The position numbers and the translations under genes were made by a program. 51,800 nt of DNA, taken from assembly GCA_003131635.1 (NCBI GenBank), contig PKVZ01000038.1, positions 2,178 through 53,977 of the forward strand, written 5' to 3'. Each line of letters opens with the position of its first letter. Within the stretch, counting starts at the first letter, position 1. This document shows, in pieces, positions 1-51,800 of this stretch. The DNA comes from Acidobacteriaceae bacterium. GTDB lineage: Bacteria > Acidobacteriota > Terriglobia > Terriglobales > Acidobacteriaceae. Under the pieces are notes generated by a model. That model was not told where the DNA came from, did no database searches, and saw only the letters and a program-made list of their open reading frames with translations.

Positions 1-177
1 GCGGAGAGCACATCGCACGGGGCCACGGACACGCAGAAGGCAGCGCAGCAGTTGGTGGAAACCTCGGCTGAACTCCGCCGGCTGGTCGAGCAGTTCAAGA
101 TCAACGCCGAGAGCCGCGGGAATATCCACGCCCAAGGCGAGGCGGCACGCACCATGGGGGCACGCGCGGGTTCATAG
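1..177 (+). CDS. C-terminal end of a methyl-accepting chemotaxis protein (partial)
   Basis: The first reading frame of the window is open from base 1 to a TAG at 175-177 and encodes 58 residues. The visible part contains a short amphipathic helix ([20 protein letters not shown]) typical of the end of a chemoreceptor signalling domain, followed by a polar tail. The gene starts outside the window, so ligand-binding, HAMP and hairpin-tip regions cannot be seen. The call rests on this tail and on the cheB and cheR genes that follow directly. Moderate confidence only. Confidence 0.6.
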
Positions 178-223
178 ATTCGTACAAAACCGGCTGTTGG
201 AGCAGCATATCTGCAATATTGAA

Positions 224-1333
224 ATGAATCCAATTCGTATCCTCGTGGTCGACGATTCCGTGGTGATGCGCAAAGTGTTATGCGAAATCTTGTCGGCAGA
301 TCCGCAAATCGAAGTGGTCGGCACGGCCAGTGACGGACACATCGCTCTGGCAAAAATTGCGCAGCTACATCCGGACCTGGTTACGCTCGACGTCGAGATG
401 CCAGTGCTGAACGGCCTGGAGACGCTGGCCGAACTCCGCAAGGTGGATCGCAAGTTGCCAGTCGTGATGTTCAGCACCCTCACAGAACGGGGGGCGGGAG
501 CGACTCTGGACGCCTTGTCGTTGGGCGCATCCGACTATGCCACCAAGCCCAGCAATACCGGAAGCCCGGCGGCGGCAGTCGCGGCGATTCGGGCCGAATT
601 GATTCCGAAGATCAAAGCGCTATGCGCGCACCGAGTGGGAATGGTTACCTCGTTGCCGCCGCCGCGGGCACCGGCGCCAGTACGAAGGCGCACCCATCGC
701 CGCATTGAAATCGTGACCATCGGCACCTCGACCGGCGGCCCGAACGCGCTGGCGGAAGTGTTGCCTCGGATTCCCAAAGATTTTCCCGTTCCCATCGTTT
801 TGGTGCAACATATGCCACCCATTTTCACACGCCTGCTGGCGGAAAGGCTGGGCTCTCACTCGGCGATTCCGATTCATGAGGGCAGCGCCGGAATCGTTCT
901 TTCTCCGGGACAGGCCTGGATCGCTCCCGGAAATTTTCATATGACGGTCAAGCGCACCGCCGCAGGTTCCCGTCTGGAGTTGAATCAGGACGCGCCGGAA
1001 AATTCCTGCCGTCCCGCGGTGGATGTGCTGTTTCGTTCCGTGGCCGAAATCTACGGGGAAAGTGTGCTGGGCGTGGTCATGACCGGAATGGGCTCCGACG
1101 GCGTGCATGGAGCGCAACGCATCCGCGAGCGCGGCGGCGAGGTTATTATTCAGGACGAAGCTTCCTCCGTGGTCTGGGGCATGCCCGGCTTGGTGCATGC
1201 CGCGGGCCAGGCGGATGCGGTTTATCCGCTCGAGCAGTTGAGCCAGGAAATCACCCGCCGCGTGGTCGAGAGCCGCTCGCCCGCCGCAGCCCCCACTCAG
1301 AGCCAATCTCTTATTCTGGAGCGATCCAAATGA
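224..1333 (+). CDS. cheB: CheB: chemotaxis response regulator protein-glutamate methylesterase
   Basis: CheB removes methyl groups from (and deamidates) glutamate side chains of chemoreceptors when phosphorylated, which resets receptor sensitivity in the cytoplasm. The product is 369 aa from the ATG at 224. Residues 1-120 form a receiver domain: the acidic pair in VVDDS, phospho-acceptor Asp56 in LDVEMP, Thr85 and Lys108. A proline/arginine linker follows. The C-terminal esterase domain has the Ser-His-Asp triad: Ser169 in GTSTGGP, His196 in VQHMPP and Asp292 in [12 protein letters not shown] at 197 in the same frame is possible, but the extra residues are not family-like. The stop overlaps cheR by four bases (ATGA), which implies translational coupling. 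Confidence 0.96.
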
Positions 1334-2226
1334 CGAGCACAATCACCGCGGCGTCCCCTGCCAAGAGTGCCACACCCATCGACCCGGTCTTTCGGCAAAT
1401 TCGCGACCTGGTCTATAAGGTGTGCGGCATTTTTCAACTGGAGGAAAAGCTCTACCTGATGGCGGACGCTTGCGGGAGGCGGATGAAACATCTGTCAGTC
1501 CGCACTCCGCGGGAATATTGGGATCTGTTGACTGCGCACTCCAGCCGGGAGGCTGAACTCCGGCAGTTGCTCAACGAAGTGACGATCGGGGAAACCTGCC
1601 TGTTCCGCAGTCCGCCCCAACTCGACGCTCTGCGAAAAGTGATTCTTCCCGAGCTGGTGCAGGAGAAAACCAAGCAGATCGTCAAAAGGTTGCGCATCTG
1701 GAGCGCAGGCTGCTCCACCGGAGAAGAGCCCTATACCCTGGCCATGAATATGCTCGAGGAAAGCGATCGTCTGCTGAAGGGCTGGACCGTGGAAATCCTC
1801 GCCACCGATTTAAATGACCGCTCCGTCGAAACGGCCAAGGCCGGCGTCTACGGCGACTATGCGCTGCGCGCGACCCCGGAACTCTTCAAACGCAAATACT
1901 TCGTTCAGGTCGACGAGAAGAAACTGGAGGTCCGTCCGGAAGTAAAAAAATTAATCACCTTCAGCCGCCTGAACCTGCAAGACGACTCCCGGATGTTGTT
2001 TATGAAAGGAATGGATTTGATCTTTTGCTGCAACGTCCTCATATATTTTGACGGGCCCTCGAAGGGAAAAGTGGTCAACCATTATTACAGCAATCTCAAT
2101 TTCGGGGGCTATTTCTTTCTGGGAACATCGGAATCGCTTTTGAATCTGAACGACAACTTTCGTCTCGTGCACTTTCCCGGGTCGCTCGCATACTGGAAAC
2201 CATCCTTGAAAAGCGGGAAGCTATGA
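1330..2226 (+). CDS. cheR: CheR: chemotaxis protein methyltransferase
   Basis: CheR transfers methyl groups from S-adenosylmethionine to chemoreceptor glutamates and opposes CheB. The 298-aa product is of normal size. An N-terminal helical domain includes the receptor-contact stretch [12 protein letters not shown] (82-93). The Rossmann methyltransferase domain has the SAM-binding motif [16 protein letters not shown] (124-139), ILATDLN (156-162) and NVLIYF (235-240). The start ATG overlaps the cheB stop and the stop overlaps the next start, so cheB, cheR and the HDOD gene form a coupled unit behind a receptor gene. Confidence 0.96.
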
Positions 2227-3137
2227 ATACATCGGTTAATGCCACAATTCGCAAAGGTGTGGAAGGGATCGAGACCATGCCTTCCATCCCGACAATTTTT
2301 GCGCCGCTACTGGAACTGCTGAACCTGCCTCCGGAACGGGTAAAGTTAGACGAAGTAGTGAAGCTGGTCTCCTACGACAACACCATCGCCGCGCAGTGTT
2401 TGCGGGTGGCTAGCTCTCCCTTGTTTGGCCTGGCGAAGTCACCGGATTCCATCCGGGCGGCGATCATCAGTCTGGGGCTTCGTCGTGTGCAAACCATCCT
2501 TCTCACCTGCTGCCTGGCGGATACCTTTCCCACCAAGGGTTGGCCGTTGGATCCCACCGTCTTCTGGCGGCATTCCCTGGGCTGCGCCATGGTATGCCGT
2601 AAGTTCAGCGAGAAGCTCCATAGCGACGACGGCGACAAAGCATACATGGCCGGGCTGCTGCATGACATTGGCTTCATGGTGAACTGCGTCGCTTTTCCCA
2701 AGGAGTTCGCCAAAGCGGCCGCCTACGCCGCTCAGAAACAGATTGCCTTTGACGAGGCGGAACTGGCTACCATGGGATTCACGCACTGCGAAACCGGACG
2801 CGCGCTAGCCGAGAAATGGCACCTCGGCCCCGATACGGTTCAAGTGATCGCGCACCACCATAGGCCAGAACAAGGGGAGTCCGCTCAGCCCCTGATCGCC
2901 CTGGTGCATTTGAGCGACCTGCTGTGCCGCGTGCGCGGAATGGGCTATGGATACTATGAAGGCCACAAAGTCGATCTAGTGGGCGACCCGGCGTGGGCCA
3001 TTCTCCTGCAGGAACATCGCGATCTTGCCAAGATGGACTTGGCGCTGTTTTCCTTTGAACTGGATGAAGCGGTTGAGGAAGTCTCCATTCTGGTATCCAC
3101 TATCTTCGGAGGAGCCCAGCGGGAAACGAAGAAATAG
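2223..3137 (+). CDS. HDOD domain signalling protein
   Basis: This 304-aa protein carries an HDOD domain, a degenerate HD-type fold common in bacterial signalling proteins. Visible landmarks are SSPLFGL followed by a helical region, HSLGCAMVCRKF, the HD-like LLHDIG around residue 146 and a downstream HHHRPEQGE stretch. Most HDOD proteins have no proven enzymatic activity and act in gene control or cyclic-dinucleotide networks, so no reaction is assigned. It starts within the end of cheR (ATGA overlap), so it is probably made together with CheB and CheR and may link chemosensory signalling to motility or second messengers (inference). Confidence 0.85.
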   Translation: MNTSVNATIRKGVEGIETMPSIPTIFAPLLELLNLPPERVKLDEVVKLVSYDNTIAAQCLRVASSPLFGLAKSPDSIRAAIISLGLRRVQTILLTCCLADTFPTKGWPLDPTVFWRHSLGCAMVCRKFSEKLHSDDGDKAYMAGLLHDIGFMVNCVAFPKEFAKAAAYAAQKQIAFDEAELATMGFTHCETGRALAEKWHLGPDTVQVIAHHHRPEQGESAQPLIALVHLSDLLCRVRGMGYGYYEGHKVDLVGDPAWAILLQEHRDLAKMDLALFSFELDEAVEEVSILVSTIFGGAQRETKK

Positions 3138-3274
3138 GGTTCGTCGCTCTCGGCGGCGCTCGAACACGGCTTAATGAATACCGCCAAACCCCCGCGATCA
3201 CCGCCACACCTCGCCCCCTCGGAGGCGGAGCTTGATGCACCCTGATCGGTCGACAGAGATGAAACCCTAAGGTG

Positions 3275-5158
3275 TCAAGGATAGCTCACTACCGTGACCG
3301 GAACATCCGGGTTGGCGATGGTCGACGGGCCTCCTGTGTTGTCGATCACATTCAGGATGCCACCGAACCCAGCGGTGGAGAGAAAGACCGTGAGCAGATC
3401 ATTCATGCTCGCTGGCGCGAGGGTAGTGGGAACCTCAAACGCATTTGCAGCATAGATTTTTACGCCCTGATCAAAAAAGCTGTAGCTGCCGAGGCCGTAC
3501 CCCTTGAAGCTGGTTACATTTTCTGTAACTTTAAATGCTGCCCAGCCGTCGACACCGGGAGCCTCCATCCATGCCGCCTGACTGGGCGGATCGTAAGGCA
3601 TCTCGTTTTGGAAGAAGATGTCCGTGCCGCCATTGCCGGTCCAGATCACCTCGTACTGCTGGTAATGCTCAACGAAAAGGCCGTAGGCGGTCACGTTGTT
3701 GCCGGTGACGATCAGGCCAGTGTCGGCGGTGTTGTCGGTCCAACCGACGCCGTTGCCGTGGTCGGCGCGCCAGGCCCAGATGTCATCCAGGATGGTGTTG
3801 TTGCTGCCGACGGAAAGGCTAACGTTGGCCTGGCCCGGCTCCGCGCCGCCAATCCGGAAAAAGACATCCTGCAGCGCAGAGGGGTCAGAGCTGGAACTTG
3901 GGCCGAGCGGAGTTCCGAACTGCAGAAGCAGAGGAGAGTTCGGAATTCCGGCGTCGAAAATCATTCCTGAAACCATTACGCCTTGTGCAGGAAGGACGAT
4001 CATCGACACGATTCCGTTCTCCGGAATCAGAGTGGGGAAACCGATTCCGAGCACTACCGTATCGGGACGTGTGACCAACAGAGTCTGATTCAGGTTATAG
4101 ATACCCGGAGTAAGTATGAGGTTCTTGCCTAAGAATAACTGTGCGTTGATTTGCGTCGCGGAGTTCGTCGGCTGCGCAATAAAGAACTGCGAGATTGGGA
4201 TGGACGAGCCTGGCGTCTGGCCGTTGGCCCATGTTGTACCGGCGGAATTGAACTGCACAGAAGGGACGAAGACGTTGTAGTTGCCGTTGGAGTCAATGTA
4301 CACATAGGGCTCTTCGCGGGTTACCGGACTGGTTGCGAGCGTGGTGTATGGTCCGCTGCACGAATCTTGGGGGAAACACTGGGCAGGCGCGCCCACGACG
4401 CCGGAGAAGACCTGATTCCAGACGCCGTTGGTCCAGCCATCGATCTGGCTGTTCCGAGTGATCCATTGCTGCTGGGATCCACTGACGATGGTGCCGCCCT
4501 CGAACTCTGAATCGGCGATGAAGCCGCCGCTCGCATAGGATGGGCCGGTGCAATAATCCATAAGGGTGGCGGCCCCGTTCACCAGCACCCGGCGAATGGG
4601 CGCAGCTTGTGAGACCGCCCAGAACTCGCCGGTGTAGCAACCAAAGGTTGGATTGGATACGTTGATGGTCAGGTTCGACAAGGATCGCCAGAAATTATCG
4701 GAAGCGACGCAGCTGCCACCGGTGCACTGGTTGTACACGTCAATGGAGCCGTTGATGACAACATCGTTCGGAGACTGGCCGAGGCCCGCCACAGTGGTGT
4801 AGTAGCCGACTTGAAAATTTAAGGGGGTGGCGCTCGATCCGTAGGTGCCGGGCTCAAACAGCAACGCATAGCGCTGGGTACCGAACTGGTTGGGGACTTG
4901 TTGGGTCGCCACGGCGTCGACGGTTTCCTGGATTTGGCTCAGCGGCATGTTGGGAGTGAATATATAAACGTTCGGGCCGAAATTGATTTGGCTCGACACT
5001 TTTGCAGCCCTGGAGAACGGAGCCCGCGCCGATGATGCTGTGACGAAAGCAGCGATCATCGCGACTCCACTTACAAGATGCAGGAGCATTCGCTTCCGAT
5101 CAGTCAGGGCGAGCAGATACCGAGCAACCAAAGACCGGATCCAATGTGTGTATGACAT
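3275..5158 (-). CDS. Secreted right-handed beta-helix (pectin-lyase-fold) protein
   Basis: This is a 627-aa protein starting at the ATG at 5158, chosen because a strong AGGAGG ribosome-binding site lies just upstream (near 5168). The frame is open further upstream, but that part is not protein-like. The N-terminus has a basic stretch, a hydrophobic segment (HLVSGVAMIAAFVTASSARA) and a signal-peptidase-like site, so export is expected. The mature part is rich in N, G, T and S with repeated short strands (VVINGSIDVYN, NLTINVSN, NTILDDIWAW, GLIVTGNNVTAYG), typical of parallel beta-helix proteins related to glycoside hydrolase/lyase folds. Catalytic residues cannot be assigned. It is transcribed alone and convergently with the HDOD gene. 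Confidence 0.7.
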   Translation of the reverse strand: MSYTHWIRSLVARYLLALTDRKRMLLHLVSGVAMIAAFVTASSARAPFSRAAKVSSQINFGPNVYIFTPNMPLSQIQETVDAVATQQVPNQFGTQRYALLFEPGTYGSSATPLNFQVGYYTTVAGLGQSPNDVVINGSIDVYNQCTGGSCVASDNFWRSLSNLTINVSNPTFGCYTGEFWAVSQAAPIRRVLVNGAATLMDYCTGPSYASGGFIADSEFEGGTIVSGSQQQWITRNSQIDGWTNGVWNQVFSGVVGAPAQCFPQDSCSGPYTTLATSPVTREEPYVYIDSNGNYNVFVPSVQFNSAGTTWANGQTPGSSIPISQFFIAQPTNSATQINAQLFLGKNLILTPGIYNLNQTLLVTRPDTVVLGIGFPTLIPENGIVSMIVLPAQGVMVSGMIFDAGIPNSPLLLQFGTPLGPSSSSDPSALQDVFFRIGGAEPGQANVSLSVGSNNTILDDIWAWRADHGNGVGWTDNTADTGLIVTGNNVTAYGLFVEHYQQYEVIWTGNGGTDIFFQNEMPYDPPSQAAWMEAPGVDGWAAFKVTENVTSFKGYGLGSYSFFDQGVKIYAANAFEVPTTLAPASMNDLLTVFLSTAGFGGILNVIDNTGGPSTIANPDVPVTVVSYP

Positions 5159-6085
5159 CGTGTTTTCCTCCTTATTCCCACCGAGTTGAAAATGCCTGAC
5201 CGAGTTGCAGGGATACCCCCTTGGAATTAACCCAACGGCCACGCGAGACGACACATTGGGAAGGCAGTCGTTGCAGAGGCCGGAGGACCACGAGAGATGC
5301 TGGTTACTTTACAACGATCCTCGCCGTTTTTTAGTGCGGCAGGCTCTTTTGTTCGCGATTCGTAACAAGAGTCGGCCCTCGGGCGGAGACCGCCGAATTC
5401 GAGCAGAGCTGTCGAGCGCCGATATTCGGTGAGCGAGAGGGAGGGGATGCAAAGTGAGAGACATGCGTAGCCCAGTGGTACCGAATCATGGTATCCGTTG
5501 GGTTTCTCGATGACCCGTCTCCTGGGTTGAGGTTGAGGATCTCAACCCGGTTTGGGAAGGTTATTTGGAGTCCCGGGAGCAGGCAACGGCTATGCTTGGC
5601 GCGATTTCCCAGAGCTGCCGCAAGTGGGCTTGTTCTTTTACAAAATCCGAAAAAGATGATGCCCGAAGCTTAGGAACGCGAGCGAGGGATACCTTCCCAA
5701 AAACTCAGCCCTGTTCCTGGAAGGGATCTGATCTCACATTGCCTCGTGCTTCGCCGCCTGTCGCGGACTTAGTTTCGTCCGCGGAGCAACAATTCTTCCT
5801 TGCATTGCCGGACTTCACGCAAGACTCGAAGTTGGTACCGGAACTGATCTAAGCCTGGAAACTTTCGGGTGCGGAAGTCGCCGTCACATGGGAAGACCGC
5901 TTTCGGCGCAAGAACCACCAACAGCTGTTTCCCATAACCGTTTCCCATTCGGTCCTACCAACTCATCTCCATTCAATGGCATCCCATATTTTTGCTTGCG
6001 GAAATATCCGTTTTGGGGCCAGATACATCTTCCCGGTTCAATTCGCGATAATGGTCGTGGCTGCAACTAATTAGCCGGCGCGTTT
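5159..6085. other. Long gene-free stretch with two strong hairpins
   Basis: About 930 bases separate the divergent beta-helix and tamA-like genes. Short open frames occur but lack ribosome-binding sites and protein-like composition. Two good hairpins are visible. At 5471-5502 a 12-bp stem with one bulge (CCCAGTGGTACC against GGTATCCGTTGGG) encloses a 7-base loop. At 5524-5548 a perfect 8-bp stem (GGGTTGAG / CTCAACCC) has a 9-base loop. They may be part of a structured RNA or a transcription-stop region. No riboswitch family was recognised. Confidence 0.4.
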
Positions 6086-9025
6086 ATGCGATTGCAAGCA
6101 CTATTCTTTTTACTGTTCATTTCACATGCCGGGGCGGGAGCGCAGGTTTCCTCGATCGGCCCGCAAGCTTTCTATGATGGACAAACTGTCACCGCTATTG
6201 ATCTGATAGCCAATCCACATCGCGATGTGGAACCTCTGCGCGCCTATGTGTCGCAGAAAGCGGGCCAGCCTTATTCCCAGGAGGCTGTCGAGTCCAGCAT
6301 TGCGGTGCTTCAGCAAAGAGGAAACTTCGAAAAAGTTAGTGTCAATGTGGTTCCAGATATTTCAGGTTTGCGGCTGAATTTCATTCTCGAGCCTGCCTAC
6401 TATCTGGGTACGGTTGATTTTCAAGAAGTCACAAAAGCGTTTCCCTATATCCGCCTGCTGCAAGTTGCGAATATGCAGGACGAAGATCCTTACGACCAGG
6501 CGCGCGTTCCAGTGGCGGAAGCAGCCTTGGTGCAATTTCTTCATCACAACGGGTATTTTCGTGCGCAAGTTCACACTCAGTCGCACATCGACGATTCGAA
6601 TCAGTTAGTGAATATTACCTTCACCGTGCAAATGGGCCGGCAAGCCCGCATTGGAACGGTAGAACTGAAAGGTCCGGCCGACTATGAGCAAACATGGTTG
6701 CTGCATAAACTACGCTCCCTGCGCGCCAGGCTGACCGGCGCTCTGCTCAAACCTGGCAAGACTTACACCCCAGAACGAATGAAAGCGGCAACGGCGCTGA
6801 TCAAGAAATATCTGGCGCAACAGCATCGCTTGGCCAATAAGGTCGAGGAGACTCCACCGCAATATCACGCTGACACAAATCGTGTGGACGTCGCGTTCAA
6901 GGTGGACATTGGCCCGATGGTTGTTGTTCGCACTACGGGCGCTCGTCTTTCTGCGATTCCATTTATGTCGGCGCGGGAAATGAAGAAGCTTATTCCAATT
7001 TACTCCGAGGGTACTGTGGATTCAGACCTGGTGCAGGAAGGCGAGCGAAATCTCACGGACTATTTTCAGAACAAGGGATTCTACGACGCAAAGGTGACCA
7101 CGGATTTGCAGCGGCAGCCCGATCGCACTTTACTCGTATATAAAATTGATCGCGGAGCCAAACACAAGGTAGATCGCATATCGTTTCACGGAAATTACGG
7201 AATACGTGCGAAAGAGTTGGGGGCTCTCGTCGCGGTCAAACGCTCGCACATCTGGTCGCACGGCAGCATTAGCCAAAAGCTCTTGAAACAAAGCACGGAC
7301 AATCTGTTGGCGTTCTATCGTGACAAAGGTTACGAAGACGGCAAAGTCGTTGCGCAGGTAACGGATCACGAGCCCAAGATCGATATTGCTTTTGAAATTG
7401 ATGAGGGCATCCAAACCCTCGTCGATCATGTTCAAGTAACGGGGAACCGCAGTCTCTCTGAGAAACAACTGACAGCGCCAAAAGGTTTCGAAATAAAATC
7501 CGGCACGCCATTCTCGGGCCGGCGCCTGGCAGACGATCGCAATCGAATCTCCGCCACTTATCTGGACCGCGGCTATCTCAATGTGGAAGTAAAGACAACG
7601 GTAAGCCGCCACCCGAACGATCCTCATCGCGTGGACGTCGCTTATGCGATCAGCGAGCAACAAATGGTCCGAGTGGACAAGGTGGTTTACCTAGGACAAA
7701 AGCATACCCGGCTTTCTCTGATCAAGAAAACGGCAAACCTGCCTCCCGAGGCTCCGATGGACAGAAGTCGACTGCTGGCAGCGGAAACCCGCCTGTACAA
7801 CCTGAACATTTTCGATTGGTCCAGCGTCGGCCCAAGGAAACCGATTACGGATCAGACCGAAGAAGACACGCTGGTAAAAGTGCACGAAGCCAAGCGCAAC
7901 GAAATTATCTACGGCTTCGGATTCGAGGTCTCGCATCGCGGAGGAAACGTTCCCACGGGTACAGTCGCCGTACCCGGACTTCCCACAGTTGGGCTGGGCA
8001 ATAACCAGATTGCGCCCAGTCAATCCACCTTCGCCAGCCCACTGGGTTCGATCGAATTCACACGCCGGAATATGCGGGGAGTGGGCGAAACCGCAAGCGG
8101 TTCGGTATTGCTCTCACGCCTGGATCAGCGAGCGCTCACCAGCTATTTGCAGCCGCACTTTTTTGGCTCGGAATGGAGTTCTCTGGCCAGTTTTTCGCTT
8201 GAGCGAACGACGGAGAATCCACTTTTTGCGGCGAGTCTCGGAGACTTGGCATTTCAGGTTGAGAGACTTCTGAATCGAAAAACCAATACGCGGCTCCAGT
8301 TGCGCTACGATTTTAACAAGACGGTGCTGGCGCACTTGCTGGTTCCGGGCCTGGTGTTGCCCCAGGACCAAAACATTCACCTGTCCACGTTGTCCGGCAC
8401 TCTCATCCGCGACACGCGCGATAAGCCTCTGGATGCGCATCGTGGGGTCATTGCGACCCTGAATTTGAGCTTTACTCCGGCCGCGCTTGGATCGAGCGCA
8501 ACTTTCGCAAGAGTTTTTGGACAATACGCTTTTTACAAACCATTCCACGGCGTGGTGTTCGCAAACAGCTTGCGGCTGGGGTTGGCGAAGGCGCTTGAGG
8601 GAAGTTTTGTCCCCACCAGTCAGCTTTATTTCTCCGGAGGTGGAACGTCGCTGCGCGGATTCCCAATCGACGAGGCCGGCCCGCAGCGCCTGGTTCCCTT
8701 CTGCAATGTTTTGCAGAATCAGTCCGGGTGCGTGAACGTCACAGTGCCGGTCGGCGGAACCCAGTTGTTCATCCTCAATTCCGAAGTACGCTTTCCGCTC
8801 CGGCTGATGAAAAATCTTGGAGGCGTTGTTTTTTATGACGGGGGAAACGTTTACAGTGCGATAAACTTCAATAACTTCGCGAGAAACTACACAAACACAG
8901 TTGGAATTGGATTACGCTACAACACACCGATCGGGCCTATTCGCATCGATTTGGGCCACAACTTAAACCCTGTTCCGGGCATCAATCCTACAGAGTACTT
9001 CATCACTCTGGGGCAGGCATTTTAA
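6086..9025 (+). CDS. TamA/BamA-family outer-membrane assembly factor (Omp85)
   Basis: This 979-aa Omp85-family protein has a signal peptide (MRLQALFFLLFISHAGAGAQ), a long periplasmic region of consecutive POTRA-like repeats up to about residue 590, and a C-terminal surface-antigen beta-barrel ending in Phe (YFITLGQAF), as outer-membrane barrel proteins do. POTRA signatures such as FHGNYGIRAKEL and VTGNRSLSEKQL recur. Family members insert beta-barrels or autotransporter-like proteins into the outer membrane. A tamB-like gene starts four bases after the stop, which favours a TamA role in a TamA-TamB module over the essential BamA. More POTRA units appear to be present than the three of classical TamA, so BamA-like ancestry cannot be excluded. 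Confidence 0.9.
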   Translation: MRLQALFFLLFISHAGAGAQVSSIGPQAFYDGQTVTAIDLIANPHRDVEPLRAYVSQKAGQPYSQEAVESSIAVLQQRGNFEKVSVNVVPDISGLRLNFILEPAYYLGTVDFQEVTKAFPYIRLLQVANMQDEDPYDQARVPVAEAALVQFLHHNGYFRAQVHTQSHIDDSNQLVNITFTVQMGRQARIGTVELKGPADYEQTWLLHKLRSLRARLTGALLKPGKTYTPERMKAATALIKKYLAQQHRLANKVEETPPQYHADTNRVDVAFKVDIGPMVVVRTTGARLSAIPFMSAREMKKLIPIYSEGTVDSDLVQEGERNLTDYFQNKGFYDAKVTTDLQRQPDRTLLVYKIDRGAKHKVDRISFHGNYGIRAKELGALVAVKRSHIWSHGSISQKLLKQSTDNLLAFYRDKGYEDGKVVAQVTDHEPKIDIAFEIDEGIQTLVDHVQVTGNRSLSEKQLTAPKGFEIKSGTPFSGRRLADDRNRISATYLDRGYLNVEVKTTVSRHPNDPHRVDVAYAISEQQMVRVDKVVYLGQKHTRLSLIKKTANLPPEAPMDRSRLLAAETRLYNLNIFDWSSVGPRKPITDQTEEDTLVKVHEAKRNEIIYGFGFEVSHRGGNVPTGTVAVPGLPTVGLGNNQIAPSQSTFASPLGSIEFTRRNMRGVGETASGSVLLSRLDQRALTSYLQPHFFGSEWSSLASFSLERTTENPLFAASLGDLAFQVERLLNRKTNTRLQLRYDFNKTVLAHLLVPGLVLPQDQNIHLSTLSGTLIRDTRDKPLDAHRGVIATLNLSFTPAALGSSATFARVFGQYAFYKPFHGVVFANSLRLGLAKALEGSFVPTSQLYFSGGGTSLRGFPIDEAGPQRLVPFCNVLQNQSGCVNVTVPVGGTQLFILNSEVRFPLRLMKNLGGVVFYDGGNVYSAINFNNFARNYTNTVGIGLRYNTPIGPIRIDLGHNLNPVPGINPTEYFITLGQAF

Positions 9026-9029
9026 GGCT

Positions 9030-12000
9030 ATGCGATGGCGAACGATCGTGGGCTGGACATTCGCGGTTCTCTGCATCTTGATCTTCGCTGGGGTTGTGGG
9101 TGGACTTTTGTTTTTGCGGACTTCCAGTTTTCAGAGGCTGGCAATCCGCGCGATCGTAGAAGATTTGAATGAGAGCACCGGCGGACGGGTGGAGATCGGA
9201 AATTTCGGCTTTCAGCTTGCAACTCTGACGGCGCATCTTCACGACATTACAGTTCACGGCAATGAGACCGCCGCTCAACCTCCCTTGTTGCATATCGACG
9301 AACTAACGGTAAAGCTGAAGATCCAGTCTTTGCTTCACCGTAAAGTTACCCTCAGCGAACTATTGATCGAACATCCGGAAGCGCATGTGCTGATCGATCG
9401 CGCTGGGAAAAGCAACTTTCCTCAGTCTCCGCAGAAAAGCGGAAACACGAACGTTTTCGACCTGGCGGTGGGGCACACGCTTCTAACCAAGGGTGAGATC
9501 ACTTACAACAATGCGACAATTCCGGTCGACGCAGATCTTTATGGTTTTAGGACAGAGGTTCATTTTGACGCGATAAGAAGTCAGTATCGCGGGTCAATCT
9601 CTTATATCAGCGGGCGGCTTCGCTATGGAAATGAACCGGCCTTCCCGCATAGTTTAGACGCAAAGTTCAGCGCGACTTCCGATCGATTTTCTCTTCAATC
9701 GGCTTTGCTGAAAATAGGATCGTCCTCCATTTCTCTTCAAGCGGACCTGTCCGATTACAGCAATCCGACCGTCGACGGCCGGTACGATGTTCGGATTCAC
9801 ACTCAGGACTTCTCGTCACTTGTGCAACCGATTGTCCCGGCGGGAGATGTCTCGCTATCCGGAACGGTGCAGTACCACACTGCCGCCGATCGACCTCTGT
9901 TGCAAAGCGTTTCAATCGATGGCCAGGTCGCCAGCGACGAATTAACGGGTTCGTCACCTGAAGCGCGCTTGAATGTCCATCGACTGCAAGGAAGATATCA
10001 ACTAGCGAACGGCTCATTGCAGGTGCGCGAGGTCAGCTTAGAAGCGCTTGGAGGAAAAGTTTTCGTTGAGGCCGACATTCGACATCTCGATGCGACGGCT
10101 GAAGCTCAAGTACGGACGACACTGAGAGGCATCTCGCTGCGAGCCGCGCAGCAAGCCTTGCGCGTGGCGCGAGTCGAGCGCGCAAGTCTGGTGGGAAGGA
10201 TGGACGGAACGGTTGATGCAGCGTGGTCAGGCAACGTCAACAATATTCGCGCACGCACAGATTTGACTCTCAAGGCCGATGTGTCAGGTGATCGTCAGCC
10301 GGCCTCCACGACAGTGCCGATAGAGGGATCGATTCACGCATCTTACGACGGCCCAAGAAATGTGAGCACGTTTCGCGAGACCACGCTACGAATTCCTTCC
10401 ATGACCGTTGTCGTGCACGGGGAAGTCAGCAACCATTCCAACCTGCAGATTCAGGCCAATACGAACGATTTGCATCAGTTAGACAGTCTGTTTTCTGCCG
10501 TGCAAGGGGGCTCGGCTTGGTCGCTAGAGATTGCCGGATCGGCCTCCGCAAAGGCAACAATGCAAGGTTCGCTGCGAAAGCCCCGGCTGTCAGGGCAGTT
10601 CAATGCGCAAAATTTGCAGTTCCAAGGTAGTCAGTGGAGCAGCGTCAAGTTTGATGTCGAAGGCACGCCTTCGCAAATCTCTCTGCACGACGCCGTCCTT
10701 GTGAGCGCAAATCGAGGCCGTGCCTCAGTGAGCGCGACGGCCGCATTAAGAAACTGGTCGTACCTTCCCTCGAACCCTATCGCCATCAGCTTGTCCGCAC
10801 AACGCATGTCTGTTGCAGATCTGCAGCGACTGGCAAACCTGCATTATCCGATTTCTGGCGACTTATCCGCTGATATTGCGGTGCATGGGAGTCAACTCAA
10901 TCCAGTCGGAAAAGGATCGCTAAGAATCGACAACGCCCGCGCCTACGATGAGCCGATCCAGCACCTCGCGGCTGACTTCCATGCCGAAAAGAGTTCCATC
11001 ACTTCAACTCTCGACGTCAATCTGCCAGCGGGTTCAATCAACGGCAGCGCCTCGTACATGCCGCAGACCAAGGCATACGTCGTGCGGCTAAATGCTCCAT
11101 CTGTGACCCTACAAAAGTTACACATGGTGCAAGCCAAGAATCTTGGACTTTCCGCCACGGCGGCAATTTCTGCCAGCGGAGATGGAACTCTGGATAATCC
11201 ACAACTGACGGCCTCAGTGAAGGTGCCTGAGCTGAAGCTCCGGGACAAATCTATCTCACAAATTACAGCGCAACTTGATGTGGCGAATCAGCATGCGAAG
11301 TTGACTGTCGATTCCGAAGTGTTGCAAGCCTCAATCCATTCCACGGTCGACCTTAGCCTGAGTAGCGACTACTATGCCGAAGGGACCCTCGATACGACGG
11401 GCATACCGCTCGATCCGCTACTGGCGATGTATTTACCGAGTTCTCCCAAGGGCGTTCAAGGCGAGACGGAACTCCACGCAACCCTGAAAGGTCCATTGAG
11501 AGACAAGTCCAAAATTGAGGCGCACCTTACAATTCCAATTCTCAAAGCCAGTTATCAATCGCTGGATATTGCCGCGGCCAGCCCGATTCAGTTGGATTAT
11601 TTCGATTCCGTCGTAACGCTGCAGCCGGCGGAAATTCGCGGCACCGACACTTCTCTTCGATTGCAAGCCCGCATACCTCTCGGAGGAGACACAGCGCCAA
11701 CTGTTTCCGCTCAGGGTTCAGTCGATGTTCGGATTCTTCGCATTGTGGATCCAGACCTTCAGAGCTCTGGAACTCTCTCCCTGGATATTCGTGCCTGGGG
11801 AACCGCGAGGGGGCCGGCGGTCCAGGGACAGGTGCACCTTCAGGACATTGCGGCGTCCACGCCCACTTCGCCGCTTGCGGTGCAGAAGCTGAACGGTACG
11901 CTCGATATCAGCAACAACAGCTTGCGGATTTCCAGCCTCAGCGGCGAAGTTGGAGGCGGGAAAGTATCTCTGGGAGGTTCGGTCGCCTACAAGCCGAACT

Positions 12001-12938
12001 TGCAGTTCGATGTGACTCTGCAAGGCGACGGGGTGCGGTTGCGTTATCCGGATGGACTCAGAGCGCTCCTCGACGGCAACCTTGTTTTGAGCGGAACGAA
12101 GGACGCGGCGACTTTAAACGGTCGTGTGCTGATCGATACGCTTTCGTTTACTCCTGACTTTGATCTCGCGAAATTCAGCGATCAGTTCAACGGCAATGCA
12201 GTCCCGACTCAACCCGGTTTGGCTGACAACGTTAAACTTGCCATCGCGGTTCAATCCAAAAATGACCTCAGCGCTTCCAGTTCGCAGATTAGCGTGGAAG
12301 GCCAGGCGAACCTGCACGTTATTGGTACGGCCGCTAACCCGGTGATTGTCGGCAGAACGGATTTAACCTCCGGCGAACTGTTCTATAGAAACGTTCGCTA
12401 CCAGCTTCAGCGCGGCATCATTGCGTTCGATAATCCCGTCGAAACAGAACCGGTACTGAACGTCTCCGTGACGACGACGGTTGAGCAGTACAACTTGACG
12501 CTTACCCTGCGCGGACCCTTTGACAAACTGACGACATCCTACACATCGGATCCGCCGCTGGCTACGGCCGACATTATCAATCTGGTTGCCAATGGGCAAA
12601 CGACTCAGGAGGCGGCCGCTGCCGGCCAAAGCACTGATTCGATCCTCGCATCGCAGGTCGCGGGCCAGGTCACGAGCGGCATTCAGCACCTGGCGGGCAT
12701 CTCCAGCTTGCAGATCGATCCACTCCTCGGCGGCAACAACCAAAATCCTTCTGCGCGGGTTGCCCTCCAGCAGCGCGTGACCAAGAATTTTCTGTTCACG
12801 TTCTCAACCGATTTATCGCAGCCCGGAAGTGAAGTGGTTCAAGGCGATTATCAGATCAACAAACGCTGGTCGGTGAGCCTTACTCGAGACGAGGTCGGCG
12901 GAGTTTCAGTCGATGGGAAGTACCACACGAAATTCTGA
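9030..12938 (+). CDS. tamB: TamB-family (DUF490, AsmA-like) translocation/assembly protein
   Basis: The product is 1302 aa. An N-terminal membrane anchor (about residues 8-30, FAVLCILIFAGVVGGLLFL) is followed by a very long periplasmic stretch of AsmA-like beta-strand repeats. The C-terminal TamB/DUF490 domain includes YQLQRGIIAFDNPVE and a terminal barrel-like strand region. TamB proteins span the periplasm as a hydrophobic groove, work with a TamA/BamA partner and have been linked to outer-membrane protein assembly and phospholipid transport. The gene follows the Omp85 gene with a 4-base gap, so the two form one operon. Length and architecture are normal for the family. Confidence 0.92.
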   Translation: MRWRTIVGWTFAVLCILIFAGVVGGLLFLRTSSFQRLAIRAIVEDLNESTGGRVEIGNFGFQLATLTAHLHDITVHGNETAAQPPLLHIDELTVKLKIQSLLHRKVTLSELLIEHPEAHVLIDRAGKSNFPQSPQKSGNTNVFDLAVGHTLLTKGEITYNNATIPVDADLYGFRTEVHFDAIRSQYRGSISYISGRLRYGNEPAFPHSLDAKFSATSDRFSLQSALLKIGSSSISLQADLSDYSNPTVDGRYDVRIHTQDFSSLVQPIVPAGDVSLSGTVQYHTAADRPLLQSVSIDGQVASDELTGSSPEARLNVHRLQGRYQLANGSLQVREVSLEALGGKVFVEADIRHLDATAEAQVRTTLRGISLRAAQQALRVARVERASLVGRMDGTVDAAWSGNVNNIRARTDLTLKADVSGDRQPASTTVPIEGSIHASYDGPRNVSTFRETTLRIPSMTVVVHGEVSNHSNLQIQANTNDLHQLDSLFSAVQGGSAWSLEIAGSASAKATMQGSLRKPRLSGQFNAQNLQFQGSQWSSVKFDVEGTPSQISLHDAVLVSANRGRASVSATAALRNWSYLPSNPIAISLSAQRMSVADLQRLANLHYPISGDLSADIAVHGSQLNPVGKGSLRIDNARAYDEPIQHLAADFHAEKSSITSTLDVNLPAGSINGSASYMPQTKAYVVRLNAPSVTLQKLHMVQAKNLGLSATAAISASGDGTLDNPQLTASVKVPELKLRDKSISQITAQLDVANQHAKLTVDSEVLQASIHSTVDLSLSSDYYAEGTLDTTGIPLDPLLAMYLPSSPKGVQGETELHATLKGPLRDKSKIEAHLTIPILKASYQSLDIAAASPIQLDYFDSVVTLQPAEIRGTDTSLRLQARIPLGGDTAPTVSAQGSVDVRILRIVDPDLQSSGTLSLDIRAWGTARGPAVQGQVHLQDIAASTPTSPLAVQKLNGTLDISNNSLRISSLSGEVGGGKVSLGGSVAYKPNLQFDVTLQGDGVRLRYPDGLRALLDGNLVLSGTKDAATLNGRVLIDTLSFTPDFDLAKFSDQFNGNAVPTQPGLADNVKLAIAVQSKNDLSASSSQISVEGQANLHVIGTAANPVIVGRTDLTSGELFYRNVRYQLQRGIIAFDNPVETEPVLNVSVTTTVEQYNLTLTLRGPFDKLTTSYTSDPPLATADIINLVANGQTTQEAAAAGQSTDSILASQVAGQVTSGIQHLAGISSLQIDPLLGGNNQNPSARVALQQRVTKNFLFTFSTDLSQPGSEVVQGDYQINKRWSVSLTRDEVGGVSVDGKYHTKF

Positions 12939-12946
12939 TTGCTTTC

Positions 12947-13909
12947 TTAACTACCAATTGTCAAGCCGACCGTGCCGGTGTCCCGCGCATTGTCGGCCGC
13001 GATCCTCCCGGTAGATAGGCGGAATGAATTTTGCGCTTTGGCCAACTCCGCGTTCAGTTCCCCTCCAGCCAACAAGATGAAATATGCCCAATAGAGCCAG
13101 GTCATGAGCGCCATTACTCCGGCCAGAGTTCCATAAGTTCGGTTGTAGTTGCCGAAATAGCGGAAATAGATTCTGAGCAGGAAGGACAGTCCGCTCCAGC
13201 AAACGACTGAAAGGACCGCGCCTGGCAGGGTAGCAAGGAAGCGTTGCTTTACTTTGGGCGCCAGGAAATAAATTGTCTCCACCGCGAGCACGGTGAAACC
13301 GATGGCGATGGTCCAGTGGATGTAGGGCCAGAGCAAAGCAAAAGCTCCGGCGAGGGACATCCGGCTGGCAAGCCAGTCGCCAACCCGCGGGCTAACGATC
13401 ATGGTTGCGATGGCGCAGATCAGGAACGCCGCAGTAACGGCCGCTAACCCCAGCGCCAGCAGGCGTATCTTCCAAAAGGGCCGATTGTCATTTACTTCAT
13501 AGGCGGCGTCCAATGCTTCGATCACCTCAACGAAGGCGGAAGACACCACCCAAAGAGTGCCCAGGGTTCCGAGCGAGAGCCAAGCCCCGGGGTTTGCGCT
13601 GAGAATATCCTTGAGAACAGCGTCTACCATCGGCATAGTGCCCGGTGGCACCACCCTGCCAACGGCGATCAAGGCATCCTGAAAAAAATTCGGTAGCGGA
13701 ATATATGACATCACTGCGGAAAGAACAATCAGGGCGGGAAATATGCAAAGGATCGAATAGTAGGAGAGCGCGGCGGCGGCTTGGAAAGTCTGATTCTTGA
13801 GGACATCATGATAGGTCCCCGCTAAAGCGCGTCTAGTATTTTCGAAGGCCACGGCTTGTATGCAACTTGGTTTCCAAGCGCGACGTAGGTGTTGCCGTAT
13901 ATTTTTCAC
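12947..13909 (-). CDS. YihY/virulence factor BrkB family inner-membrane protein
   Basis: This 320-aa integral membrane protein has about six hydrophobic segments and the family signature near the N-terminus (QTFQAAAALSYYSILCIFPAL). It was once annotated as ribonuclease BN, but that activity belongs to another gene family. Its real function is uncertain, with transport or an envelope role proposed. Further landmarks are TYGTLAGVMALMTWLYWAYF and the GGELNAEL near the C-terminus, both typical of the family. It ends nine bases from the tamB stop in convergent orientation. Confidence 0.9.
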   Translation of the reverse strand: MKNIRQHLRRAWKPSCIQAVAFENTRRALAGTYHDVLKNQTFQAAAALSYYSILCIFPALIVLSAVMSYIPLPNFFQDALIAVGRVVPPGTMPMVDAVLKDILSANPGAWLSLGTLGTLWVVSSAFVEVIEALDAAYEVNDNRPFWKIRLLALGLAAVTAAFLICAIATMIVSPRVGDWLASRMSLAGAFALLWPYIHWTIAIGFTVLAVETIYFLAPKVKQRFLATLPGAVLSVVCWSGLSFLLRIYFRYFGNYNRTYGTLAGVMALMTWLYWAYFILLAGGELNAELAKAQNSFRLSTGRIAADNARDTGTVGLTIGS

Positions 13910-14003
13910 CTAAGGTCTGGTCAGGTGGACGTAACTCAAGATGAACAAGAGGGGAAGAAGCCGGCTCTTAGAGGCTGGAACTTGCGTTTCCGTACACGCT
14001 GGC

Positions 14004-14032
14004 GGGACAGCCGAGGGCGGTCGTTCCGACAT
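14004..14032. repeat. Intergenic hairpin repeat family A, divergent copy 1
   Basis: The segment has the family core GGACAGCCGAGGGCGG followed by a decayed right arm and the CATG tail also seen in the copies near 22569, 25174, 33201 and 34761. It lies in the 127-bp gap between the 208-aa secreted protein gene and the YihY gene. Confidence 0.55.
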
Positions 14033-14036
14033 GAAC

Positions 14037-14663
14037 CTACTCCAGGTCGGCTCCCAGCAACTGATAGCGATACTTCTTCCCGTCCCAGAAGAGAACCGAG
14101 GAGGTGGCTTCGCCTTCGTCTTTCTCTTCCATGTAGATGCCGAGAACAGTCTTCTTTTTCATCTCCAGCCTTTTCACGCTGAGAGTCTTGAAGGGCAGGT
14201 TGATCAGCAGGAACTTGGGCTTGGGTTTGTCGGAACGCCAAGCCTCGGGGCCAACTCCGTGGACGATCAATAGGCAGACGCCCTTACGGTCGGGCACGTC
14301 GGAAGCGAATGTGGATGTGACTTTGACGTCACCGAAGCCGAGAAAGCTGTCATAGGGATCGGTCACGCGAAAGCCGTATTCGGCCTGGTCGGCCAGGGGA
14401 TTCTTACAACGGCCGGCCACGATAAGATCGTCCACGCCGTCGCCATCGAGGTCGCCGACAAACTGCGGAGGACCGCCGAGCAGCGAACAGTTCTCGCCAA
14501 ACTCCTTGTGGATATACTCATCGGTGACCGCGGGCACGGGAGCCTTGGCATGGGCTGGCGGAGGAGGAGGCAGTTTCTTTTCGGCGGCGAGGGGTGCCGA
14601 CGTGGCAGCGATCACCAGCACGATTAGAGAAACGCGGAGGGAGACGATTTTGGAGAACGACAT
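14037..14663 (-). CDS. Small secreted hypothetical protein with a DxDGDG motif
   Basis: The 208-aa protein has a signal peptide (VSLIVLVIAATSAPLAAEKK) followed by a proline-rich linker (PPPPPAHAKAPVP). The motif DLDGDGVDDLIVAGR resembles a single FG-GAP/EF-hand-like calcium loop as found in repeat-containing secreted proteins. The rest is a compact beta-rich domain with no recognised family. It sits in the same orientation as thiL, 72 bases downstream of it, so they may be cotranscribed, but the products have no evident link. Function unknown. Confidence 0.7.
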   Translation of the reverse strand: MSFSKIVSLRVSLIVLVIAATSAPLAAEKKLPPPPPAHAKAPVPAVTDEYIHKEFGENCSLLGGPPQFVGDLDGDGVDDLIVAGRCKNPLADQAEYGFRVTDPYDSFLGFGDVKVTSTFASDVPDRKGVCLLIVHGVGPEAWRSDKPKPKFLLINLPFKTLSVKRLEMKKKTVLGIYMEEKDEGEATSSVLFWDGKKYRYQLLGADLE

Positions 14664-14735
14664 GTCCTTACTCTAGTACCGTTTTGTGCGAGAAGGTATA
14701 GACATAGATGGTGACCCGGGTAACTAAGGTACCCA

Positions 14736-15740
14736 CTACTTGCGGAAGTGTTCCCACCCCTGCGGCTTGAGTTCGTGCGCTGCGCCGGAACGGTTTATCA
14801 GGAATATCCTTCGGCCGCGGGTGATCTGGCCGATCTGCGTAATTGGAACGCCGCCAATACGCGCTGGGACCCGCTTGTGGCGGGGAGCGGTGAACAGGAG
14901 TTCGTAGTCTTCTCCGCCATGCAGGGCAAATTGCAGATCGACTTCCCGCGCCGGCTTGCCCACGCTGGCTCGAGGGATGGCTTCGGCCTGCAGTTCGGCG
15001 CCGACGCCACTTTCTTGGCAGATGTGGGAAAGGTCGGTGGAAAGGCCATCGCTGGTGTCTATCATCGCCGAGGCCAAGTCTTTCTCGCGCAGAATTCGGC
15101 CCAGCTCGATTCGTGGCTCGGGGAAAAAATGCCGAGGGTAGTCCCGTGGATTGAGCTTGCGCCTGGGATTCTTCTGCATCTGCCGGAGGGTTGCCGCCGA
15201 GCCGCCGAGTTCTCCGCTCACATAGATGCGATCCCCTGGCCGTGCCCCCGAACGTAACAGCGCCTTGCCTTTGGGGACAGTGCCCAAGACCACGATGTCG
15301 GCAAGAATTCCGTTGGGCGACTGCGCGGTGTCGCCGCCGGCGAGGATCACGGCGTATTTCTCCGCCAAGGCGAGCAGACCGCCGGCGAAACGGTCTACCC
15401 AACTCTGTGGCAGGCCGCGCGGCAAAGCCAGCGAGAGAAAAGCGGCGAGAGGTTCTCCCCCCATGGCAGCGATGTCGCTGAGACCTCGCGCCAGGCAGCG
15501 GTGGCCAACCGATTCCGGTGAATGCCAGTCACGGCGGAAGTGAACGCCTTCCAGGGAGAAGTCGGTGGTGACCAGAGTGTCGATCGGCTTGCCGGAGTGT
15601 CGGGCCAGGCGGAGCACGGCGCAGTCGTCTCCAATCCCAGCGAGGACAGTGGGATTGTCCCTTCTCTTGGCTAGGCGTGTCTTGGCTAGGAGGCGAATTT
15701 GTGCGATCAGAGCTCTTTCGGCGATCACCACGCTAACCAA
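14736..15740 (-). CDS. thiL: Thiamine-monophosphate kinase
   Basis: ThiL phosphorylates thiamine monophosphate with ATP to give the coenzyme thiamine diphosphate. The 334-aa sequence has the AIR-synthase/PurM-like fold with family landmarks GIGDDCAVL (about 36-44), TTDFSLEGVHF (Mg/ATP site), ARGLSDIAAMGG, GGDTAQSPNG and MIDTSDGLSTDLSHI, then HGGEDYELLF. The furthest start is a TTG at 15740; GTG codons four and five residues later are equally plausible because no clear ribosome-binding site is present. It is the only thiamine gene in the window. Confidence 0.95.
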   Translation of the reverse strand: MVSVVIAERALIAQIRLLAKTRLAKRRDNPTVLAGIGDDCAVLRLARHSGKPIDTLVTTDFSLEGVHFRRDWHSPESVGHRCLARGLSDIAAMGGEPLAAFLSLALPRGLPQSWVDRFAGGLLALAEKYAVILAGGDTAQSPNGILADIVVLGTVPKGKALLRSGARPGDRIYVSGELGGSAATLRQMQKNPRRKLNPRDYPRHFFPEPRIELGRILREKDLASAMIDTSDGLSTDLSHICQESGVGAELQAEAIPRASVGKPAREVDLQFALHGGEDYELLFTAPRHKRVPARIGGVPITQIGQITRGRRIFLINRSGAAHELKPQGWEHFRK

Positions 15741-16168
15741 TATATAGGGACACCAGCATACCGGGGCGGAGGCGCGAACCTATGGGCCTTCGGGTCAGTT
15801 CTCTTCTAGCCCCTCCGAGGCTGCCGTAACCTGTCCGGAGATGACTTATGATTACCGGCCTTAAGTAACGTTTAATACAGTGCGTTCCCGTTGACAGGGT
15901 GAAACCAGTTTGGTACCTTTTAGCAGACATTCACACAGGTCTCTGGCCGAGCTAAGTTCTGCATTCATTATGAATTGCAGACAAGGGAAGTATTGGAGGT
16001 TTCGGCCGTTGATTCCGTTAAAGCAGCAGGGCACGTTAGAAAACTCCATTCCCAAGATGGGAAGACGGGACCCGGAACAATCAGGTTGTCCGAACAGGCT
16101 TTCTGCAACCTCAGAACATTGCCTGGAGTTCCGGCCCTGATCATTACAAAACGGAAGAAGGAAGGCAT
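15741..16168 (+). other. Intergenic region with a long 5' leader of the M23 peptidase gene
   Basis: A good promoter at 15891-15919 (TTGACA, 17-bp spacer, TACCTT) points to the M23 peptidase gene and leaves a leader of about 240 bases. The leader contains a small hairpin (TCTGCA / TTGCAGA, around 15957-15980) and a frame from the ATG at 15970 to 16140, which has no ribosome-binding site or family resemblance. It may be an untranslated leader or a noncoding RNA; I recognise no known class. Confidence 0.4.
15891..15919 (+). promoter_or_regulatory. Sigma-70-type promoter for the M23 peptidase gene
   Basis: The -35 box TTGACA at 15891-15896 is perfect, the spacer is 17 bp and the -10 box TACCTT at 15914-15919 matches four of six positions. 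Transcription would start near 15926. Confidence 0.55.
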
Positions 16169-17080
16169 TTGCAGAAACGCTTCTACATACTTTTCGTGGC
16201 CCGGGGAGACGACGGCCAGTTGCGCAAGATCTCCATTCCAGTCCATTACCTGTACGTATTTGTGGTGGGGGCGGCGATTGGATTTCTTAGCCTTACGGGC
16301 ATCGCCAGTTCCTACACCCGCATGCTGCTGAAGGTTTCCCGCTACAACGAGCTGCGTACCGAAAAAGAGCAGCTGAAGGATCGTTATTCCCGGCTGGAAG
16401 AAGTGGCCAAGGAGCGTGACGTCCAAGTTGCGTCCCTGGGGTCGATTGCCAGTGAAGTATCCGCTCTATACGGGCTAAAATCGCAGCCCACGATGGTCAC
16501 GGCTACGCAGCAGGAAATTCACGACGCCGACGTCACTTCCTCGCTGGACCAACTGGGCGCGTTGCGCACGTCCGCACTCACCGGCGATGCCACGGTTGGC
16601 ATCAGCCTGGGAATGACGCGCAATGCCACCACGGCTGACTGGTACCGCGCCAATGCCGCGCCTAATCTCTGGCCGGTAGAAGGCCAAGTCACAGGAAGCT
16701 TTGGGGAACGCATCGATCCGTTCAACGGGGAAGGCGCTTTTCACAGCGGGGTGGATATCAGCAGCAATTATGGGCATCCGGTCATCGCACCTGCTGATGG
16801 CATAATTTCTTTCGCGGACTTCATGGGGGGATACGGCAAGGCCATCATGATGGATCATGGCCACGGCATCTCAACCCGATATGGCCACCTTTCCGGTTTC
16901 GCCGTCACCCCGGGACAACACGTGCATCGCGGCGACACAATTGGCTATGTGGGTCTCAGCGGACGCTCGACCGGTCCGCACCTGCACTACGAAGTTCGCA
17001 TTAACGACACTCCGGTCAATCCTTACAAATACCTACGTATCACTATTGCTCACAGCGGCGAGTTTCAGACCGGGAGCTAG
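16169..17080 (+). CDS. Membrane-anchored M23 (LytM-type) peptidoglycan endopeptidase
   Basis: The 303-aa protein starts at TTG 16169, preceded by a purine-rich GAAGAAGGAAGG site. It has one N-terminal membrane segment (about 27-50), a coiled-coil stretch (about 55-100) and a C-terminal M23 domain (about 165-295). The zinc and catalytic residues are present: His192 and Asp196 in HSGVD, His240 in RYGH and His271-x-His273 in GPHLHYE. It should therefore be an active metallo-endopeptidase cleaving peptide cross-links in the cell wall, unlike degenerate EnvC/NlpD-type activators. The layout (anchor, coiled coil, LytM) is typical of envelope-remodelling hydrolases. Its long leader is described separately. 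Confidence 0.92.
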   Translation: MQKRFYILFVARGDDGQLRKISIPVHYLYVFVVGAAIGFLSLTGIASSYTRMLLKVSRYNELRTEKEQLKDRYSRLEEVAKERDVQVASLGSIASEVSALYGLKSQPTMVTATQQEIHDADVTSSLDQLGALRTSALTGDATVGISLGMTRNATTADWYRANAAPNLWPVEGQVTGSFGERIDPFNGEGAFHSGVDISSNYGHPVIAPADGIISFADFMGGYGKAIMMDHGHGISTRYGHLSGFAVTPGQHVHRGDTIGYVGLSGRSTGPHLHYEVRINDTPVNPYKYLRITIAHSGEFQTGS

Positions 17081-17084
17081 AGGG

Positions 17085-17220
17085 AACCAGTTCCCGGTTC
17101 TGGGTGCTGGGTTTCTTGCCCTTGCACTCTTCCGCTCGCTTAGGCTAGGTTCGTGGGACGAAAGAAAGTTCCCAGTGCCGGGTTCTCGGTGATTCTGAGG
17201 GCTGAGAACTGAGAACCGCG
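17085..17220. repeat. Low-complexity palindromic intergenic repeat (GAACTGAGAACC type)
   Basis: The gap between the M23 gene and cysE consists largely of permutations of GGTTCT, GGGTGCTGGG, CCCAGTGCC and CTGAGAACTGAGAACC, which can fold back on themselves. A similar element lies at 42744-42800. It looks like a decayed interspersed repeat, not a coding sequence. Confidence 0.45.
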
Positions 17221-17221
17221 A

Positions 17222-17959
17222 ATGCTCAGCTTCTTCCATTCCGTACGCGAGGATGTTGCGGCCGTCTTTGAATCGGACCCTGCCGCTCGTTCCTACGCTG
17301 AAGTGCTGCTCTGCTACCCCGGTTTGCACGCAGTGTGGTTGCATCACCTGAGCCACTGGCTATGGCGCCGTGGCATGCGTTTTCTAGCGAGACTCAATTC
17401 GCAATTCGCGCGTCTGCTTACTGGAATTGAAATTCATCCTGGGGCAGAGATTGGACGGCGGCTTTTCATCGACCACGGCATGGGAACGGTGATCGGAGAG
17501 ACGGCCGTCGTGGGCGACGATGTCACACTTTATCAGGGTGTGACGCTGGGTGGGACCGGGAAAGAAAAGGGCAAGCGCCATCCCACCCTGGGCAACAATA
17601 TCTCGATCGGGTCCGGCGCGAAGCTGTTGGGGAACATCACGATCGGGGACAACTGCCGGGTGGGGGCGGGGTCGGTGGTGCTGCGCAGCGTGCCCGCCAA
17701 TTCCACGATCGTAGGCGTGCCCGGACACATTGTTCTCCGCGACGGCAAGCGTGTGATCATCACCGACCCGAAGGACATCCGCGACCCGCTGTCCGATGTA
17801 ATTATCAAATTGGCCACGGAAGTACATGAGTTGCGTCAGCGCTTTCAGCAACATTCGCACGAGACGCTGGGCGAAGAACCGAATATGACGATTGACGAAG
17901 GAACGTCGACGCCTAATATTTCTCCCGAAGAACTGTTCCAAGACGACTACCAGATCTGA
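17222..17959 (+). CDS. cysE: Serine O-acetyltransferase
   Basis: CysE acetylates L-serine with acetyl-CoA to give O-acetylserine, the precursor for cysteine synthesis. The 245-aa sequence has an N-terminal helical domain ([20 protein letters not shown]) and a left-handed beta-helix of hexapeptide repeats. The active-site region [19 protein letters not shown] and the [19 protein letters not shown] loop are both present. It is the short (EpsC-like) form and has an extended acidic C-terminus ([12 protein letters not shown]). The ATG at 17222 is preceded by repeat-derived sequence with no strong ribosome-binding site. Confidence 0.96.
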
Positions 17960-18019
17960 AGGCAGTGGCCAGTGATCAGTGGCCAGTGTTGGAGCCAGCT
18001 GGCAAGTGGTCACTGCCTT
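17959..18019. repeat. Inverted repeat between cysE and a convergent gene
   Basis: AAGGCAGTG at 17959-17967 pairs with CACTGCCTT at 18011-18019. The loop itself contains tandem GGCCAGTG / GATCAGTGGCCAGTG units. The right arm overlaps the last codons of the convergent 130-aa gene. It could work as a bidirectional transcription stop, but no T-tract follows. Confidence 0.45.
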
Positions 18020-18402
18020 AACCCCATCCAACTTTCCGAGACGACCAGCGAATTGCCGGGATTGTGGGGGTCATATTTCACTGAAGTGGGCAAGCCGAGC
18101 CGGCAGGAGTGCAGGTTGATCCACTGGCGCAGGTAGGTCACGTCTTGCGAGCACTCGTAGGAAACACCCGCGACATCGTACTTGTAGATGAGGAACACGG
18201 CGGAATGATGGCCGTCGCTGGCGGGCAATTCCTGCACATCGATGACGGTACCGTCGGTGATGCGTCCAATGCCGTCGAGCCAGGTACGGCGCTCGCGTTC
18301 GAGATCTGCCGCGTCCTTGGGCTTGCGCCGAAAGAGCGCGTAGGCGCCCAAAGCAACGGCGGTTCCGGCGGCCACTAAAGAATAGATACGAAGTGAATCC
18401 AT
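18010..18402 (-). CDS. Small membrane-anchored hypothetical protein (DUF3592-like)
   Basis: This 130-aa protein has one N-terminal membrane segment (SLVAAGTAVALGAYALF), a charged stretch (RRKPKDAADLERERR) and a beta-rich domain. The features GTVIDVQEL, YKYDVAGVSYECSQDV and VKYDPHNPGNSLV resemble DUF3592-type domains, where a variable first half is followed by a Y-x-P-x-x-P/N pattern. The topology suggests an inner-membrane protein with an outside domain. It is transcribed alone, convergent with cysE. Function unknown. Confidence 0.7.
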   Translation of the reverse strand: MDSLRIYSLVAAGTAVALGAYALFRRKPKDAADLERERRTWLDGIGRITDGTVIDVQELPASDGHHSAVFLIYKYDVAGVSYECSQDVTYLRQWINLHSCRLGLPTSVKYDPHNPGNSLVVSESWMGLRQ

Positions 18403-18616
18403 ACGAAGGGTGAGTGATTCGCAGCTGCGTGCGCGCCACGCTTTCGTTATCAGAATATGACGGAAGCGCGGCAGTTGGAAGTGGTTGTGAGGTTACCGAG
18501 GTGTCAGGCTGTGGAAATCTGCACTGCTGACGGGGCCGACTCGCTGGCGGAAGGGCCAAGCCATGCGATCACGGGCCAGTACTTTTCCACGGGATGAGAA
18601 TCACACAGAGACTGAT

Positions 18617-18826
18617 TTAGCGGGCCATCCAGACTTGATATCCGACGACTGCCATCATGAAAAGCAGGTAAAGGCGAAGAGCCCAGAGGACGATCAGTTC
18701 GGGAGTTTCGAAATGGCGGCGGGGAATGTGGTGTTTCTTGGCTCCGACCAGTTGGTCGTGTTCGAGCGAAGAGAGGACGAGGGTTTGATCGGCAGTGGAG
18801 ACGTGCGCGGTATCCTTTTTGACCAT
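18617..18826 (-). CDS. 69-aa single-span membrane protein cotranscribed with the NRAMP gene
   Basis: The ATG at 18826 lies nine bases after the NRAMP stop, with AGGA upstream, so the two genes should share an mRNA. The product has a polar N-terminal half (residues 1-42) that includes KKHHIPRRHFETPE, followed by one hydrophobic helix (LIVLWALRLYLLFMMAVVGYQVW) and a basic end, giving a predicted single-span protein with a His-rich juxtamembrane patch. I recognise no family. The gene order suggests an accessory or regulatory partner of the transporter (inference). Confidence 0.65.
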   Translation of the reverse strand: MVKKDTAHVSTADQTLVLSSLEHDQLVGAKKHHIPRRHFETPELIVLWALRLYLLFMMAVVGYQVWMAR

Positions 18827-18835
18827 AGGGGAATC

Positions 18836-20197
18836 CTACTTTCCCCCCAGAGCGGCGAAGATGTTGGGGGCGATGATGCTGACGCCGAAGAGAATGCCGG
18901 CGGAGGTCAGAATGAAGACTACAGCCGTTGCCAGTATGTTTGCCCACCATGGACTTATTAAGTCGCCCATGATTTCTTTGTCGTTGACCAGCATGAACAG
19001 AAATACCAGCGCCGGAGGCATGGCGAGAACCGCGACTACGTTGACGATGAGAACTACGTAGACCAACGGGAGGCCGGGGATGAGGACGATGGCGGCAGCA
19101 GCGGCGGCGCAGAGAGTGAGCACGGCGTAGAAAGATTTACCTTCTCCCATGGGAAGGTTGAGGCTGTGCGGTTTGTGGGTGACTTCTCCGAAGGCATAGG
19201 CGGAAGAGGTGGAGATGGTGATGGCGGCGACGATGCCGGCTTCGACCATGCCGAGAGCGAAGAGAGATGCGCCGAAGCGGCCGATGATGGGCTGAAGGGC
19301 CTGGGCGAATTCGGCGGCCTGGAAATTATCGGCGGTCATTTGATGGGCGAAGAGCGGGGCGGTGGCGAGGATGGTGGCGATGGCGGCCGCGGTGGCGAGG
19401 GCGGCGCCGAGAACGGTGTCGATGCGGCCGAAGCGGATGTCTTTGATGGTCATGCCTTTGTCGACGGTGGCGCTTTGCTGGAAGAAAAGCATCCAGGGAG
19501 TGACGGTGGCGCCGATGTCAGCGAGGACGATGAGGAGGACGTCTTTGTTGAAACCGGGAAGCGGTTGCCAGGTGACGAAGGCATGGCCGACGGAGTGCCA
19601 ACTGGGGTGGGTCATGAGCGCGACTGGAATGAAGATCAGGTTGAATATGGCGGCGGCGAGGGTGATGCGCTCCCAGGTCCAGTAGCGGTGAGACATTAAT
19701 GCGCCGTAGAGGATTACGAGCGCAATGAGGATTGCGATCCAGGGGCGGACGCCGAAGAAGCCAAGGCCGGCGCGGATGGCGATGAATTCGGTGATGAGAG
19801 TGAGGAAGTTGCCGATGCCGAGGTCGATCATGGAGAACCATCCCCAGAAAGGGCCGAAGCGGTCGAAGATGAGTTCGGCGTGGCCGCGATGGGTGGCGGC
19901 GCCGAGGCGGACGGTCATTTCCTGGACGACGATTGCCATGCAAAAAGTGAGGACGACGAATGGGAGAAAAAAACCGACGCCGAACTTGGCGCCGGTGGCG
20001 GCGTAGGCGACCATGCTGGGGCCGTCATTTTCGCCGAGCATGACGAGGACACCGGGACCGACAAGCAACCACAGGAGACGCGCTTTGGAGGAAAAGCCGC
20101 GGCGGGCGCGGGCGGCGGAGACACGGACGCGGTCGTGGGCGCGGTCAACGTCTTCGTGAGTGATTACTACTTCGGCTTCGGTGGCGACGGGCTTCAT
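18836..20197 (-). CDS. NRAMP-superfamily divalent metal transporter with altered metal-site motifs
   Basis: The 453-aa protein has about 11 hydrophobic helices and aligns with NRAMP transporters over TM1 (LLVGPGVLVMLGENDGPSM), TM3 (QEMTVRLGAATHRGHAE) and TM6 (ADIGATVTPWMLFFQQSA). NRAMPs are proton- or ion-coupled importers of Mn or Fe. The usual TM1 DPGN reads DGPS here (Asp58 kept, Asn replaced by Ser61) and the TM6 MPH reads TPW (Met replaced by Thr233, His by Trp235). Loss of the metal-ligating Met is expected to change selectivity. The ATG at 20197 has no clear ribosome-binding site; the frame stays open up to 20258 (IGGDDLHSRRALEL), so a longer N-terminus from a rare start is possible. 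A metal-regulator-type operator lies at 20295-20308. Confidence 0.88.
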   Translation of the reverse strand: MKPVATEAEVVITHEDVDRAHDRVRVSAARARRGFSSKARLLWLLVGPGVLVMLGENDGPSMVAYAATGAKFGVGFFLPFVVLTFCMAIVVQEMTVRLGAATHRGHAELIFDRFGPFWGWFSMIDLGIGNFLTLITEFIAIRAGLGFFGVRPWIAILIALVILYGALMSHRYWTWERITLAAAIFNLIFIPVALMTHPSWHSVGHAFVTWQPLPGFNKDVLLIVLADIGATVTPWMLFFQQSATVDKGMTIKDIRFGRIDTVLGAALATAAAIATILATAPLFAHQMTADNFQAAEFAQALQPIIGRFGASLFALGMVEAGIVAAITISTSSAYAFGEVTHKPHSLNLPMGEGKSFYAVLTLCAAAAAAIVLIPGLPLVYVVLIVNVVAVLAMPPALVFLFMLVNDKEIMGDLISPWWANILATAVVFILTSAGILFGVSIIAPNIFAALGGK

Positions 20198-20278
20198 CAG
20201 TTCGAGCGCGCGGCGGCTGTGCAGGTCATCTCCACCGATGAGTTCGGCGAGGATCTAACCCCAGCAGAGATTAGCGTA

Positions 20279-20308
20279 AGTATACACGAAGAAATAAACT
20301 ATAGTTAA
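20279..20308 (-). promoter_or_regulatory. NRAMP gene promoter with overlapping metalloregulator operator
   Basis: On the minus strand, TTAACT (20303-20308) as -35 and TATACT (20279-20284) as -10 are separated by 18 bp. The near-perfect palindrome TAAACTATAGTTAA at 20295-20308 overlaps the -35 box, which is the position expected for repression. The same palindrome type lies at 21084-21097 and 32421-32434. Confidence 0.6.
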
Positions 20309-20406
20309 CTTATGGGCCGTTTGTGGGGGTTAATTAAGATGCCTTGTGGGGCAAGGCTGTGGCGAGACAGGGATGCTTCGATATCTCTCCGCTGAGGATG
20401 ACAGAG

Positions 20407-21063
20407 CTACCTAGTGGGCGATAGCCAGACGCGCTCGGCGGCGGCGCGACCGAGGGAGACGTTGCCGGAGGAGGTGGAGAGAGTGAGGGTCTGGTCGTAG
20501 TTTCGTTCGAGGATGCGCAATTTTGCCGCGGGACGAATGCCGCGGGCTTCGAGGAATTCGAGCAGGCGGCGGTCGCGCTCGTAGATTCCGCTGACCGTGT
20601 AGGCGATGCCGGGCTGGGCGTCGGCGAGCAGGAGCAAGCCACGATGGCGCCGGCTGGCGGGGCTTTCCATCTCGCTCATGTTGCCGTGAGGACAGATGCC
20701 GCCTTTGCCGAGTTTGGCGAGGAGCTTGGCCTCGAAGTCTGGGGAGACGGCGTGTTCGAGGCGCTCGGCTTCATCGTGGACCTTCCACCATTCCATCCCG
20801 AAAAGTTCTGCTAACATGCGTTCGATAAGGTGATGGCGGAGGGTGAGCTTGCGGGCGATTTTGCGGCCGGCAGCGGTGAGGCGGACGTGACCATCGGCCT
20901 GAACGCGGACGAGGGAATCTTTTTTCAGACGGCGCACAGCCATGGTGACGGCGGGAGCGGAGACCTTCAGCCAGTCGGCGAGACGCGCGGAGATAACGGA
21001 TTCGCCTTCGCTCTCGGCCTCGAGGATGGCTTTGAGATAATCTTCCTTGGAGACGGTGATCAT
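20407..21063 (-). CDS. DtxR/MntR-family metal-dependent transcriptional regulator
   Basis: The 218-aa protein has an N-terminal winged helix (residues 1-65, VSAPAVTMAVRRLKKDSLV as recognition region), a dimerisation and metal-binding domain (70-140) and a C-terminal SH3/FeoA-like domain (about 150-218). Candidate metal ligands are Asp8, His77, Glu81, His96, Glu100, Glu103 and His104. Glu100 stands where DtxR has Cys102, the MntR-type (Mn-preferring) state, but position 11, Glu in B. subtilis MntR, is Lys. It should bind DNA when loaded with metal and repress uptake genes. It sits upstream of the NRAMP gene on the same strand with its own promoter, which carries the same palindrome, so autoregulation is likely. 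Confidence 0.9.
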   Translation of the reverse strand: MITVSKEDYLKAILEAESEGESVISARLADWLKVSAPAVTMAVRRLKKDSLVRVQADGHVRLTAAGRKIARKLTLRHHLIERMLAELFGMEWWKVHDEAERLEHAVSPDFEAKLLAKLGKGGICPHGNMSEMESPASRRHRGLLLLADAQPGIAYTVSGIYERDRRLLEFLEARGIRPAAKLRILERNYDQTLTLSTSSGNVSLGRAAAERVWLSPTR

Positions 21064-21070
21064 TTTGTCG

Positions 21071-21097
21071 ATTATACGATGGGTTAAGCATGGTTAA
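21071..21097 (-). promoter_or_regulatory. Promoter and operator of the DtxR/MntR-type gene; probable leaderless mRNA
   Basis: A perfect minus-strand -10 box TATAAT at 21071-21076 lies only seven bases upstream of the ATG at 21063. Transcription should therefore start at or next to the start codon and no ribosome-binding site is present. The palindrome TTAAGCATGGTTAA at 21084-21097 lies between the -10 and -35 positions. Confidence 0.6.
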
Positions 21098-21113
21098 TAA
21101 GAAGGAAAAAATC

Positions 21114-21237
21114 TTTACTACAGAGGACACAAAGGAACACAGGGTAAGGCAGAAGTTAGAAGTCAGAATGCAGAAGTAAGAATTTTAGGTGGGGAGCGGG
21201 TGTTTTACTTCTGCATTTTGACTTCTGACTTCTTACT
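21114..21237. repeat. Intergenic repeat region with long inverted repeat
   Basis: First comes a stretch resembling the widespread ACAGAGGACACAAAGGAACACAGGG type repeat (21114-21149). It is followed by a large imperfect inverted repeat: arm 21152-21180 (GAAGTTAGAAGTCAGAATGC...) against arm 21204-21237. The region lies between the divergent regulator and purD genes. It could form a hairpin of about 25 bp in RNA or a cruciform in DNA. Confidence 0.5.
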
Positions 21238-21294
21238 TTCCCGGCGGCGTTTGACAGCTTTCTTCGTCTCCCCTAACCTTGACTCTCTCTGATT

Positions 21295-22566
21295 ATGAAA
21301 ATTCTGGTTTTAGGTAGCGGTGGGCGGGAGCACGCGCTGGTGTGGAAGCTGCGGCAGTCGGCGCGGGTTTCGAAGGTGTATTGCGCGCCGGGGAATGGAG
21401 GGATCGCGGACGAGGCGGATTGTTTGCCGGTGGAGTTGAAGAGTCTGGACGCGATGGTGGCGCTGGGACAGTCGTTGAAGCCGGATTTGACGGTGGTTGG
21501 CCCGGAATTGCCGCTGACGTTGGGGGTGGTGGACGAGTTTACGCGGCGCGGGTGGCCGGTGTTTGGGCCGACGAAGGCGGCGGCGCAACTGGAAGCGAGC
21601 AAGAGCTTCGCGAAAGAATTCCTGCAGCGGCATCGGATTCCGACGGCGGCGTTCGCAATTTGCGATTCGATGGAGGAAGTGCGTGACGCGTTGGCGCACT
21701 TTCATGCGCCGGTGGTGGTGAAGGCGGACGGGCTGGCGGCGGGCAAGGGCGTGGTGATCGCGGCGAGCAAAGAAGAGGCAGCCAGCGCGGCGGCCGAGAT
21801 GTTGAGCGGCAAGATGGTGGGCGAGGCGGGCGCGCGGGTGGTGCTGGAAGAATTTTTGAAGGGCGACGAGCTTTCGTTTCTGGTTTTGAGCGATGGGGAG
21901 CGGGTTGTGCCGCTGGTGGCAGCGCGGGATCACAAGCGGGTGGGCGATGGCGATACGGGGCCGAATACTGGAGGGATGGGCGCTTATTCTACTGCCGACA
22001 TTGTGGATGAGCAGATGCGGGATTGGCTGGTGAATCACATTGCGAAGCCGGTTGTGGCGGGGATGAAGGCGGAGGGCGCGGAATATAAGGGCGTGCTGTA
22101 TTGCGGGCTGATGATGACTGCACTCGGTCCGATGGTGCTGGAATTTAATTGCAGGTTTGGCGATCCGGAGACGCAGCCGATTCTGATGCGGCTGGAGAGC
22201 GATCTGGTGGATGCACTGGAGGCGTCGATCACAGGTCGCGTGAGCGAAGGGGACTTCAAGTGGTCGCAGGATGCGTCGGTGTGTGTGGTGATGGCGTCGG
22301 GAGGGTATCCGGGGACATTTGAAGTGGGGAAGAAAATTTCGGGACTTGATGAGGCTGGAGCAGTTGAGGGAGTTAAGGTGTTTCACGCGGGAACTTCTAA
22401 GCACGATGGGGATTTTTTTACCGGCGGTGGGCGTGTTTTGGGAGTGTCGGCGCGGGCTGCGGAGTTGGAGACAGCGGTGTCGCGAGCGTACGAGGCGTGT
22501 GGGAAGATTCGTTTTGAAGGAGCGCATTATCGGAAGGATATTGCGGGGAGGGCGGTGAAGAAGTAG
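21295..22566 (+). CDS. purD: Phosphoribosylamine-glycine ligase
   Basis: PurD joins 5-phosphoribosylamine and glycine with ATP, the second step of purine synthesis. The 423-aa product has the family start (MKILVLGSGGREHALVWKL), the ATP-grasp core (VVVKADGLAAGKGVVIA around residues 138-155), DHKRVGDGDTGPNTGGMGAYS and LEFNCRFGDPETQ with metal and ATP ligands. Full length with no anomalies. The C-terminal B/C region FFTGGGRVLGVSARA is present. purE follows on the same strand after 197 bases holding two interspersed repeats. Confidence 0.97.
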   Translation: MKILVLGSGGREHALVWKLRQSARVSKVYCAPGNGGIADEADCLPVELKSLDAMVALGQSLKPDLTVVGPELPLTLGVVDEFTRRGWPVFGPTKAAAQLEASKSFAKEFLQRHRIPTAAFAICDSMEEVRDALAHFHAPVVVKADGLAAGKGVVIAASKEEAASAAAEMLSGKMVGEAGARVVLEEFLKGDELSFLVLSDGERVVPLVAARDHKRVGDGDTGPNTGGMGAYSTADIVDEQMRDWLVNHIAKPVVAGMKAEGAEYKGVLYCGLMMTALGPMVLEFNCRFGDPETQPILMRLESDLVDALEASITGRVSEGDFKWSQDASVCVVMASGGYPGTFEVGKKISGLDEAGAVEGVKVFHAGTSKHDGDFFTGGGRVLGVSARAAELETAVSRAYEACGKIRFEGAHYRKDIAGRAVKK

Positions 22567-22568
22567 CA

Positions 22569-22611
22569 GAGCTGCGCTCTGCGGACAGCCGAGGGCGGCT
22601 GTCCCCACATG
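22569..22611. repeat. Intergenic hairpin repeat family A, copy 2
   Basis: The copy starts GAGCTGCGCTC and contains GGACAGCC-gagggc-GGCTGTCC, a perfect 8-bp stem with a 6-base loop, followed by CCCACATGAG. It lies directly after the purD stop. Nearly identical copies are at 25174-25219 and, interrupted, at 33201-33275. Confidence 0.75.
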
Positions 22612-22656
22612 AGCCGTTCAGACTAATTAGTTCAGCGACAGTGATGTGCCAATATG

Positions 22657-22711
22657 GATCCTTCGACTGGTTTTGCTTCGCTGACGCGAAGCAAAATCCT
22701 CGCGCAGGATG
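22657..22711. repeat. Intergenic repeat family C (CCTTCGACT...CAGGATGAC)
   Basis: The outer parts CCTTCGACTGG and CGCAGGATGAC flank an inner hairpin TTTTGCTTCGC-tga-cGCGAAGCAAAA. Related copies are at 20366-20402, 33226-33249 (inside a family A copy) and 46606-46664. Confidence 0.65.
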
Positions 22712-22763
22712 ACAATTTTTATCCGATATTGAGAAGAATCTTACAAAGTTAACAAGAGGACTC

Positions 22764-23261
22764 ATGAGCAAAATATTGGTTTCGATTGTGATGGGGAGTG
22801 ATTCTGATTTGGAGATTATGCGCGAGGCGGGGAGGGCGCTTGAGGAGTTTGGGATCGGGTATGAGATGGATGTGACGTCGGCGCACCGGTCGCCGGACCG
22901 GACGGCGGACTTCGCACGAAAGGCCGCTGGACGCGGCATTCAGGTAATCATTGCCGGTGCCGGCGGGGCGGCGCATCTGGCGGGGGTGATTGCAGCGCAT
23001 ACGACGTTGCCGGTGATTGGGGTGCCGATTCCTTCGACTTCGTTGCAAGGGATGGATTCATTGTTGGCAACTGTGCAGATGCCGGCGGGAATTCCGGTGG
23101 CGACGGTGGCGATTGGGAAGCCGGGGGCGACGAACGCGGGGATTCTGGCGGCGCAGATGATTGGGTTGGGGGATGAGGCGATTGCGAAGAAGCTGGAGGA
23201 GCATAAGGAAAAGTTGGCGCGGGGGGTGGAGGAGAAGTCGAAGAAGTTGCGGAGTTCGTAG
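22764..23261 (+). CDS. purE: N5-carboxyaminoimidazole ribonucleotide mutase
   Basis: PurE (class I) interconverts N5-CAIR and CAIR in purine synthesis. The 165-aa sequence has the family N-terminus ([21 protein letters not shown]), [16 protein letters not shown] with the active-site His, [20 protein letters not shown] and [20 protein letters not shown]. Length is normal and the C-terminus is basic. It lies downstream of purD; no purK is visible in the window. Confidence 0.97.
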
Positions 23262-23278
23262 GCATCTTCGGGGTTGAT

Positions 23279-23594
23279 ATGACAATTTGGGTCGTACTGC
23301 TTGGATGCTGTTTCTTAACGCCTGTCTTTTTGGCTCTGCAAATGGCGAGGGGTGCTCACGTTGGTGTCGGCGGTTATGTATCAAGTCTGACGGTTGTGAC
23401 TGCTCATCGGTCTTGGTGGAGCGGGAGCGATGTTGATGCTGCATAACAGAGTGTTCTGGTGCTCAGAAGGGCGTTCCGCCTCTTTACAAAATACTATTCT
23501 ACTGACAGCATTCGTCCTCGAAACTCTATGGATAGGTGTCACCGGAATCATAGGATGGCGGGTGGTAGCGATGGTGCTACGTTTGCTTGCCTAG
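23279..23594 (+). pseudogene. Small membrane-protein gene broken by a +1 frameshift
   Basis: From the ATG at 23279 one frame encodes 55 residues starting [20 protein letters not shown] and then loses hydrophobic character before a TAA at 23444. From about 23400 the next frame continues with LLIGLGGAGAMLMLHNRVF and two more hydrophobic helices (ILLTAFVLETLWIGVTGIIG) to a TAG at 23592-23594. Removing one base near 23399 would give a protein of about 105 aa with four membrane spans. It is either a recent pseudogene, a sequencing error or a translational frameshift. The end overlaps the convergent galU stop by four bases, as expected for a real 3' end. Confidence 0.6.
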
Positions 23595-24475
23595 AGCTTC
23601 AATCCCTTTAAATATTCGCGGAAGGGGGCGCCGAGGTCTTCGCGTTTCAGGGCGAACTCGACGGTGGCCTTCAGGAAGCCGAGTTTGTCGCCGGTGTCGT
23701 GGCGGCGGCCTTCGTAGACGTAGGCGTACATTTTTTCTTTTTGCAGGAGGAGGCGCATGCCGTCGGTGAGTTGGAGCTCGCCTCCGGCGCCGGTGGGAGT
23801 TTCGGCGAGGCAATCGAAAATTCCGGGAGTGAGGATGTAGCGGCCGATAATCGCCAGGTTTGACGGCGCTTCTTCCGGCTTGGGTTTCTCCACCATATTC
23901 TTGATTTCGAAAAGGCGCTCGCCGAACGGGCTATCGACGGGCTTTACATCGAGCACACCGTAGGACGAAATCATTTTGCCTTCGATGACCTGCGTGGCGA
24001 GAACCGAGCATTGCTTCTCGTTAAAAACTTCGACCATTTGCTTGAGGCAGGGGACTTTGGCGTCGATGACATCGTCGGCGAGGAGGACGGCGAAAGGCTC
24101 ATTGCCGACCATTTCGCGGGCCATGAGGACTGCGTGGCCGAGGCCGAGAGCTTCTTTCTGGCGGACGTAGGCGACGTAAATCATGTCGGAGATGGAGCGG
24201 ACGATCTGGAGCAGATCATTCTTGCCGCGCTCTTCGAGCATGCGTTCGAGTTCGTAGCTGACATCGAAGTGGTCTTCGATGGCCTGCTTGCCGCGGCCGG
24301 TGATGATGAGGATTTGGTTGCAGCCGGAGGCCATGGCTTCTTCCACGCCGTATTGGATGATGGGTTTATCGACCAGCGGGAGCATTTCTTTGGGCTGGGC
24401 TTTGGTTGCGGGCAGGAAGCGAGTGCCGAGGCCGGCGGCGGGGAAAACGGCTTTACAGACTTTCATCTTCTTCAT
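23591..24475 (-). CDS. galU: UTP-glucose-1-phosphate uridylyltransferase
   Basis: GalU makes UDP-glucose from UTP and glucose-1-phosphate for polysaccharide, lipopolysaccharide and trehalose synthesis. The nucleotidyltransferase signature AAGLGTRFLPATKAQPKEML lies at the N-terminus, followed by PIIQYGVEEA, VLLADDVI and IGRYILTPGIFD. I place the start at the ATG at 24475 (MKKMKVCKAVFPAAG), which matches the usual GalU N-terminus and gives 294 aa. An in-frame TTG at 24499 would add eight residues. Confidence 0.95.
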   Translation of the reverse strand: MKKMKVCKAVFPAAGLGTRFLPATKAQPKEMLPLVDKPIIQYGVEEAMASGCNQILIITGRGKQAIEDHFDVSYELERMLEERGKNDLLQIVRSISDMIYVAYVRQKEALGLGHAVLMAREMVGNEPFAVLLADDVIDAKVPCLKQMVEVFNEKQCSVLATQVIEGKMISSYGVLDVKPVDSPFGERLFEIKNMVEKPKPEEAPSNLAIIGRYILTPGIFDCLAETPTGAGGELQLTDGMRLLLQKEKMYAYVYEGRRHDTGDKLGFLKATVEFALKREDLGAPFREYLKGLKL

Positions 24476-24620
24476 AAGGACGGTCTTTTGTATAGACAAT
24501 CGTGGGTCGGCGTTCTTTAGTGCTTCGACGAAATGCTTCGGTTGCCGAACAATTGTAACCGCTGGAGTTTGTGGCTGGCGATACAGGATGCCGGGTAGTC
24601 CTGGTTATTCCTGTGGCACG

Positions 24621-24638
24621 TTCGAATTGCAATTCGAA
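24621..24638. promoter_or_regulatory. Perfect 18-bp palindrome upstream of the NTF2-like gene
   Basis: TTCGAATTGCAATTCGAA is a perfect palindrome 56 bases upstream of the ATG at 24695 and between divergent galU and that gene. Its size and position suit a dimeric regulator site. No regulator can be named. Confidence 0.4.
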
Positions 24639-24694
24639 GGCGGATGGCTTAGGGTCTGCATTCCAGCAGTACAGTCGCAAAGGGGAACCACGCT

Positions 24695-25153
24695 ATGGAG
24701 GCAGTGAAGAGTTGCGTTGTGCTGCTGTTGCTTGTTCTCGTATTAAGGATTCCGGCTGGAATGGCGCAGTCAAGCTCTTACGACTCGGAAAAGGCTCGTA
24801 TCGTTTCGCTCGAAAACGCGTGGAACGAAGCGGAGAGGCATAAAGACGCGAAGGTGATCGATGGGCTGCTTGCTTCGTCATTTGCTTATACGGATTCCGA
24901 CGGTTCGTTTTTGAATAAGGAGCAGTATTTGGCAAGCATCACGGAGGCTGGATATAAACCTGATCAAATTGTGAATGACAGCATGAGTGTGCAGCCTTAC
25001 GATCACGCGGCGGTGGTGACCGGAACCTACCGGGAAAAGGGCGCGGAAAAAGGGAAAGCATACAGCCGACGAGAACGTTTTACCGATATGTGGGTTCAGG
25101 AGAATGGCGGATGGTTGTGCGCGGCTAGTCACGAGACGCTGATTGGGCGGTAG
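24695..25153 (+). CDS. Secreted NTF2-like (SnoaL/DUF4440) protein
   Basis: The 152-aa protein starts with a signal peptide (VVLLLLVLVLRIPAGMAQS). The mature part has the DUF4440 pattern: IVSLENAWNEAERHKDAKVI, then LLASSFAYTDSDGSFLNKEQYL, VVTGTYREKG and FTDMWVQENGGWLCAASHET. These small alpha+beta cone proteins often act as ketosteroid-isomerase-like enzymes or ligand-binding proteins. No catalytic residues can be assigned. It has its own promoter region with a perfect palindrome and is followed by a family A repeat. Confidence 0.8.
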   Translation: MEAVKSCVVLLLLVLVLRIPAGMAQSSSYDSEKARIVSLENAWNEAERHKDAKVIDGLLASSFAYTDSDGSFLNKEQYLASITEAGYKPDQIVNDSMSVQPYDHAAVVTGTYREKGAEKGKAYSRRERFTDMWVQENGGWLCAASHETLIGR

Positions 25154-25173
25154 CGCGAGGGTTAGGTCTAAAA

Positions 25174-25219
25174 GTCGAGCTGCGCTCAACGGACAGCCGA
25201 GGGCGGCTGTCCGCACATG
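25174..25219. repeat. Intergenic hairpin repeat family A, copy 3
   Basis: GTCGAGCTGCGCTC is followed by GGACAGCC-gagggc-GGCTGTCC and GCACATG. It sits in the 70-bp space between the convergent NTF2-like and mfd genes and might double as a terminator hairpin. Confidence 0.75.
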
Positions 25220-25223
25220 TAAC

Positions 25224-28200
25224 TTAACCGGGTCCGCTGGCGGAGCGGACTTCCGACCCGGCTTCCGCGCTGGCTAGTTGCTCCAAGACGGAGCGGAGGG
25301 CGCGGAGGACTTCGTCCGCAGCCGTGGTTTTCAAAGCAAATTTCAGCATGCCATCGGGAGTGAATTGCGCGCCGCGCTGGGCGGAGACGAAGCGGGCTAG
25401 CTGTTCGGGGTCGACGGCGGCGTTTTGCTGGAATTTCAGGGTGACGGAGTCGCGTTTGCGCTCGATGGCGTTGACGCCAACTTTCATGCACAAGAGCTTG
25501 AGCGAGGCGTAGTCGAGCAGGTTGCGGACAGCGGGCGGGGGTGGGCCGTAGCGGTCTTGCAGTTCGGCAGCAACGTCGCTTAGTTGCGATTCTGTTTCGA
25601 CGCGGGCGACGCGTTTGTACATTTGCAGGCGCTGGTTTTCTTCGGGCACGTAATCCGCGGGAATGCGGATGTTGAGGCCGAGATTGAGCTGGGTTTCGGC
25701 TTCTTCGGGAGCGGCTTCGCCTTTCATCTCGCGGACGGCGCGTTCGAGCATTTGAGTGTAAAGCTCGAAGCCGATGGCTTCAATGTGGCCGCTTTGTTCG
25801 CCGCCGAGCATGTTGCCTGCGCCGCGGAGTTCGAGATCCAGGGCGGCGATTTTGAATCCAGCGCCGAGGTCGGAAAATTCTTTGAGCGCGGCGAGACGGC
25901 GCCGTGCGATGGGCGTTAACTCGACTTCGGGCGGGAGCATGAGATAGGCGTAGGCACGGCGGTTGGAGCGGCCGACACGGCCGCGCAGTTGGTAGAGTTC
26001 AGAGAGGCCGAGGCGGTCGGCTCGATTGATCAGAATCGTGTTGCAGAGCGGGATGTCGAGACCGTTCTCGATGATTGTGGTCGAGACCAGGATGTCGGCT
26101 TCGTGGTGCATGAATTTGAGCATGACTTTTTCGAGTTCGCCTTCCGACATTTGTCCGTGGCCGACGATGATGCGCGCGGGCGGGACCAGCGCTTGGATTT
26201 TGGCGGCGATCTCCCAGATGGTATCGACGCGGTTGTGGACGAAGTAGACCTGGCCGCCGCGTTCGAGTTCCTGCTCGATGGCAGATTGGATCAGTTTTTC
26301 GTCCCAACTGGCGACGACCGTCTGGATCGCCATGCGATCTTTCGGCGGAGTTTCGATCACGCTCATATCGCGCAGGCCGACCAGAGACATGTGCAAGGTG
26401 CGCGGAATGGGCGTGGCCGACATGGTGAGGACGTCGACTTGCTTGCGCATTTGCTTGATGCGCTCTTTGTGGCGGACGCCGAAGCGCTGTTCTTCGTCGA
26501 CGATGAGAAGGCCGAGATCGGAGAACTTGATGTCTTTGGAGAGGATGCGGTGGGTGCCGATGAGGACGTCGATTTTGCCGGCTTCGGTTTTTTGCAGGAT
26601 TTCTTTTTGCTGCTTGGGAGTACGGAAGCGGCTGATCATCTCTATTGTGACTGGAAAGGGAGCGAAGCGCTGCTTGAAAGTCTCGTAATGCTGGAAGGCG
26701 AGGACGGTGGTGGGCGCGAGGACGGCGACTTGTTTGTTGTCGTTGATGGCTTTGAAAGCGGCGCGCATGGAGACTTCGGTTTTGCCATAGCCGACGTCGC
26801 CGCAGAGCAGGCGGTCCATGGGCTGTGAGGATTCCATGTCCTTGATAACGTCTTTGATGGCTTGGGCTTGATCTTCGGTTTCGTTGAATTCGAAGGCGTC
26901 TTCGAACTCGCGGAACCATTCGTTGCCCGGCGGGAAGGCGTGTCCGACGGCGGTTTTGCGCTCGGCGTAGAGCTTGAGAAGTTCGTCGGCCATATCTTGC
27001 ATGGCCTTCTTGACGCGTGATTTCGTCTTGGACCAGGCTTGCGTGCCGAGATGGCTGAGAACTGGTTTGGCGCCCTCGGAGGAGCGGTACTTCTGAACGA
27101 GATCGAGGCGGGTGAGCGGGACGTAGAGGCGGGCGGCGTCGGCGAATTCGAGGAGCATGAATTCGGCGGGGCCATCGCCGTGATTGATTTCTTTAAGACC
27201 TTGATACTGGCCGATGCCGTGCTCGACGTGGACGACGTAGTCTCCGACCTGGAGGTCGCGGAAGTCGGAGAGAAAGGCCGAGACTTTGGATTTTGAGCGC
27301 TGCGGACGCGAGGCGACCGCGTCAGATTCGTCGAAGAGATCGCGCGAGCCGAAGACGGCGAGATTGGCTTCGGGAAGGAGAACGCCATCGGGGACGTAGG
27401 CCGTGGCGAGGGTGGTGGTGAGGATTTCGCCGGCGAAGTAGCTGGTTTCGTCGGCGTAGCTTTCGCCGCCACGGGTGCGGCTTCCCAGGCGGAAGGAGAC
27501 GTTGTATTCGGTGAATACGTCGGCCAGGCGCTCGACCTCGCCGGTGTTGGGGACGGCGAAGAGGACGCGTTTGCCATCGGAGTTGAGCTTTTGTACTTCT
27601 TCGAGCATGGCGGGAACTGCGCCGTGGAAGCGAGGCGAGGGCTGGGTTAGAAATGAAACTTCGGATGGGTCGTCGAGGCTGTGGGTGATGCCCAGGCGCT
27701 CGATATCCGCACCGGGAAGGGCGGAGGTTTTCTGCCACCAATCGTCGGGCGGCAAATAAAGGTCTTCGGGGCGGACGAGATTGCCGACGCCGCTGCGCTC
27801 GTGGACATCGGCGACGCGGGTCCAGAAGCGATCAAATTCCCGTTTGAGCTGGTCGGTTTCATCGAGCAAAACGGCGGCGCGGGGAATGAGATCGAAGATG
27901 CAGCTGTCGGCGCCGGCGACGGGAGTGTAAAACTCCCAGCCGGGGAAAACATTGAGACCACCGGCGCGGACGGCGGCTTCGACGATGTGTTCGTTACCCG
28001 CGATGCGCTTGCCGCTGAGGCGAGTGTGAATGGCGGCGAGAAGATGCTCGCTGACTGGAGTTTCGGTGAGCGGAAGAAGAAGAGCTTCGTCGACTGGAGT
28101 GGAGGAGCGTTGCGAAGTGGGATCGAACTTGCGGATGGAATCGGGTTCGTCGCCGAAGAATTCGATGCGCAGGGGACGATCGGTTTCGGGGGAGTAGACG

Positions 28201-28778
28201 TCGAGGATGCCGCCGCGTACGGCGTATTGGCCGGGCATTTCGACTACGTCGGTGGAGGTGTAGCCGACGGTGTTGAGATGAGCGAGGAGAGAATCGAGAT
28301 CGAAGGACTCGCCGCGGCGGATGGTGCGGGCGAGGCTAGAGTAGTAATCGCTGGAACGCAAGCGGATGGCTGTGGCTGCAACGGGCGAGACTACGATGGA
28401 CGCGGAGCCGGTGGCGATCTTCCACAGAGCGGTGGCGCGTTCTTCCTGGAGTTCGGGGTGAGGAGAGAGATTTTGAAACGGAAGCACGTCGTGAGCGGGG
28501 AGGGAGACGATGGACTCCGGATCGCAAGCGGCCGTGAGTTCGCAGAAGCCGCGAAGGACGGGAATGAAGTCTTCGACGGCGCGGTTGTCGTTGACGACAA
28601 AGATGAGCGGACGTGCGGCGGCGCGCTGAAACAGCACGAGCAGCAAGGCTTTCGCCGTTGGGGTTAGGCCAGACGCACGAATACGCCCCGTGCCCTCCTT
28701 GAGGTGGGAGGCAACACGCGCGAAGGCGGGAAGCTTTTCTGCGTCCACGAAGAGTTCGCGGACGAAAGGCAGAAGCAT
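25224..28778 (-). CDS. mfd: Transcription-repair coupling factor (Mfd)
   Basis: Mfd is an ATP-driven DNA translocase that removes RNA polymerase stalled at lesions and recruits UvrA. The 1184-aa product has the expected order: a UvrB-like N-terminal region (LPAHDVLPFQNLSPHPELQEER), an RNA-polymerase-binding CarD-like domain (VGDYVVHVEHGIGQYQGLKE), the RecG-like motor with Walker A GDVGYGKTEVSM (near residue 660), DEEQ in LLIVDEEQRFGVRHKE, QLRGRVGRS, and a C-terminal D7-like domain. Full length. The C-terminus ends AGSEVRSASGPG. It is transcribed alone. Confidence 0.98.
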   Translation of the reverse strand: MLLPFVRELFVDAEKLPAFARVASHLKEGTGRIRASGLTPTAKALLLVLFQRAAARPLIFVVNDNRAVEDFIPVLRGFCELTAACDPESIVSLPAHDVLPFQNLSPHPELQEERATALWKIATGSASIVVSPVAATAIRLRSSDYYSSLARTIRRGESFDLDSLLAHLNTVGYTSTDVVEMPGQYAVRGGILDVYSPETDRPLRIEFFGDEPDSIRKFDPTSQRSSTPVDEALLLPLTETPVSEHLLAAIHTRLSGKRIAGNEHIVEAAVRAGGLNVFPGWEFYTPVAGADSCIFDLIPRAAVLLDETDQLKREFDRFWTRVADVHERSGVGNLVRPEDLYLPPDDWWQKTSALPGADIERLGITHSLDDPSEVSFLTQPSPRFHGAVPAMLEEVQKLNSDGKRVLFAVPNTGEVERLADVFTEYNVSFRLGSRTRGGESYADETSYFAGEILTTTLATAYVPDGVLLPEANLAVFGSRDLFDESDAVASRPQRSKSKVSAFLSDFRDLQVGDYVVHVEHGIGQYQGLKEINHGDGPAEFMLLEFADAARLYVPLTRLDLVQKYRSSEGAKPVLSHLGTQAWSKTKSRVKKAMQDMADELLKLYAERKTAVGHAFPPGNEWFREFEDAFEFNETEDQAQAIKDVIKDMESSQPMDRLLCGDVGYGKTEVSMRAAFKAINDNKQVAVLAPTTVLAFQHYETFKQRFAPFPVTIEMISRFRTPKQQKEILQKTEAGKIDVLIGTHRILSKDIKFSDLGLLIVDEEQRFGVRHKERIKQMRKQVDVLTMSATPIPRTLHMSLVGLRDMSVIETPPKDRMAIQTVVASWDEKLIQSAIEQELERGGQVYFVHNRVDTIWEIAAKIQALVPPARIIVGHGQMSEGELEKVMLKFMHHEADILVSTTIIENGLDIPLCNTILINRADRLGLSELYQLRGRVGRSNRRAYAYLMLPPEVELTPIARRRLAALKEFSDLGAGFKIAALDLELRGAGNMLGGEQSGHIEAIGFELYTQMLERAVREMKGEAAPEEAETQLNLGLNIRIPADYVPEENQRLQMYKRVARVETESQLSDVAAELQDRYGPPPPAVRNLLDYASLKLLCMKVGVNAIERKRDSVTLKFQQNAAVDPEQLARFVSAQRGAQFTPDGMLKFALKTTAADEVLRALRSVLEQLASAEAGSEVRSASGPG

Positions 28779-28826
28779 GCAGGATTATTTTAGCAGGAGT
28801 GGGAGGGCATAATTGAACTGCGTCCT

Positions 28827-29117
28827 TCACCAGCGCGTTGGAGGGCGGCGAGAGGCATGAAAGAGACGCAGAATTTCGATCACGCCGCGTCGTACGCGGT
28901 ACGGAATCAGATAGCGCGTCTTGGGTACGAGCAATTCACGGGTACCGGCTACCCGGCCAGGACGACCCATTGCTGGCTGCGTGGCCAGCAGGGCCACGGC
29001 CTCTGCGATACGCCGTACTACTAACCGGGCCGCTGCTGGGTCATCGCTCGCAATATAGCTGACTTCATCGTCGAAGTTCTTTAGCGCAGTTTTGAGCCAC
29101 CTAATCTGCGTGGCCAT
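28827..29117 (-). CDS. ParE/RelE-superfamily toxin
   Basis: From the ATG at 29117 the product is 96 aa and has the ParE pattern: WLKTALKNFDDEVSYIASDD, then AARLVVRRIAEAVALL, PAMGRPGRVAGTRELLV, YLIPYRVRRGVIEILRLFHASR. ParE toxins inhibit DNA gyrase and RelE relatives cut mRNA; the GRPGRV and final R-x-x-P pattern is ParE-like. The start overlaps the end of the antitoxin gene by 17 bases, the usual arrangement with antitoxin first. Confidence 0.88.
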   Translation of the reverse strand: MATQIRWLKTALKNFDDEVSYIASDDPAAARLVVRRIAEAVALLATQPAMGRPGRVAGTRELLVPKTRYLIPYRVRRGVIEILRLFHASRRPPTRW

Positions 29118-29343
29118 CCCATTTGTCCGTAAATGCCTTGACGTCGGCATCGCTTGCGAAATCGCCCGCGTCGGCCTCCGCAAGGGCGGTGCGAATCTCT
29201 TGAATCTGCCATTCGTTGATCGAGACGTACTCGCGGATAGCTTCGGCAGCCAGGAAGGACTTGCTGCGATTTGTGGCCGCAGACAGGCGATCAAGCCGAT
29301 TCTTAATGGCGGATTCCAATCGGATCGTCATAGTCGTGGTCAT
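29101..29343 (-). CDS. Ribbon-helix-helix antitoxin (CopG/ParD-like)
   Basis: The 80-aa protein starts at the ATG at 29343 (MTTTMTIRLESAIKNRLDRL) and has a ribbon-helix-helix domain with SKSFLAAEAIREYV, followed by an acidic helical tail (IRTALAEADAGDFASDAD) that would wrap the toxin. It precedes and overlaps the ParE-like gene. Such antitoxins bind their own promoter and neutralise the toxin. The upstream space to the next gene is only 29 bases. Confidence 0.88.
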   Translation of the reverse strand: MTTTMTIRLESAIKNRLDRLSAATNRSKSFLAAEAIREYVSINEWQIQEIRTALAEADAGDFASDADVKAFTDKWDGHAD

Positions 29344-29372
29344 TGCACGCCTCGTGTGTGAAGATGTGTACA

Positions 29373-30299
29373 TTATCGCACAAAGCCGACGTGAGTGTCT
29401 TCGCGCAGTAGGGGGCGGGTTAGACACGTGGGGCCGCCGCTGCCGTTGATGCAAAGTTCGCTGCCGGGGAAGGTGCGGAGGTCGAATCCGGCGTGGCAAA
29501 GGCGGGTGTTGGTCGTGGGATTTTCTTCTATGGCGAGGAGGCGATTATTTCCCAGAGCGAGGACGTTGCAGGCGAGTGTGTCGCGCTCGGAGGGATCGAT
29601 TTCGATGAATTTGTATCTACGAGATTTCAGGAGTTCGACGGTTTCGACGGCGAGCCGGGGGAGATCGACGAGGGCGGTGCGTTCGTCGAGTAGGCTGATC
29701 AGCGACATGAGATGCAGACAGGCGGATGGTCCGGGACCGTAAGGGAGTGGAGCGGAGATAACTTCTACGGCGTGAGGCGCGAGTAGACTGCTTAACTGCT
29801 GAATGCCGGCGGCGTTGGTGCGGTAGCCGTGGCCGACGAGCAGAGTTTTAGGATCGAGCCAGAGGATGTCGCCGGCTTCGGTGGTGGCGGGTGAGGTGAT
29901 GGTGCCGAGGATGGAGATGTGCAGAGTTTCGCAGGAAGCGGCGTGGTGCGGGCCTTCGGACAGGCGGTTTGTTTTGCCGAGACGCATGACGATCAAGCCG
30001 TGGTCGGTGGGGAGAGAGGCGTCATGGGTGTAGACGGCATCGAGCGAGAGTGCGGGTGTGGGAGGCAGTTCGATGAGTTCGGCACCGGCAGACTTCAATT
30101 CCCGGCAGAGAGCGTCATGTTGGGATTGGGCTGTGGCGAAGTTGGGTGCGTGGTGAAAGCCAAGTTGCTGCCACTTGGCTGCGTAATCGGATTCATTCCA
30201 TCCGGCGGTGCGTGGAGAACAGACGAGGACGCGCTCGAGTGCGCCGACCATGGAGTGTCCGTTGAAACGCGCCTGGGTTAGCGGCTCTTTTGTCCTCAT
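29373..30299 (-). CDS. DDAH/arginine-deiminase-superfamily amidinohydrolase
   Basis: The 308-aa sequence fits the dimethylarginine dimethylaminohydrolase branch of the guanidino-group-modifying superfamily. Visible features are VLVCSPRTAGW near the N-terminus, YTHDASL (acidic substrate contact), HISILGTITSPATTEAGDIL, the active-site His in ACLHLMSL and the nucleophilic Cys near the C-terminus in GSGGPTCLTRPL. Such enzymes hydrolyse methylarginine or arginine-like substrates to citrulline and an amine. Exact substrate unknown; some close relatives act as citrullinases or ornithine-forming enzymes. Confidence 0.85.
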   Translation of the reverse strand: MRTKEPLTQARFNGHSMVGALERVLVCSPRTAGWNESDYAAKWQQLGFHHAPNFATAQSQHDALCRELKSAGAELIELPPTPALSLDAVYTHDASLPTDHGLIVMRLGKTNRLSEGPHHAASCETLHISILGTITSPATTEAGDILWLDPKTLLVGHGYRTNAAGIQQLSSLLAPHAVEVISAPLPYGPGPSACLHLMSLISLLDERTALVDLPRLAVETVELLKSRRYKFIEIDPSERDTLACNVLALGNNRLLAIEENPTTNTRLCHAGFDLRTFPGSELCINGSGGPTCLTRPLLREDTHVGFVR

Positions 30300-30344
30300 A
30301 ACGTTGTGAAGCGGTTGCGCCTGTCAGGAATCTATATGGGCATT

Positions 30345-30629
30345 ATGGCAAAAGCAACGTGGGAAGGCGCTGTGCTGGCCGAGAGTAATGCGACGGTAGA
30401 GGTGGAGGGGAACCAGTATTTTCCTCCGGATGCGATTCGTAAGGAGTATTTCAAGGCGAGTGAGGCGCATAGCGTTTGTCCGTGGAAAGGGACGGCGAAT
30501 TACTACGATCTGGAAGTGAACGGCAAACGGAATGCGGGAGCGGCGTGGTTTTATCCGGAACCGAAGGATGCGGCGAAGCAGATCAAGGGGTATGTGGCGT
30601 TCTGGAAGGGCGTGAAGGTGGAGCGATAG
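30345..30629 (+). CDS. DUF427 domain protein
   Basis: The 94-aa protein starting at ATG 30345 (MAKATWEGAVLAES) matches the small DUF427 family throughout: VEVEGNQYFPPDAIRKEYF, HSVCPWKGTANYYDLEVNG, AAWFYPEPKDAAKQIKGYVAFWK. Longer starts at 30306 or 30336 do not fit the family. The biochemical role of DUF427 is not established. It is divergent from the DDAH-like gene with 45 bases between them. Confidence 0.9.
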   Translation: MAKATWEGAVLAESNATVEVEGNQYFPPDAIRKEYFKASEAHSVCPWKGTANYYDLEVNGKRNAGAAWFYPEPKDAAKQIKGYVAFWKGVKVER

Positions 30630-30693
30630 GTAGTGCCGCTCAGCCGGTTTACCTCCGCGGCTTAAATCCGTTCCTGCAAAGGCGGACTCTGCC

Positions 30694-30711
30694 GTGGCGC
30701 TGAAGCGCCGC
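30694..30711. terminator. GC-rich tetraloop hairpin after the DUF427 gene
   Basis: GGCGC-tgaa-GCGCC at 30696-30709 is a short, perfect stem in the 141-bp gap between the convergent DUF427 and porin genes. No T-tract follows, so a terminator role is weakly supported. Confidence 0.3.
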
Positions 30712-30770
30712 GCCAACCAAGATTTACACTGTCAAGACGGCCGCCAAAAATCAGAATGATCCGGCCCGAG

Positions 30771-32360
30771 CTAGAACTCGATATGGGCGCGGAACGAGGG
30801 GACGAGGACGGGACCGCGGTCGCGGTTGTAGCCGGGGTCGTTGATATGCTGCAGGCCAGGGGCGACGTAGATACCTCGCCAGACGTGGGCGGTATAGTAG
30901 ATCTCAATAATATTTTCGCGGCCGTAGTTGAGCCCGCCATCGCCGAGGAGGAAGCCGAGGCCGCCGTCGGCGAGGTAGGTTTGATGATCCTTAGCGATGG
31001 CGTTGGAGACGAAGGCGATTCCGGCGCGGTCTTGTTTGCGATGCCACCATGCGCCGTTTGCGCCTAATCCCTCGGCGAAAGTTTGATCGACCTCCGTGTA
31101 GGCGAAGGACTCGCTCTTGCCATTATCCCAGCCGAAGCGGGCGAACGCGGTGAGATAGGGTGTGAGGTTCTGTTCGAAGTTGATACCGAATCCGTATTTG
31201 CGGGTGATGTGCCAGGGGTGGTTCGTGACGTCTGGGACCATCTCTGGCGTCGGGGCCGAGTGATCTTCAAACTGAATAATCGCATCGCGATAAATGCCCA
31301 TGTTGGCGTAGTTGGTGTAGGCCAATAGACGGACGACTCCTTCTTTCTTCGGAATCACACCGTGGCGCAATTCGTATTCGAAATTTTCTGCGTGTACCTG
31401 CCAGGGGCGCCATACCAGATTGATTCCGTTTGCGACCTCGGGCATGAGGCCTTCGGCGAAGCGGAAACCCCAGTTGCGATCTTCGAAGTCGGCGGTAGCG
31501 CCGACGGTGTAGCCACGGGTGTCGGCGGCATAGTCCCAGGCGCCGTTGTTGTCGGTGGTCCAGTTGATGAATTGAAATTTGGTATCGGAGGCGACTGAGT
31601 TGACGTCGAAAAAATCGGGCAAGCTGAATTTGCCGAAGCGGAGTTCGAGGCGGCGACGCGGGAGTTCGTCGAAGAGTGAGAGATAGCTGCGTGTATTTTC
31701 GACTTTATCTTTGCTCAGGGCGAAAACCTTATGAATCATGCCGCGCCCCAAGTACGGGGCTTTGCTGAGGAGAGGATTGCGCACGATATCGAGATCGGTA
31801 TTGCCGGCGAGGCCGAGGCCGGTGCTGAGAGCGGCGCCGCCGGCTTCTTCGATGTCGACGAGAAGTTCGGTGGAATTGTTGAGGCGTACGCCGGTGTAGA
31901 GGGTCATGACGCGGGACGTCGCTTTCTCGTAGTTGGGGCCAAGGCTATGGGCGCCGCTGTAGTCGGCAGGGAACGGGGGATGAGTCTGGAAGATGAAGTT
32001 TGCCTGACCGGAGAGCCAGAAGCGGGAGTCCTTGAAATGAGGGAACATGGCTTCGGTGGATTCGTCAGGTGGAGGATCGGCTACGTTGGATGGGCCGGAC
32101 TGCAGCGTAGTATCGGACTTTGCCGAGGGCGCGCCGAGCTGCTGGGCTAACATTGGGAGAACAGAGAACGCGAACATCAGGAGCAGAGCCAGGCAGGGGC
32201 GCAGATTGGCCGTGAATACGGGTTTCGGGACGACTCCACGATCGGATTGGGGCGAAGATAAAGCCGACGCCATATTGAAAATGAATTTCAATTTCATAAT
32301 TACAGGGTAGAGGACCAGGGTAATCAGCTCTGTGCCTGATGTCACCATCCGCGGTGACAT
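30771..32360 (-). CDS. OprB-type (carbohydrate porin family) outer-membrane porin
   Basis: The 529-aa protein starts at the ATG at 32360, chosen because AAGGTG lies seven bases upstream; the ATG at 32297 lacks a ribosome-binding site. A signal segment (LRPCLALLLMFAFSVLPMLA) is preceded by an unusually long N-terminus. The mature part has alternating beta-strands with aromatic girdles and the OprB-like C-terminal block IEIYYTAHVWRGIYVAPGL, QHINDPGYN and a final Phe (RAHIEF). It forms a passive outer-membrane channel. Its promoter carries the palindrome found upstream of the DtxR/MntR-type regulator and NRAMP genes, so the substrate may be a metal ion, as known for MnoP of Bradyrhizobium (inference). 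Confidence 0.82.
   Translation of the reverse strand: MSPRMVTSGTELITLVLYPVIMKLKFIFNMASALSSPQSDRGVVPKPVFTANLRPCLALLLMFAFSVLPMLAQQLGAPSAKSDTTLQSGPSNVADPPPDESTEAMFPHFKDSRFWLSGQANFIFQTHPPFPADYSGAHSLGPNYEKATSRVMTLYTGVRLNNSTELLVDIEEAGGAALSTGLGLAGNTDLDIVRNPLLSKAPYLGRGMIHKVFALSKDKVENTRSYLSLFDELPRRRLELRFGKFSLPDFFDVNSVASDTKFQFINWTTDNNGAWDYAADTRGYTVGATADFEDRNWGFRFAEGLMPEVANGINLVWRPWQVHAENFEYELRHGVIPKKEGVVRLLAYTNYANMGIYRDAIIQFEDHSAPTPEMVPDVTNHPWHITRKYGFGINFEQNLTPYLTAFARFGWDNGKSESFAYTEVDQTFAEGLGANGAWWHRKQDRAGIAFVSNAIAKDHQTYLADGGLGFLLGDGGLNYGRENIIEIYYTAHVWRGIYVAPGLQHINDPGYNRDRGPVLVPSFRAHIEF
32339..32360. promoter_or_regulatory. Perfect hairpin covering the porin start codon
   Basis: ATGTCACC-atccgc-GGTGACAT is a perfect 8-bp inverted repeat with a 6-base loop. 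On the minus strand the first three bases are the porin start codon, so folding of the mRNA would hide it and affect translation. Confidence 0.45.
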
Positions 32361-32406
32361 TAATCACCTTTGGGTTGGCCGAAACAAATCCAAGATAGTT
32401 AACGTA

Positions 32407-32434
32407 AATATATCAGGTAGTTAACTATGGTTAA
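32407..32434 (-). promoter_or_regulatory. Porin promoter with metalloregulator-type operator
   Basis: On the minus strand TTAACC (32429-32434) and TATATT (32407-32412) are 16 bp apart. The palindrome TTAACTATGGTTAA at 32421-32434 overlaps the -35 box as at the NRAMP gene. A further half-site ATAGTTAA is at 32395-32402. Confidence 0.55.
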
Positions 32435-32512
32435 TCAGCGGCATACCGTGGCATACCAGGCAGATCGTACCGCCCATCCTCTGAGCCTACGCAGTGCCGG
32501 TTAAAGGAGTGT

Positions 32513-32734
32513 TTACAGGGTACTTAGCCCGTGCGTAACAGTGCCGCTGTGCAGCCATCGCATGCGCAGGCTCCGTCTGCCGTTTCTGTCGGTGACCACG
32601 ATCCAGTTCATGCGTAGAGGTTGCGTGTCCGCATTTTGTTCCCGCCCCAGAGCGGGAACCCGGTAAGGGATTTCGCGGGTGAACTGGGTCGTCGTCATCG
32701 CCACGCTTGGTGTGAGCAGAGACATGCAAGCCAT
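32513..32734 (-). CDS. 73-aa hypothetical protein downstream of a CsoR-like operator
   Basis: The ATG at 32734 is preceded by a strong AGGAGG site, which makes this a real gene despite its size. The 73-aa product begins MACMSLLTPSVAMTTTQ and has a beta-rich basic core (PYRVPALGREQ, MNWIVVTDRNGRRSLRMRW). No signal peptide, membrane span or known domain is seen. It stands alone. Its upstream region carries TACCCTAGGGGGGTA, close to copper-responsive CsoR sites, so it may answer to copper or another CsoR/FrmR-type signal. Function unknown. A longer overlapping minus-strand frame (32487-32921) looks like a shadow. Confidence 0.65.
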   Translation of the reverse strand: MACMSLLTPSVAMTTTQFTREIPYRVPALGREQNADTQPLRMNWIVVTDRNGRRSLRMRWLHSGTVTHGLSTL

Positions 32735-32814
32735 CAGTTGTGTCCTCCTTTCGGTAGGGTTCAGTCATTGGGGTTTGATGGAGCGCCAGATTTCTGGCCA
32801 CGTAGTTTATATCA

Positions 32815-32829
32815 TACCCCCCTAGGGTA
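32815..32829. promoter_or_regulatory. CsoR-like operator
   Basis: On the minus strand the site reads TACCC-TAGGG-GGGTA, the TACCC-N5-GGGTA arrangement that I recall for Bacillus CsoR sites at copper-efflux genes. It lies about 80 bases upstream of the 73-aa gene, next to TATGAT/TATAAA boxes that could serve as -10. Confidence 0.45.
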
Positions 32830-33031
32830 CGTGCAAAACGAAAACGTAAAGGAAAAAAGAAGAAAATAGGGATAAGATTCCCGTAATTTAAAAAATGGAA
32901 GCAGAAGCTATTGTTCCGCACTAAACGGATACGCGGTCAGTTTGCGGTGGTGGAGCGGGCGCTCACGGACAAGGACGAATGCGTCTTTCGCACTTGGCTC
33001 AATCGTTCAGCGATGTGTTAGAGCGGAAAAG
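32830..33031. other. Gene-free stretch, possibly with a degraded coding remnant
   Basis: The first part is A-rich. A plus-strand frame around 32900-33020 is open (FAVVERALTDKDECVFRTWL) but only 36-45 codons long and unrecognised. It may be a fragment of a decayed gene. Confidence 0.25.
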
Positions 33032-33068
33032 GAAAAAAGGACGGCCCGGAGCCCCCGAAGCCGTCCTT
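33032..33068 (-). terminator. Rho-independent terminator reading leftwards
   Basis: On the minus strand AAGGACGGC and GCCGTCCTT form a perfect 9-bp stem (33037-33045 with 33060-33068) followed directly by T6. No intact minus-strand gene ends here now, so it probably belonged to the degraded gene whose 3' end lies at 33082-33140. Confidence 0.65.
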
Positions 33069-33081
33069 GAAGCCCTCCCGG

Positions 33082-33140
33082 TTAGAAGGGCAACTTGATG
33101 AACTGAGGTTACCGGGGCGATGTTGCAAAATTATGGCGGC
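33082..33140 (-). pseudogene. Possible remnant of the 3' end of an outer-membrane beta-barrel gene
   Basis: On the minus strand the sequence reads HNFATSPR-stop-PQFIKLPF-stop, ending at 33082 and followed by a good terminator. This resembles the C-terminal signature of Oar-like/TonB-dependent receptor proteins common in this group, which end with a ...PRQIQFALKL.F-type strand. Nothing upstream matches, so only the tail would remain. Weak evidence from a very short stretch. Confidence 0.3.
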
Positions 33141-33200
33141 GCGATGAATATCTGGTTAATTCGTTGGGAGTGAGGCTGATATAGTAGTCGGTCGCAAAGA

Positions 33201-33275
33201 GTCGAGCTTCGCTCGACGGACAGCCCCTTCGACTTCGCTCAGGGCAGGCGAGGGCGGCTGTCCCCACAAGTGTGG
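33201..33275. repeat. Family A repeat interrupted by a family C repeat
   Basis: GTCGAGCTTCGCTC then GGACAGCC (33218-33225) and GAGGGCGGCTGTCC (33250-33263) are the two halves of a family A copy. Between them lies a 24-base insert (33226-33249) starting CCTTCGACTTCGCTCAGGG, a family C unit. CAGCC and CAGGC flank the insert like an imperfect 5-base duplication. Confidence 0.7.
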
Positions 33276-33302
33276 GAAATCCATTTTTGGGTGGGAGCCT
33301 CG

Positions 33303-34616
33303 ATGCCGTCCACAGTGTCTCGGAAGGTCGAACAGTCGCGCCGTCTGCAGCAGCGTGCTGAAAGCATGATTCCTGGGGGAGTGAACTCACCGGTACGGGC
33401 TTTTGGATCGGTGGGCGGGGATCCGCCATTTATCGTGCGGGGCAAGGGATCGCGGATTTGGGACGCGGATGAAAACGAGTTCATCGACTATGTGGGATCG
33501 TGGGGACCGCTGATTCTGGGGCATGCGGCGCCGGATGTGCTGGATGCGATTGTCGGTGCAGCCTGCAATGGAACGAGTTTTGGGGCTTCGACCCCGGCCG
33601 AGGCAGATCTGGCGGAGTTGGTGATTTCGGCGTTTCCGCACGTGCAGAAAATTCGGTTCGTGAGTTCGGGGACTGAAGCCACGATGTCTGCCATTCGGTT
33701 GGCGCGGGCTTTCACCAAGCGCAAGTACATTGTGAAGTTCGAAGGGTGCTACCACGGGCATTCTGATTCGTTGCTGGTAAAGGCGGGTTCGGGAGTGGCG
33801 ACGCTGGGAATCCCAGGATCGGCGGGGGTTCCGGAGGAGTTCACACAATTCACGCTGGCGTTGCCGTTCAATGACGTCCAGGCGGTGGAGTACGCGTTCC
33901 AAAAATTTAAGCATCAGATTGCGTGCGTGATTGTGGAGCCGGTGGTGGGGAACATGGGATGCGTTCCGGCGGCGGACGATTATCTGGTGGCGCTGCGGCT
34001 GATTACGGAACGGGAAAAGTCGGTACTGATTTTTGATGAGGTGATGACGGGATTTCGGGTGGCTTTCGGCGGAGCGCAGGAGCTTTACAACATTCGTCCT
34101 GACCTGACGACGATGGGCAAAATCATCGGAGGAGGGTTGCCGGTGGGTGCTTATGGGGGCCCGAGCGAGATTATGAATCTGGTGGCGCCGCTGGGGCCGA
34201 TGTACCAGGCGGGGACGCTGTCGGGAAATCCGCTGGCGATGGCGGCGGGATGCGCGATGTTGAAACATCTGCGCGAGCATAAGCAGGAGATTTACTCGCG
34301 GATCGATAAGTTGAGTAGAGAGTTGGTGGAGGGCGTGGCCGCGGCGGCGAAAGATGCGGGGGTGGCGCTATGCTACAACCGCGTGGGATCGATGTTTACG
34401 TGGTTTTTTACGGCGGGGCCGGTGATGGATTGGGAATCTGCGTCGAAGTCGGATACGGGAGCGTTCGGACGATTTTTCCGGGCGATGCTGGATACTGGAG
34501 TGTATCTGCCGCCGTCGCAGTACGAGGCGGCTTTCCTGGGAGCAGCGCATACGGAGCAGGATGTGCAGCAGACGATTGTGGCGGCGAAGCAGGCGTTTGC
34601 GGCGGTAAAGGGATGA
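33303..34616 (+). CDS. hemL: Glutamate-1-semialdehyde 2,1-aminomutase
   Basis: HemL converts glutamate-1-semialdehyde to 5-aminolevulinate in the C5 route of haem synthesis, using pyridoxal phosphate or pyridoxamine phosphate. The 437-aa product from ATG 33303 ([17 protein letters not shown]) has the family features [57 protein letters not shown] and the PLP-lysine region [18 protein letters not shown]. An ATG at 33270 would add 11 unlike residues. GGGAG precedes the chosen start. Confidence 0.96.
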
Positions 34617-34760
34617 GGTTTCACGGAACGTCCGATGGGAGTGGCCGACAGTTTTGCCAAACCAACCGTTTGCCAAACCATTGTCCATTAAGTGATTGGG
34701 CGATTTGGCTATTGAAACTTCTCAGCATGTCAGGCTTCTAGATTGCGAGTGCGCGGTGGG

Positions 34761-34812
34761 GAGCCGAGCTTCGCTGAGGCCGGAACGGCCGAGGCGGCTG
34801 TCGCCACCTGAG
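34761..34812. repeat. Intergenic repeat family A, divergent copy 5
   Basis: GAGCCGAGCTTCGCTGAG is followed by a shortened core (GGAACGGCCGAGGCGGCTGTCGCCACCTGAG). The stem is imperfect. It lies between hemL and the deoxynucleoside kinase gene. Confidence 0.55.
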
Positions 34813-34930
34813 TCTTAAATCGCAAAATCGCAGAGTGGCTCGATCACACGGTTTTCCCTGTTAACTCTTCCCGCAATTGCCACTGGGCGCTATCCGAGAT
34901 ATCCTGCCAGTTCCGAAATATTGCGAGGCC

Positions 34931-35596
34931 ATGGCGAATCTTTTCGAACTGCCCCGTTACATTGCAGTGGAAGGCCCGATCCGAGTGGGCAAGAGCACGC
35001 TGGCCTGCATTCTGGCTGAGCGGCTGAATGCGCAGCGGGTGATGGAGCCGGAGTCGAATCCTTTTCTTAGTGCATTTTACGAAGGGGAGCGGGGGGCGGC
35101 GTTTCAGGCGCAGTTTGCTTTTCTGGTGCGGCGCTTTGAGCAGTTGCAGGCGCTCGACCTGGGTGGAGGGTCGCAGAAGACTGTGGTTGCGGATTACATC
35201 ATCGAAAAAGATAAGCTGTTTGCCTGTTTGAATCTGACCGATCAGGAACTTGATACTTACAACCGTTATTACAACCACTTTCGGGATAAGCTGCCGACGC
35301 CGGACCTGGTGATTTATCTGCAGGCGACGCCTGAGGTGCTGAAGAAGCGGCTCAAGAAGAAGAATGCGCCGGGCGAGCGGGCGGTGAGCGACGAGTATCT
35401 AGAAGAAGTGGTGAAGGCTTATGAGCACTTCTTTTTTCACTACACGTCGTCGGATTTGCTGATTGTGAATACTTCGGATATTGATTTTGTGGACCGCAAT
35501 GAAGATCTGCAGGAGTTGCTGCGCAAGGTGACGGAGCCGATCAAGGGGACGCAATACTTTTTGCCGTTGGGAGGGCAGGAAGCGGTGGGAGCGTAG
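34931..35596 (+). CDS. Deoxynucleoside kinase
   Basis: The 221-aa product from ATG 34931 (MANLFELPRYIAVEGPIRVG) belongs to the deoxyguanosine/deoxyadenosine kinase family, which phosphorylates deoxynucleosides in salvage. It has the P-loop EGPIRVGKSTLA, the Glu of VMEPESNPFL, VADYIIEKDKLFA (DRx-like region), YNRYYNHF, DLVIYLQATPEVLKKR with the lid arginines and IVNTSDIDF. Length is normal. It is followed closely by a small membrane protein gene and panB. The exact base preference cannot be read from sequence alone. Confidence 0.9.
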   Translation: MANLFELPRYIAVEGPIRVGKSTLACILAERLNAQRVMEPESNPFLSAFYEGERGAAFQAQFAFLVRRFEQLQALDLGGGSQKTVVADYIIEKDKLFACLNLTDQELDTYNRYYNHFRDKLPTPDLVIYLQATPEVLKKRLKKKNAPGERAVSDEYLEEVVKAYEHFFFHYTSSDLLIVNTSDIDFVDRNEDLQELLRKVTEPIKGTQYFLPLGGQEAVGA

Positions 35597-35612
35597 TCGG
35601 AGGGTTGGCGAG

Positions 35613-35936
35613 GTGGCGAGTGAGCGAAATCTCGAGAGCGACAACAGGGATCGAACGGGCGCATTCTTTGTCGCCGCCCTTCTCATAACCGGGATGTCTT
35701 ATGTTGTGATTGTTCTGTCGGTGCATACTTACTGCGAAAATCGCCCCTTTGCGGTCGCAATCGCGATAGCTGCTCTGATCAATGGTTTTCTCCTGCTGCG
35801 TAATTCGCCTTCGACCAGTCTCCGCCGCATACTGTTAGCTTCGGGATTAGTGCCTTGTCTGGTGGCGGTTGCAGGCAACGTCTGGTTTGTCATTTGGGCC
35901 ACGCAAGCACATGTTCGACCTTTTGAAGTAGCGTGA
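35613..35936 (+). CDS. Small three-span membrane protein
   Basis: The frame begins with GTG at 35613, 16 bases after the kinase stop, and encodes 107 aa. Residues 17-38, 46-60 and 75-96 are hydrophobic (AALLITGMSYVVIVLSV, PFAVAIAIAALINGFLLL, LLASGLVPCLVAVAGNVWFVIW), with basic loops between them. No family recognised. It may be cotranscribed with the deoxynucleoside kinase gene. Function unknown. Confidence 0.6.
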   Translation: MASERNLESDNRDRTGAFFVAALLITGMSYVVIVLSVHTYCENRPFAVAIAIAALINGFLLLRNSPSTSLRRILLASGLVPCLVAVAGNVWFVIWATQAHVRPFEVA

Positions 35937-36130
35937 TGCTCGATTTTGGCGGAATAACTAGCGCCGGCTCCGCCTGGGAAAGTCGCCTGTTTTCTGTGGC
36001 TTCAGAGAAGATGGTCGGCGACAAACAGCCATCGACGAACAGCCCTTTAACCGCTACAATAACCCTTAGCATCCTCGAAGATGCTGAGCAGGCTCTATCC
36101 GGCCGAGCCGGAGGGGCACTGGAGGACAAC

Positions 36131-37036
36131 ATGAGTGTTACCCCGATTGGCGGACGTCTCCACGACGAACTCCGCCGGAAGGTCACAACCGCTTCCCTGC
36201 GGGAACAAAAACTCCGACACGAACCTATTACCTGCTTGACCGCGTACGACTATGCCACGGCGCGACTGGTGGACGAGGCTGGGATCGAAATGATTCTGGT
36301 GGGCGATTCGCTGGCGCAAACGATGCTGGGGTACGAAAACACGCTATCGGTTACGGTGGATGAGATGCTGCATCACGTGAAGGCGGTGCGGCGCGCCGTA
36401 AAGAATGCGCTGCTGCTGGCGGATATGCCTTACGGATCTTATCAGATCGACTCCGAAGACGCGCTGCGCAATGCCACGCGCTTTGTAAAGGAAGGCGGAG
36501 CCGAGGTAGTGAAGATCGAAGGTGGGGAAAAACGCGCCGATTTGATTCGACGCATCATTGACGCGGAAATTCCGGTGGCGGGACATATTGGGCTTACGCC
36601 GCAGTCCGTCAATGTGATGGGCGGATACAAGGTGCAAGGAAAAAATCTGAGCGGCATAGAGCACCTGATGCGCGATGCCGTGGCGCTGGATCGTGCGGGC
36701 GTAGCTTGCATTGTGCTGGAAGGCATTCCGCGGGAAGTGGCGGCGATGATTACAGCGGAGGTGGGCACGCCGACGATTGGGATTGGGGCTGGTCCGGAGT
36801 GCGATGGGCAGGTGCTGGTGATCCACGATCTAGTCAACTTGACGTTTGCGCCTGCGGCGAAGTTTGTGCGGCGGTATGGCGATGCGGCTGGGGTGATCAG
36901 CCAAGCGGTGCAAGGGTTTCGAGCGGACGTAAAGTCGCTGCAATATCCGTCGGATGAGGAGTCTTATCATCTGCCGAAGGAGACGAAGGCGGGGTTGGAT
37001 ATGGTGCTGGCGCGGAAGAGAGCGATGCAGCGGTAG
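36131..37036 (+). CDS. panB: 3-methyl-2-oxobutanoate hydroxymethyltransferase
   Basis: PanB adds a hydroxymethyl group from methylene-tetrahydrofolate to 2-oxoisovalerate, the first committed step to pantothenate. The true start is the ATG at 36131 because GGAGG lies just upstream and the family pattern begins here (LREQKLRHEPITCLTAYDYA); upstream codons in the frame are not protein-like. Landmarks are ILVGDSLAQTMLGY with the metal Asp, ADMPYGSYQ, VKIEGG, GHIGLTPQSVNVMGGYKVQG and GIGAGPECDGQVLV. The product is 301 aa. panC follows after two small genes in the same orientation. Confidence 0.96.
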   Translation: MSVTPIGGRLHDELRRKVTTASLREQKLRHEPITCLTAYDYATARLVDEAGIEMILVGDSLAQTMLGYENTLSVTVDEMLHHVKAVRRAVKNALLLADMPYGSYQIDSEDALRNATRFVKEGGAEVVKIEGGEKRADLIRRIIDAEIPVAGHIGLTPQSVNVMGGYKVQGKNLSGIEHLMRDAVALDRAGVACIVLEGIPREVAAMITAEVGTPTIGIGAGPECDGQVLVIHDLVNLTFAPAAKFVRRYGDAAGVISQAVQGFRADVKSLQYPSDEESYHLPKETKAGLDMVLARKRAMQR

Positions 37037-37044
37037 GGAACTTG

Positions 37045-37080
37045 GGCCACGGATTTACGCGGATCTACACGGATAGGGCG
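37045..37080. repeat. CACGGATTTACGCGGAT-type interspersed repeat
   Basis: GGGCCACGGATTTACGCGGATCTACACGGATAGG is made of repeated CACGGAT/CGCGGAT units with A-C-A linkers, a type seen scattered in many genomes of this group. It fills the gap between panB and the immunity-like gene. Confidence 0.5.
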
Positions 37081-37140
37081 ACATCTGGGCTTTCAGGGCA
37101 AGGGGCTGCAGTGCTAGGCTATGTTGTTGAGGAGGTAGTT

Positions 37141-37350
37141 ATGATGCATCTGTCGCCCGCGTTTTTTCTGCCATTCTTGGGCTTTGGGTTTGTGATGTAT
37201 TTTCTGCCGTCGATCGTTGCTCTGGCCCGGAGCAAGCGGGACATTACGGCGATCCTGCTGTTGAACCTGCTTCTCGGCTGGACGGTGATTGGATGGGTGG
37301 TTGCCTTGATTTGGGCGGTGAAGACGGATGCTCCGGTGGTGGTGCGGTGA
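37141..37350 (+). CDS. Superinfection-immunity (T4 Imm-like) membrane protein
   Basis: The 69-aa protein starts at ATG 37141 after GAGGAGG. It matches the Imm_superinfect family: two hydrophobic helices with the family core YFLPSIVALARSKRDI and ILLLNLLLGWTVIGWVVALIW. In phage T4, Imm blocks DNA entry by a second phage. Bacterial chromosomal homologues are common and their function is mostly unproven. The gene lies between panB and panC and its stop overlaps the GTG start of the next gene. The frame extends upstream to 37042 but this covers the repeat. Confidence 0.85.
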   Translation: MMHLSPAFFLPFLGFGFVMYFLPSIVALARSKRDITAILLLNLLLGWTVIGWVVALIWAVKTDAPVVVR

Positions 37351-37814
37351 GTTTTTCGGCACTTGTTCGGGTTCGGTGGCGAAAGATGTGGGTTGGGGCT
37401 TCGGGGGTGTGTCTTTTGCTGACGGGGTGTTCGCGGCAAGAGGCGAAAGCCGTGCCGGACCCCGTCTCCCAGCTGCAGACAGTGGCTCCGGCGGATCCGG
37501 CGAAATTTCCAGTTTTGCAGGCGAGCAAGCATTGGAGCAATCCGTATCTTGTGGTTCGTCCGCAGGCAGTCGGGCTGCTGAGTGACGTTGCGGCGAATGA
37601 AGAACAGATTGTGAAGCCGGAAGCGGTTTTGAAAGCTCTAGCGCAGTTGCCGGTGTCGGCGTGGCCGTACGGGCGCGCGGTCGCGATTCTGGTGGATGCG
37701 AAGGCGACAAGCTCGGAGCAAGATAAGATCGCGCTGCGACGCAACCGAGGGATTGTTGCGGGTGAATTGCAGAGCGCACACGTTGCCATCAATTGGATTC
37801 CTTCCTCCGAGTAA
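37347..37814 (+). CDS. Predicted lipoprotein in the pan operon
   Basis: The gene starts at GTG 37347, which overlaps the preceding stop (GTGA), or at ATG 37386. The N-terminus has basic residues, a hydrophobic segment and a lipobox (WVGASGVCLLLTGCSRQ), so a lipid-anchored envelope protein is expected. The remaining 125 residues are soluble: NPYLVVRPQAVGLLSD, KPEAVLKALAQLPVSAWPYG, VAILVDAKATSSEQDK. No known domain. It lies in the same strand 14 bases upstream of panC; a role in pantothenate metabolism is not evident. Confidence 0.75.
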   Translation: MSFSALVRVRWRKMWVGASGVCLLLTGCSRQEAKAVPDPVSQLQTVAPADPAKFPVLQASKHWSNPYLVVRPQAVGLLSDVAANEEQIVKPEAVLKALAQLPVSAWPYGRAVAILVDAKATSSEQDKIALRRNRGIVAGELQSAHVAINWIPSSE

Positions 37815-37828
37815 AAAATTCCAGCGTA

Positions 37829-38668
37829 ATGAAAATCTGCAACACGATCGAAAACATGCGGGCTGCGTGCCGAGCGGTGCGGCGTGGCGGCAAGCGTTTG
37901 GGGTTCGTGCCTACGATGGGGGCGTTGCATGAGGGGCACCTGTCGCTGGTGCGGGCGGCGAAGGCCGAGTGCGATGTGGCGGCGGCATCGATTTTTGTAA
38001 ATCCTGCGCAGTTTGGGGCAGGTGAGGACTTGGCGAAATATCCCCGGAGGTTCGATCTTGACCGGGAGTTGCTGGAGAGAGCAGGGGTGGATTTGCTTTT
38101 TGCGCCATCGGTGGAGGAAATGTATCCGGCGGGCGCAGTGACTTGGGTTACGGTGGAGGGGCTGAGTGACAAGCTAGACGGGCGTTCGCGGCCGGGGCAT
38201 TTTCGCGGGGTGACGACGGTCGTGGCAAAACTGTTTCACGTGGTCGAGCCTGATGCGGCTTTTTTTGGACAGAAGGATGCGGCGCAGGTGGCGGTCATTC
38301 GGCGCATGGTGCGGGACCTGAACTTTGCGGTGGAGATTGTCGCGTGTCCGATTGTGCGGGAGGCGGATGGATTGGCCATGAGTTCCCGCAACGCTTATCT
38401 CGATGGGCAGCAGCGAAACCAGGCGCTGGTACTGCATCGATCGCTGATGCGGGTGAGGATGCTGTGGGAGAGTGGGGAACGCACTGCCGAAAAGCTGATG
38501 GCGGCGGGACGGAAAGAAATTGCGGGAGAAGAATCGGTTCGTCTCGACTATTTCGAAATTGTAGATGCAGACAGCCTTGAGCCGGTGGAGAAAGTTAAGA
38601 GTGGAACGGTTGCGGCGGTAGCGGCATTCGTAGGCACGACGCGGTTGATCGATAATATTTTGCTGTAG
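37829..38668 (+). CDS. panC: Pantothenate synthetase
   Basis: PanC condenses pantoate and beta-alanine with ATP via a pantoyl adenylate. The 279-aa product from ATG 37829 (MKICNTIENMRAACRAVR) has the nucleotidyltransferase motif FVPTMGALHEGHLSLV (HxGH), SIFVNPAQFGAGEDLAKYPR, RSRPGHFRGVTTVVAKLF, FFGQKDAAQVAVI and MSSRNAYL. Full length. It completes the panB-x-x-panC unit; no panD or panE is visible here. Confidence 0.97.
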   Translation: MKICNTIENMRAACRAVRRGGKRLGFVPTMGALHEGHLSLVRAAKAECDVAAASIFVNPAQFGAGEDLAKYPRRFDLDRELLERAGVDLLFAPSVEEMYPAGAVTWVTVEGLSDKLDGRSRPGHFRGVTTVVAKLFHVVEPDAAFFGQKDAAQVAVIRRMVRDLNFAVEIVACPIVREADGLAMSSRNAYLDGQQRNQALVLHRSLMRVRMLWESGERTAEKLMAAGRKEIAGEESVRLDYFEIVDADSLEPVEKVKSGTVAAVAAFVGTTRLIDNILL

Positions 38669-38671
38669 TTT

Positions 38672-39493
38672 TTATGGGCTTGGCCGCGCTTGGTCGGTTG
38701 GAGAAATGGCGGCAGAGGCAGCGGGAGGTGAGAGGCGCTGCCGCACCAGGGTTTCGATTTGCGTCCAGAGATGGAGATCGCACTCGCTCTGGATGTGGCC
38801 GGGGGTGAAGACGCGGTCCCACCAGGAGGCTTCCGGGCACTCGATGGGAGATTTCTTGTAATCCATGCGGTAGTTGCCGAGGATTTCGGTTCTGGCGGGG
38901 TCGGCGGCGGTGATCCGGCGCCTGCCATGGATGATGCCCTGGGTCTGATAAAAGTTCACGGCTTCGGTGACGTTGTCAGGAATGACCGAATCGTTCTGCC
39001 ATATCTTGGCCACGCTATCGACCTGCACTGTCAATAAAACAGGTATATGCCGGCGCCGGAGATCACGCGCCAGAAGCACAGCTGCGGATGCTCCCCAACT
39101 GTGGCCGAAGAGGACGATGTGAGCGCGAGATTTTTCATCGGGGGAAAGCACGCCGTCGTGATTGGTGTCGAGGAGACGAAGCACTTCAGAGTAGGCCTGT
39201 TTTCGGCGGCGGTTCTCGAAAACGCGGATGTAAGTGTCCTTGGGAACGGCTTGCTGGATGCGTTGCGCGAACTGAACCGCGCCATGATGGGAATTGTCAT
39301 GACCTACAAAACCACCCACGAAACCGATGACAATGTTGGACGGAGAAGCGGTGGCATCGGAGCGGACTACTGCAGTATCGACGGCTCGAGCCAGAGGGGG
39401 GACAACAGCGGCCAGGATTGCTAAGGCTGCGATGGAAACGCGAAGTGCGGAGGAACGGCGCAAACGAACTCCTAGCTGCATCAGATGACTCAT
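38672..39493 (-). CDS. Exported alpha/beta-hydrolase-like protein with an EF-hand
   Basis: The product (about 273 aa from the ATG at 39493, or 269 from 39481) has a signal segment (ALRVSIAALAILAAVVPPLARA) and a hydrolase fold with the nucleophile elbow VLFGHSWGASAAVLLARDL (GxSxG type, Ser as nucleophile). Just before it is DTNHDGVLSPDE, a canonical 12-residue EF-hand calcium loop within LLDTNHDGVLSPDEKS. A later conserved HxW region near the C-terminus (LHLWTQIE) may hold the catalytic His. Substrate unknown: esterase, lipase or similar. It is convergent with panC, with only three bases between stops. Confidence 0.7.
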   Translation of the reverse strand: MSHLMQLGVRLRRSSALRVSIAALAILAAVVPPLARAVDTAVVRSDATASPSNIVIGFVGGFVGHDNSHHGAVQFAQRIQQAVPKDTYIRVFENRRRKQAYSEVLRLLDTNHDGVLSPDEKSRAHIVLFGHSWGASAAVLLARDLRRRHIPVLLTVQVDSVAKIWQNDSVIPDNVTEAVNFYQTQGIIHGRRRITAADPARTEILGNYRMDYKKSPIECPEASWWDRVFTPGHIQSECDLHLWTQIETLVRQRLSPPAASAAISPTDQARPSP

Positions 39494-39707
39494 TCGCCGG
39501 GGAGGATGCCGCAAAATCTCTTTACCGCGGAGCTGAAAGCCTCGTTCTTCAAGGCTGAGCTCACATCGAGCTTGCAAATTCGAGCCGCAGATCGAGTTTC
39601 GCAGATCTTTCCGCGCCCCGACGAGGCTCACCAGCAAATCGGTCAAATGCCTTTATCCGTGCGGCCTTTGGCACATTTTGACCCGAGCGACAGTCTACAC
39701 TCACTTG

Positions 39708-40376
39708 TCAAATCGTGCGCGCACGTTGGGCATGGGGTACCTTTGTGCGCGAAAGGCAGGGATTTCCGGCAAGGATAAATCGGAGAGGCTGGGTGGTGGC
39801 TTTGGTGATGCCGATGCGTGGGGTGCTTTGGATATTCGTGGCGCGGAAGGAGTCTGCGCCAATCCACAAACCGGATGCGGGCGAGGTTAGATCGCGTCCG
39901 TTGTCGCGAGTGCGGGTGATGCCGAAGGCTTGGGCGAGGCGGCCTGGGCCGCTGGTTAGTCGATAAAGATGGCGAGGGTCGGGGACGGGGATTCCTCGGG
40001 AGCGCGCCATTTGTTCCATGCCAAGGAGAGGTTCGAGAGCGCGGAAGAGAACCGACCCGGCTTTGCCTTCGCGCTCGCACGAGACGTTGAGGCAGTAGTG
40101 ATTACCGTAGATGAAATAAACGTAGGCATAGCCGGGGAGGCCGAAGAGGACTGAATTGCGCGGTGTGTTGCCGGCGGCGGCGTGGGCGGCGGGATCGTTC
40201 TCTCCGAGGTAGGCCTCGACTTCGACGATGCGGGCCGCCAGGCGGATCTTTCCGCAGTCCCGCACCAGCACCTTGCCGAGCAGTTCGCGGGCGACGCGAC
40301 GCGGACTACGGGCGAAGAAAGCGCGCTGGAGCGGACGGATTGCGAATAGTGAGCTTTCGCTTGCCTGCTTGTTCAT
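39708..40376 (-). CDS. 3-methyladenine DNA glycosylase (AAG/MPG family)
   Basis: This 222-aa protein is an alkyl-base DNA glycosylase of the mammalian AAG type. It excises 3-methyladenine, hypoxanthine and other damaged bases. Landmarks are VARELLGKVLVR, ARIVEVEAYLGENDPAAHA with the catalytic Glu, TPRNSVLFGLPGYAYVYFIYGNHYCLNV, VLFRALEP and LTSGPGRLAQAFGI. Length is normal. The ATG at 40376 is the first start in the frame. It is transcribed alone. Confidence 0.95.
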   Translation of the reverse strand: MNKQASESSLFAIRPLQRAFFARSPRRVARELLGKVLVRDCGKIRLAARIVEVEAYLGENDPAAHAAAGNTPRNSVLFGLPGYAYVYFIYGNHYCLNVSCEREGKAGSVLFRALEPLLGMEQMARSRGIPVPDPRHLYRLTSGPGRLAQAFGITRTRDNGRDLTSPASGLWIGADSFRATNIQSTPRIGITKATTQPLRFILAGNPCLSRTKVPHAQRARTI

Positions 40377-40583
40377 GCCAGCGACATTTTAAAGGCGGAA
40401 CGATGTGTTCGTTCCAGGCCGAGTCCTTCGAGCTAAATCGGGTCGATATTCCTGGCGGCGGTTACATTACAGGCTTCTGGTGGAAGGTCGTGCCGGGAAA
40501 AGCATCCCATATTTTTCTCCTTCCGCAAGACTTCCAGAATCGGGCTCTGCGATCGATGCGAGATGTTTATTTGCGCAACCATT

Positions 40584-41063
40584 CTACGCCGCGCCCTTGG
40601 CTGATTCTTTCAGATAAGCCAGAACCTCAACCGCATGGCCTTCGGGCTTTACTTTGGGGAAGATGTGCTGGATTTTGCCGTCGGGTCCGATGACGAACGT
40701 GGTTCGGGCAATACCCATCACTTTCCTGCCGTACATGTTTTTTTCCTGCACGACACCGTAGGCTTCGGCAACTTTCTTGTCGGCATCTGCGAGCAGGGGA
40801 AACGGCAGTTTGAACTTTTCCTGGAATTTCTTCTGCGCTTTGGAGGTGTCGGGAGAAATCCCGAGGAGGACAGCGCCGGTCTTCTGAATCTGCTTGTAGG
40901 TGTCGCGGAAGGCACAGGCTTCGACCGTGCATCCGGGCGTGTCTGCGCGAGGATAGAAATAAAGGACGACTACCTGGCCGCGCAAAGTTTTGAGCGAGAC
41001 ATCGTTTCCGTTCTCGTCGTGCAAAGTGAAGTCGGGAGCCTTATCATTGATGTTGATATTCAT
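40584..41063 (-). CDS. bcp: Thioredoxin-dependent peroxiredoxin, Bcp/PrxQ type
   Basis: The 159-aa protein reduces hydrogen peroxide and organic peroxides. The active site is YPRADTPGCTVEACAFRD with peroxidatic Cys45 and resolving Cys50, the 1-Cys-x4-Cys arrangement of PrxQ. Other family features are DFTLHDENGN, LLGISPDTSKAQKKF, FPLLADADKKVAEAYGV and TTFVIGPDGKIQ. The start codon overlaps the ATG of the divergent 41062 gene on the other strand. Confidence 0.96.
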   Translation of the reverse strand: MNININDKAPDFTLHDENGNDVSLKTLRGQVVVLYFYPRADTPGCTVEACAFRDTYKQIQKTGAVLLGISPDTSKAQKKFQEKFKLPFPLLADADKKVAEAYGVVQEKNMYGRKVMGIARTTFVIGPDGKIQHIFPKVKPEGHAVEVLAYLKESAKGAA

Positions 41064-42741
41064 GAGCGCCTCATTTCCAGATAAATCGGGTTCGAGTCAA
41101 TCAAGGTTGAAGAGCGCGTCCGCGATCCCGGGGCTCGGAGAGCCGAGGGGGGAACGAGTTATCTCCAGAAAATCCTTATACCGCAGATTGGGGTGGTTCG
41201 TCATTTTTCTTGTGGTGTTCCCGGTCGCGATGGTTTCGCCCGGCGCGGCGCAGGAGAGACCGCAGCTGAAACGTCCGGAGGAAACTCCGCCGGAAAAGCC
41301 TCCCGAAAAGAAGAAACCGAAAAAGGGTAAAGAGCCGCGAGCAGTGGGGATATTGGAGCTGAACAGCAGCGGAAAAGGGACGCTGGTTCCGGTCGCAATT
41401 CTGATCGACGGCAAGTTTTATGATGCCAGTGCGTACAAGGCGGATCCGGTGCCAATGGCGCTGGAATCGGGAACGGTGTATGAGGCTGAGGAGTCGGGAG
41501 ATTCGGAAGGCTTGTTCACGATTAACGGCGCGTTACACACCAAGAGTGCAGCGAGTGCAAATCCATGGGTGGGCACGGGAACTTACTTGCCAAAGGGAGC
41601 AGAGGCTCCGAAGACTACCCGCAAAGCGGAAGACGTGCCGGTGGGACTGGGCAACAGCGGGGATGAACCGCCGCGGCTGACCAGGAAAAATGCGTCCAAG
41701 CCAGCGGCGGGTTCGGACGCGGGTTCTGCCGGGGGCAGCAACTCGGGTTCAGCAAGCTCAGGATCGTCAGATAAGACGAGCGGCACGGCTTCGGGATCTT
41801 CGCAGCCGGCAAGTGGTTCGTCGACTGGATCAAAGTCGGGACAAGACGCGGCAAAGGGCGCGAATGCGCCGGCTGCGGACAAGGCTGCGGATTCGAGTGG
41901 CAAAGAAGCGACGCCTGCGGGGCCCACGGGTGCGGATAAGGGGACGAACCGGTCGGCAGGACAGTCATCAGGTCAAACGTCTTTAGATCAGAGCTCGGGA
42001 GATTACTATCGGCCACAGTTGCGGCGGGGTAAGCCGACGGCGGCCGCGCCGCCCGACGAAGCGGATGAAGTATCGGCTGCGAAAAAAGACGGAAAGGCAG
42101 ACACTGGGGGAGCATCCAGCCGTGCAAGCGCGGGGCCGTTGCGGATGGTGGCTGCAATATCCGATGAAGCGGGACCGGATCCGCAATCCTATAAGTTTTT
42201 TTGGAAAAGTGGCGAAGAAGAAGAGCGGCGGAATCAAATGTTGGCTGCGGCGGGGGATGAGGTCAGGGCTTATGTAGCGGCGCTGGCCAAGAATCAGATT
42301 TCGGCGCGGCCGGTCGCTCCCAAGGCGGCGGCCGGGAGCCACAAGGCGCTGGCAAAGCAGGCGCAGCCAGTGTTTGAGAATATTCAATTTCATGGGTTTG
42401 ATGTGTGGCTCACCGATCAGCCGGTGATGATTTTGAGCGCGGAAGCGCACATTCCCGCGGCTCCCGGGGCACCCGCTGCGGCGACCGAGCCGTATAGCGT
42501 CACGCTAGTGGCGCGAACCGACATCTATGGCAACTTGCGCAAATTGTATTCGGGCGTGACCGACAAATTTCATCTGGACGTGACGCCGCGGCTGGAACTG
42601 ATTGACGCGGTGGATGCGGATGGGGATGGGCGCGCGGAATTGCTATTTCACGAGACTACGGATGCGGGTGGCGGGTACGTGATTTACCGTGCGACCCCGG
42701 ACAAATTATGGAAGATGTTTGACAGTTTGAATTCGGAGTAG
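41062..42741 (+). CDS. Secreted low-complexity hypothetical protein
   Basis: I take the ATG at 41062 (MSASFPDKSG) as start, which gives 559 aa with a long, basic N-terminal region before the hydrophobic signal (GWFVIFLVVFPVAMVSPGAAQ); a shorter start at an internal TTG near 41187 is also possible. After a P/E/K-rich segment (PPEKPPEKKKPKKGKEP) comes a first domain with VPVAILIDGKFYDASAYK. A 150-residue disordered linker rich in S, G, A and D follows. A C-terminal domain has SVTLVARTDIYGNLRKLY and VDADGDGRAELLFHE, an FG-GAP/calcium-loop-like motif. Likely periplasmic or surface protein; function unknown. Confidence 0.7.
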   Translation: MSASFPDKSGSSQSRLKSASAIPGLGEPRGERVISRKSLYRRLGWFVIFLVVFPVAMVSPGAAQERPQLKRPEETPPEKPPEKKKPKKGKEPRAVGILELNSSGKGTLVPVAILIDGKFYDASAYKADPVPMALESGTVYEAEESGDSEGLFTINGALHTKSAASANPWVGTGTYLPKGAEAPKTTRKAEDVPVGLGNSGDEPPRLTRKNASKPAAGSDAGSAGGSNSGSASSGSSDKTSGTASGSSQPASGSSTGSKSGQDAAKGANAPAADKAADSSGKEATPAGPTGADKGTNRSAGQSSGQTSLDQSSGDYYRPQLRRGKPTAAAPPDEADEVSAAKKDGKADTGGASSRASAGPLRMVAAISDEAGPDPQSYKFFWKSGEEEERRNQMLAAAGDEVRAYVAALAKNQISARPVAPKAAAGSHKALAKQAQPVFENIQFHGFDVWLTDQPVMILSAEAHIPAAPGAPAAATEPYSVTLVARTDIYGNLRKLYSGVTDKFHLDVTPRLELIDAVDADGDGRAELLFHETTDAGGGYVIYRATPDKLWKMFDSLNSE

Positions 42742-42743
42742 GG

Positions 42744-42800
42744 CATTCTCGGTTCTCAGTGATTGGGTTGATGGATCTAGCGAGAACTGAGAATCATTTT
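42744..42800. repeat. Palindromic GGTTCTCAGTGA / GAGAACTGAGAATC repeat
   Basis: CATTCTCGGTTCTCAG and CGAGAACTGAGAATC are inverted halves with a short spacer. It is related to the element at 17085-17220 and lies between two convergent genes, where it may act as a stop for both. Confidence 0.5.
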
Positions 42801-42803
42801 CTT

Positions 42804-43520
42804 TTAGGTTTCGATGCCTACGTAGCAGACCCTGCCTACGAGATAATCGGATGCGGATTTGCCCTCGTCCATGGTCATGATGTCGATGGGATAGGCCTGG
42901 TTGTGGGGGCGCAGAATCAACTGGTTTCCGGCGGTTTCCACGTATTTAACAGTGCAGGTTCCGTCTTTAAGGACGGCGTACATGTTGAACTCGCCCTTTC
43001 GGTAGGGCTTGAGGGAGTTGTAGTGGCGGTCGATGAGGAGTGTGGCACCGGGCAGGAGACGCGGGTACATGCTCATGCCTTCGCGGCCGTCGACTTTAAT
43101 GACAACGAAGCGTTCCCAATGCTCCCGATCACCTTCAGTTTCCGGCTTGAGCTTTTTGAGAAATGTTTTCTTGAACTTCAGAATCTCCTTGACGTCCATG
43201 CTGGTGATTAAGGGTTGGGTGGCGGCGATAGTTCCATCGGTCAGAAGGACATTCTGGAACTCATCATTACTGGGAGGCAAGATGGACGCGCGCTTATTGA
43301 CCTCAGAGGGATCGAGCAGATCAAGCACCGAGAGATGTTGAACGGCCAGGACGCGATCCATGCCCTCAAGGCTGAGTCCCCGCTTGCGATTGAGGAAGTT
43401 GGAGATGTGGGCCTGCTTGAAGCCCGTCTGTTGTGCCAGACGGAGGCCGGTGAGATCGCCTTCCTCAATGCGCTCCCAAAGAGTATTTCGGAGGTTGTCC
43501 TGCAGAACTCGGAATTTCAT
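42804..43520 (-). CDS. XRE/S24-type (LexA/CI-like) repressor
   Basis: The 238-aa protein has an N-terminal helix-turn-helix (RLAQQTGFKQAHISNFLNRKRGL, about 27-49) and a C-terminal S24/LexA-type domain. In the latter, Ser150 in GREGMSMYPRLLPGA and Lys192 in GTCTVKYVET are at the positions of the Ser-Lys self-cleavage dyad. The usual Ala-Gly or Cys-Gly cleavage site is not evident in the linker, so it may be a non-cleaving dimeric repressor. Its divergent promoter region carries repeated GCTATA sites and faces the phage-like cluster, which it probably controls (inference). Confidence 0.88.
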   Translation of the reverse strand: MKFRVLQDNLRNTLWERIEEGDLTGLRLAQQTGFKQAHISNFLNRKRGLSLEGMDRVLAVQHLSVLDLLDPSEVNKRASILPPSNDEFQNVLLTDGTIAATQPLITSMDVKEILKFKKTFLKKLKPETEGDREHWERFVVIKVDGREGMSMYPRLLPGATLLIDRHYNSLKPYRKGEFNMYAVLKDGTCTVKYVETAGNQLILRPHNQAYPIDIMTMDEGKSASDYLVGRVCYVGIET

Positions 43521-43529
43521 AGGCGGGAG

Positions 43530-43640
43530 TATAGCACGGGATATAGCAATGCGCTAATCAAAAAAGATTTCCACAGCCCTTTGGGTATAACGACCTTGAC
43601 TGCAAAAATCAAGAGCTATACGGTTGTTTCAGCTTATAAC
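43530..43640. promoter_or_regulatory. Divergent control region with repeated GCTATA sites
   Basis: TATAGC occurs at 43530-43535 and 43542-43547 (12 bp apart, same direction, next to the repressor start) and GCTATA at 43615-43620. The last overlaps a plus-strand promoter with TTGACT at 43596-43601 and TATACG at 43617-43622 (15-bp spacer). This suits binding by the S24-type repressor. Confidence 0.4.
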
Positions 43641-43670
43641 TCACTTTTGTTTTGGGGAGAGCGATCAGGT

Positions 43671-43910
43671 ATGGGCAGCATGGATAACTCGAACGAAGGA
43701 AAGACCTTCGTAGAATTTCGCCGAAAGGTGAGGGCGGCCGAGGTGCTGTCCGCGGCGATGGAGCACCTGCTGAAGACTTTGAATTTCAGTGGACGAATCA
43801 GCGTGGTAGTGCAAAACGGCCGGGTGTTAAAGTCGGGCTACGAGGAGGGATTTTTTCGGCAGCGAGAAGCTGGATCGATGCTGGCGGGCGGCACTTCGGC
43901 TGAAGTATAA
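43671..43910 (+). CDS. Small DUF2292/YezD-like protein
   Basis: The 79-aa product begins at ATG 43671 after a GGGGAGAG stretch. Its second half (EHLLKTLNFSGRISVVVQNG, RVLKSGYEEGF) resembles DUF2292/YezD proteins, small proteins with a helix followed by strands of unknown role. It is the first gene rightward from the S24-type repressor and is followed by a strong terminator at 43987, so it may be its own transcript. Confidence 0.6.
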   Translation: MGSMDNSNEGKTFVEFRRKVRAAEVLSAAMEHLLKTLNFSGRISVVVQNGRVLKSGYEEGFFRQREAGSMLAGGTSAEV

Positions 43911-43986
43911 GGCCGGAAGGCAAGCGGTGGCATTGCGACTGTTCTGAACAATTAAATAGCGCAAGCAGGTCGTCGTAAAAAAAACG

Positions 43987-44039
43987 AGCCCTGCGTTCGA
44001 TGTCCGCTCTGGGAGCGGGGATCGAGCGCAGGGCTTTTT
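43987..44039 (+). terminator. Strong Rho-independent terminator
   Basis: AGCCCTGCGTTCGAT and ATCGAGCGCAGGGCT form a stem of about 14 bp with a short inner hairpin (CCGCTC/GAGCGG) and T5 after it. An A-tract precedes it, so it could also stop transcription from the right. It ends the 79-aa gene's transcript. Confidence 0.85.
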
Positions 44040-44124
44040 GCTTCGGCAGCGGGCGTCGGTAGTCCAGCAAAAGCGTCACAACCGCCCAGGTTCGCAATTG
44101 CGGGAGCCGGGTTCAGGAGGAGTG

Positions 44125-44382
44125 ATGAAGGCGAAGGCCATTTCGACGGGCAAGTTGGGCTTGGAGTTGAAATATTGCGAACGGTGCGGCGGTTTGTGGC
44201 TGCGTCCGGTGGGCGGTGGGCAAATTTATTGTGTGGCTTGTGGGCGGGCGATGGCCGAACTGCCACCGGCGTCCTATGAAATACGGGACGTGAGGGTGCC
44301 GAGGGGCCCGAGGCGGGAGGAGGTTGACGGGTACGAGGGTGCGGAGGGAATAGGCCGGGACACGGTAGGAGGTGCGGCATGA
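44125..44382 (+). CDS. Small zinc-ribbon protein
   Basis: The 85-aa protein starts at ATG 44125 directly after AGGAGGAGTG. It carries a treble-clef or ribbon motif with Cys18, Cys21, Cys36 and Cys39 (YCERCGG ... IYCVACG), expected to bind one zinc. The C-terminal half is charged and disordered (RGPRREEVDGYEGAEGIG). The stop overlaps the next start (ATGA). Probably a nucleic-acid-binding or adaptor protein; no family recognised. Confidence 0.7.
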   Translation: MKAKAISTGKLGLELKYCERCGGLWLRPVGGGQIYCVACGRAMAELPPASYEIRDVRVPRGPRREEVDGYEGAEGIGRDTVGGAA

Positions 44383-44984
44383 CTCACCTTGTGGGATGCA
44401 TTGCGGCGGAGGGGGACGGCGACCGGGCGAAAGGGTTGGAAGGTATTCCGGTCCAACCGCAGGCGGAGGAGGGCAAAGGTTCGTGTTCCACGAACTGGCG
44501 TGGGCAGAACCTGCCGGCACACAACTTTCCGACAGAAATGGCTAACGGGGCTAAGTTGAGGATTGCGATGGAGCATGATTGGCAAGGCGACCCCGATATA
44601 TGGCTATACAGAAAGAAAACGACTGCTTTGCTGCGACGTTATATGCAATGGTCGCTGGAAGCGGGACGAGTGCCTTCGCTATTGGGCCGGGAGCTGTTCC
44701 GGGCGAAGATTAGCGCCTTTACCGCCGCGACGTTTGAGGCAAAGGTTATTTTTCTGCATGATATAGAGCGCTGTTTGGGGAGGTTGCAGAGTTTCGACCG
44801 GCAGTTAATCGCACGAGTAGTGCTGCAAGAGTATGACCACGAGGCGGCGGCGCGAATTCTGCAGTGTACCCGGAAAACTCTCGAACGCAGGCTGCCGGAG
44901 CTGATCGACGAACTGAGCGAGAGTTTGCTGAAAGCGGATTTACTAGAACGATTGCCCGACACGACGGAGAAGCGCCATGAGTAG
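44379..44984 (+). CDS. Sigma-region-4-like helix-turn-helix protein
   Basis: The 201-aa protein is coupled to the zinc-ribbon gene by an ATGA overlap. Residues 1-60 are low-complexity. From residue 75 there is a helical domain (TTALLRRYMQWSLEAGRVPS, then FEAKVIFLHDIERCLGRLQ) followed by a C-terminal helix-turn-helix (DRQLIARVVLQEYDHEAAAR, ILQCTRKTLERRLPELIDEL) similar to sigma-70 region 4. It lacks a visible region 2, so it is more likely a regulator or a minimal sigma-like factor. Confidence 0.6.
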   Translation: MTHLVGCIAAEGDGDRAKGLEGIPVQPQAEEGKGSCSTNWRGQNLPAHNFPTEMANGAKLRIAMEHDWQGDPDIWLYRKKTTALLRRYMQWSLEAGRVPSLLGRELFRAKISAFTAATFEAKVIFLHDIERCLGRLQSFDRQLIARVVLQEYDHEAAARILQCTRKTLERRLPELIDELSESLLKADLLERLPDTTEKRHE

Positions 44985-45119
44985 TGAAAACTTGAGGGAG
45001 CGAAAAATGTTCTCCCAAAATGTTGTCAAGAGGGGGAAGGGGGTGATTTTTGCGGAAGTATTTGAAAACAAACAGAAAATAAATTTCAAAAAATGTCCCA
45101 AACACCCTATGCTATGTGA
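44985..45119. other. AT-rich gap before the putative sRNA
   Basis: This short stretch is clearly AT-richer than the surroundings (AACAAACAGAAAATAAATTT). It holds no gene. It provides the upstream part of an extended -10 promoter at 45117-45125. Confidence 0.3.
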
Positions 45120-45196
45120 TATAATGGTTTTATAGAGTTAAGAAAAAAGAAATACTCTAATGAAGGCGCGCTGAGAAGCGCGCCTTTCGTATTTTT
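45120..45196 (+). ncRNA. Putative small RNA or transcription attenuator
   Basis: A perfect extended -10 (TGATATAAT, -10 box at 45120-45125) is followed 38 bases later by an intrinsic terminator: AAGGCGCGC-tgagaa-GCGCGCCTT at 45163-45186 with a broken T-tract to 45196. A second hairpin TAGAGT/ACTCTA (around 45133-45158) precedes it. An RNA of about 65 nt is expected from 45131. A minimal frame ATG AAG GCG CGC TGA lies within the terminator stem. It may be a free sRNA or a leader limiting expression of the genes to the right. Confidence 0.5.
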
Positions 45197-45410
45197 GGAG
45201 TCCGATGGGCTGCCGGGCTTGATAGATGCGGCAGGTTCGCTCCTTTTGGGGCACTAACATCCGAACAAATCCAAACCTAATCTGACAGCTTGCCGGAGAT
45301 TTCGATGTATTGCTTAGCGGGTTCACGGATGACGTGGTGGGCCCTGCGAGTTAAAGAGCGAGGCCCGCTTGCTCAGATTCCAAAGCGGCTGAGGGCCGAG
45401 GAGAAGTGGG
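45197..45410. other. Gene-free gap
   Basis: I see no gene, clear promoter or repeat in these 214 bases before the GTG at 45411. Confidence 0.3.
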
Positions 45411-45956
45411 GTGAGTGTTGGTCACAAGAAAATCAAAGGACAAGGCCGGGAGAAGAGCAGCACGCGCAGAAACGCTAAAGGGACTGAGGTGAGTCAGGCA
45501 GAGAAGACGGAAACGCCGCCGACAAGGGAACCCGCGGATTTTGCGGAAGTGCGGAAAAACATCGCGACCCTGGTGCGAATGTCGGCGAATGCGATTGCCG
45601 CTGCGTTTGTGGAAGCAGCCAAGAAGGGGCAAGTGGCCCCGGCGAAGTATTTGTTTGAAGCGGTGGGGCTGTATCCACCGACGGCAGAGACTCTGTCAAA
45701 CTCCGAGAATTCGCTGGCTTATACATTGCTAAAGCGGATGGGGTTGCCGACGGAGCCGGTGATTTGTGAAGAAGATCTGCCACCGGCAGCGACGAGAGCA
45801 GCGGGGCCAGCAACGCGGGGAGCGGGGGCGCGGGAAGAGAATTGGGAAGACGACAATTGGGAAAATAAGGTCAGCGTGATCAGAAAACCGAGCGAATCAA
45901 ATGAAAGTCAGGGACTGGCGCGGCGGCACGAAGACAGCGAGGATGCCGTAGAATGA
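45411..45956 (+). CDS. Unrecognised 181-aa protein of the phage-like cluster
   Basis: The GTG at 45411 follows GGAGAAGTGGG. The N-terminus is basic (MSVGHKKIKGQGREKSSTRR), then a helical core follows (FAEVRKNIATLVRMSANAIA, AAFVEAAKKGQVAPAKYLFE) with AVGLYPPTAETLSNSENSLA. The end is acidic and disordered. Size, charge and helical core would suit a small DNA-packaging or scaffold-like phage protein, but I cannot name a family. Coupled to the phosphatase gene by an ATGA overlap. Confidence 0.55.
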   Translation: MSVGHKKIKGQGREKSSTRRNAKGTEVSQAEKTETPPTREPADFAEVRKNIATLVRMSANAIAAAFVEAAKKGQVAPAKYLFEAVGLYPPTAETLSNSENSLAYTLLKRMGLPTEPVICEEDLPPAATRAAGPATRGAGAREENWEDDNWENKVSVIRKPSESNESQGLARRHEDSEDAVE

Positions 45957-46576
45957 ACCGGAGTCACGATACCGGAGCGATGAGTCGAGCGCCTGGGATC
46001 TCGATTTCGCCACGTGTGGGATCGAGTGGGAAGAAGCGGCTTGCAGCGATTTCTGCGGCGCTAGGTCCGGAGATCGGAACTTCAGGTGAGAATACCGAGG
46101 GGAGAAAGGTCCGGGTTACACGGCTTAAGATGGGGATCGACATCACGTGGGTGACGGACCGGATTGGAGTGGGCGGCGGAATCTGGACGAGGGAGAACAT
46201 GGCGGCAGTGGCGCGCGCGGGAATCACGCACATCATCGACATGCAGATCGAGTTCGATGACACGCTATTGGGGGGACCGCATGGAATCGCGGTTTGTTGG
46301 AATCCGGTGGATGACGATTTTGAGCCGAAGCCGGCGGAGGTGTTCGCGCGGGGCGTAGAGTTTGCGCTGGCAGCGTTGGAACAGGACGAAACCAAGTTGT
46401 TCGTGCATTGCGCGGCGGGAGTACACCGTGCGCCGATGATGACGCTGGCACTGCTGGCCGTGATGGGATGGACGATAGAAGATGCGATGGAACTAATTGA
46501 GGGGCGACGGCCTGTGGCGGACTTTGCCGAGGTTTATGTGAGGAGCGTGGAAGAATTCTTGCGGGGACGGAGTTGA
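45953..46576 (+). CDS. Dual-specificity (cysteine-based) protein phosphatase
   Basis: The 207-aa protein has a poorly ordered N-terminus (1-59) and a DSP domain. The P-loop is HCAAGVHRAP with nucleophile Cys153 and Arg159, matching HCxxGxxR. The general acid is probably one of the Asp residues in CWNPVDDDFEPKP (about 120-122). The recognition loop begins WVTDRIGVGGG. It may remove phosphate from Ser/Thr/Tyr or non-protein substrates. An alternative start at the ATG of residue 60 would leave just the domain. Its location between a phage-like gene and a giant fibre gene is unusual. Confidence 0.85.
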   Translation: MNRSHDTGAMSRAPGISISPRVGSSGKKRLAAISAALGPEIGTSGENTEGRKVRVTRLKMGIDITWVTDRIGVGGGIWTRENMAAVARAGITHIIDMQIEFDDTLLGGPHGIAVCWNPVDDDFEPKPAEVFARGVEFALAALEQDETKLFVHCAAGVHRAPMMTLALLAVMGWTIEDAMELIEGRRPVADFAEVYVRSVEEFLRGRS

Positions 46577-46605
46577 AAAAGATCGCTTCGGCGGGGCTCA
46601 AGACA

Positions 46606-46664
46606 GGCCTTCGACTGCGGTTGTGCTTCGCGTTCGCAAAGTACAAGCTTCGCTCAGGGTTACA
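46606..46664. repeat. Intergenic repeat family C, long copy
   Basis: CCTTCGACTGCGG and GCTTCGCTCAGGGTTAC flank an inner fold-back (GTGCTTCGC-gttc-GCAAAGTAC). It fills most of the gap between the phosphatase and fibre genes. Confidence 0.55.
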
Positions 46665-46686
46665 AGATTGAGTGTGAGGAGGAAGT

Positions 46687-49600
46687 ATGTTTCAGGCACG
46701 CCGTCCAGCGGGGCGGCTTTTTTATTTGGTAGTGGCGGTGGTGGTGGCGGCATGGGGCGTCCGGCCTGCGGCGTGTGCAGAAGGTTCCGCGGGGAAAGCG
46801 GAGAAGCCAGCTATTTCCCCAGAGGCGGAGCCACGCGCGAAGGGACCCGCAGCGCGCGCGGCTTCGCCCTCCCCCCAGAGCGGTGGGGGGCTAACGAGCG
46901 TGATCGACACGGTTTACATGGCGGATGGATCGGCGGCACAAGGTGTGCTGGTGATTACGTGGCCGGCATTTGTGACGGCGAGCGGGGCTGGGGTGGCTCC
47001 GGGAGTATTGAATGTGACGCTGGGAACGGGCGGGGCTTTGAATGCTGCGCTGGAGCCGAACGCGGGAGCGACGCCTGCGAGTGTGTACTACACCGTGGTT
47101 TACCAGTTGGAGCCAGGAGAGGTGCGAACGGAGTATTGGGTGGTGCCGACAAGTTCTCCGGCAACTCTGGCCCAGGTGCGGACGACGCCGGGAACGGGAA
47201 CGGCGGCGCAGCCAGTCTCCATGCAGTACGTGAACACGGCGCTGGCAGCGAAGGCGAACGATAACGCGGTGGTGCACTTGGCAGGGACGGAGACGGTGAC
47301 AGGGACGAAGAGTTTTTCGGAGCCGCCAAATGTGCCGACGCCGGTAAATACGGGAGACGTGGCGAACAAGTCGTATGTGGATAATTCGGTGGCTGCGGTA
47401 GGAGCGGGAAATTATCTTGCGACGGCGGGCGGAGCGATGACGGGGCCGTTGACTTTGAGTGGCAATCCAACCGCCCCACTGCAGGCTGCCGCCAAACAGT
47501 ATGTGGATTCAAGCGTGGCGGCGAAGGCGGACCTGGTGAGTGGGTTGGTGCCGACAGATGAGTTGGGCAGCGGAACGGCTTCGGGATTGAATTGCCTGCT
47601 GGGAAGCGGGGTGTGGGGACCTTGCGGATCGAGTGCGAATGCGACAGCGATTCAGAGCGTGCCGGTCGCGGTGGGTGCTCCAGCGAACGGGCAGGTGCTG
47701 GCCTACTCATCGACCTCTGGGCAATATGCTCCGGCTACGCCGAGCGGCGGACCGGGTGGCGTGACGATAAGTCCGACGGGAAGCCAGAGTATTGTCCAGC
47801 CGGTGGGTTCGCAGCTGACAGTGAATAACCTGAGTGGCGTGCGCTATGTGACGGCAAGCGATAACTGGAGTGTGAGTCCGAGCGGGAGTTTGACGGCAGG
47901 GACGCAAGCAACGGTGACGCTGACGCCGTGTCCCACGGGGGTGGATACGTCCGGGTACTCGATGTACTACATCTACCTGAGTGTGCAAGGGACGCCGGAG
48001 CCGGCGATGGTGACCGGGGGGACATGCGTGGAGGGACTGGCATCGGGAACGATTGTCTTTACTCCGACATATTCTCATTCGGCGGGATACAAGATCAGCA
48101 GCGCGTCGGGCGGGATCCAAGAAGCGATCAACGATGCATGCGGCCTGCCTACCTCGGGAAACGCGGCCGATCCTAATGCGCACATTGTCTTGCCGGCGAC
48201 GGGTGCAAACTCGGGAGCGCTGGCGGTGTATGGAACAATATTTGCGCACTGCAGCCGCTCGCTGATTGAAGGGCACGGCACTCTACTTTCGTGCTCGACA
48301 CGGGACCGGTGCATATTTCTGGGCGACCAGGTGAATTCTAATCACTACGGGGCACTCACTCTGAGGGGCGTAAACTTTACTTCGACCGTGCATGCCGACG
48401 GCTGTCTGATCGCGAACACGCAGCGGCAATCGAATGTGGTGACGATCACTACGGTATCGGCCTGCAGCACGATTCAGACGGGGGACCGGGTGAACATTAA
48501 TTTCACAGACAACGTGGCGTACTGGGGCAACCACGGACCGGTGACGGTTTCGGGAACGACGATCACCTACGCACAGACTGGGGGCAACATAGCCGCGGTG
48601 GCGAGCCCGGGAACCATTGCGATTGAGAACGCGGCGATTGAAGACAACGTGATGCCGGGAACGATCGAAGACATCAAGTCTTCCTATATCGCCGGGGGCG
48701 GCATGTTTAACCAGTTCATTGTGGAAGATGACGACGAGGCGGCAACGATTCGCGGCCTGGATGCGGACGGGACGCAGGGCATTACGTGCACAGCCAACCA
48801 CTGTGGTTCGTACGTTTACGCGGCGAACTGGGGCGCACCGGTGATCTGGATCGACAAAGCGAACATCAGCCCGCAATGCGGGGGCAATGGAGTGACAAAC
48901 TACGCCAACAATGTGACGCGGGTGACGGACTCAGTGATGCAAGGCTTCGGGATGTGGGGTGTGGATACGATGACGATCCTGGGCAACTACGGGGGCACGG
49001 AGCTGGACAATATCTATATGGAGGAAGGCTCTGGGCCATGTACCAATCCGTATCTGGGCAGTTCTTTTGGTGCGACCGGGATCATTTATCAGGGCAATGT
49101 ACAGCCTCTGACGGTACGCGGCGGAGAACAGCCGGCGGGGCACGGAGTTTCGTTTGCTTTCAGCGGAACAGCGGGATCGACGCAACTGAACTATTTTGTT
49201 GTTGCCCACGACACGACTGCGGGAATTTATAGCGCGCCACTTTTTGCCGGGGTAACTTACACCAACGGTGGAGCGGGCAATGTGCCGGTGCAATGGCCGC
49301 ACATCCCTCCGCAGAGTCCCCAGGATACGGTAGTTTACGACATCATTCGGATGCAAACGTCGACCAGTCTTAGCGCGAATGCCCCCAGCTTTCCGGTCAA
49401 GGGATCGTGTACGGGAGGAAGTGTGACCGCCTGTGGAAGTGTAGCGACGAGTCAGGCGCAGTGCGCGGGTCTGGTTTGCACTTACACGGACGCGGGGGGT
49501 TCGAACACGGCAAGTTACGCGATCCAGGCCCTTAGTTGGGAACCGATATTGCCTTTCTGGCCGGGGAGTGTGGTGTTTTCGGGAGATGGGTCGGGCAGCT

Positions 49601-51800
49601 ATTCTATCCCGCCTGCCTCCTTCGACATGGAACCGGGGGACGTAGTCTCGGTGGATTGGAATGCACTACCCACGCTGCAGGTTCGAAACTGCGGAGATAC
49701 GGCGGGGGTGGGCTCGTGGTTTGGCGGAGCTTGGGAGCAGTGCCTAGAAGGCAAAGTGAATGGAAATTACCCGCCGATCGGGGGGTTGCTGTTTCAGGAC
49801 GGGACTTATAACAGCGGCACGGGAAGCGGAGTAAAGGGGAGAATCAACTTTGAGTATCCCACGACGGGGATTGGGAATATACAGCCGCATCACATTATTA
49901 CTTTAGTAGATTCGAATTTTGCGAAGACGCTGGCGACGATCGGATTTCGTCCGCCAAACGATCCTGGGGATACTTACATCGGATTGGATGTGGCCGCGGT
50001 TCCGGGAGCAGAGCAGCTGGCGTTTGGTTCCCCTGTAGCCATTTCCAATTACATCGGAAACTCAGGCGATAACGCCAGTTATCTGGAGCGGCTGACGGCT
50101 TCGGGTAAGACCTTCAACGTACCGGTGAACATCCATGGGAATCTGACGGTGACGGGGACCTGCACTGGTTGCGGGGGAGGTGGATCTGGAACGGTAAACA
50201 GTGGCACGGCCGCGCAGGTGGCGATGTATGCGGCAAATGGGGCGGCGGTGAGCGGGGACAGCGCATTGACGGATAGTGGATCGACGCTGACCTACACGGG
50301 GAGTAACGGGATTACGGCGGCATCAGGCGCGTTCAGCGGGAATGTAACGGTGAACGGACAGCTGCTGGTGGCCGGGCCGTGGATGGTAAGTTCGCCGATT
50401 CCAGGGACGGCGATGGCGGGGGCAGGCGCGGGAACGTCGGCGCTCGGGATATCGAACGACGGGAACTTTTATATTTCGGCGAACGCGGGCAGTCCACAAA
50501 AAATAGCAACCACCGGGACCAGTTCGTTTTTTTCGAATCTGTTTCAGGAAGATGCGAACGATCTAGGCGAATACAACGGAACTACCGCACAAAATTTACA
50601 TGTGTACTCCAGTTATACGAACAGCTCGACTTGGCAGCGGACTTCGCTGGGGTATGACACGACCGACGGCTACGCGGTGGTGCGCAGCGAGAATTCGACA
50701 TCGGGAGCGGCGCCAGGATTGGGGTTCTGGGTGAACAGCGGGCTGAAGTGGGTGATCGACGCGAGCAGTAATTTCAAGCCGTGGACTGACCAGGTTTATA
50801 ACGTCGGCTCGTTCAACGGGGCGGGGACTGGCAGCGGCCTGAGACCGGGGACGGTTTATGCGGCGGGAAATTCGGCAAGTGGAAGCGGTTTCGAGCTGGG
50901 GAAATTCGCCAATCAGAGCTATGAACTGTGCAATGACACGACCAATGGCACGGTGGTGAACGGGTTGGCGGTGCTTACGACGGCGGGCTGCGCGGAGAAA
51001 CCCAGCAGCGCGCTGGTCAGCGGGGCGATTGGAATCGTGATCGCTAATGCGGGGACGTTGGGGGTAGCTACGATTGCACGGATGGGGTCGGCTTACTGCA
51101 GCTTCGATGGGACTGCGACGGCGGTGGGCGATTACGTTGTGCCTTCCAGCACGGCGAACAGCAGTTTTTATCCTCTATGCCACGATGCGGGAGCGACGCA
51201 GCCGACTGGGACGCAAGTGCTGGGACGAGTGCTGCAGGCGAGTTCAGGCAGTACCACGGTGCAGATGTTTCTCGATATGCCGGGATCGAGTGTGAGCAGC
51301 ATCGCTTCGTATGCGATTCCCTGGTTCACAACTAACACGACGGGGACGGCGATCAGTTTCTCGAGCACGGCGAATAAGGTGGAGCTGTGGGGCGTAGTGC
51401 TGACGTTCCCGCTGGCCACGACGCAGGTGACTTATTACGTTTCGACTGCGGACAACACGGCTAACACATATGACATTGGAGTGCTGAACAGTTCGGGAAA
51501 CATTGTGGCGCATATTGAGAACACGGCGGGAACGACCTTTGCCGCGAGCACGGGGTGGAAGACCTTGAATTGGGCGGCAAGTGCAACGCTGCAACCGGGA
51601 AAATATTATTTGGCAATCACGAGTAGTTGTACGAGTTCGTGTGCGCAGGTCTACGGAGGAAGTTCGGCGGGGTTCACATTCCTGGGCGGCAGCGGCGGGA
51701 CGTCGGCGAGTGTGACGGCGGGGGGAACGCTGAACAATGGGATCACGATTCCGGCGGATAATCCGACGGAGGCGACGATTCTGGCATGGGAGATTCACTA
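46687..51800 (+). CDS. Giant secreted tail-fibre-like / beta-helix protein (partial, runs off the window)
   Basis: The frame starting at ATG 46687 (after GAGGAGGAAGT) has no stop up to the window end, giving more than 1700 residues. It has a Sec signal (LFYLVVAVVVAAWGVRPAACA). Residues 197-283 hold phage tail-fibre repeats: LAGTETVTGTKSFSEPPNVP, VANKSYVDNSVAAVG, YLATAGGAMTGPLTLSGNPT, AAKQYVDSSVAAKAD. Around 476-780 is a pectin-lyase-type beta-helix (GGIQEAINDACG at its start, many short strands). Near 1155 comes CTGCGGGGSG and GTVNSGTAAQVAMYAANGAA, a fibre-type motif. The composition is G/T/S/A/N-rich with hardly any charged residues. Likely a surface fibre or adhesin; the C-terminal attachment region is outside. 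Confidence 0.8.
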   Translation, partial: MFQARRPAGRLFYLVVAVVVAAWGVRPAACAEGSAGKAEKPAISPEAEPRAKGPAARAASPSPQSGGGLTSVIDTVYMADGSAAQGVLVITWPAFVTASGAGVAPGVLNVTLGTGGALNAALEPNAGATPASVYYTVVYQLEPGEVRTEYWVVPTSSPATLAQVRTTPGTGTAAQPVSMQYVNTALAAKANDNAVVHLAGTETVTGTKSFSEPPNVPTPVNTGDVANKSYVDNSVAAVGAGNYLATAGGAMTGPLTLSGNPTAPLQAAAKQYVDSSVAAKADLVSGLVPTDELGSGTASGLNCLLGSGVWGPCGSSANATAIQSVPVAVGAPANGQVLAYSSTSGQYAPATPSGGPGGVTISPTGSQSIVQPVGSQLTVNNLSGVRYVTASDNWSVSPSGSLTAGTQATVTLTPCPTGVDTSGYSMYYIYLSVQGTPEPAMVTGGTCVEGLASGTIVFTPTYSHSAGYKISSASGGIQEAINDACGLPTSGNAADPNAHIVLPATGANSGALAVYGTIFAHCSRSLIEGHGTLLSCSTRDRCIFLGDQVNSNHYGALTLRGVNFTSTVHADGCLIANTQRQSNVVTITTVSACSTIQTGDRVNINFTDNVAYWGNHGPVTVSGTTITYAQTGGNIAAVASPGTIAIENAAIEDNVMPGTIEDIKSSYIAGGGMFNQFIVEDDDEAATIRGLDADGTQGITCTANHCGSYVYAANWGAPVIWIDKANISPQCGGNGVTNYANNVTRVTDSVMQGFGMWGVDTMTILGNYGGTELDNIYMEEGSGPCTNPYLGSSFGATGIIYQGNVQPLTVRGGEQPAGHGVSFAFSGTAGSTQLNYFVVAHDTTAGIYSAPLFAGVTYTNGGAGNVPVQWPHIPPQSPQDTVVYDIIRMQTSTSLSANAPSFPVKGSCTGGSVTACGSVATSQAQCAGLVCTYTDAGGSNTASYAIQALSWEPILPFWPGSVVFSGDGSGSYSIPPASFDMEPGDVVSVDWNALPTLQVRNCGDTAGVGSWFGGAWEQCLEGKVNGNYPPIGGLLFQDGTYNSGTGSGVKGRINFEYPTTGIGNIQPHHIITLVDSNFAKTLATIGFRPPNDPGDTYIGLDVAAVPGAEQLAFGSPVAISNYIGNSGDNASYLERLTASGKTFNVPVNIHGNLTVTGTCTGCGGGGSGTVNSGTAAQVAMYAANGAAVSGDSALTDSGSTLTYTGSNGITAASGAFSGNVTVNGQLLVAGPWMVSSPIPGTAMAGAGAGTSALGISNDGNFYISANAGSPQKIATTGTSSFFSNLFQEDANDLGEYNGTTAQNLHVYSSYTNSSTWQRTSLGYDTTDGYAVVRSENSTSGAAPGLGFWVNSGLKWVIDASSNFKPWTDQVYNVGSFNGAGTGSGLRPGTVYAAGNSASGSGFELGKFANQSYELCNDTTNGTVVNGLAVLTTAGCAEKPSSALVSGAIGIVIANAGTLGVATIARMGSAYCSFDGTATAVGDYVVPSSTANSSFYPLCHDAGATQPTGTQVLGRVLQASSGSTTVQMFLDMPGSSVSSIASYAIPWFTTNTTGTAISFSSTANKVELWGVVLTFPLATTQVTYYVSTADNTANTYDIGVLNSSGNIVAHIENTAGTTFAASTGWKTLNWAASATLQPGKYYLAITSSCTSSCAQVYGGSSAGFTFLGGSGGTSASVTAGGTLNNGITIPADNPTEATILAWEIH

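Follow-up and report, generated by a model that had tools for sequence, protein, structure and literature searches.

An NRAMP-related transporter of an acidobacterial clade with an altered metal site, a small partner gene and a predicted MntR-type regulon

The selection of manganese over magnesium by NRAMP transporters has largely been ascribed to a single methionine. Beyond the canonical members, NRAMP-related proteins have been described as a diverse, paraphyletic group that lacks the canonical motifs (PMC12873925, PMC9606685), and three signatures were distinguished in PMC8806188, namely DxxN-A/CxxM for NRAMPs, DxxN-AxxT for NRATs and DxxG-TxxA/T for NRMTs. According to the same report, EleNRMT carries both Mg and Mn, uncoupled from protons; its T224A mutant had undetectable Mg transport and kept Mn transport with a raised Km, and its Q379A mutant was strongly compromised in transport. 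For DraNramp, a gain of Mg import was reported for M230A, M230S, M230T and M230G, M230T lying above the wild type in Mg-import score, while in the M230A background mutations of Q378 (the position of Asn386 in the protein described here) raised the preference for Mn; many Q378 substitutions were deleterious for Mn, and polar substitutions of Asn59 still permitted it (PMC13060092). Moreover, the plant protein SiNRAT, with AxxT, was reported to carry Mn, Mg and Ca (PMC10115441), and NrmT of A. capsulatum fully rescued a B. subtilis mutant in Mn uptake (PMC4072509). Given the diversity of the group and this Mn-rescuing acidobacterial NrmT, an NRAMP relative without the methionine is not new in itself.

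The window analysed here, meaning the whole stretch of 51,800 nt from an Acidobacteriaceae contig (PKVZ01000038.1), comes from a soil acidobacterium and carries an NRAMP-related gene, a small gene behind it, a regulator gene and a porin gene. The reading preferred for this locus, given a probability of roughly 0.6, is that of an NRMT-related clade whose members would act as inner-membrane Mn2+ importers with an accessory helix, under an MntR-type regulon that includes a porin.

Metal site and family placement

The transporter gene (18836..20197, minus strand) encodes 453 aa and was delineated from its open reading frame, Pfam, the mapping of its metal site and a predicted model. It belongs to the superfamily according to the Pfam model Nramp (PF01566), with 208.7 bits against a cut-off of 29.8, and it scored 97.7 bits against a cut-off of 430 with the NCBIfam model for MntH. 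The canonical DPGN in TM1 and MPH in TM6 are replaced by DGPS and TPW, in particular D58-G-P-S61 and A230-T-V-T233-P-W235, as the first-pass annotation had proposed, and in the alignment the ligand positions of TM1 and TM6 are not taken over by any other Met or Asn. The site positions were mapped by aligning the protein with EleNRMT, E. coli MntH and DraNramp; in this alignment, D55, G58, T224, A227, W229, N234, Q379 and E133 of EleNRMT correspond to D58, S61, A230, T233, W235, Q240, N386 and E137, respectively, each of these positions having a single state across the 30 window-clade rows counted. Asp58 (codon 20024-20026) is the universal Asp of the superfamily, and the TM3 Glu is retained as E137. 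At the position of the canonical Asn (Gly in EleNRMT) stands Ser61 (20015-20017), Thr233 (19499-19501) takes the place of the canonical Met (Ala227 in EleNRMT), and Ala230 (19508-19510) is shared with the canonical proteins, EleNRMT having Thr224 there. Furthermore, the first His of TM6b became Trp235, and the conserved TM10 Gln became Asn386 (19040-19042; all codons on the minus strand) in 30/30 clade rows.

The window protein was aligned with 37 others that are 60-93% identical to it, and E56, N57, D58, P60, S61, M62, E137, A230, T233, W235, M236 and N386 were invariant in all 38, so that the absence of the signature Asn and Met is genuine, due neither to chance nor to sequencing error. As judged from the alignment, this loss is fixed in the window clade, with the exchange of Gln for Asn on TM10 as an accompanying fourth change; the substitutions at Ser61 and Thr233 had been recognized before, while the one on TM10 had been overlooked. 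Two asparagines are found in the neighbourhood, N57 (Asn54 in EleNRMT as well) adjoining D58, and N386 filling the TM10 position near the site.

The transporter is probably a proton-uncoupled Mn2+ importer that works with an accessory helix. The metal would probably be coordinated by Asp58, by the backbone around Ala230 and by the hydroxyl and amide ligands Ser61, Thr233 and Asn386, in a pocket that is probably wider and wetter than that of MntH. As the TM6b His is replaced (Trp235, Gln240), the metal would be carried without proton coupling, following the argument made for EleNRMT. Moreover, function would depend on Asn386 serving at TM10, since Q379A compromised EleNRMT and many substitutions of Q378 were deleterious in DraNramp.

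The combination DxxS-AxxT, as aligned in the window clade, matches none of the three published signatures. It departs from the NRMT signature DxxG-TxxA/T in both halves, DxxS and AxxT being invariant in the aligned clade, while AxxT agrees with the NRATs, but DxxN and their extra acidic TM3 residue are absent. A carrier of trivalent ions (e.g. Al3+), like the plant NRATs that share AxxT in TM6, would accord with the equivalence of A230 and T233 to Ala238 and Thr241 of SiNRAT; nevertheless, the position of the acidic NRAT residue (Asp140 in SiNRAT, Thr130 in DraNramp) is taken here by the invariant T133, by offset from E137, and that of NRAT Ser68 by Pro60, which makes such a cargo very improbable.

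Regarding the family placement, the best match of the window transporter among the sequences of solved structures was EleNRMT (7qia, E 9.5e-51), followed by canonical MntH chains (E 6.8e-12 to 1.5e-9). An AlphaFold2 model built on 38 sequences (pLDDT 84.1, pTM 0.86) showed breaks in TM1 and TM6 close to the motifs, and its top Foldseek match was again EleNRMT (8.6e-19, TM 0.86 by target length), with DraNramp behind it (3.2e-14). By sequence and fold, the window clade is closer to the Mg/Mn transporter EleNRMT than to MntH. The kinship with NRAMP-related Mg transporters that the first-pass annotation had suspected thus held, with the refinement that DxxS/AxxT differs from the published NRMT signature. 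Matches to cytidine-deaminase and chemokine-receptor chains in the structure-sequence search, as well as to LonC and KIND in Pfam, were weak and dismissed as noise.

A tree of 72 rows was built, rooted on two canonical proteins and including one solved NRMT and no NRAT row; left out were L133-L135, which repeat other rows exactly or nearly, and three plasmid loci that lack annotation (L194, L196 and L203). The window clade (31 rows, L126 and L031 being one gene entered twice) appeared with a support of 100/100, nested in a 46-row clade (99/93). This larger clade adds ten long proteins borne on plasmids, L113 and L114 as a second acidobacterial type, and the Acidithiobacillus, Acidiphilium and Citrobacter plasmid proteins. 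EleNRMT fell in a separate 16-row clade (95/91), and the window in its 54-row sister (97/92). The tree that had been suggested for placing the protein alongside NRMTs gives only a tentative position relative to EleNRMT, which was placed on a long branch flagged by the program.

Regulator, predicted operators and metal cargo

Upstream of the transporter lies the gene of a DtxR/MntR-family regulator of 218 aa with a C-terminal FeoA domain (20407..21063, minus strand), characterized by Pfam, PDB alignments and ligand mapping. Met10 and Cys102 of DtxR correspond to D8 and E100 in this protein, and the Asp/Glu pair was described as that of Mn-type MntR, as opposed to Met/Cys in DtxR (PMC4805248). 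When 38 near relatives were compared along with the window regulator, E100 was found in 39/39 and D8 in 35/39. However, Glu11, a further ligand of site A in B. subtilis MntR (PMC4805248), is Lys11 here, and the NCBIfam models for MntR and DtxR matched far below their curated cut-offs, and it is the D/E pair that justifies calling the protein MntR-type. The apparent Mn-type regulator of the first-pass annotation was thereby recovered, with K11 as a difference from MntR. In the 80 loci considered (the best 80 of 547 relatives), a DtxR-like match was found near 47, in 38 cases above 240 bits and in nine weaker or cut off; 37 of the 38 strong regulators were on the transporter strand and one (L108) on the opposite one. 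No DtxR-like match was found in the DNA examined at the other 33/80 loci, several of which have little upstream DNA.

By motif search, a predicted operator TTAACTATAGTTTA was found before the transporter (20295..20308, minus strand), a second one TTAACCATGCTTAA upstream of the regulator gene (21084..21097, minus strand), suggestive of autoregulation, and a perfectly palindromic one TTAACCATAGTTAA upstream of the porin gene (32421..32434, minus strand). The latter gene (30771..32360, minus strand) was identified from its open reading frame and a Pfam OprB match of 80.9 bits, and it encodes an OprB-family outer-membrane porin, a putative member of the regulon; its 529 aa are the longest reading, and the true start may be further in. 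The transporter operator and a promoter-like site (TTAACT-18-TATACT, 20308..20279) overlap at the latter's first hexamer, although the scan found one site against a mean of 0.8 in shuffled sequences, i.e. about one is expected by chance.

The best match to the operator word TTAACYATRGTTAA had three mismatches or fewer before the transporter in 61/81 sequences (1/81 when shuffled) and before the regulator in 30/38 (1/38 when shuffled). These counts are inflated by shared ancestry, as related sequences are not independent, and the word had been derived on the very upstream regions searched for it. The occurrence of one word before two different genes is not explained by ancestry. No transporter operator within three mismatches was found in 20/81 sequences, three of which have <150 nt. 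In the own genome, four exact sites of TTAACYAYRSTTWA were found against 0.16-0.40 expected, belonging to the transporter, the regulator, the OprB porin and a carboxypeptidase-regulatory-like outer-membrane beta-barrel gene; two of the four are within the regions used for motif derivation, while the remaining two, at the porin and C209, are independent of it. Furthermore, among the best 30 porin loci, 29 of which had enough upstream DNA, the porin operator appeared with at most two mismatches in 26/29 (19 exact, the window's own included), compared to 1/29 when shuffled. A wider regulon allowing one mismatch was discarded, as it gave 10 places in the own genome against 19 for a reversed control pattern, and only exact sites were used. 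Judging from these upstream regions, a shared palindrome precedes the transporter, the regulator and the OprB porin; the sharing of this predicted operator with an outer-membrane porin had been overlooked in the first-pass annotation.

In the proposed mechanism, when Mn2+ is plentiful, the MntR-type regulator would bind TTAACYATRGTTWA, which overlaps the -35 element of the transporter's predicted promoter, and the bound regulator would shut off the transporter, the regulator itself and the OprB porin, the latter being the candidate route of Mn2+ through the outer membrane. The same gene set could also be read as an Fe2+ importer, with a DtxR-family regulator that senses Fe2+ and an OprB porin and an outer-membrane receptor that bring in iron. 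The homology of the regulator to IdeR and DtxR and the replacement of the MntR ligand Glu11 by Lys11 agree with this, as does the position of one own-genome operator upstream of the outer-membrane receptor-like beta-barrel gene. However, the regulator aligns near full length with 5zr4, SloR and ScaR, which are Mn-responsive, and with the PDB entries of DtxR and IdeR up to about residue 128, and the transporter lacks the soft Met ligand. Moreover, although FeoP, an OprB-family porin, was reported to accompany the Fe2+ system of Acidithiobacillus (PMC2631029), the ligands D8/E100 are of the Mn type and not Met/Cys (PMC4805248), and iron is considered a quite doubtful cargo.

The choice between Mn and Mg was approached through the riboswitches and the remaining transporters of the genome. 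No M-box or any riboswitch was found by cmscan in positions 16000-24000 of the window. The only candidates for such control, four eukaryotic miRNA models, were below their gathering scores, sit on an inverted repeat (21142-21242) and were dismissed as chance matches. Likewise, no M-box was found in 35/35 window-clade loci scanned, of 80 (7 + 14 + 14), nor at L001 or at nine other acidobacterial NRMT-like loci scanned. The M-box marks no more than a subset of the NRMTs. M-boxes were present in 8/15 sister-branch loci, made up of 1/2 loci of the second acidobacterial type (L114) and 7/13 loci of the long-plasmid group, to which L194, L196 and L203 were assigned by similarity only; a further one was found at L198, from the part of the tree that contains EleNRMT. 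The own genome had two NRAMP matches, neither of them with canonical motifs, and the second one (L001) presented NDAGG/TTIAPW, which is the NRMT signature; no operator was found for it, and the two proteins may therefore divide Mn and Mg between them. In addition, no match to CorA, MgtE or an ABC-3 permease was found in the own genome (88.5% complete), and CorA appeared in 1/37 genomes (the own and 36 relatives).

Mg is compatible with the chemistry of the site, as Mg import was gained by the M230 mutants of DraNramp, and Mg and Ca are among the ions carried by the AxxT protein SiNRAT. A variant-site NRMT importing Mg2+, or a mixture of Mg2+ and Mn2+, would be closest to EleNRMT, as observed, and its MntR-type control would merely limit the entry of Mn; the Mg import gained by M230T (PMC13060092) and the Mg carried by SiNRAT (PMC10115441) would suit it, and the lack of CorA and MgtE matches in the own genome, with CorA in 1/37 genomes, implies that an NRAMP-type protein may supply Mg. 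Against it, T224A of EleNRMT, which yields the residue found in the window transporter (Ala230), lost detectable Mg transport (PMC8806188), the regulon is of the MntR type, the clade loci scanned had no M-box, and L001, with the published NRMT signature, could serve Mg instead. A dedicated or mixed Mg importer is thus regarded as unlikely. The first-pass annotation had left the cargo as Mg or Ca, another ion, or Mn bound in another way; the regulation, the NRMT-signature L001 and the lack of M-boxes among the scanned loci point to Mn in preference to Mg and Ca. The raised Mn preference of Q378 mutants in DraNramp M230A, the Mn transport kept by T224A of EleNRMT and by polar substitutions of Asn59, and the Mn rescue by A. 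capsulatum NrmT are also in favour of Mn. On these grounds, Mn is the likely physiological cargo, and permeation of Mg is also possible.

A small partner gene and its apparently fused counterparts

A small gene (18617..18826, minus strand), defined by profile search and a predicted model, starts 9 nt past the stop codon of the transporter and encodes a candidate accessory membrane protein of 69 aa with one C-terminal TM helix; the first-pass annotation described the transporter at this locus and overlooked its partner. The small-protein profile found the gene in 106/112 loci, many of them mutual duplicates, and in 77/80 of the named genome-contig loci. Of the three exceptions, L094 and L097 are cut by the contig end, and in L078 the gene was absent from the 901 nt of downstream DNA examined. 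L073, counted as having the gene, presents a frame extended to 196 aa that may be disrupted.

Of 250 genomes drawn evenly across the class, the small protein was found in 35 (E 0.001 or better) and the window-type transporter in 32 (E 1e-100 or better), and all 32 transporter genomes also had the small protein, the matches to both genes being at most 239 nt apart in 30 of them. The small gene lay away from the transporter in G053 and G289, so that the pair co-occurs there without linkage, and three genomes (G324, G336 and G407) had the small protein without a transporter at E 1e-100, no transporter being found in the contig stretches examined of G324 and G407. A draw across the whole phylum, with the small protein in 3/199 genomes, was sparse, and the class draw was used instead. 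Moreover, dN/dS values against the window gene of 0.11-0.17 (6/10 pairs computable) indicated purifying selection on the small gene, these ratios being rough as dS was high (0.87-2.57). The invariant residues in 30 sequences included L21, E22, Q25, W48, R51, Y53, M57 and V61. In the model, residues 41-68 form a helix predicted with confidence, whereas a second helix, at 11-30, is weakly supported. The window's small protein had no match in Pfam or NCBIfam, and scattered matches of single members were weak and dismissed as noise.

Similar small genes follow the transporter in A. caldus (WP_014003700.1, E 7e-7) and A. cryptum (WP_011930828.1, E 3e-5), and the second acidobacterial type also has one (L113 and L114, E about 2e-4 and 5e-4), while the Citrobacter plasmid carries an unannotated small gene with the same LRxY helix and a weak profile match (E 0.0068). 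Furthermore, 10/10 of the annotated plasmid NRAMPs longer than 500 aa, found among 20 plasmid records examined of 80 with a match, end in a comparable helix that is apparently fused, with the consensus WRMPPL...LR.YLV. The small-protein profile matched directly one of five long proteins tested (L193), and weakly (E 0.063). In profile-profile comparisons, the small-protein profile A1 matched the other separate small proteins (P 1.7e-9), these matched the fused ends (P 9.5e-5), and A1 matched the fused ends at P 1.2e-4 with a probability of 55.6%, which is moderate; the ends of eight extension-free NRAMPs, used as a negative control, gave P 0.032 and 0.16. According to the hydropathy, an additional segment lies between TM11 and the last helix of the long proteins. 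This would orient the last helix as in the small protein, its Arg-rich end facing inwards. The helix was found either separate or fused in every row of the 46-row clade examined, including L029 and L026; the small gene of L031 (the gene of G053) is unlinked.

These comparisons suggest that the 69-aa protein is a detached counterpart of the fused C-terminal helix, and it would then sit beside the transporter as a helper helix. Alternatively, the small gene might encode an independent membrane protein, either a stability factor or a regulator of another target, that merely travels with the transporter, which would compete with the subunit step only and be compatible with Mn import. The unlinked copies in G053 and G289, the three genomes with no transporter at E 1e-100 and the moderate homology to the fused helix are in its favour. 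However, the small gene is carried by 32/32 transporter genomes, in 30 of them within 239 nt, the helix is apparently fused in 10/10 long plasmid NRAMPs with the same probable orientation, and it tracks one clade in the tree, and such an independent role is considered rather unlikely.

Taking the detached helper helix together with the regulatory signals, a joint reading may be offered tentatively, at somewhat less than even odds, in which this NRAMP branch would be a two-component one whose 11-helix carrier needs an extra helix. The helix would be separate in the acidobacteria, some acidophiles and the Citrobacter plasmid, and fused (giving about 13 predicted helices) in the actinobacterial, alpha- and betaproteobacterial and Alicyclobacillus relatives. 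One line would be a Mg importer with M-box control and Thr in TM6, while the window line would be an MntR-repressed Mn importer with a new all-oxygen D-S-A-T-N site, forming with the OprB porin a Mn pipeline from the outer to the inner membrane.

Relation to described systems

The DxxS-AxxT signature, the helper-helix gene and the operator shared with the porin were not found among the open-licence papers listed, and neither was an accessory subunit of an NRAMP-type transporter. To our knowledge, no such subunit is known, and the small protein, if it is a subunit, would be the first. The window clade apparently provides a natural case of an MntR-regulated protein without the Met that differs at four site positions together, and the signals around the window gene suggest Mn uptake rather than Mg. 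Along with its sister branch, often controlled by Mg riboswitches, it would offer a paired natural experiment on how this fold chooses its metal.

Compared to canonical MntH/NRAMP proteins (DraNramp, E. coli MntH), the window transporter has the same fold, the TM1 Asp, MntR-type control and a probable Mn substrate, but it lacks the Asn, Met, His and TM10 Gln, with about 20% identity in the fold search and a long branch between them. With the plant NRATs (SiNRAT, PDB 8ont), it shares AxxT in TM6 and the replacement of the TM10 Gln (Ser in SiNRAT), while the extra TM3 Asp is missing, Ser stands at the TM1 Asn and the fold match is much weaker. In Bradyrhizobium, an outer-membrane protein for Mn likewise accompanies an inner-membrane NRAMP, MnoP and MntH being co-regulated, but the porin family and the regulator (Mur) are other than those of the window. 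MnoP was described as an outer-membrane Mn protein (PMC9334652). NrmT of A. capsulatum (Acp2977; Shin et al. 2014, PMC4072509), compared here by its description only, is likewise acidobacterial, has no Mg riboswitch and rescued Mn uptake; it differs in lying downstream of an MgtE-like fragment. Finally, EleNRMT of Eggerthella lenta (PDB 7qia, 7qji) shares with the window transporter the Asp, the TM3 Glu, the Trp in place of the TM6b His and the absence of Met and Asn at the signature positions, but it has Gly58, Thr224, Ala227, Gln379 and 11 helices, whereas the window presents Ser61, Ala230, Thr233 and Asn386, together with a separate putative helper helix and a predicted MntR-type regulon.

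A putative regulon member and features of the window

An exact copy of the predicted operator was found, in a site search of the source genome, upstream of an outer-membrane receptor-like gene with a CarboxypepD_reg domain and a beta-barrel (locus L246, positions 1775-3601, minus strand, on contig C209 of genome G000), which may, judging from sequence, belong to the same regulon as the transporter. Within the window, a 38-nt inverted repeat (21142-21242), its arms being 87% complementary and spaced by 25 nt, was placed between the regulator gene and the next divergent gene; the miRNA model matches obtained there were discarded as spurious, being drawn by the repeat itself. Furthermore, the GC skew shifted near position ~18000 from about 0 (≤0.08) to 0.14-0.30, and was kept at that level until the end of the profile.

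RNA elements and small-helix genes at related loci

An M-box Mg riboswitch was located at L114 (1086-1264), ahead of the sister-type NRAMP gene, whose neighbours included a small-helix gene and an OprB porin match. Acido-Lenti-1 RNA appeared in three copies at L055 (2269-2314, 8305-8350 and 8639-8684), with single copies at L042 (4778-4823) and at the sister-type locus L113 (805-850). Moreover, the small-helix gene was present at L145, L146, L148 and L151 (genomes G407, G053, G289 and G324), being well conserved despite the absence of the transporter from the stretches examined. An unannotated small ORF with an LRxY helix was also found on the Citrobacter freundii plasmid pPSV (L191, 4118-4348), flanked by an NRAMP gene on one side and a CBS-domain gene on the other.

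Clade assignment, CorA and other NRAMP-related proteins

The contig of L036, filed under Methylacidiphilales, held a gene of the clade with 91% identity to the acidobacterial protein of the window, which would be a case of mis-binning or recent transfer. CorA was detected in only one of 37 genomes (the source genome and 36 relatives), a scarcity that seems unusual for bacteria. Finally, a separate NRAMP-related clade comprised L115, L116, L117, L121, L125, L131, L200 and L208, in which, according to the alignment and the tree, the TM6 Met was retained (MPW), while the aligned TM1 motif was mostly DxGS, with Cys replacing Ser in L200.
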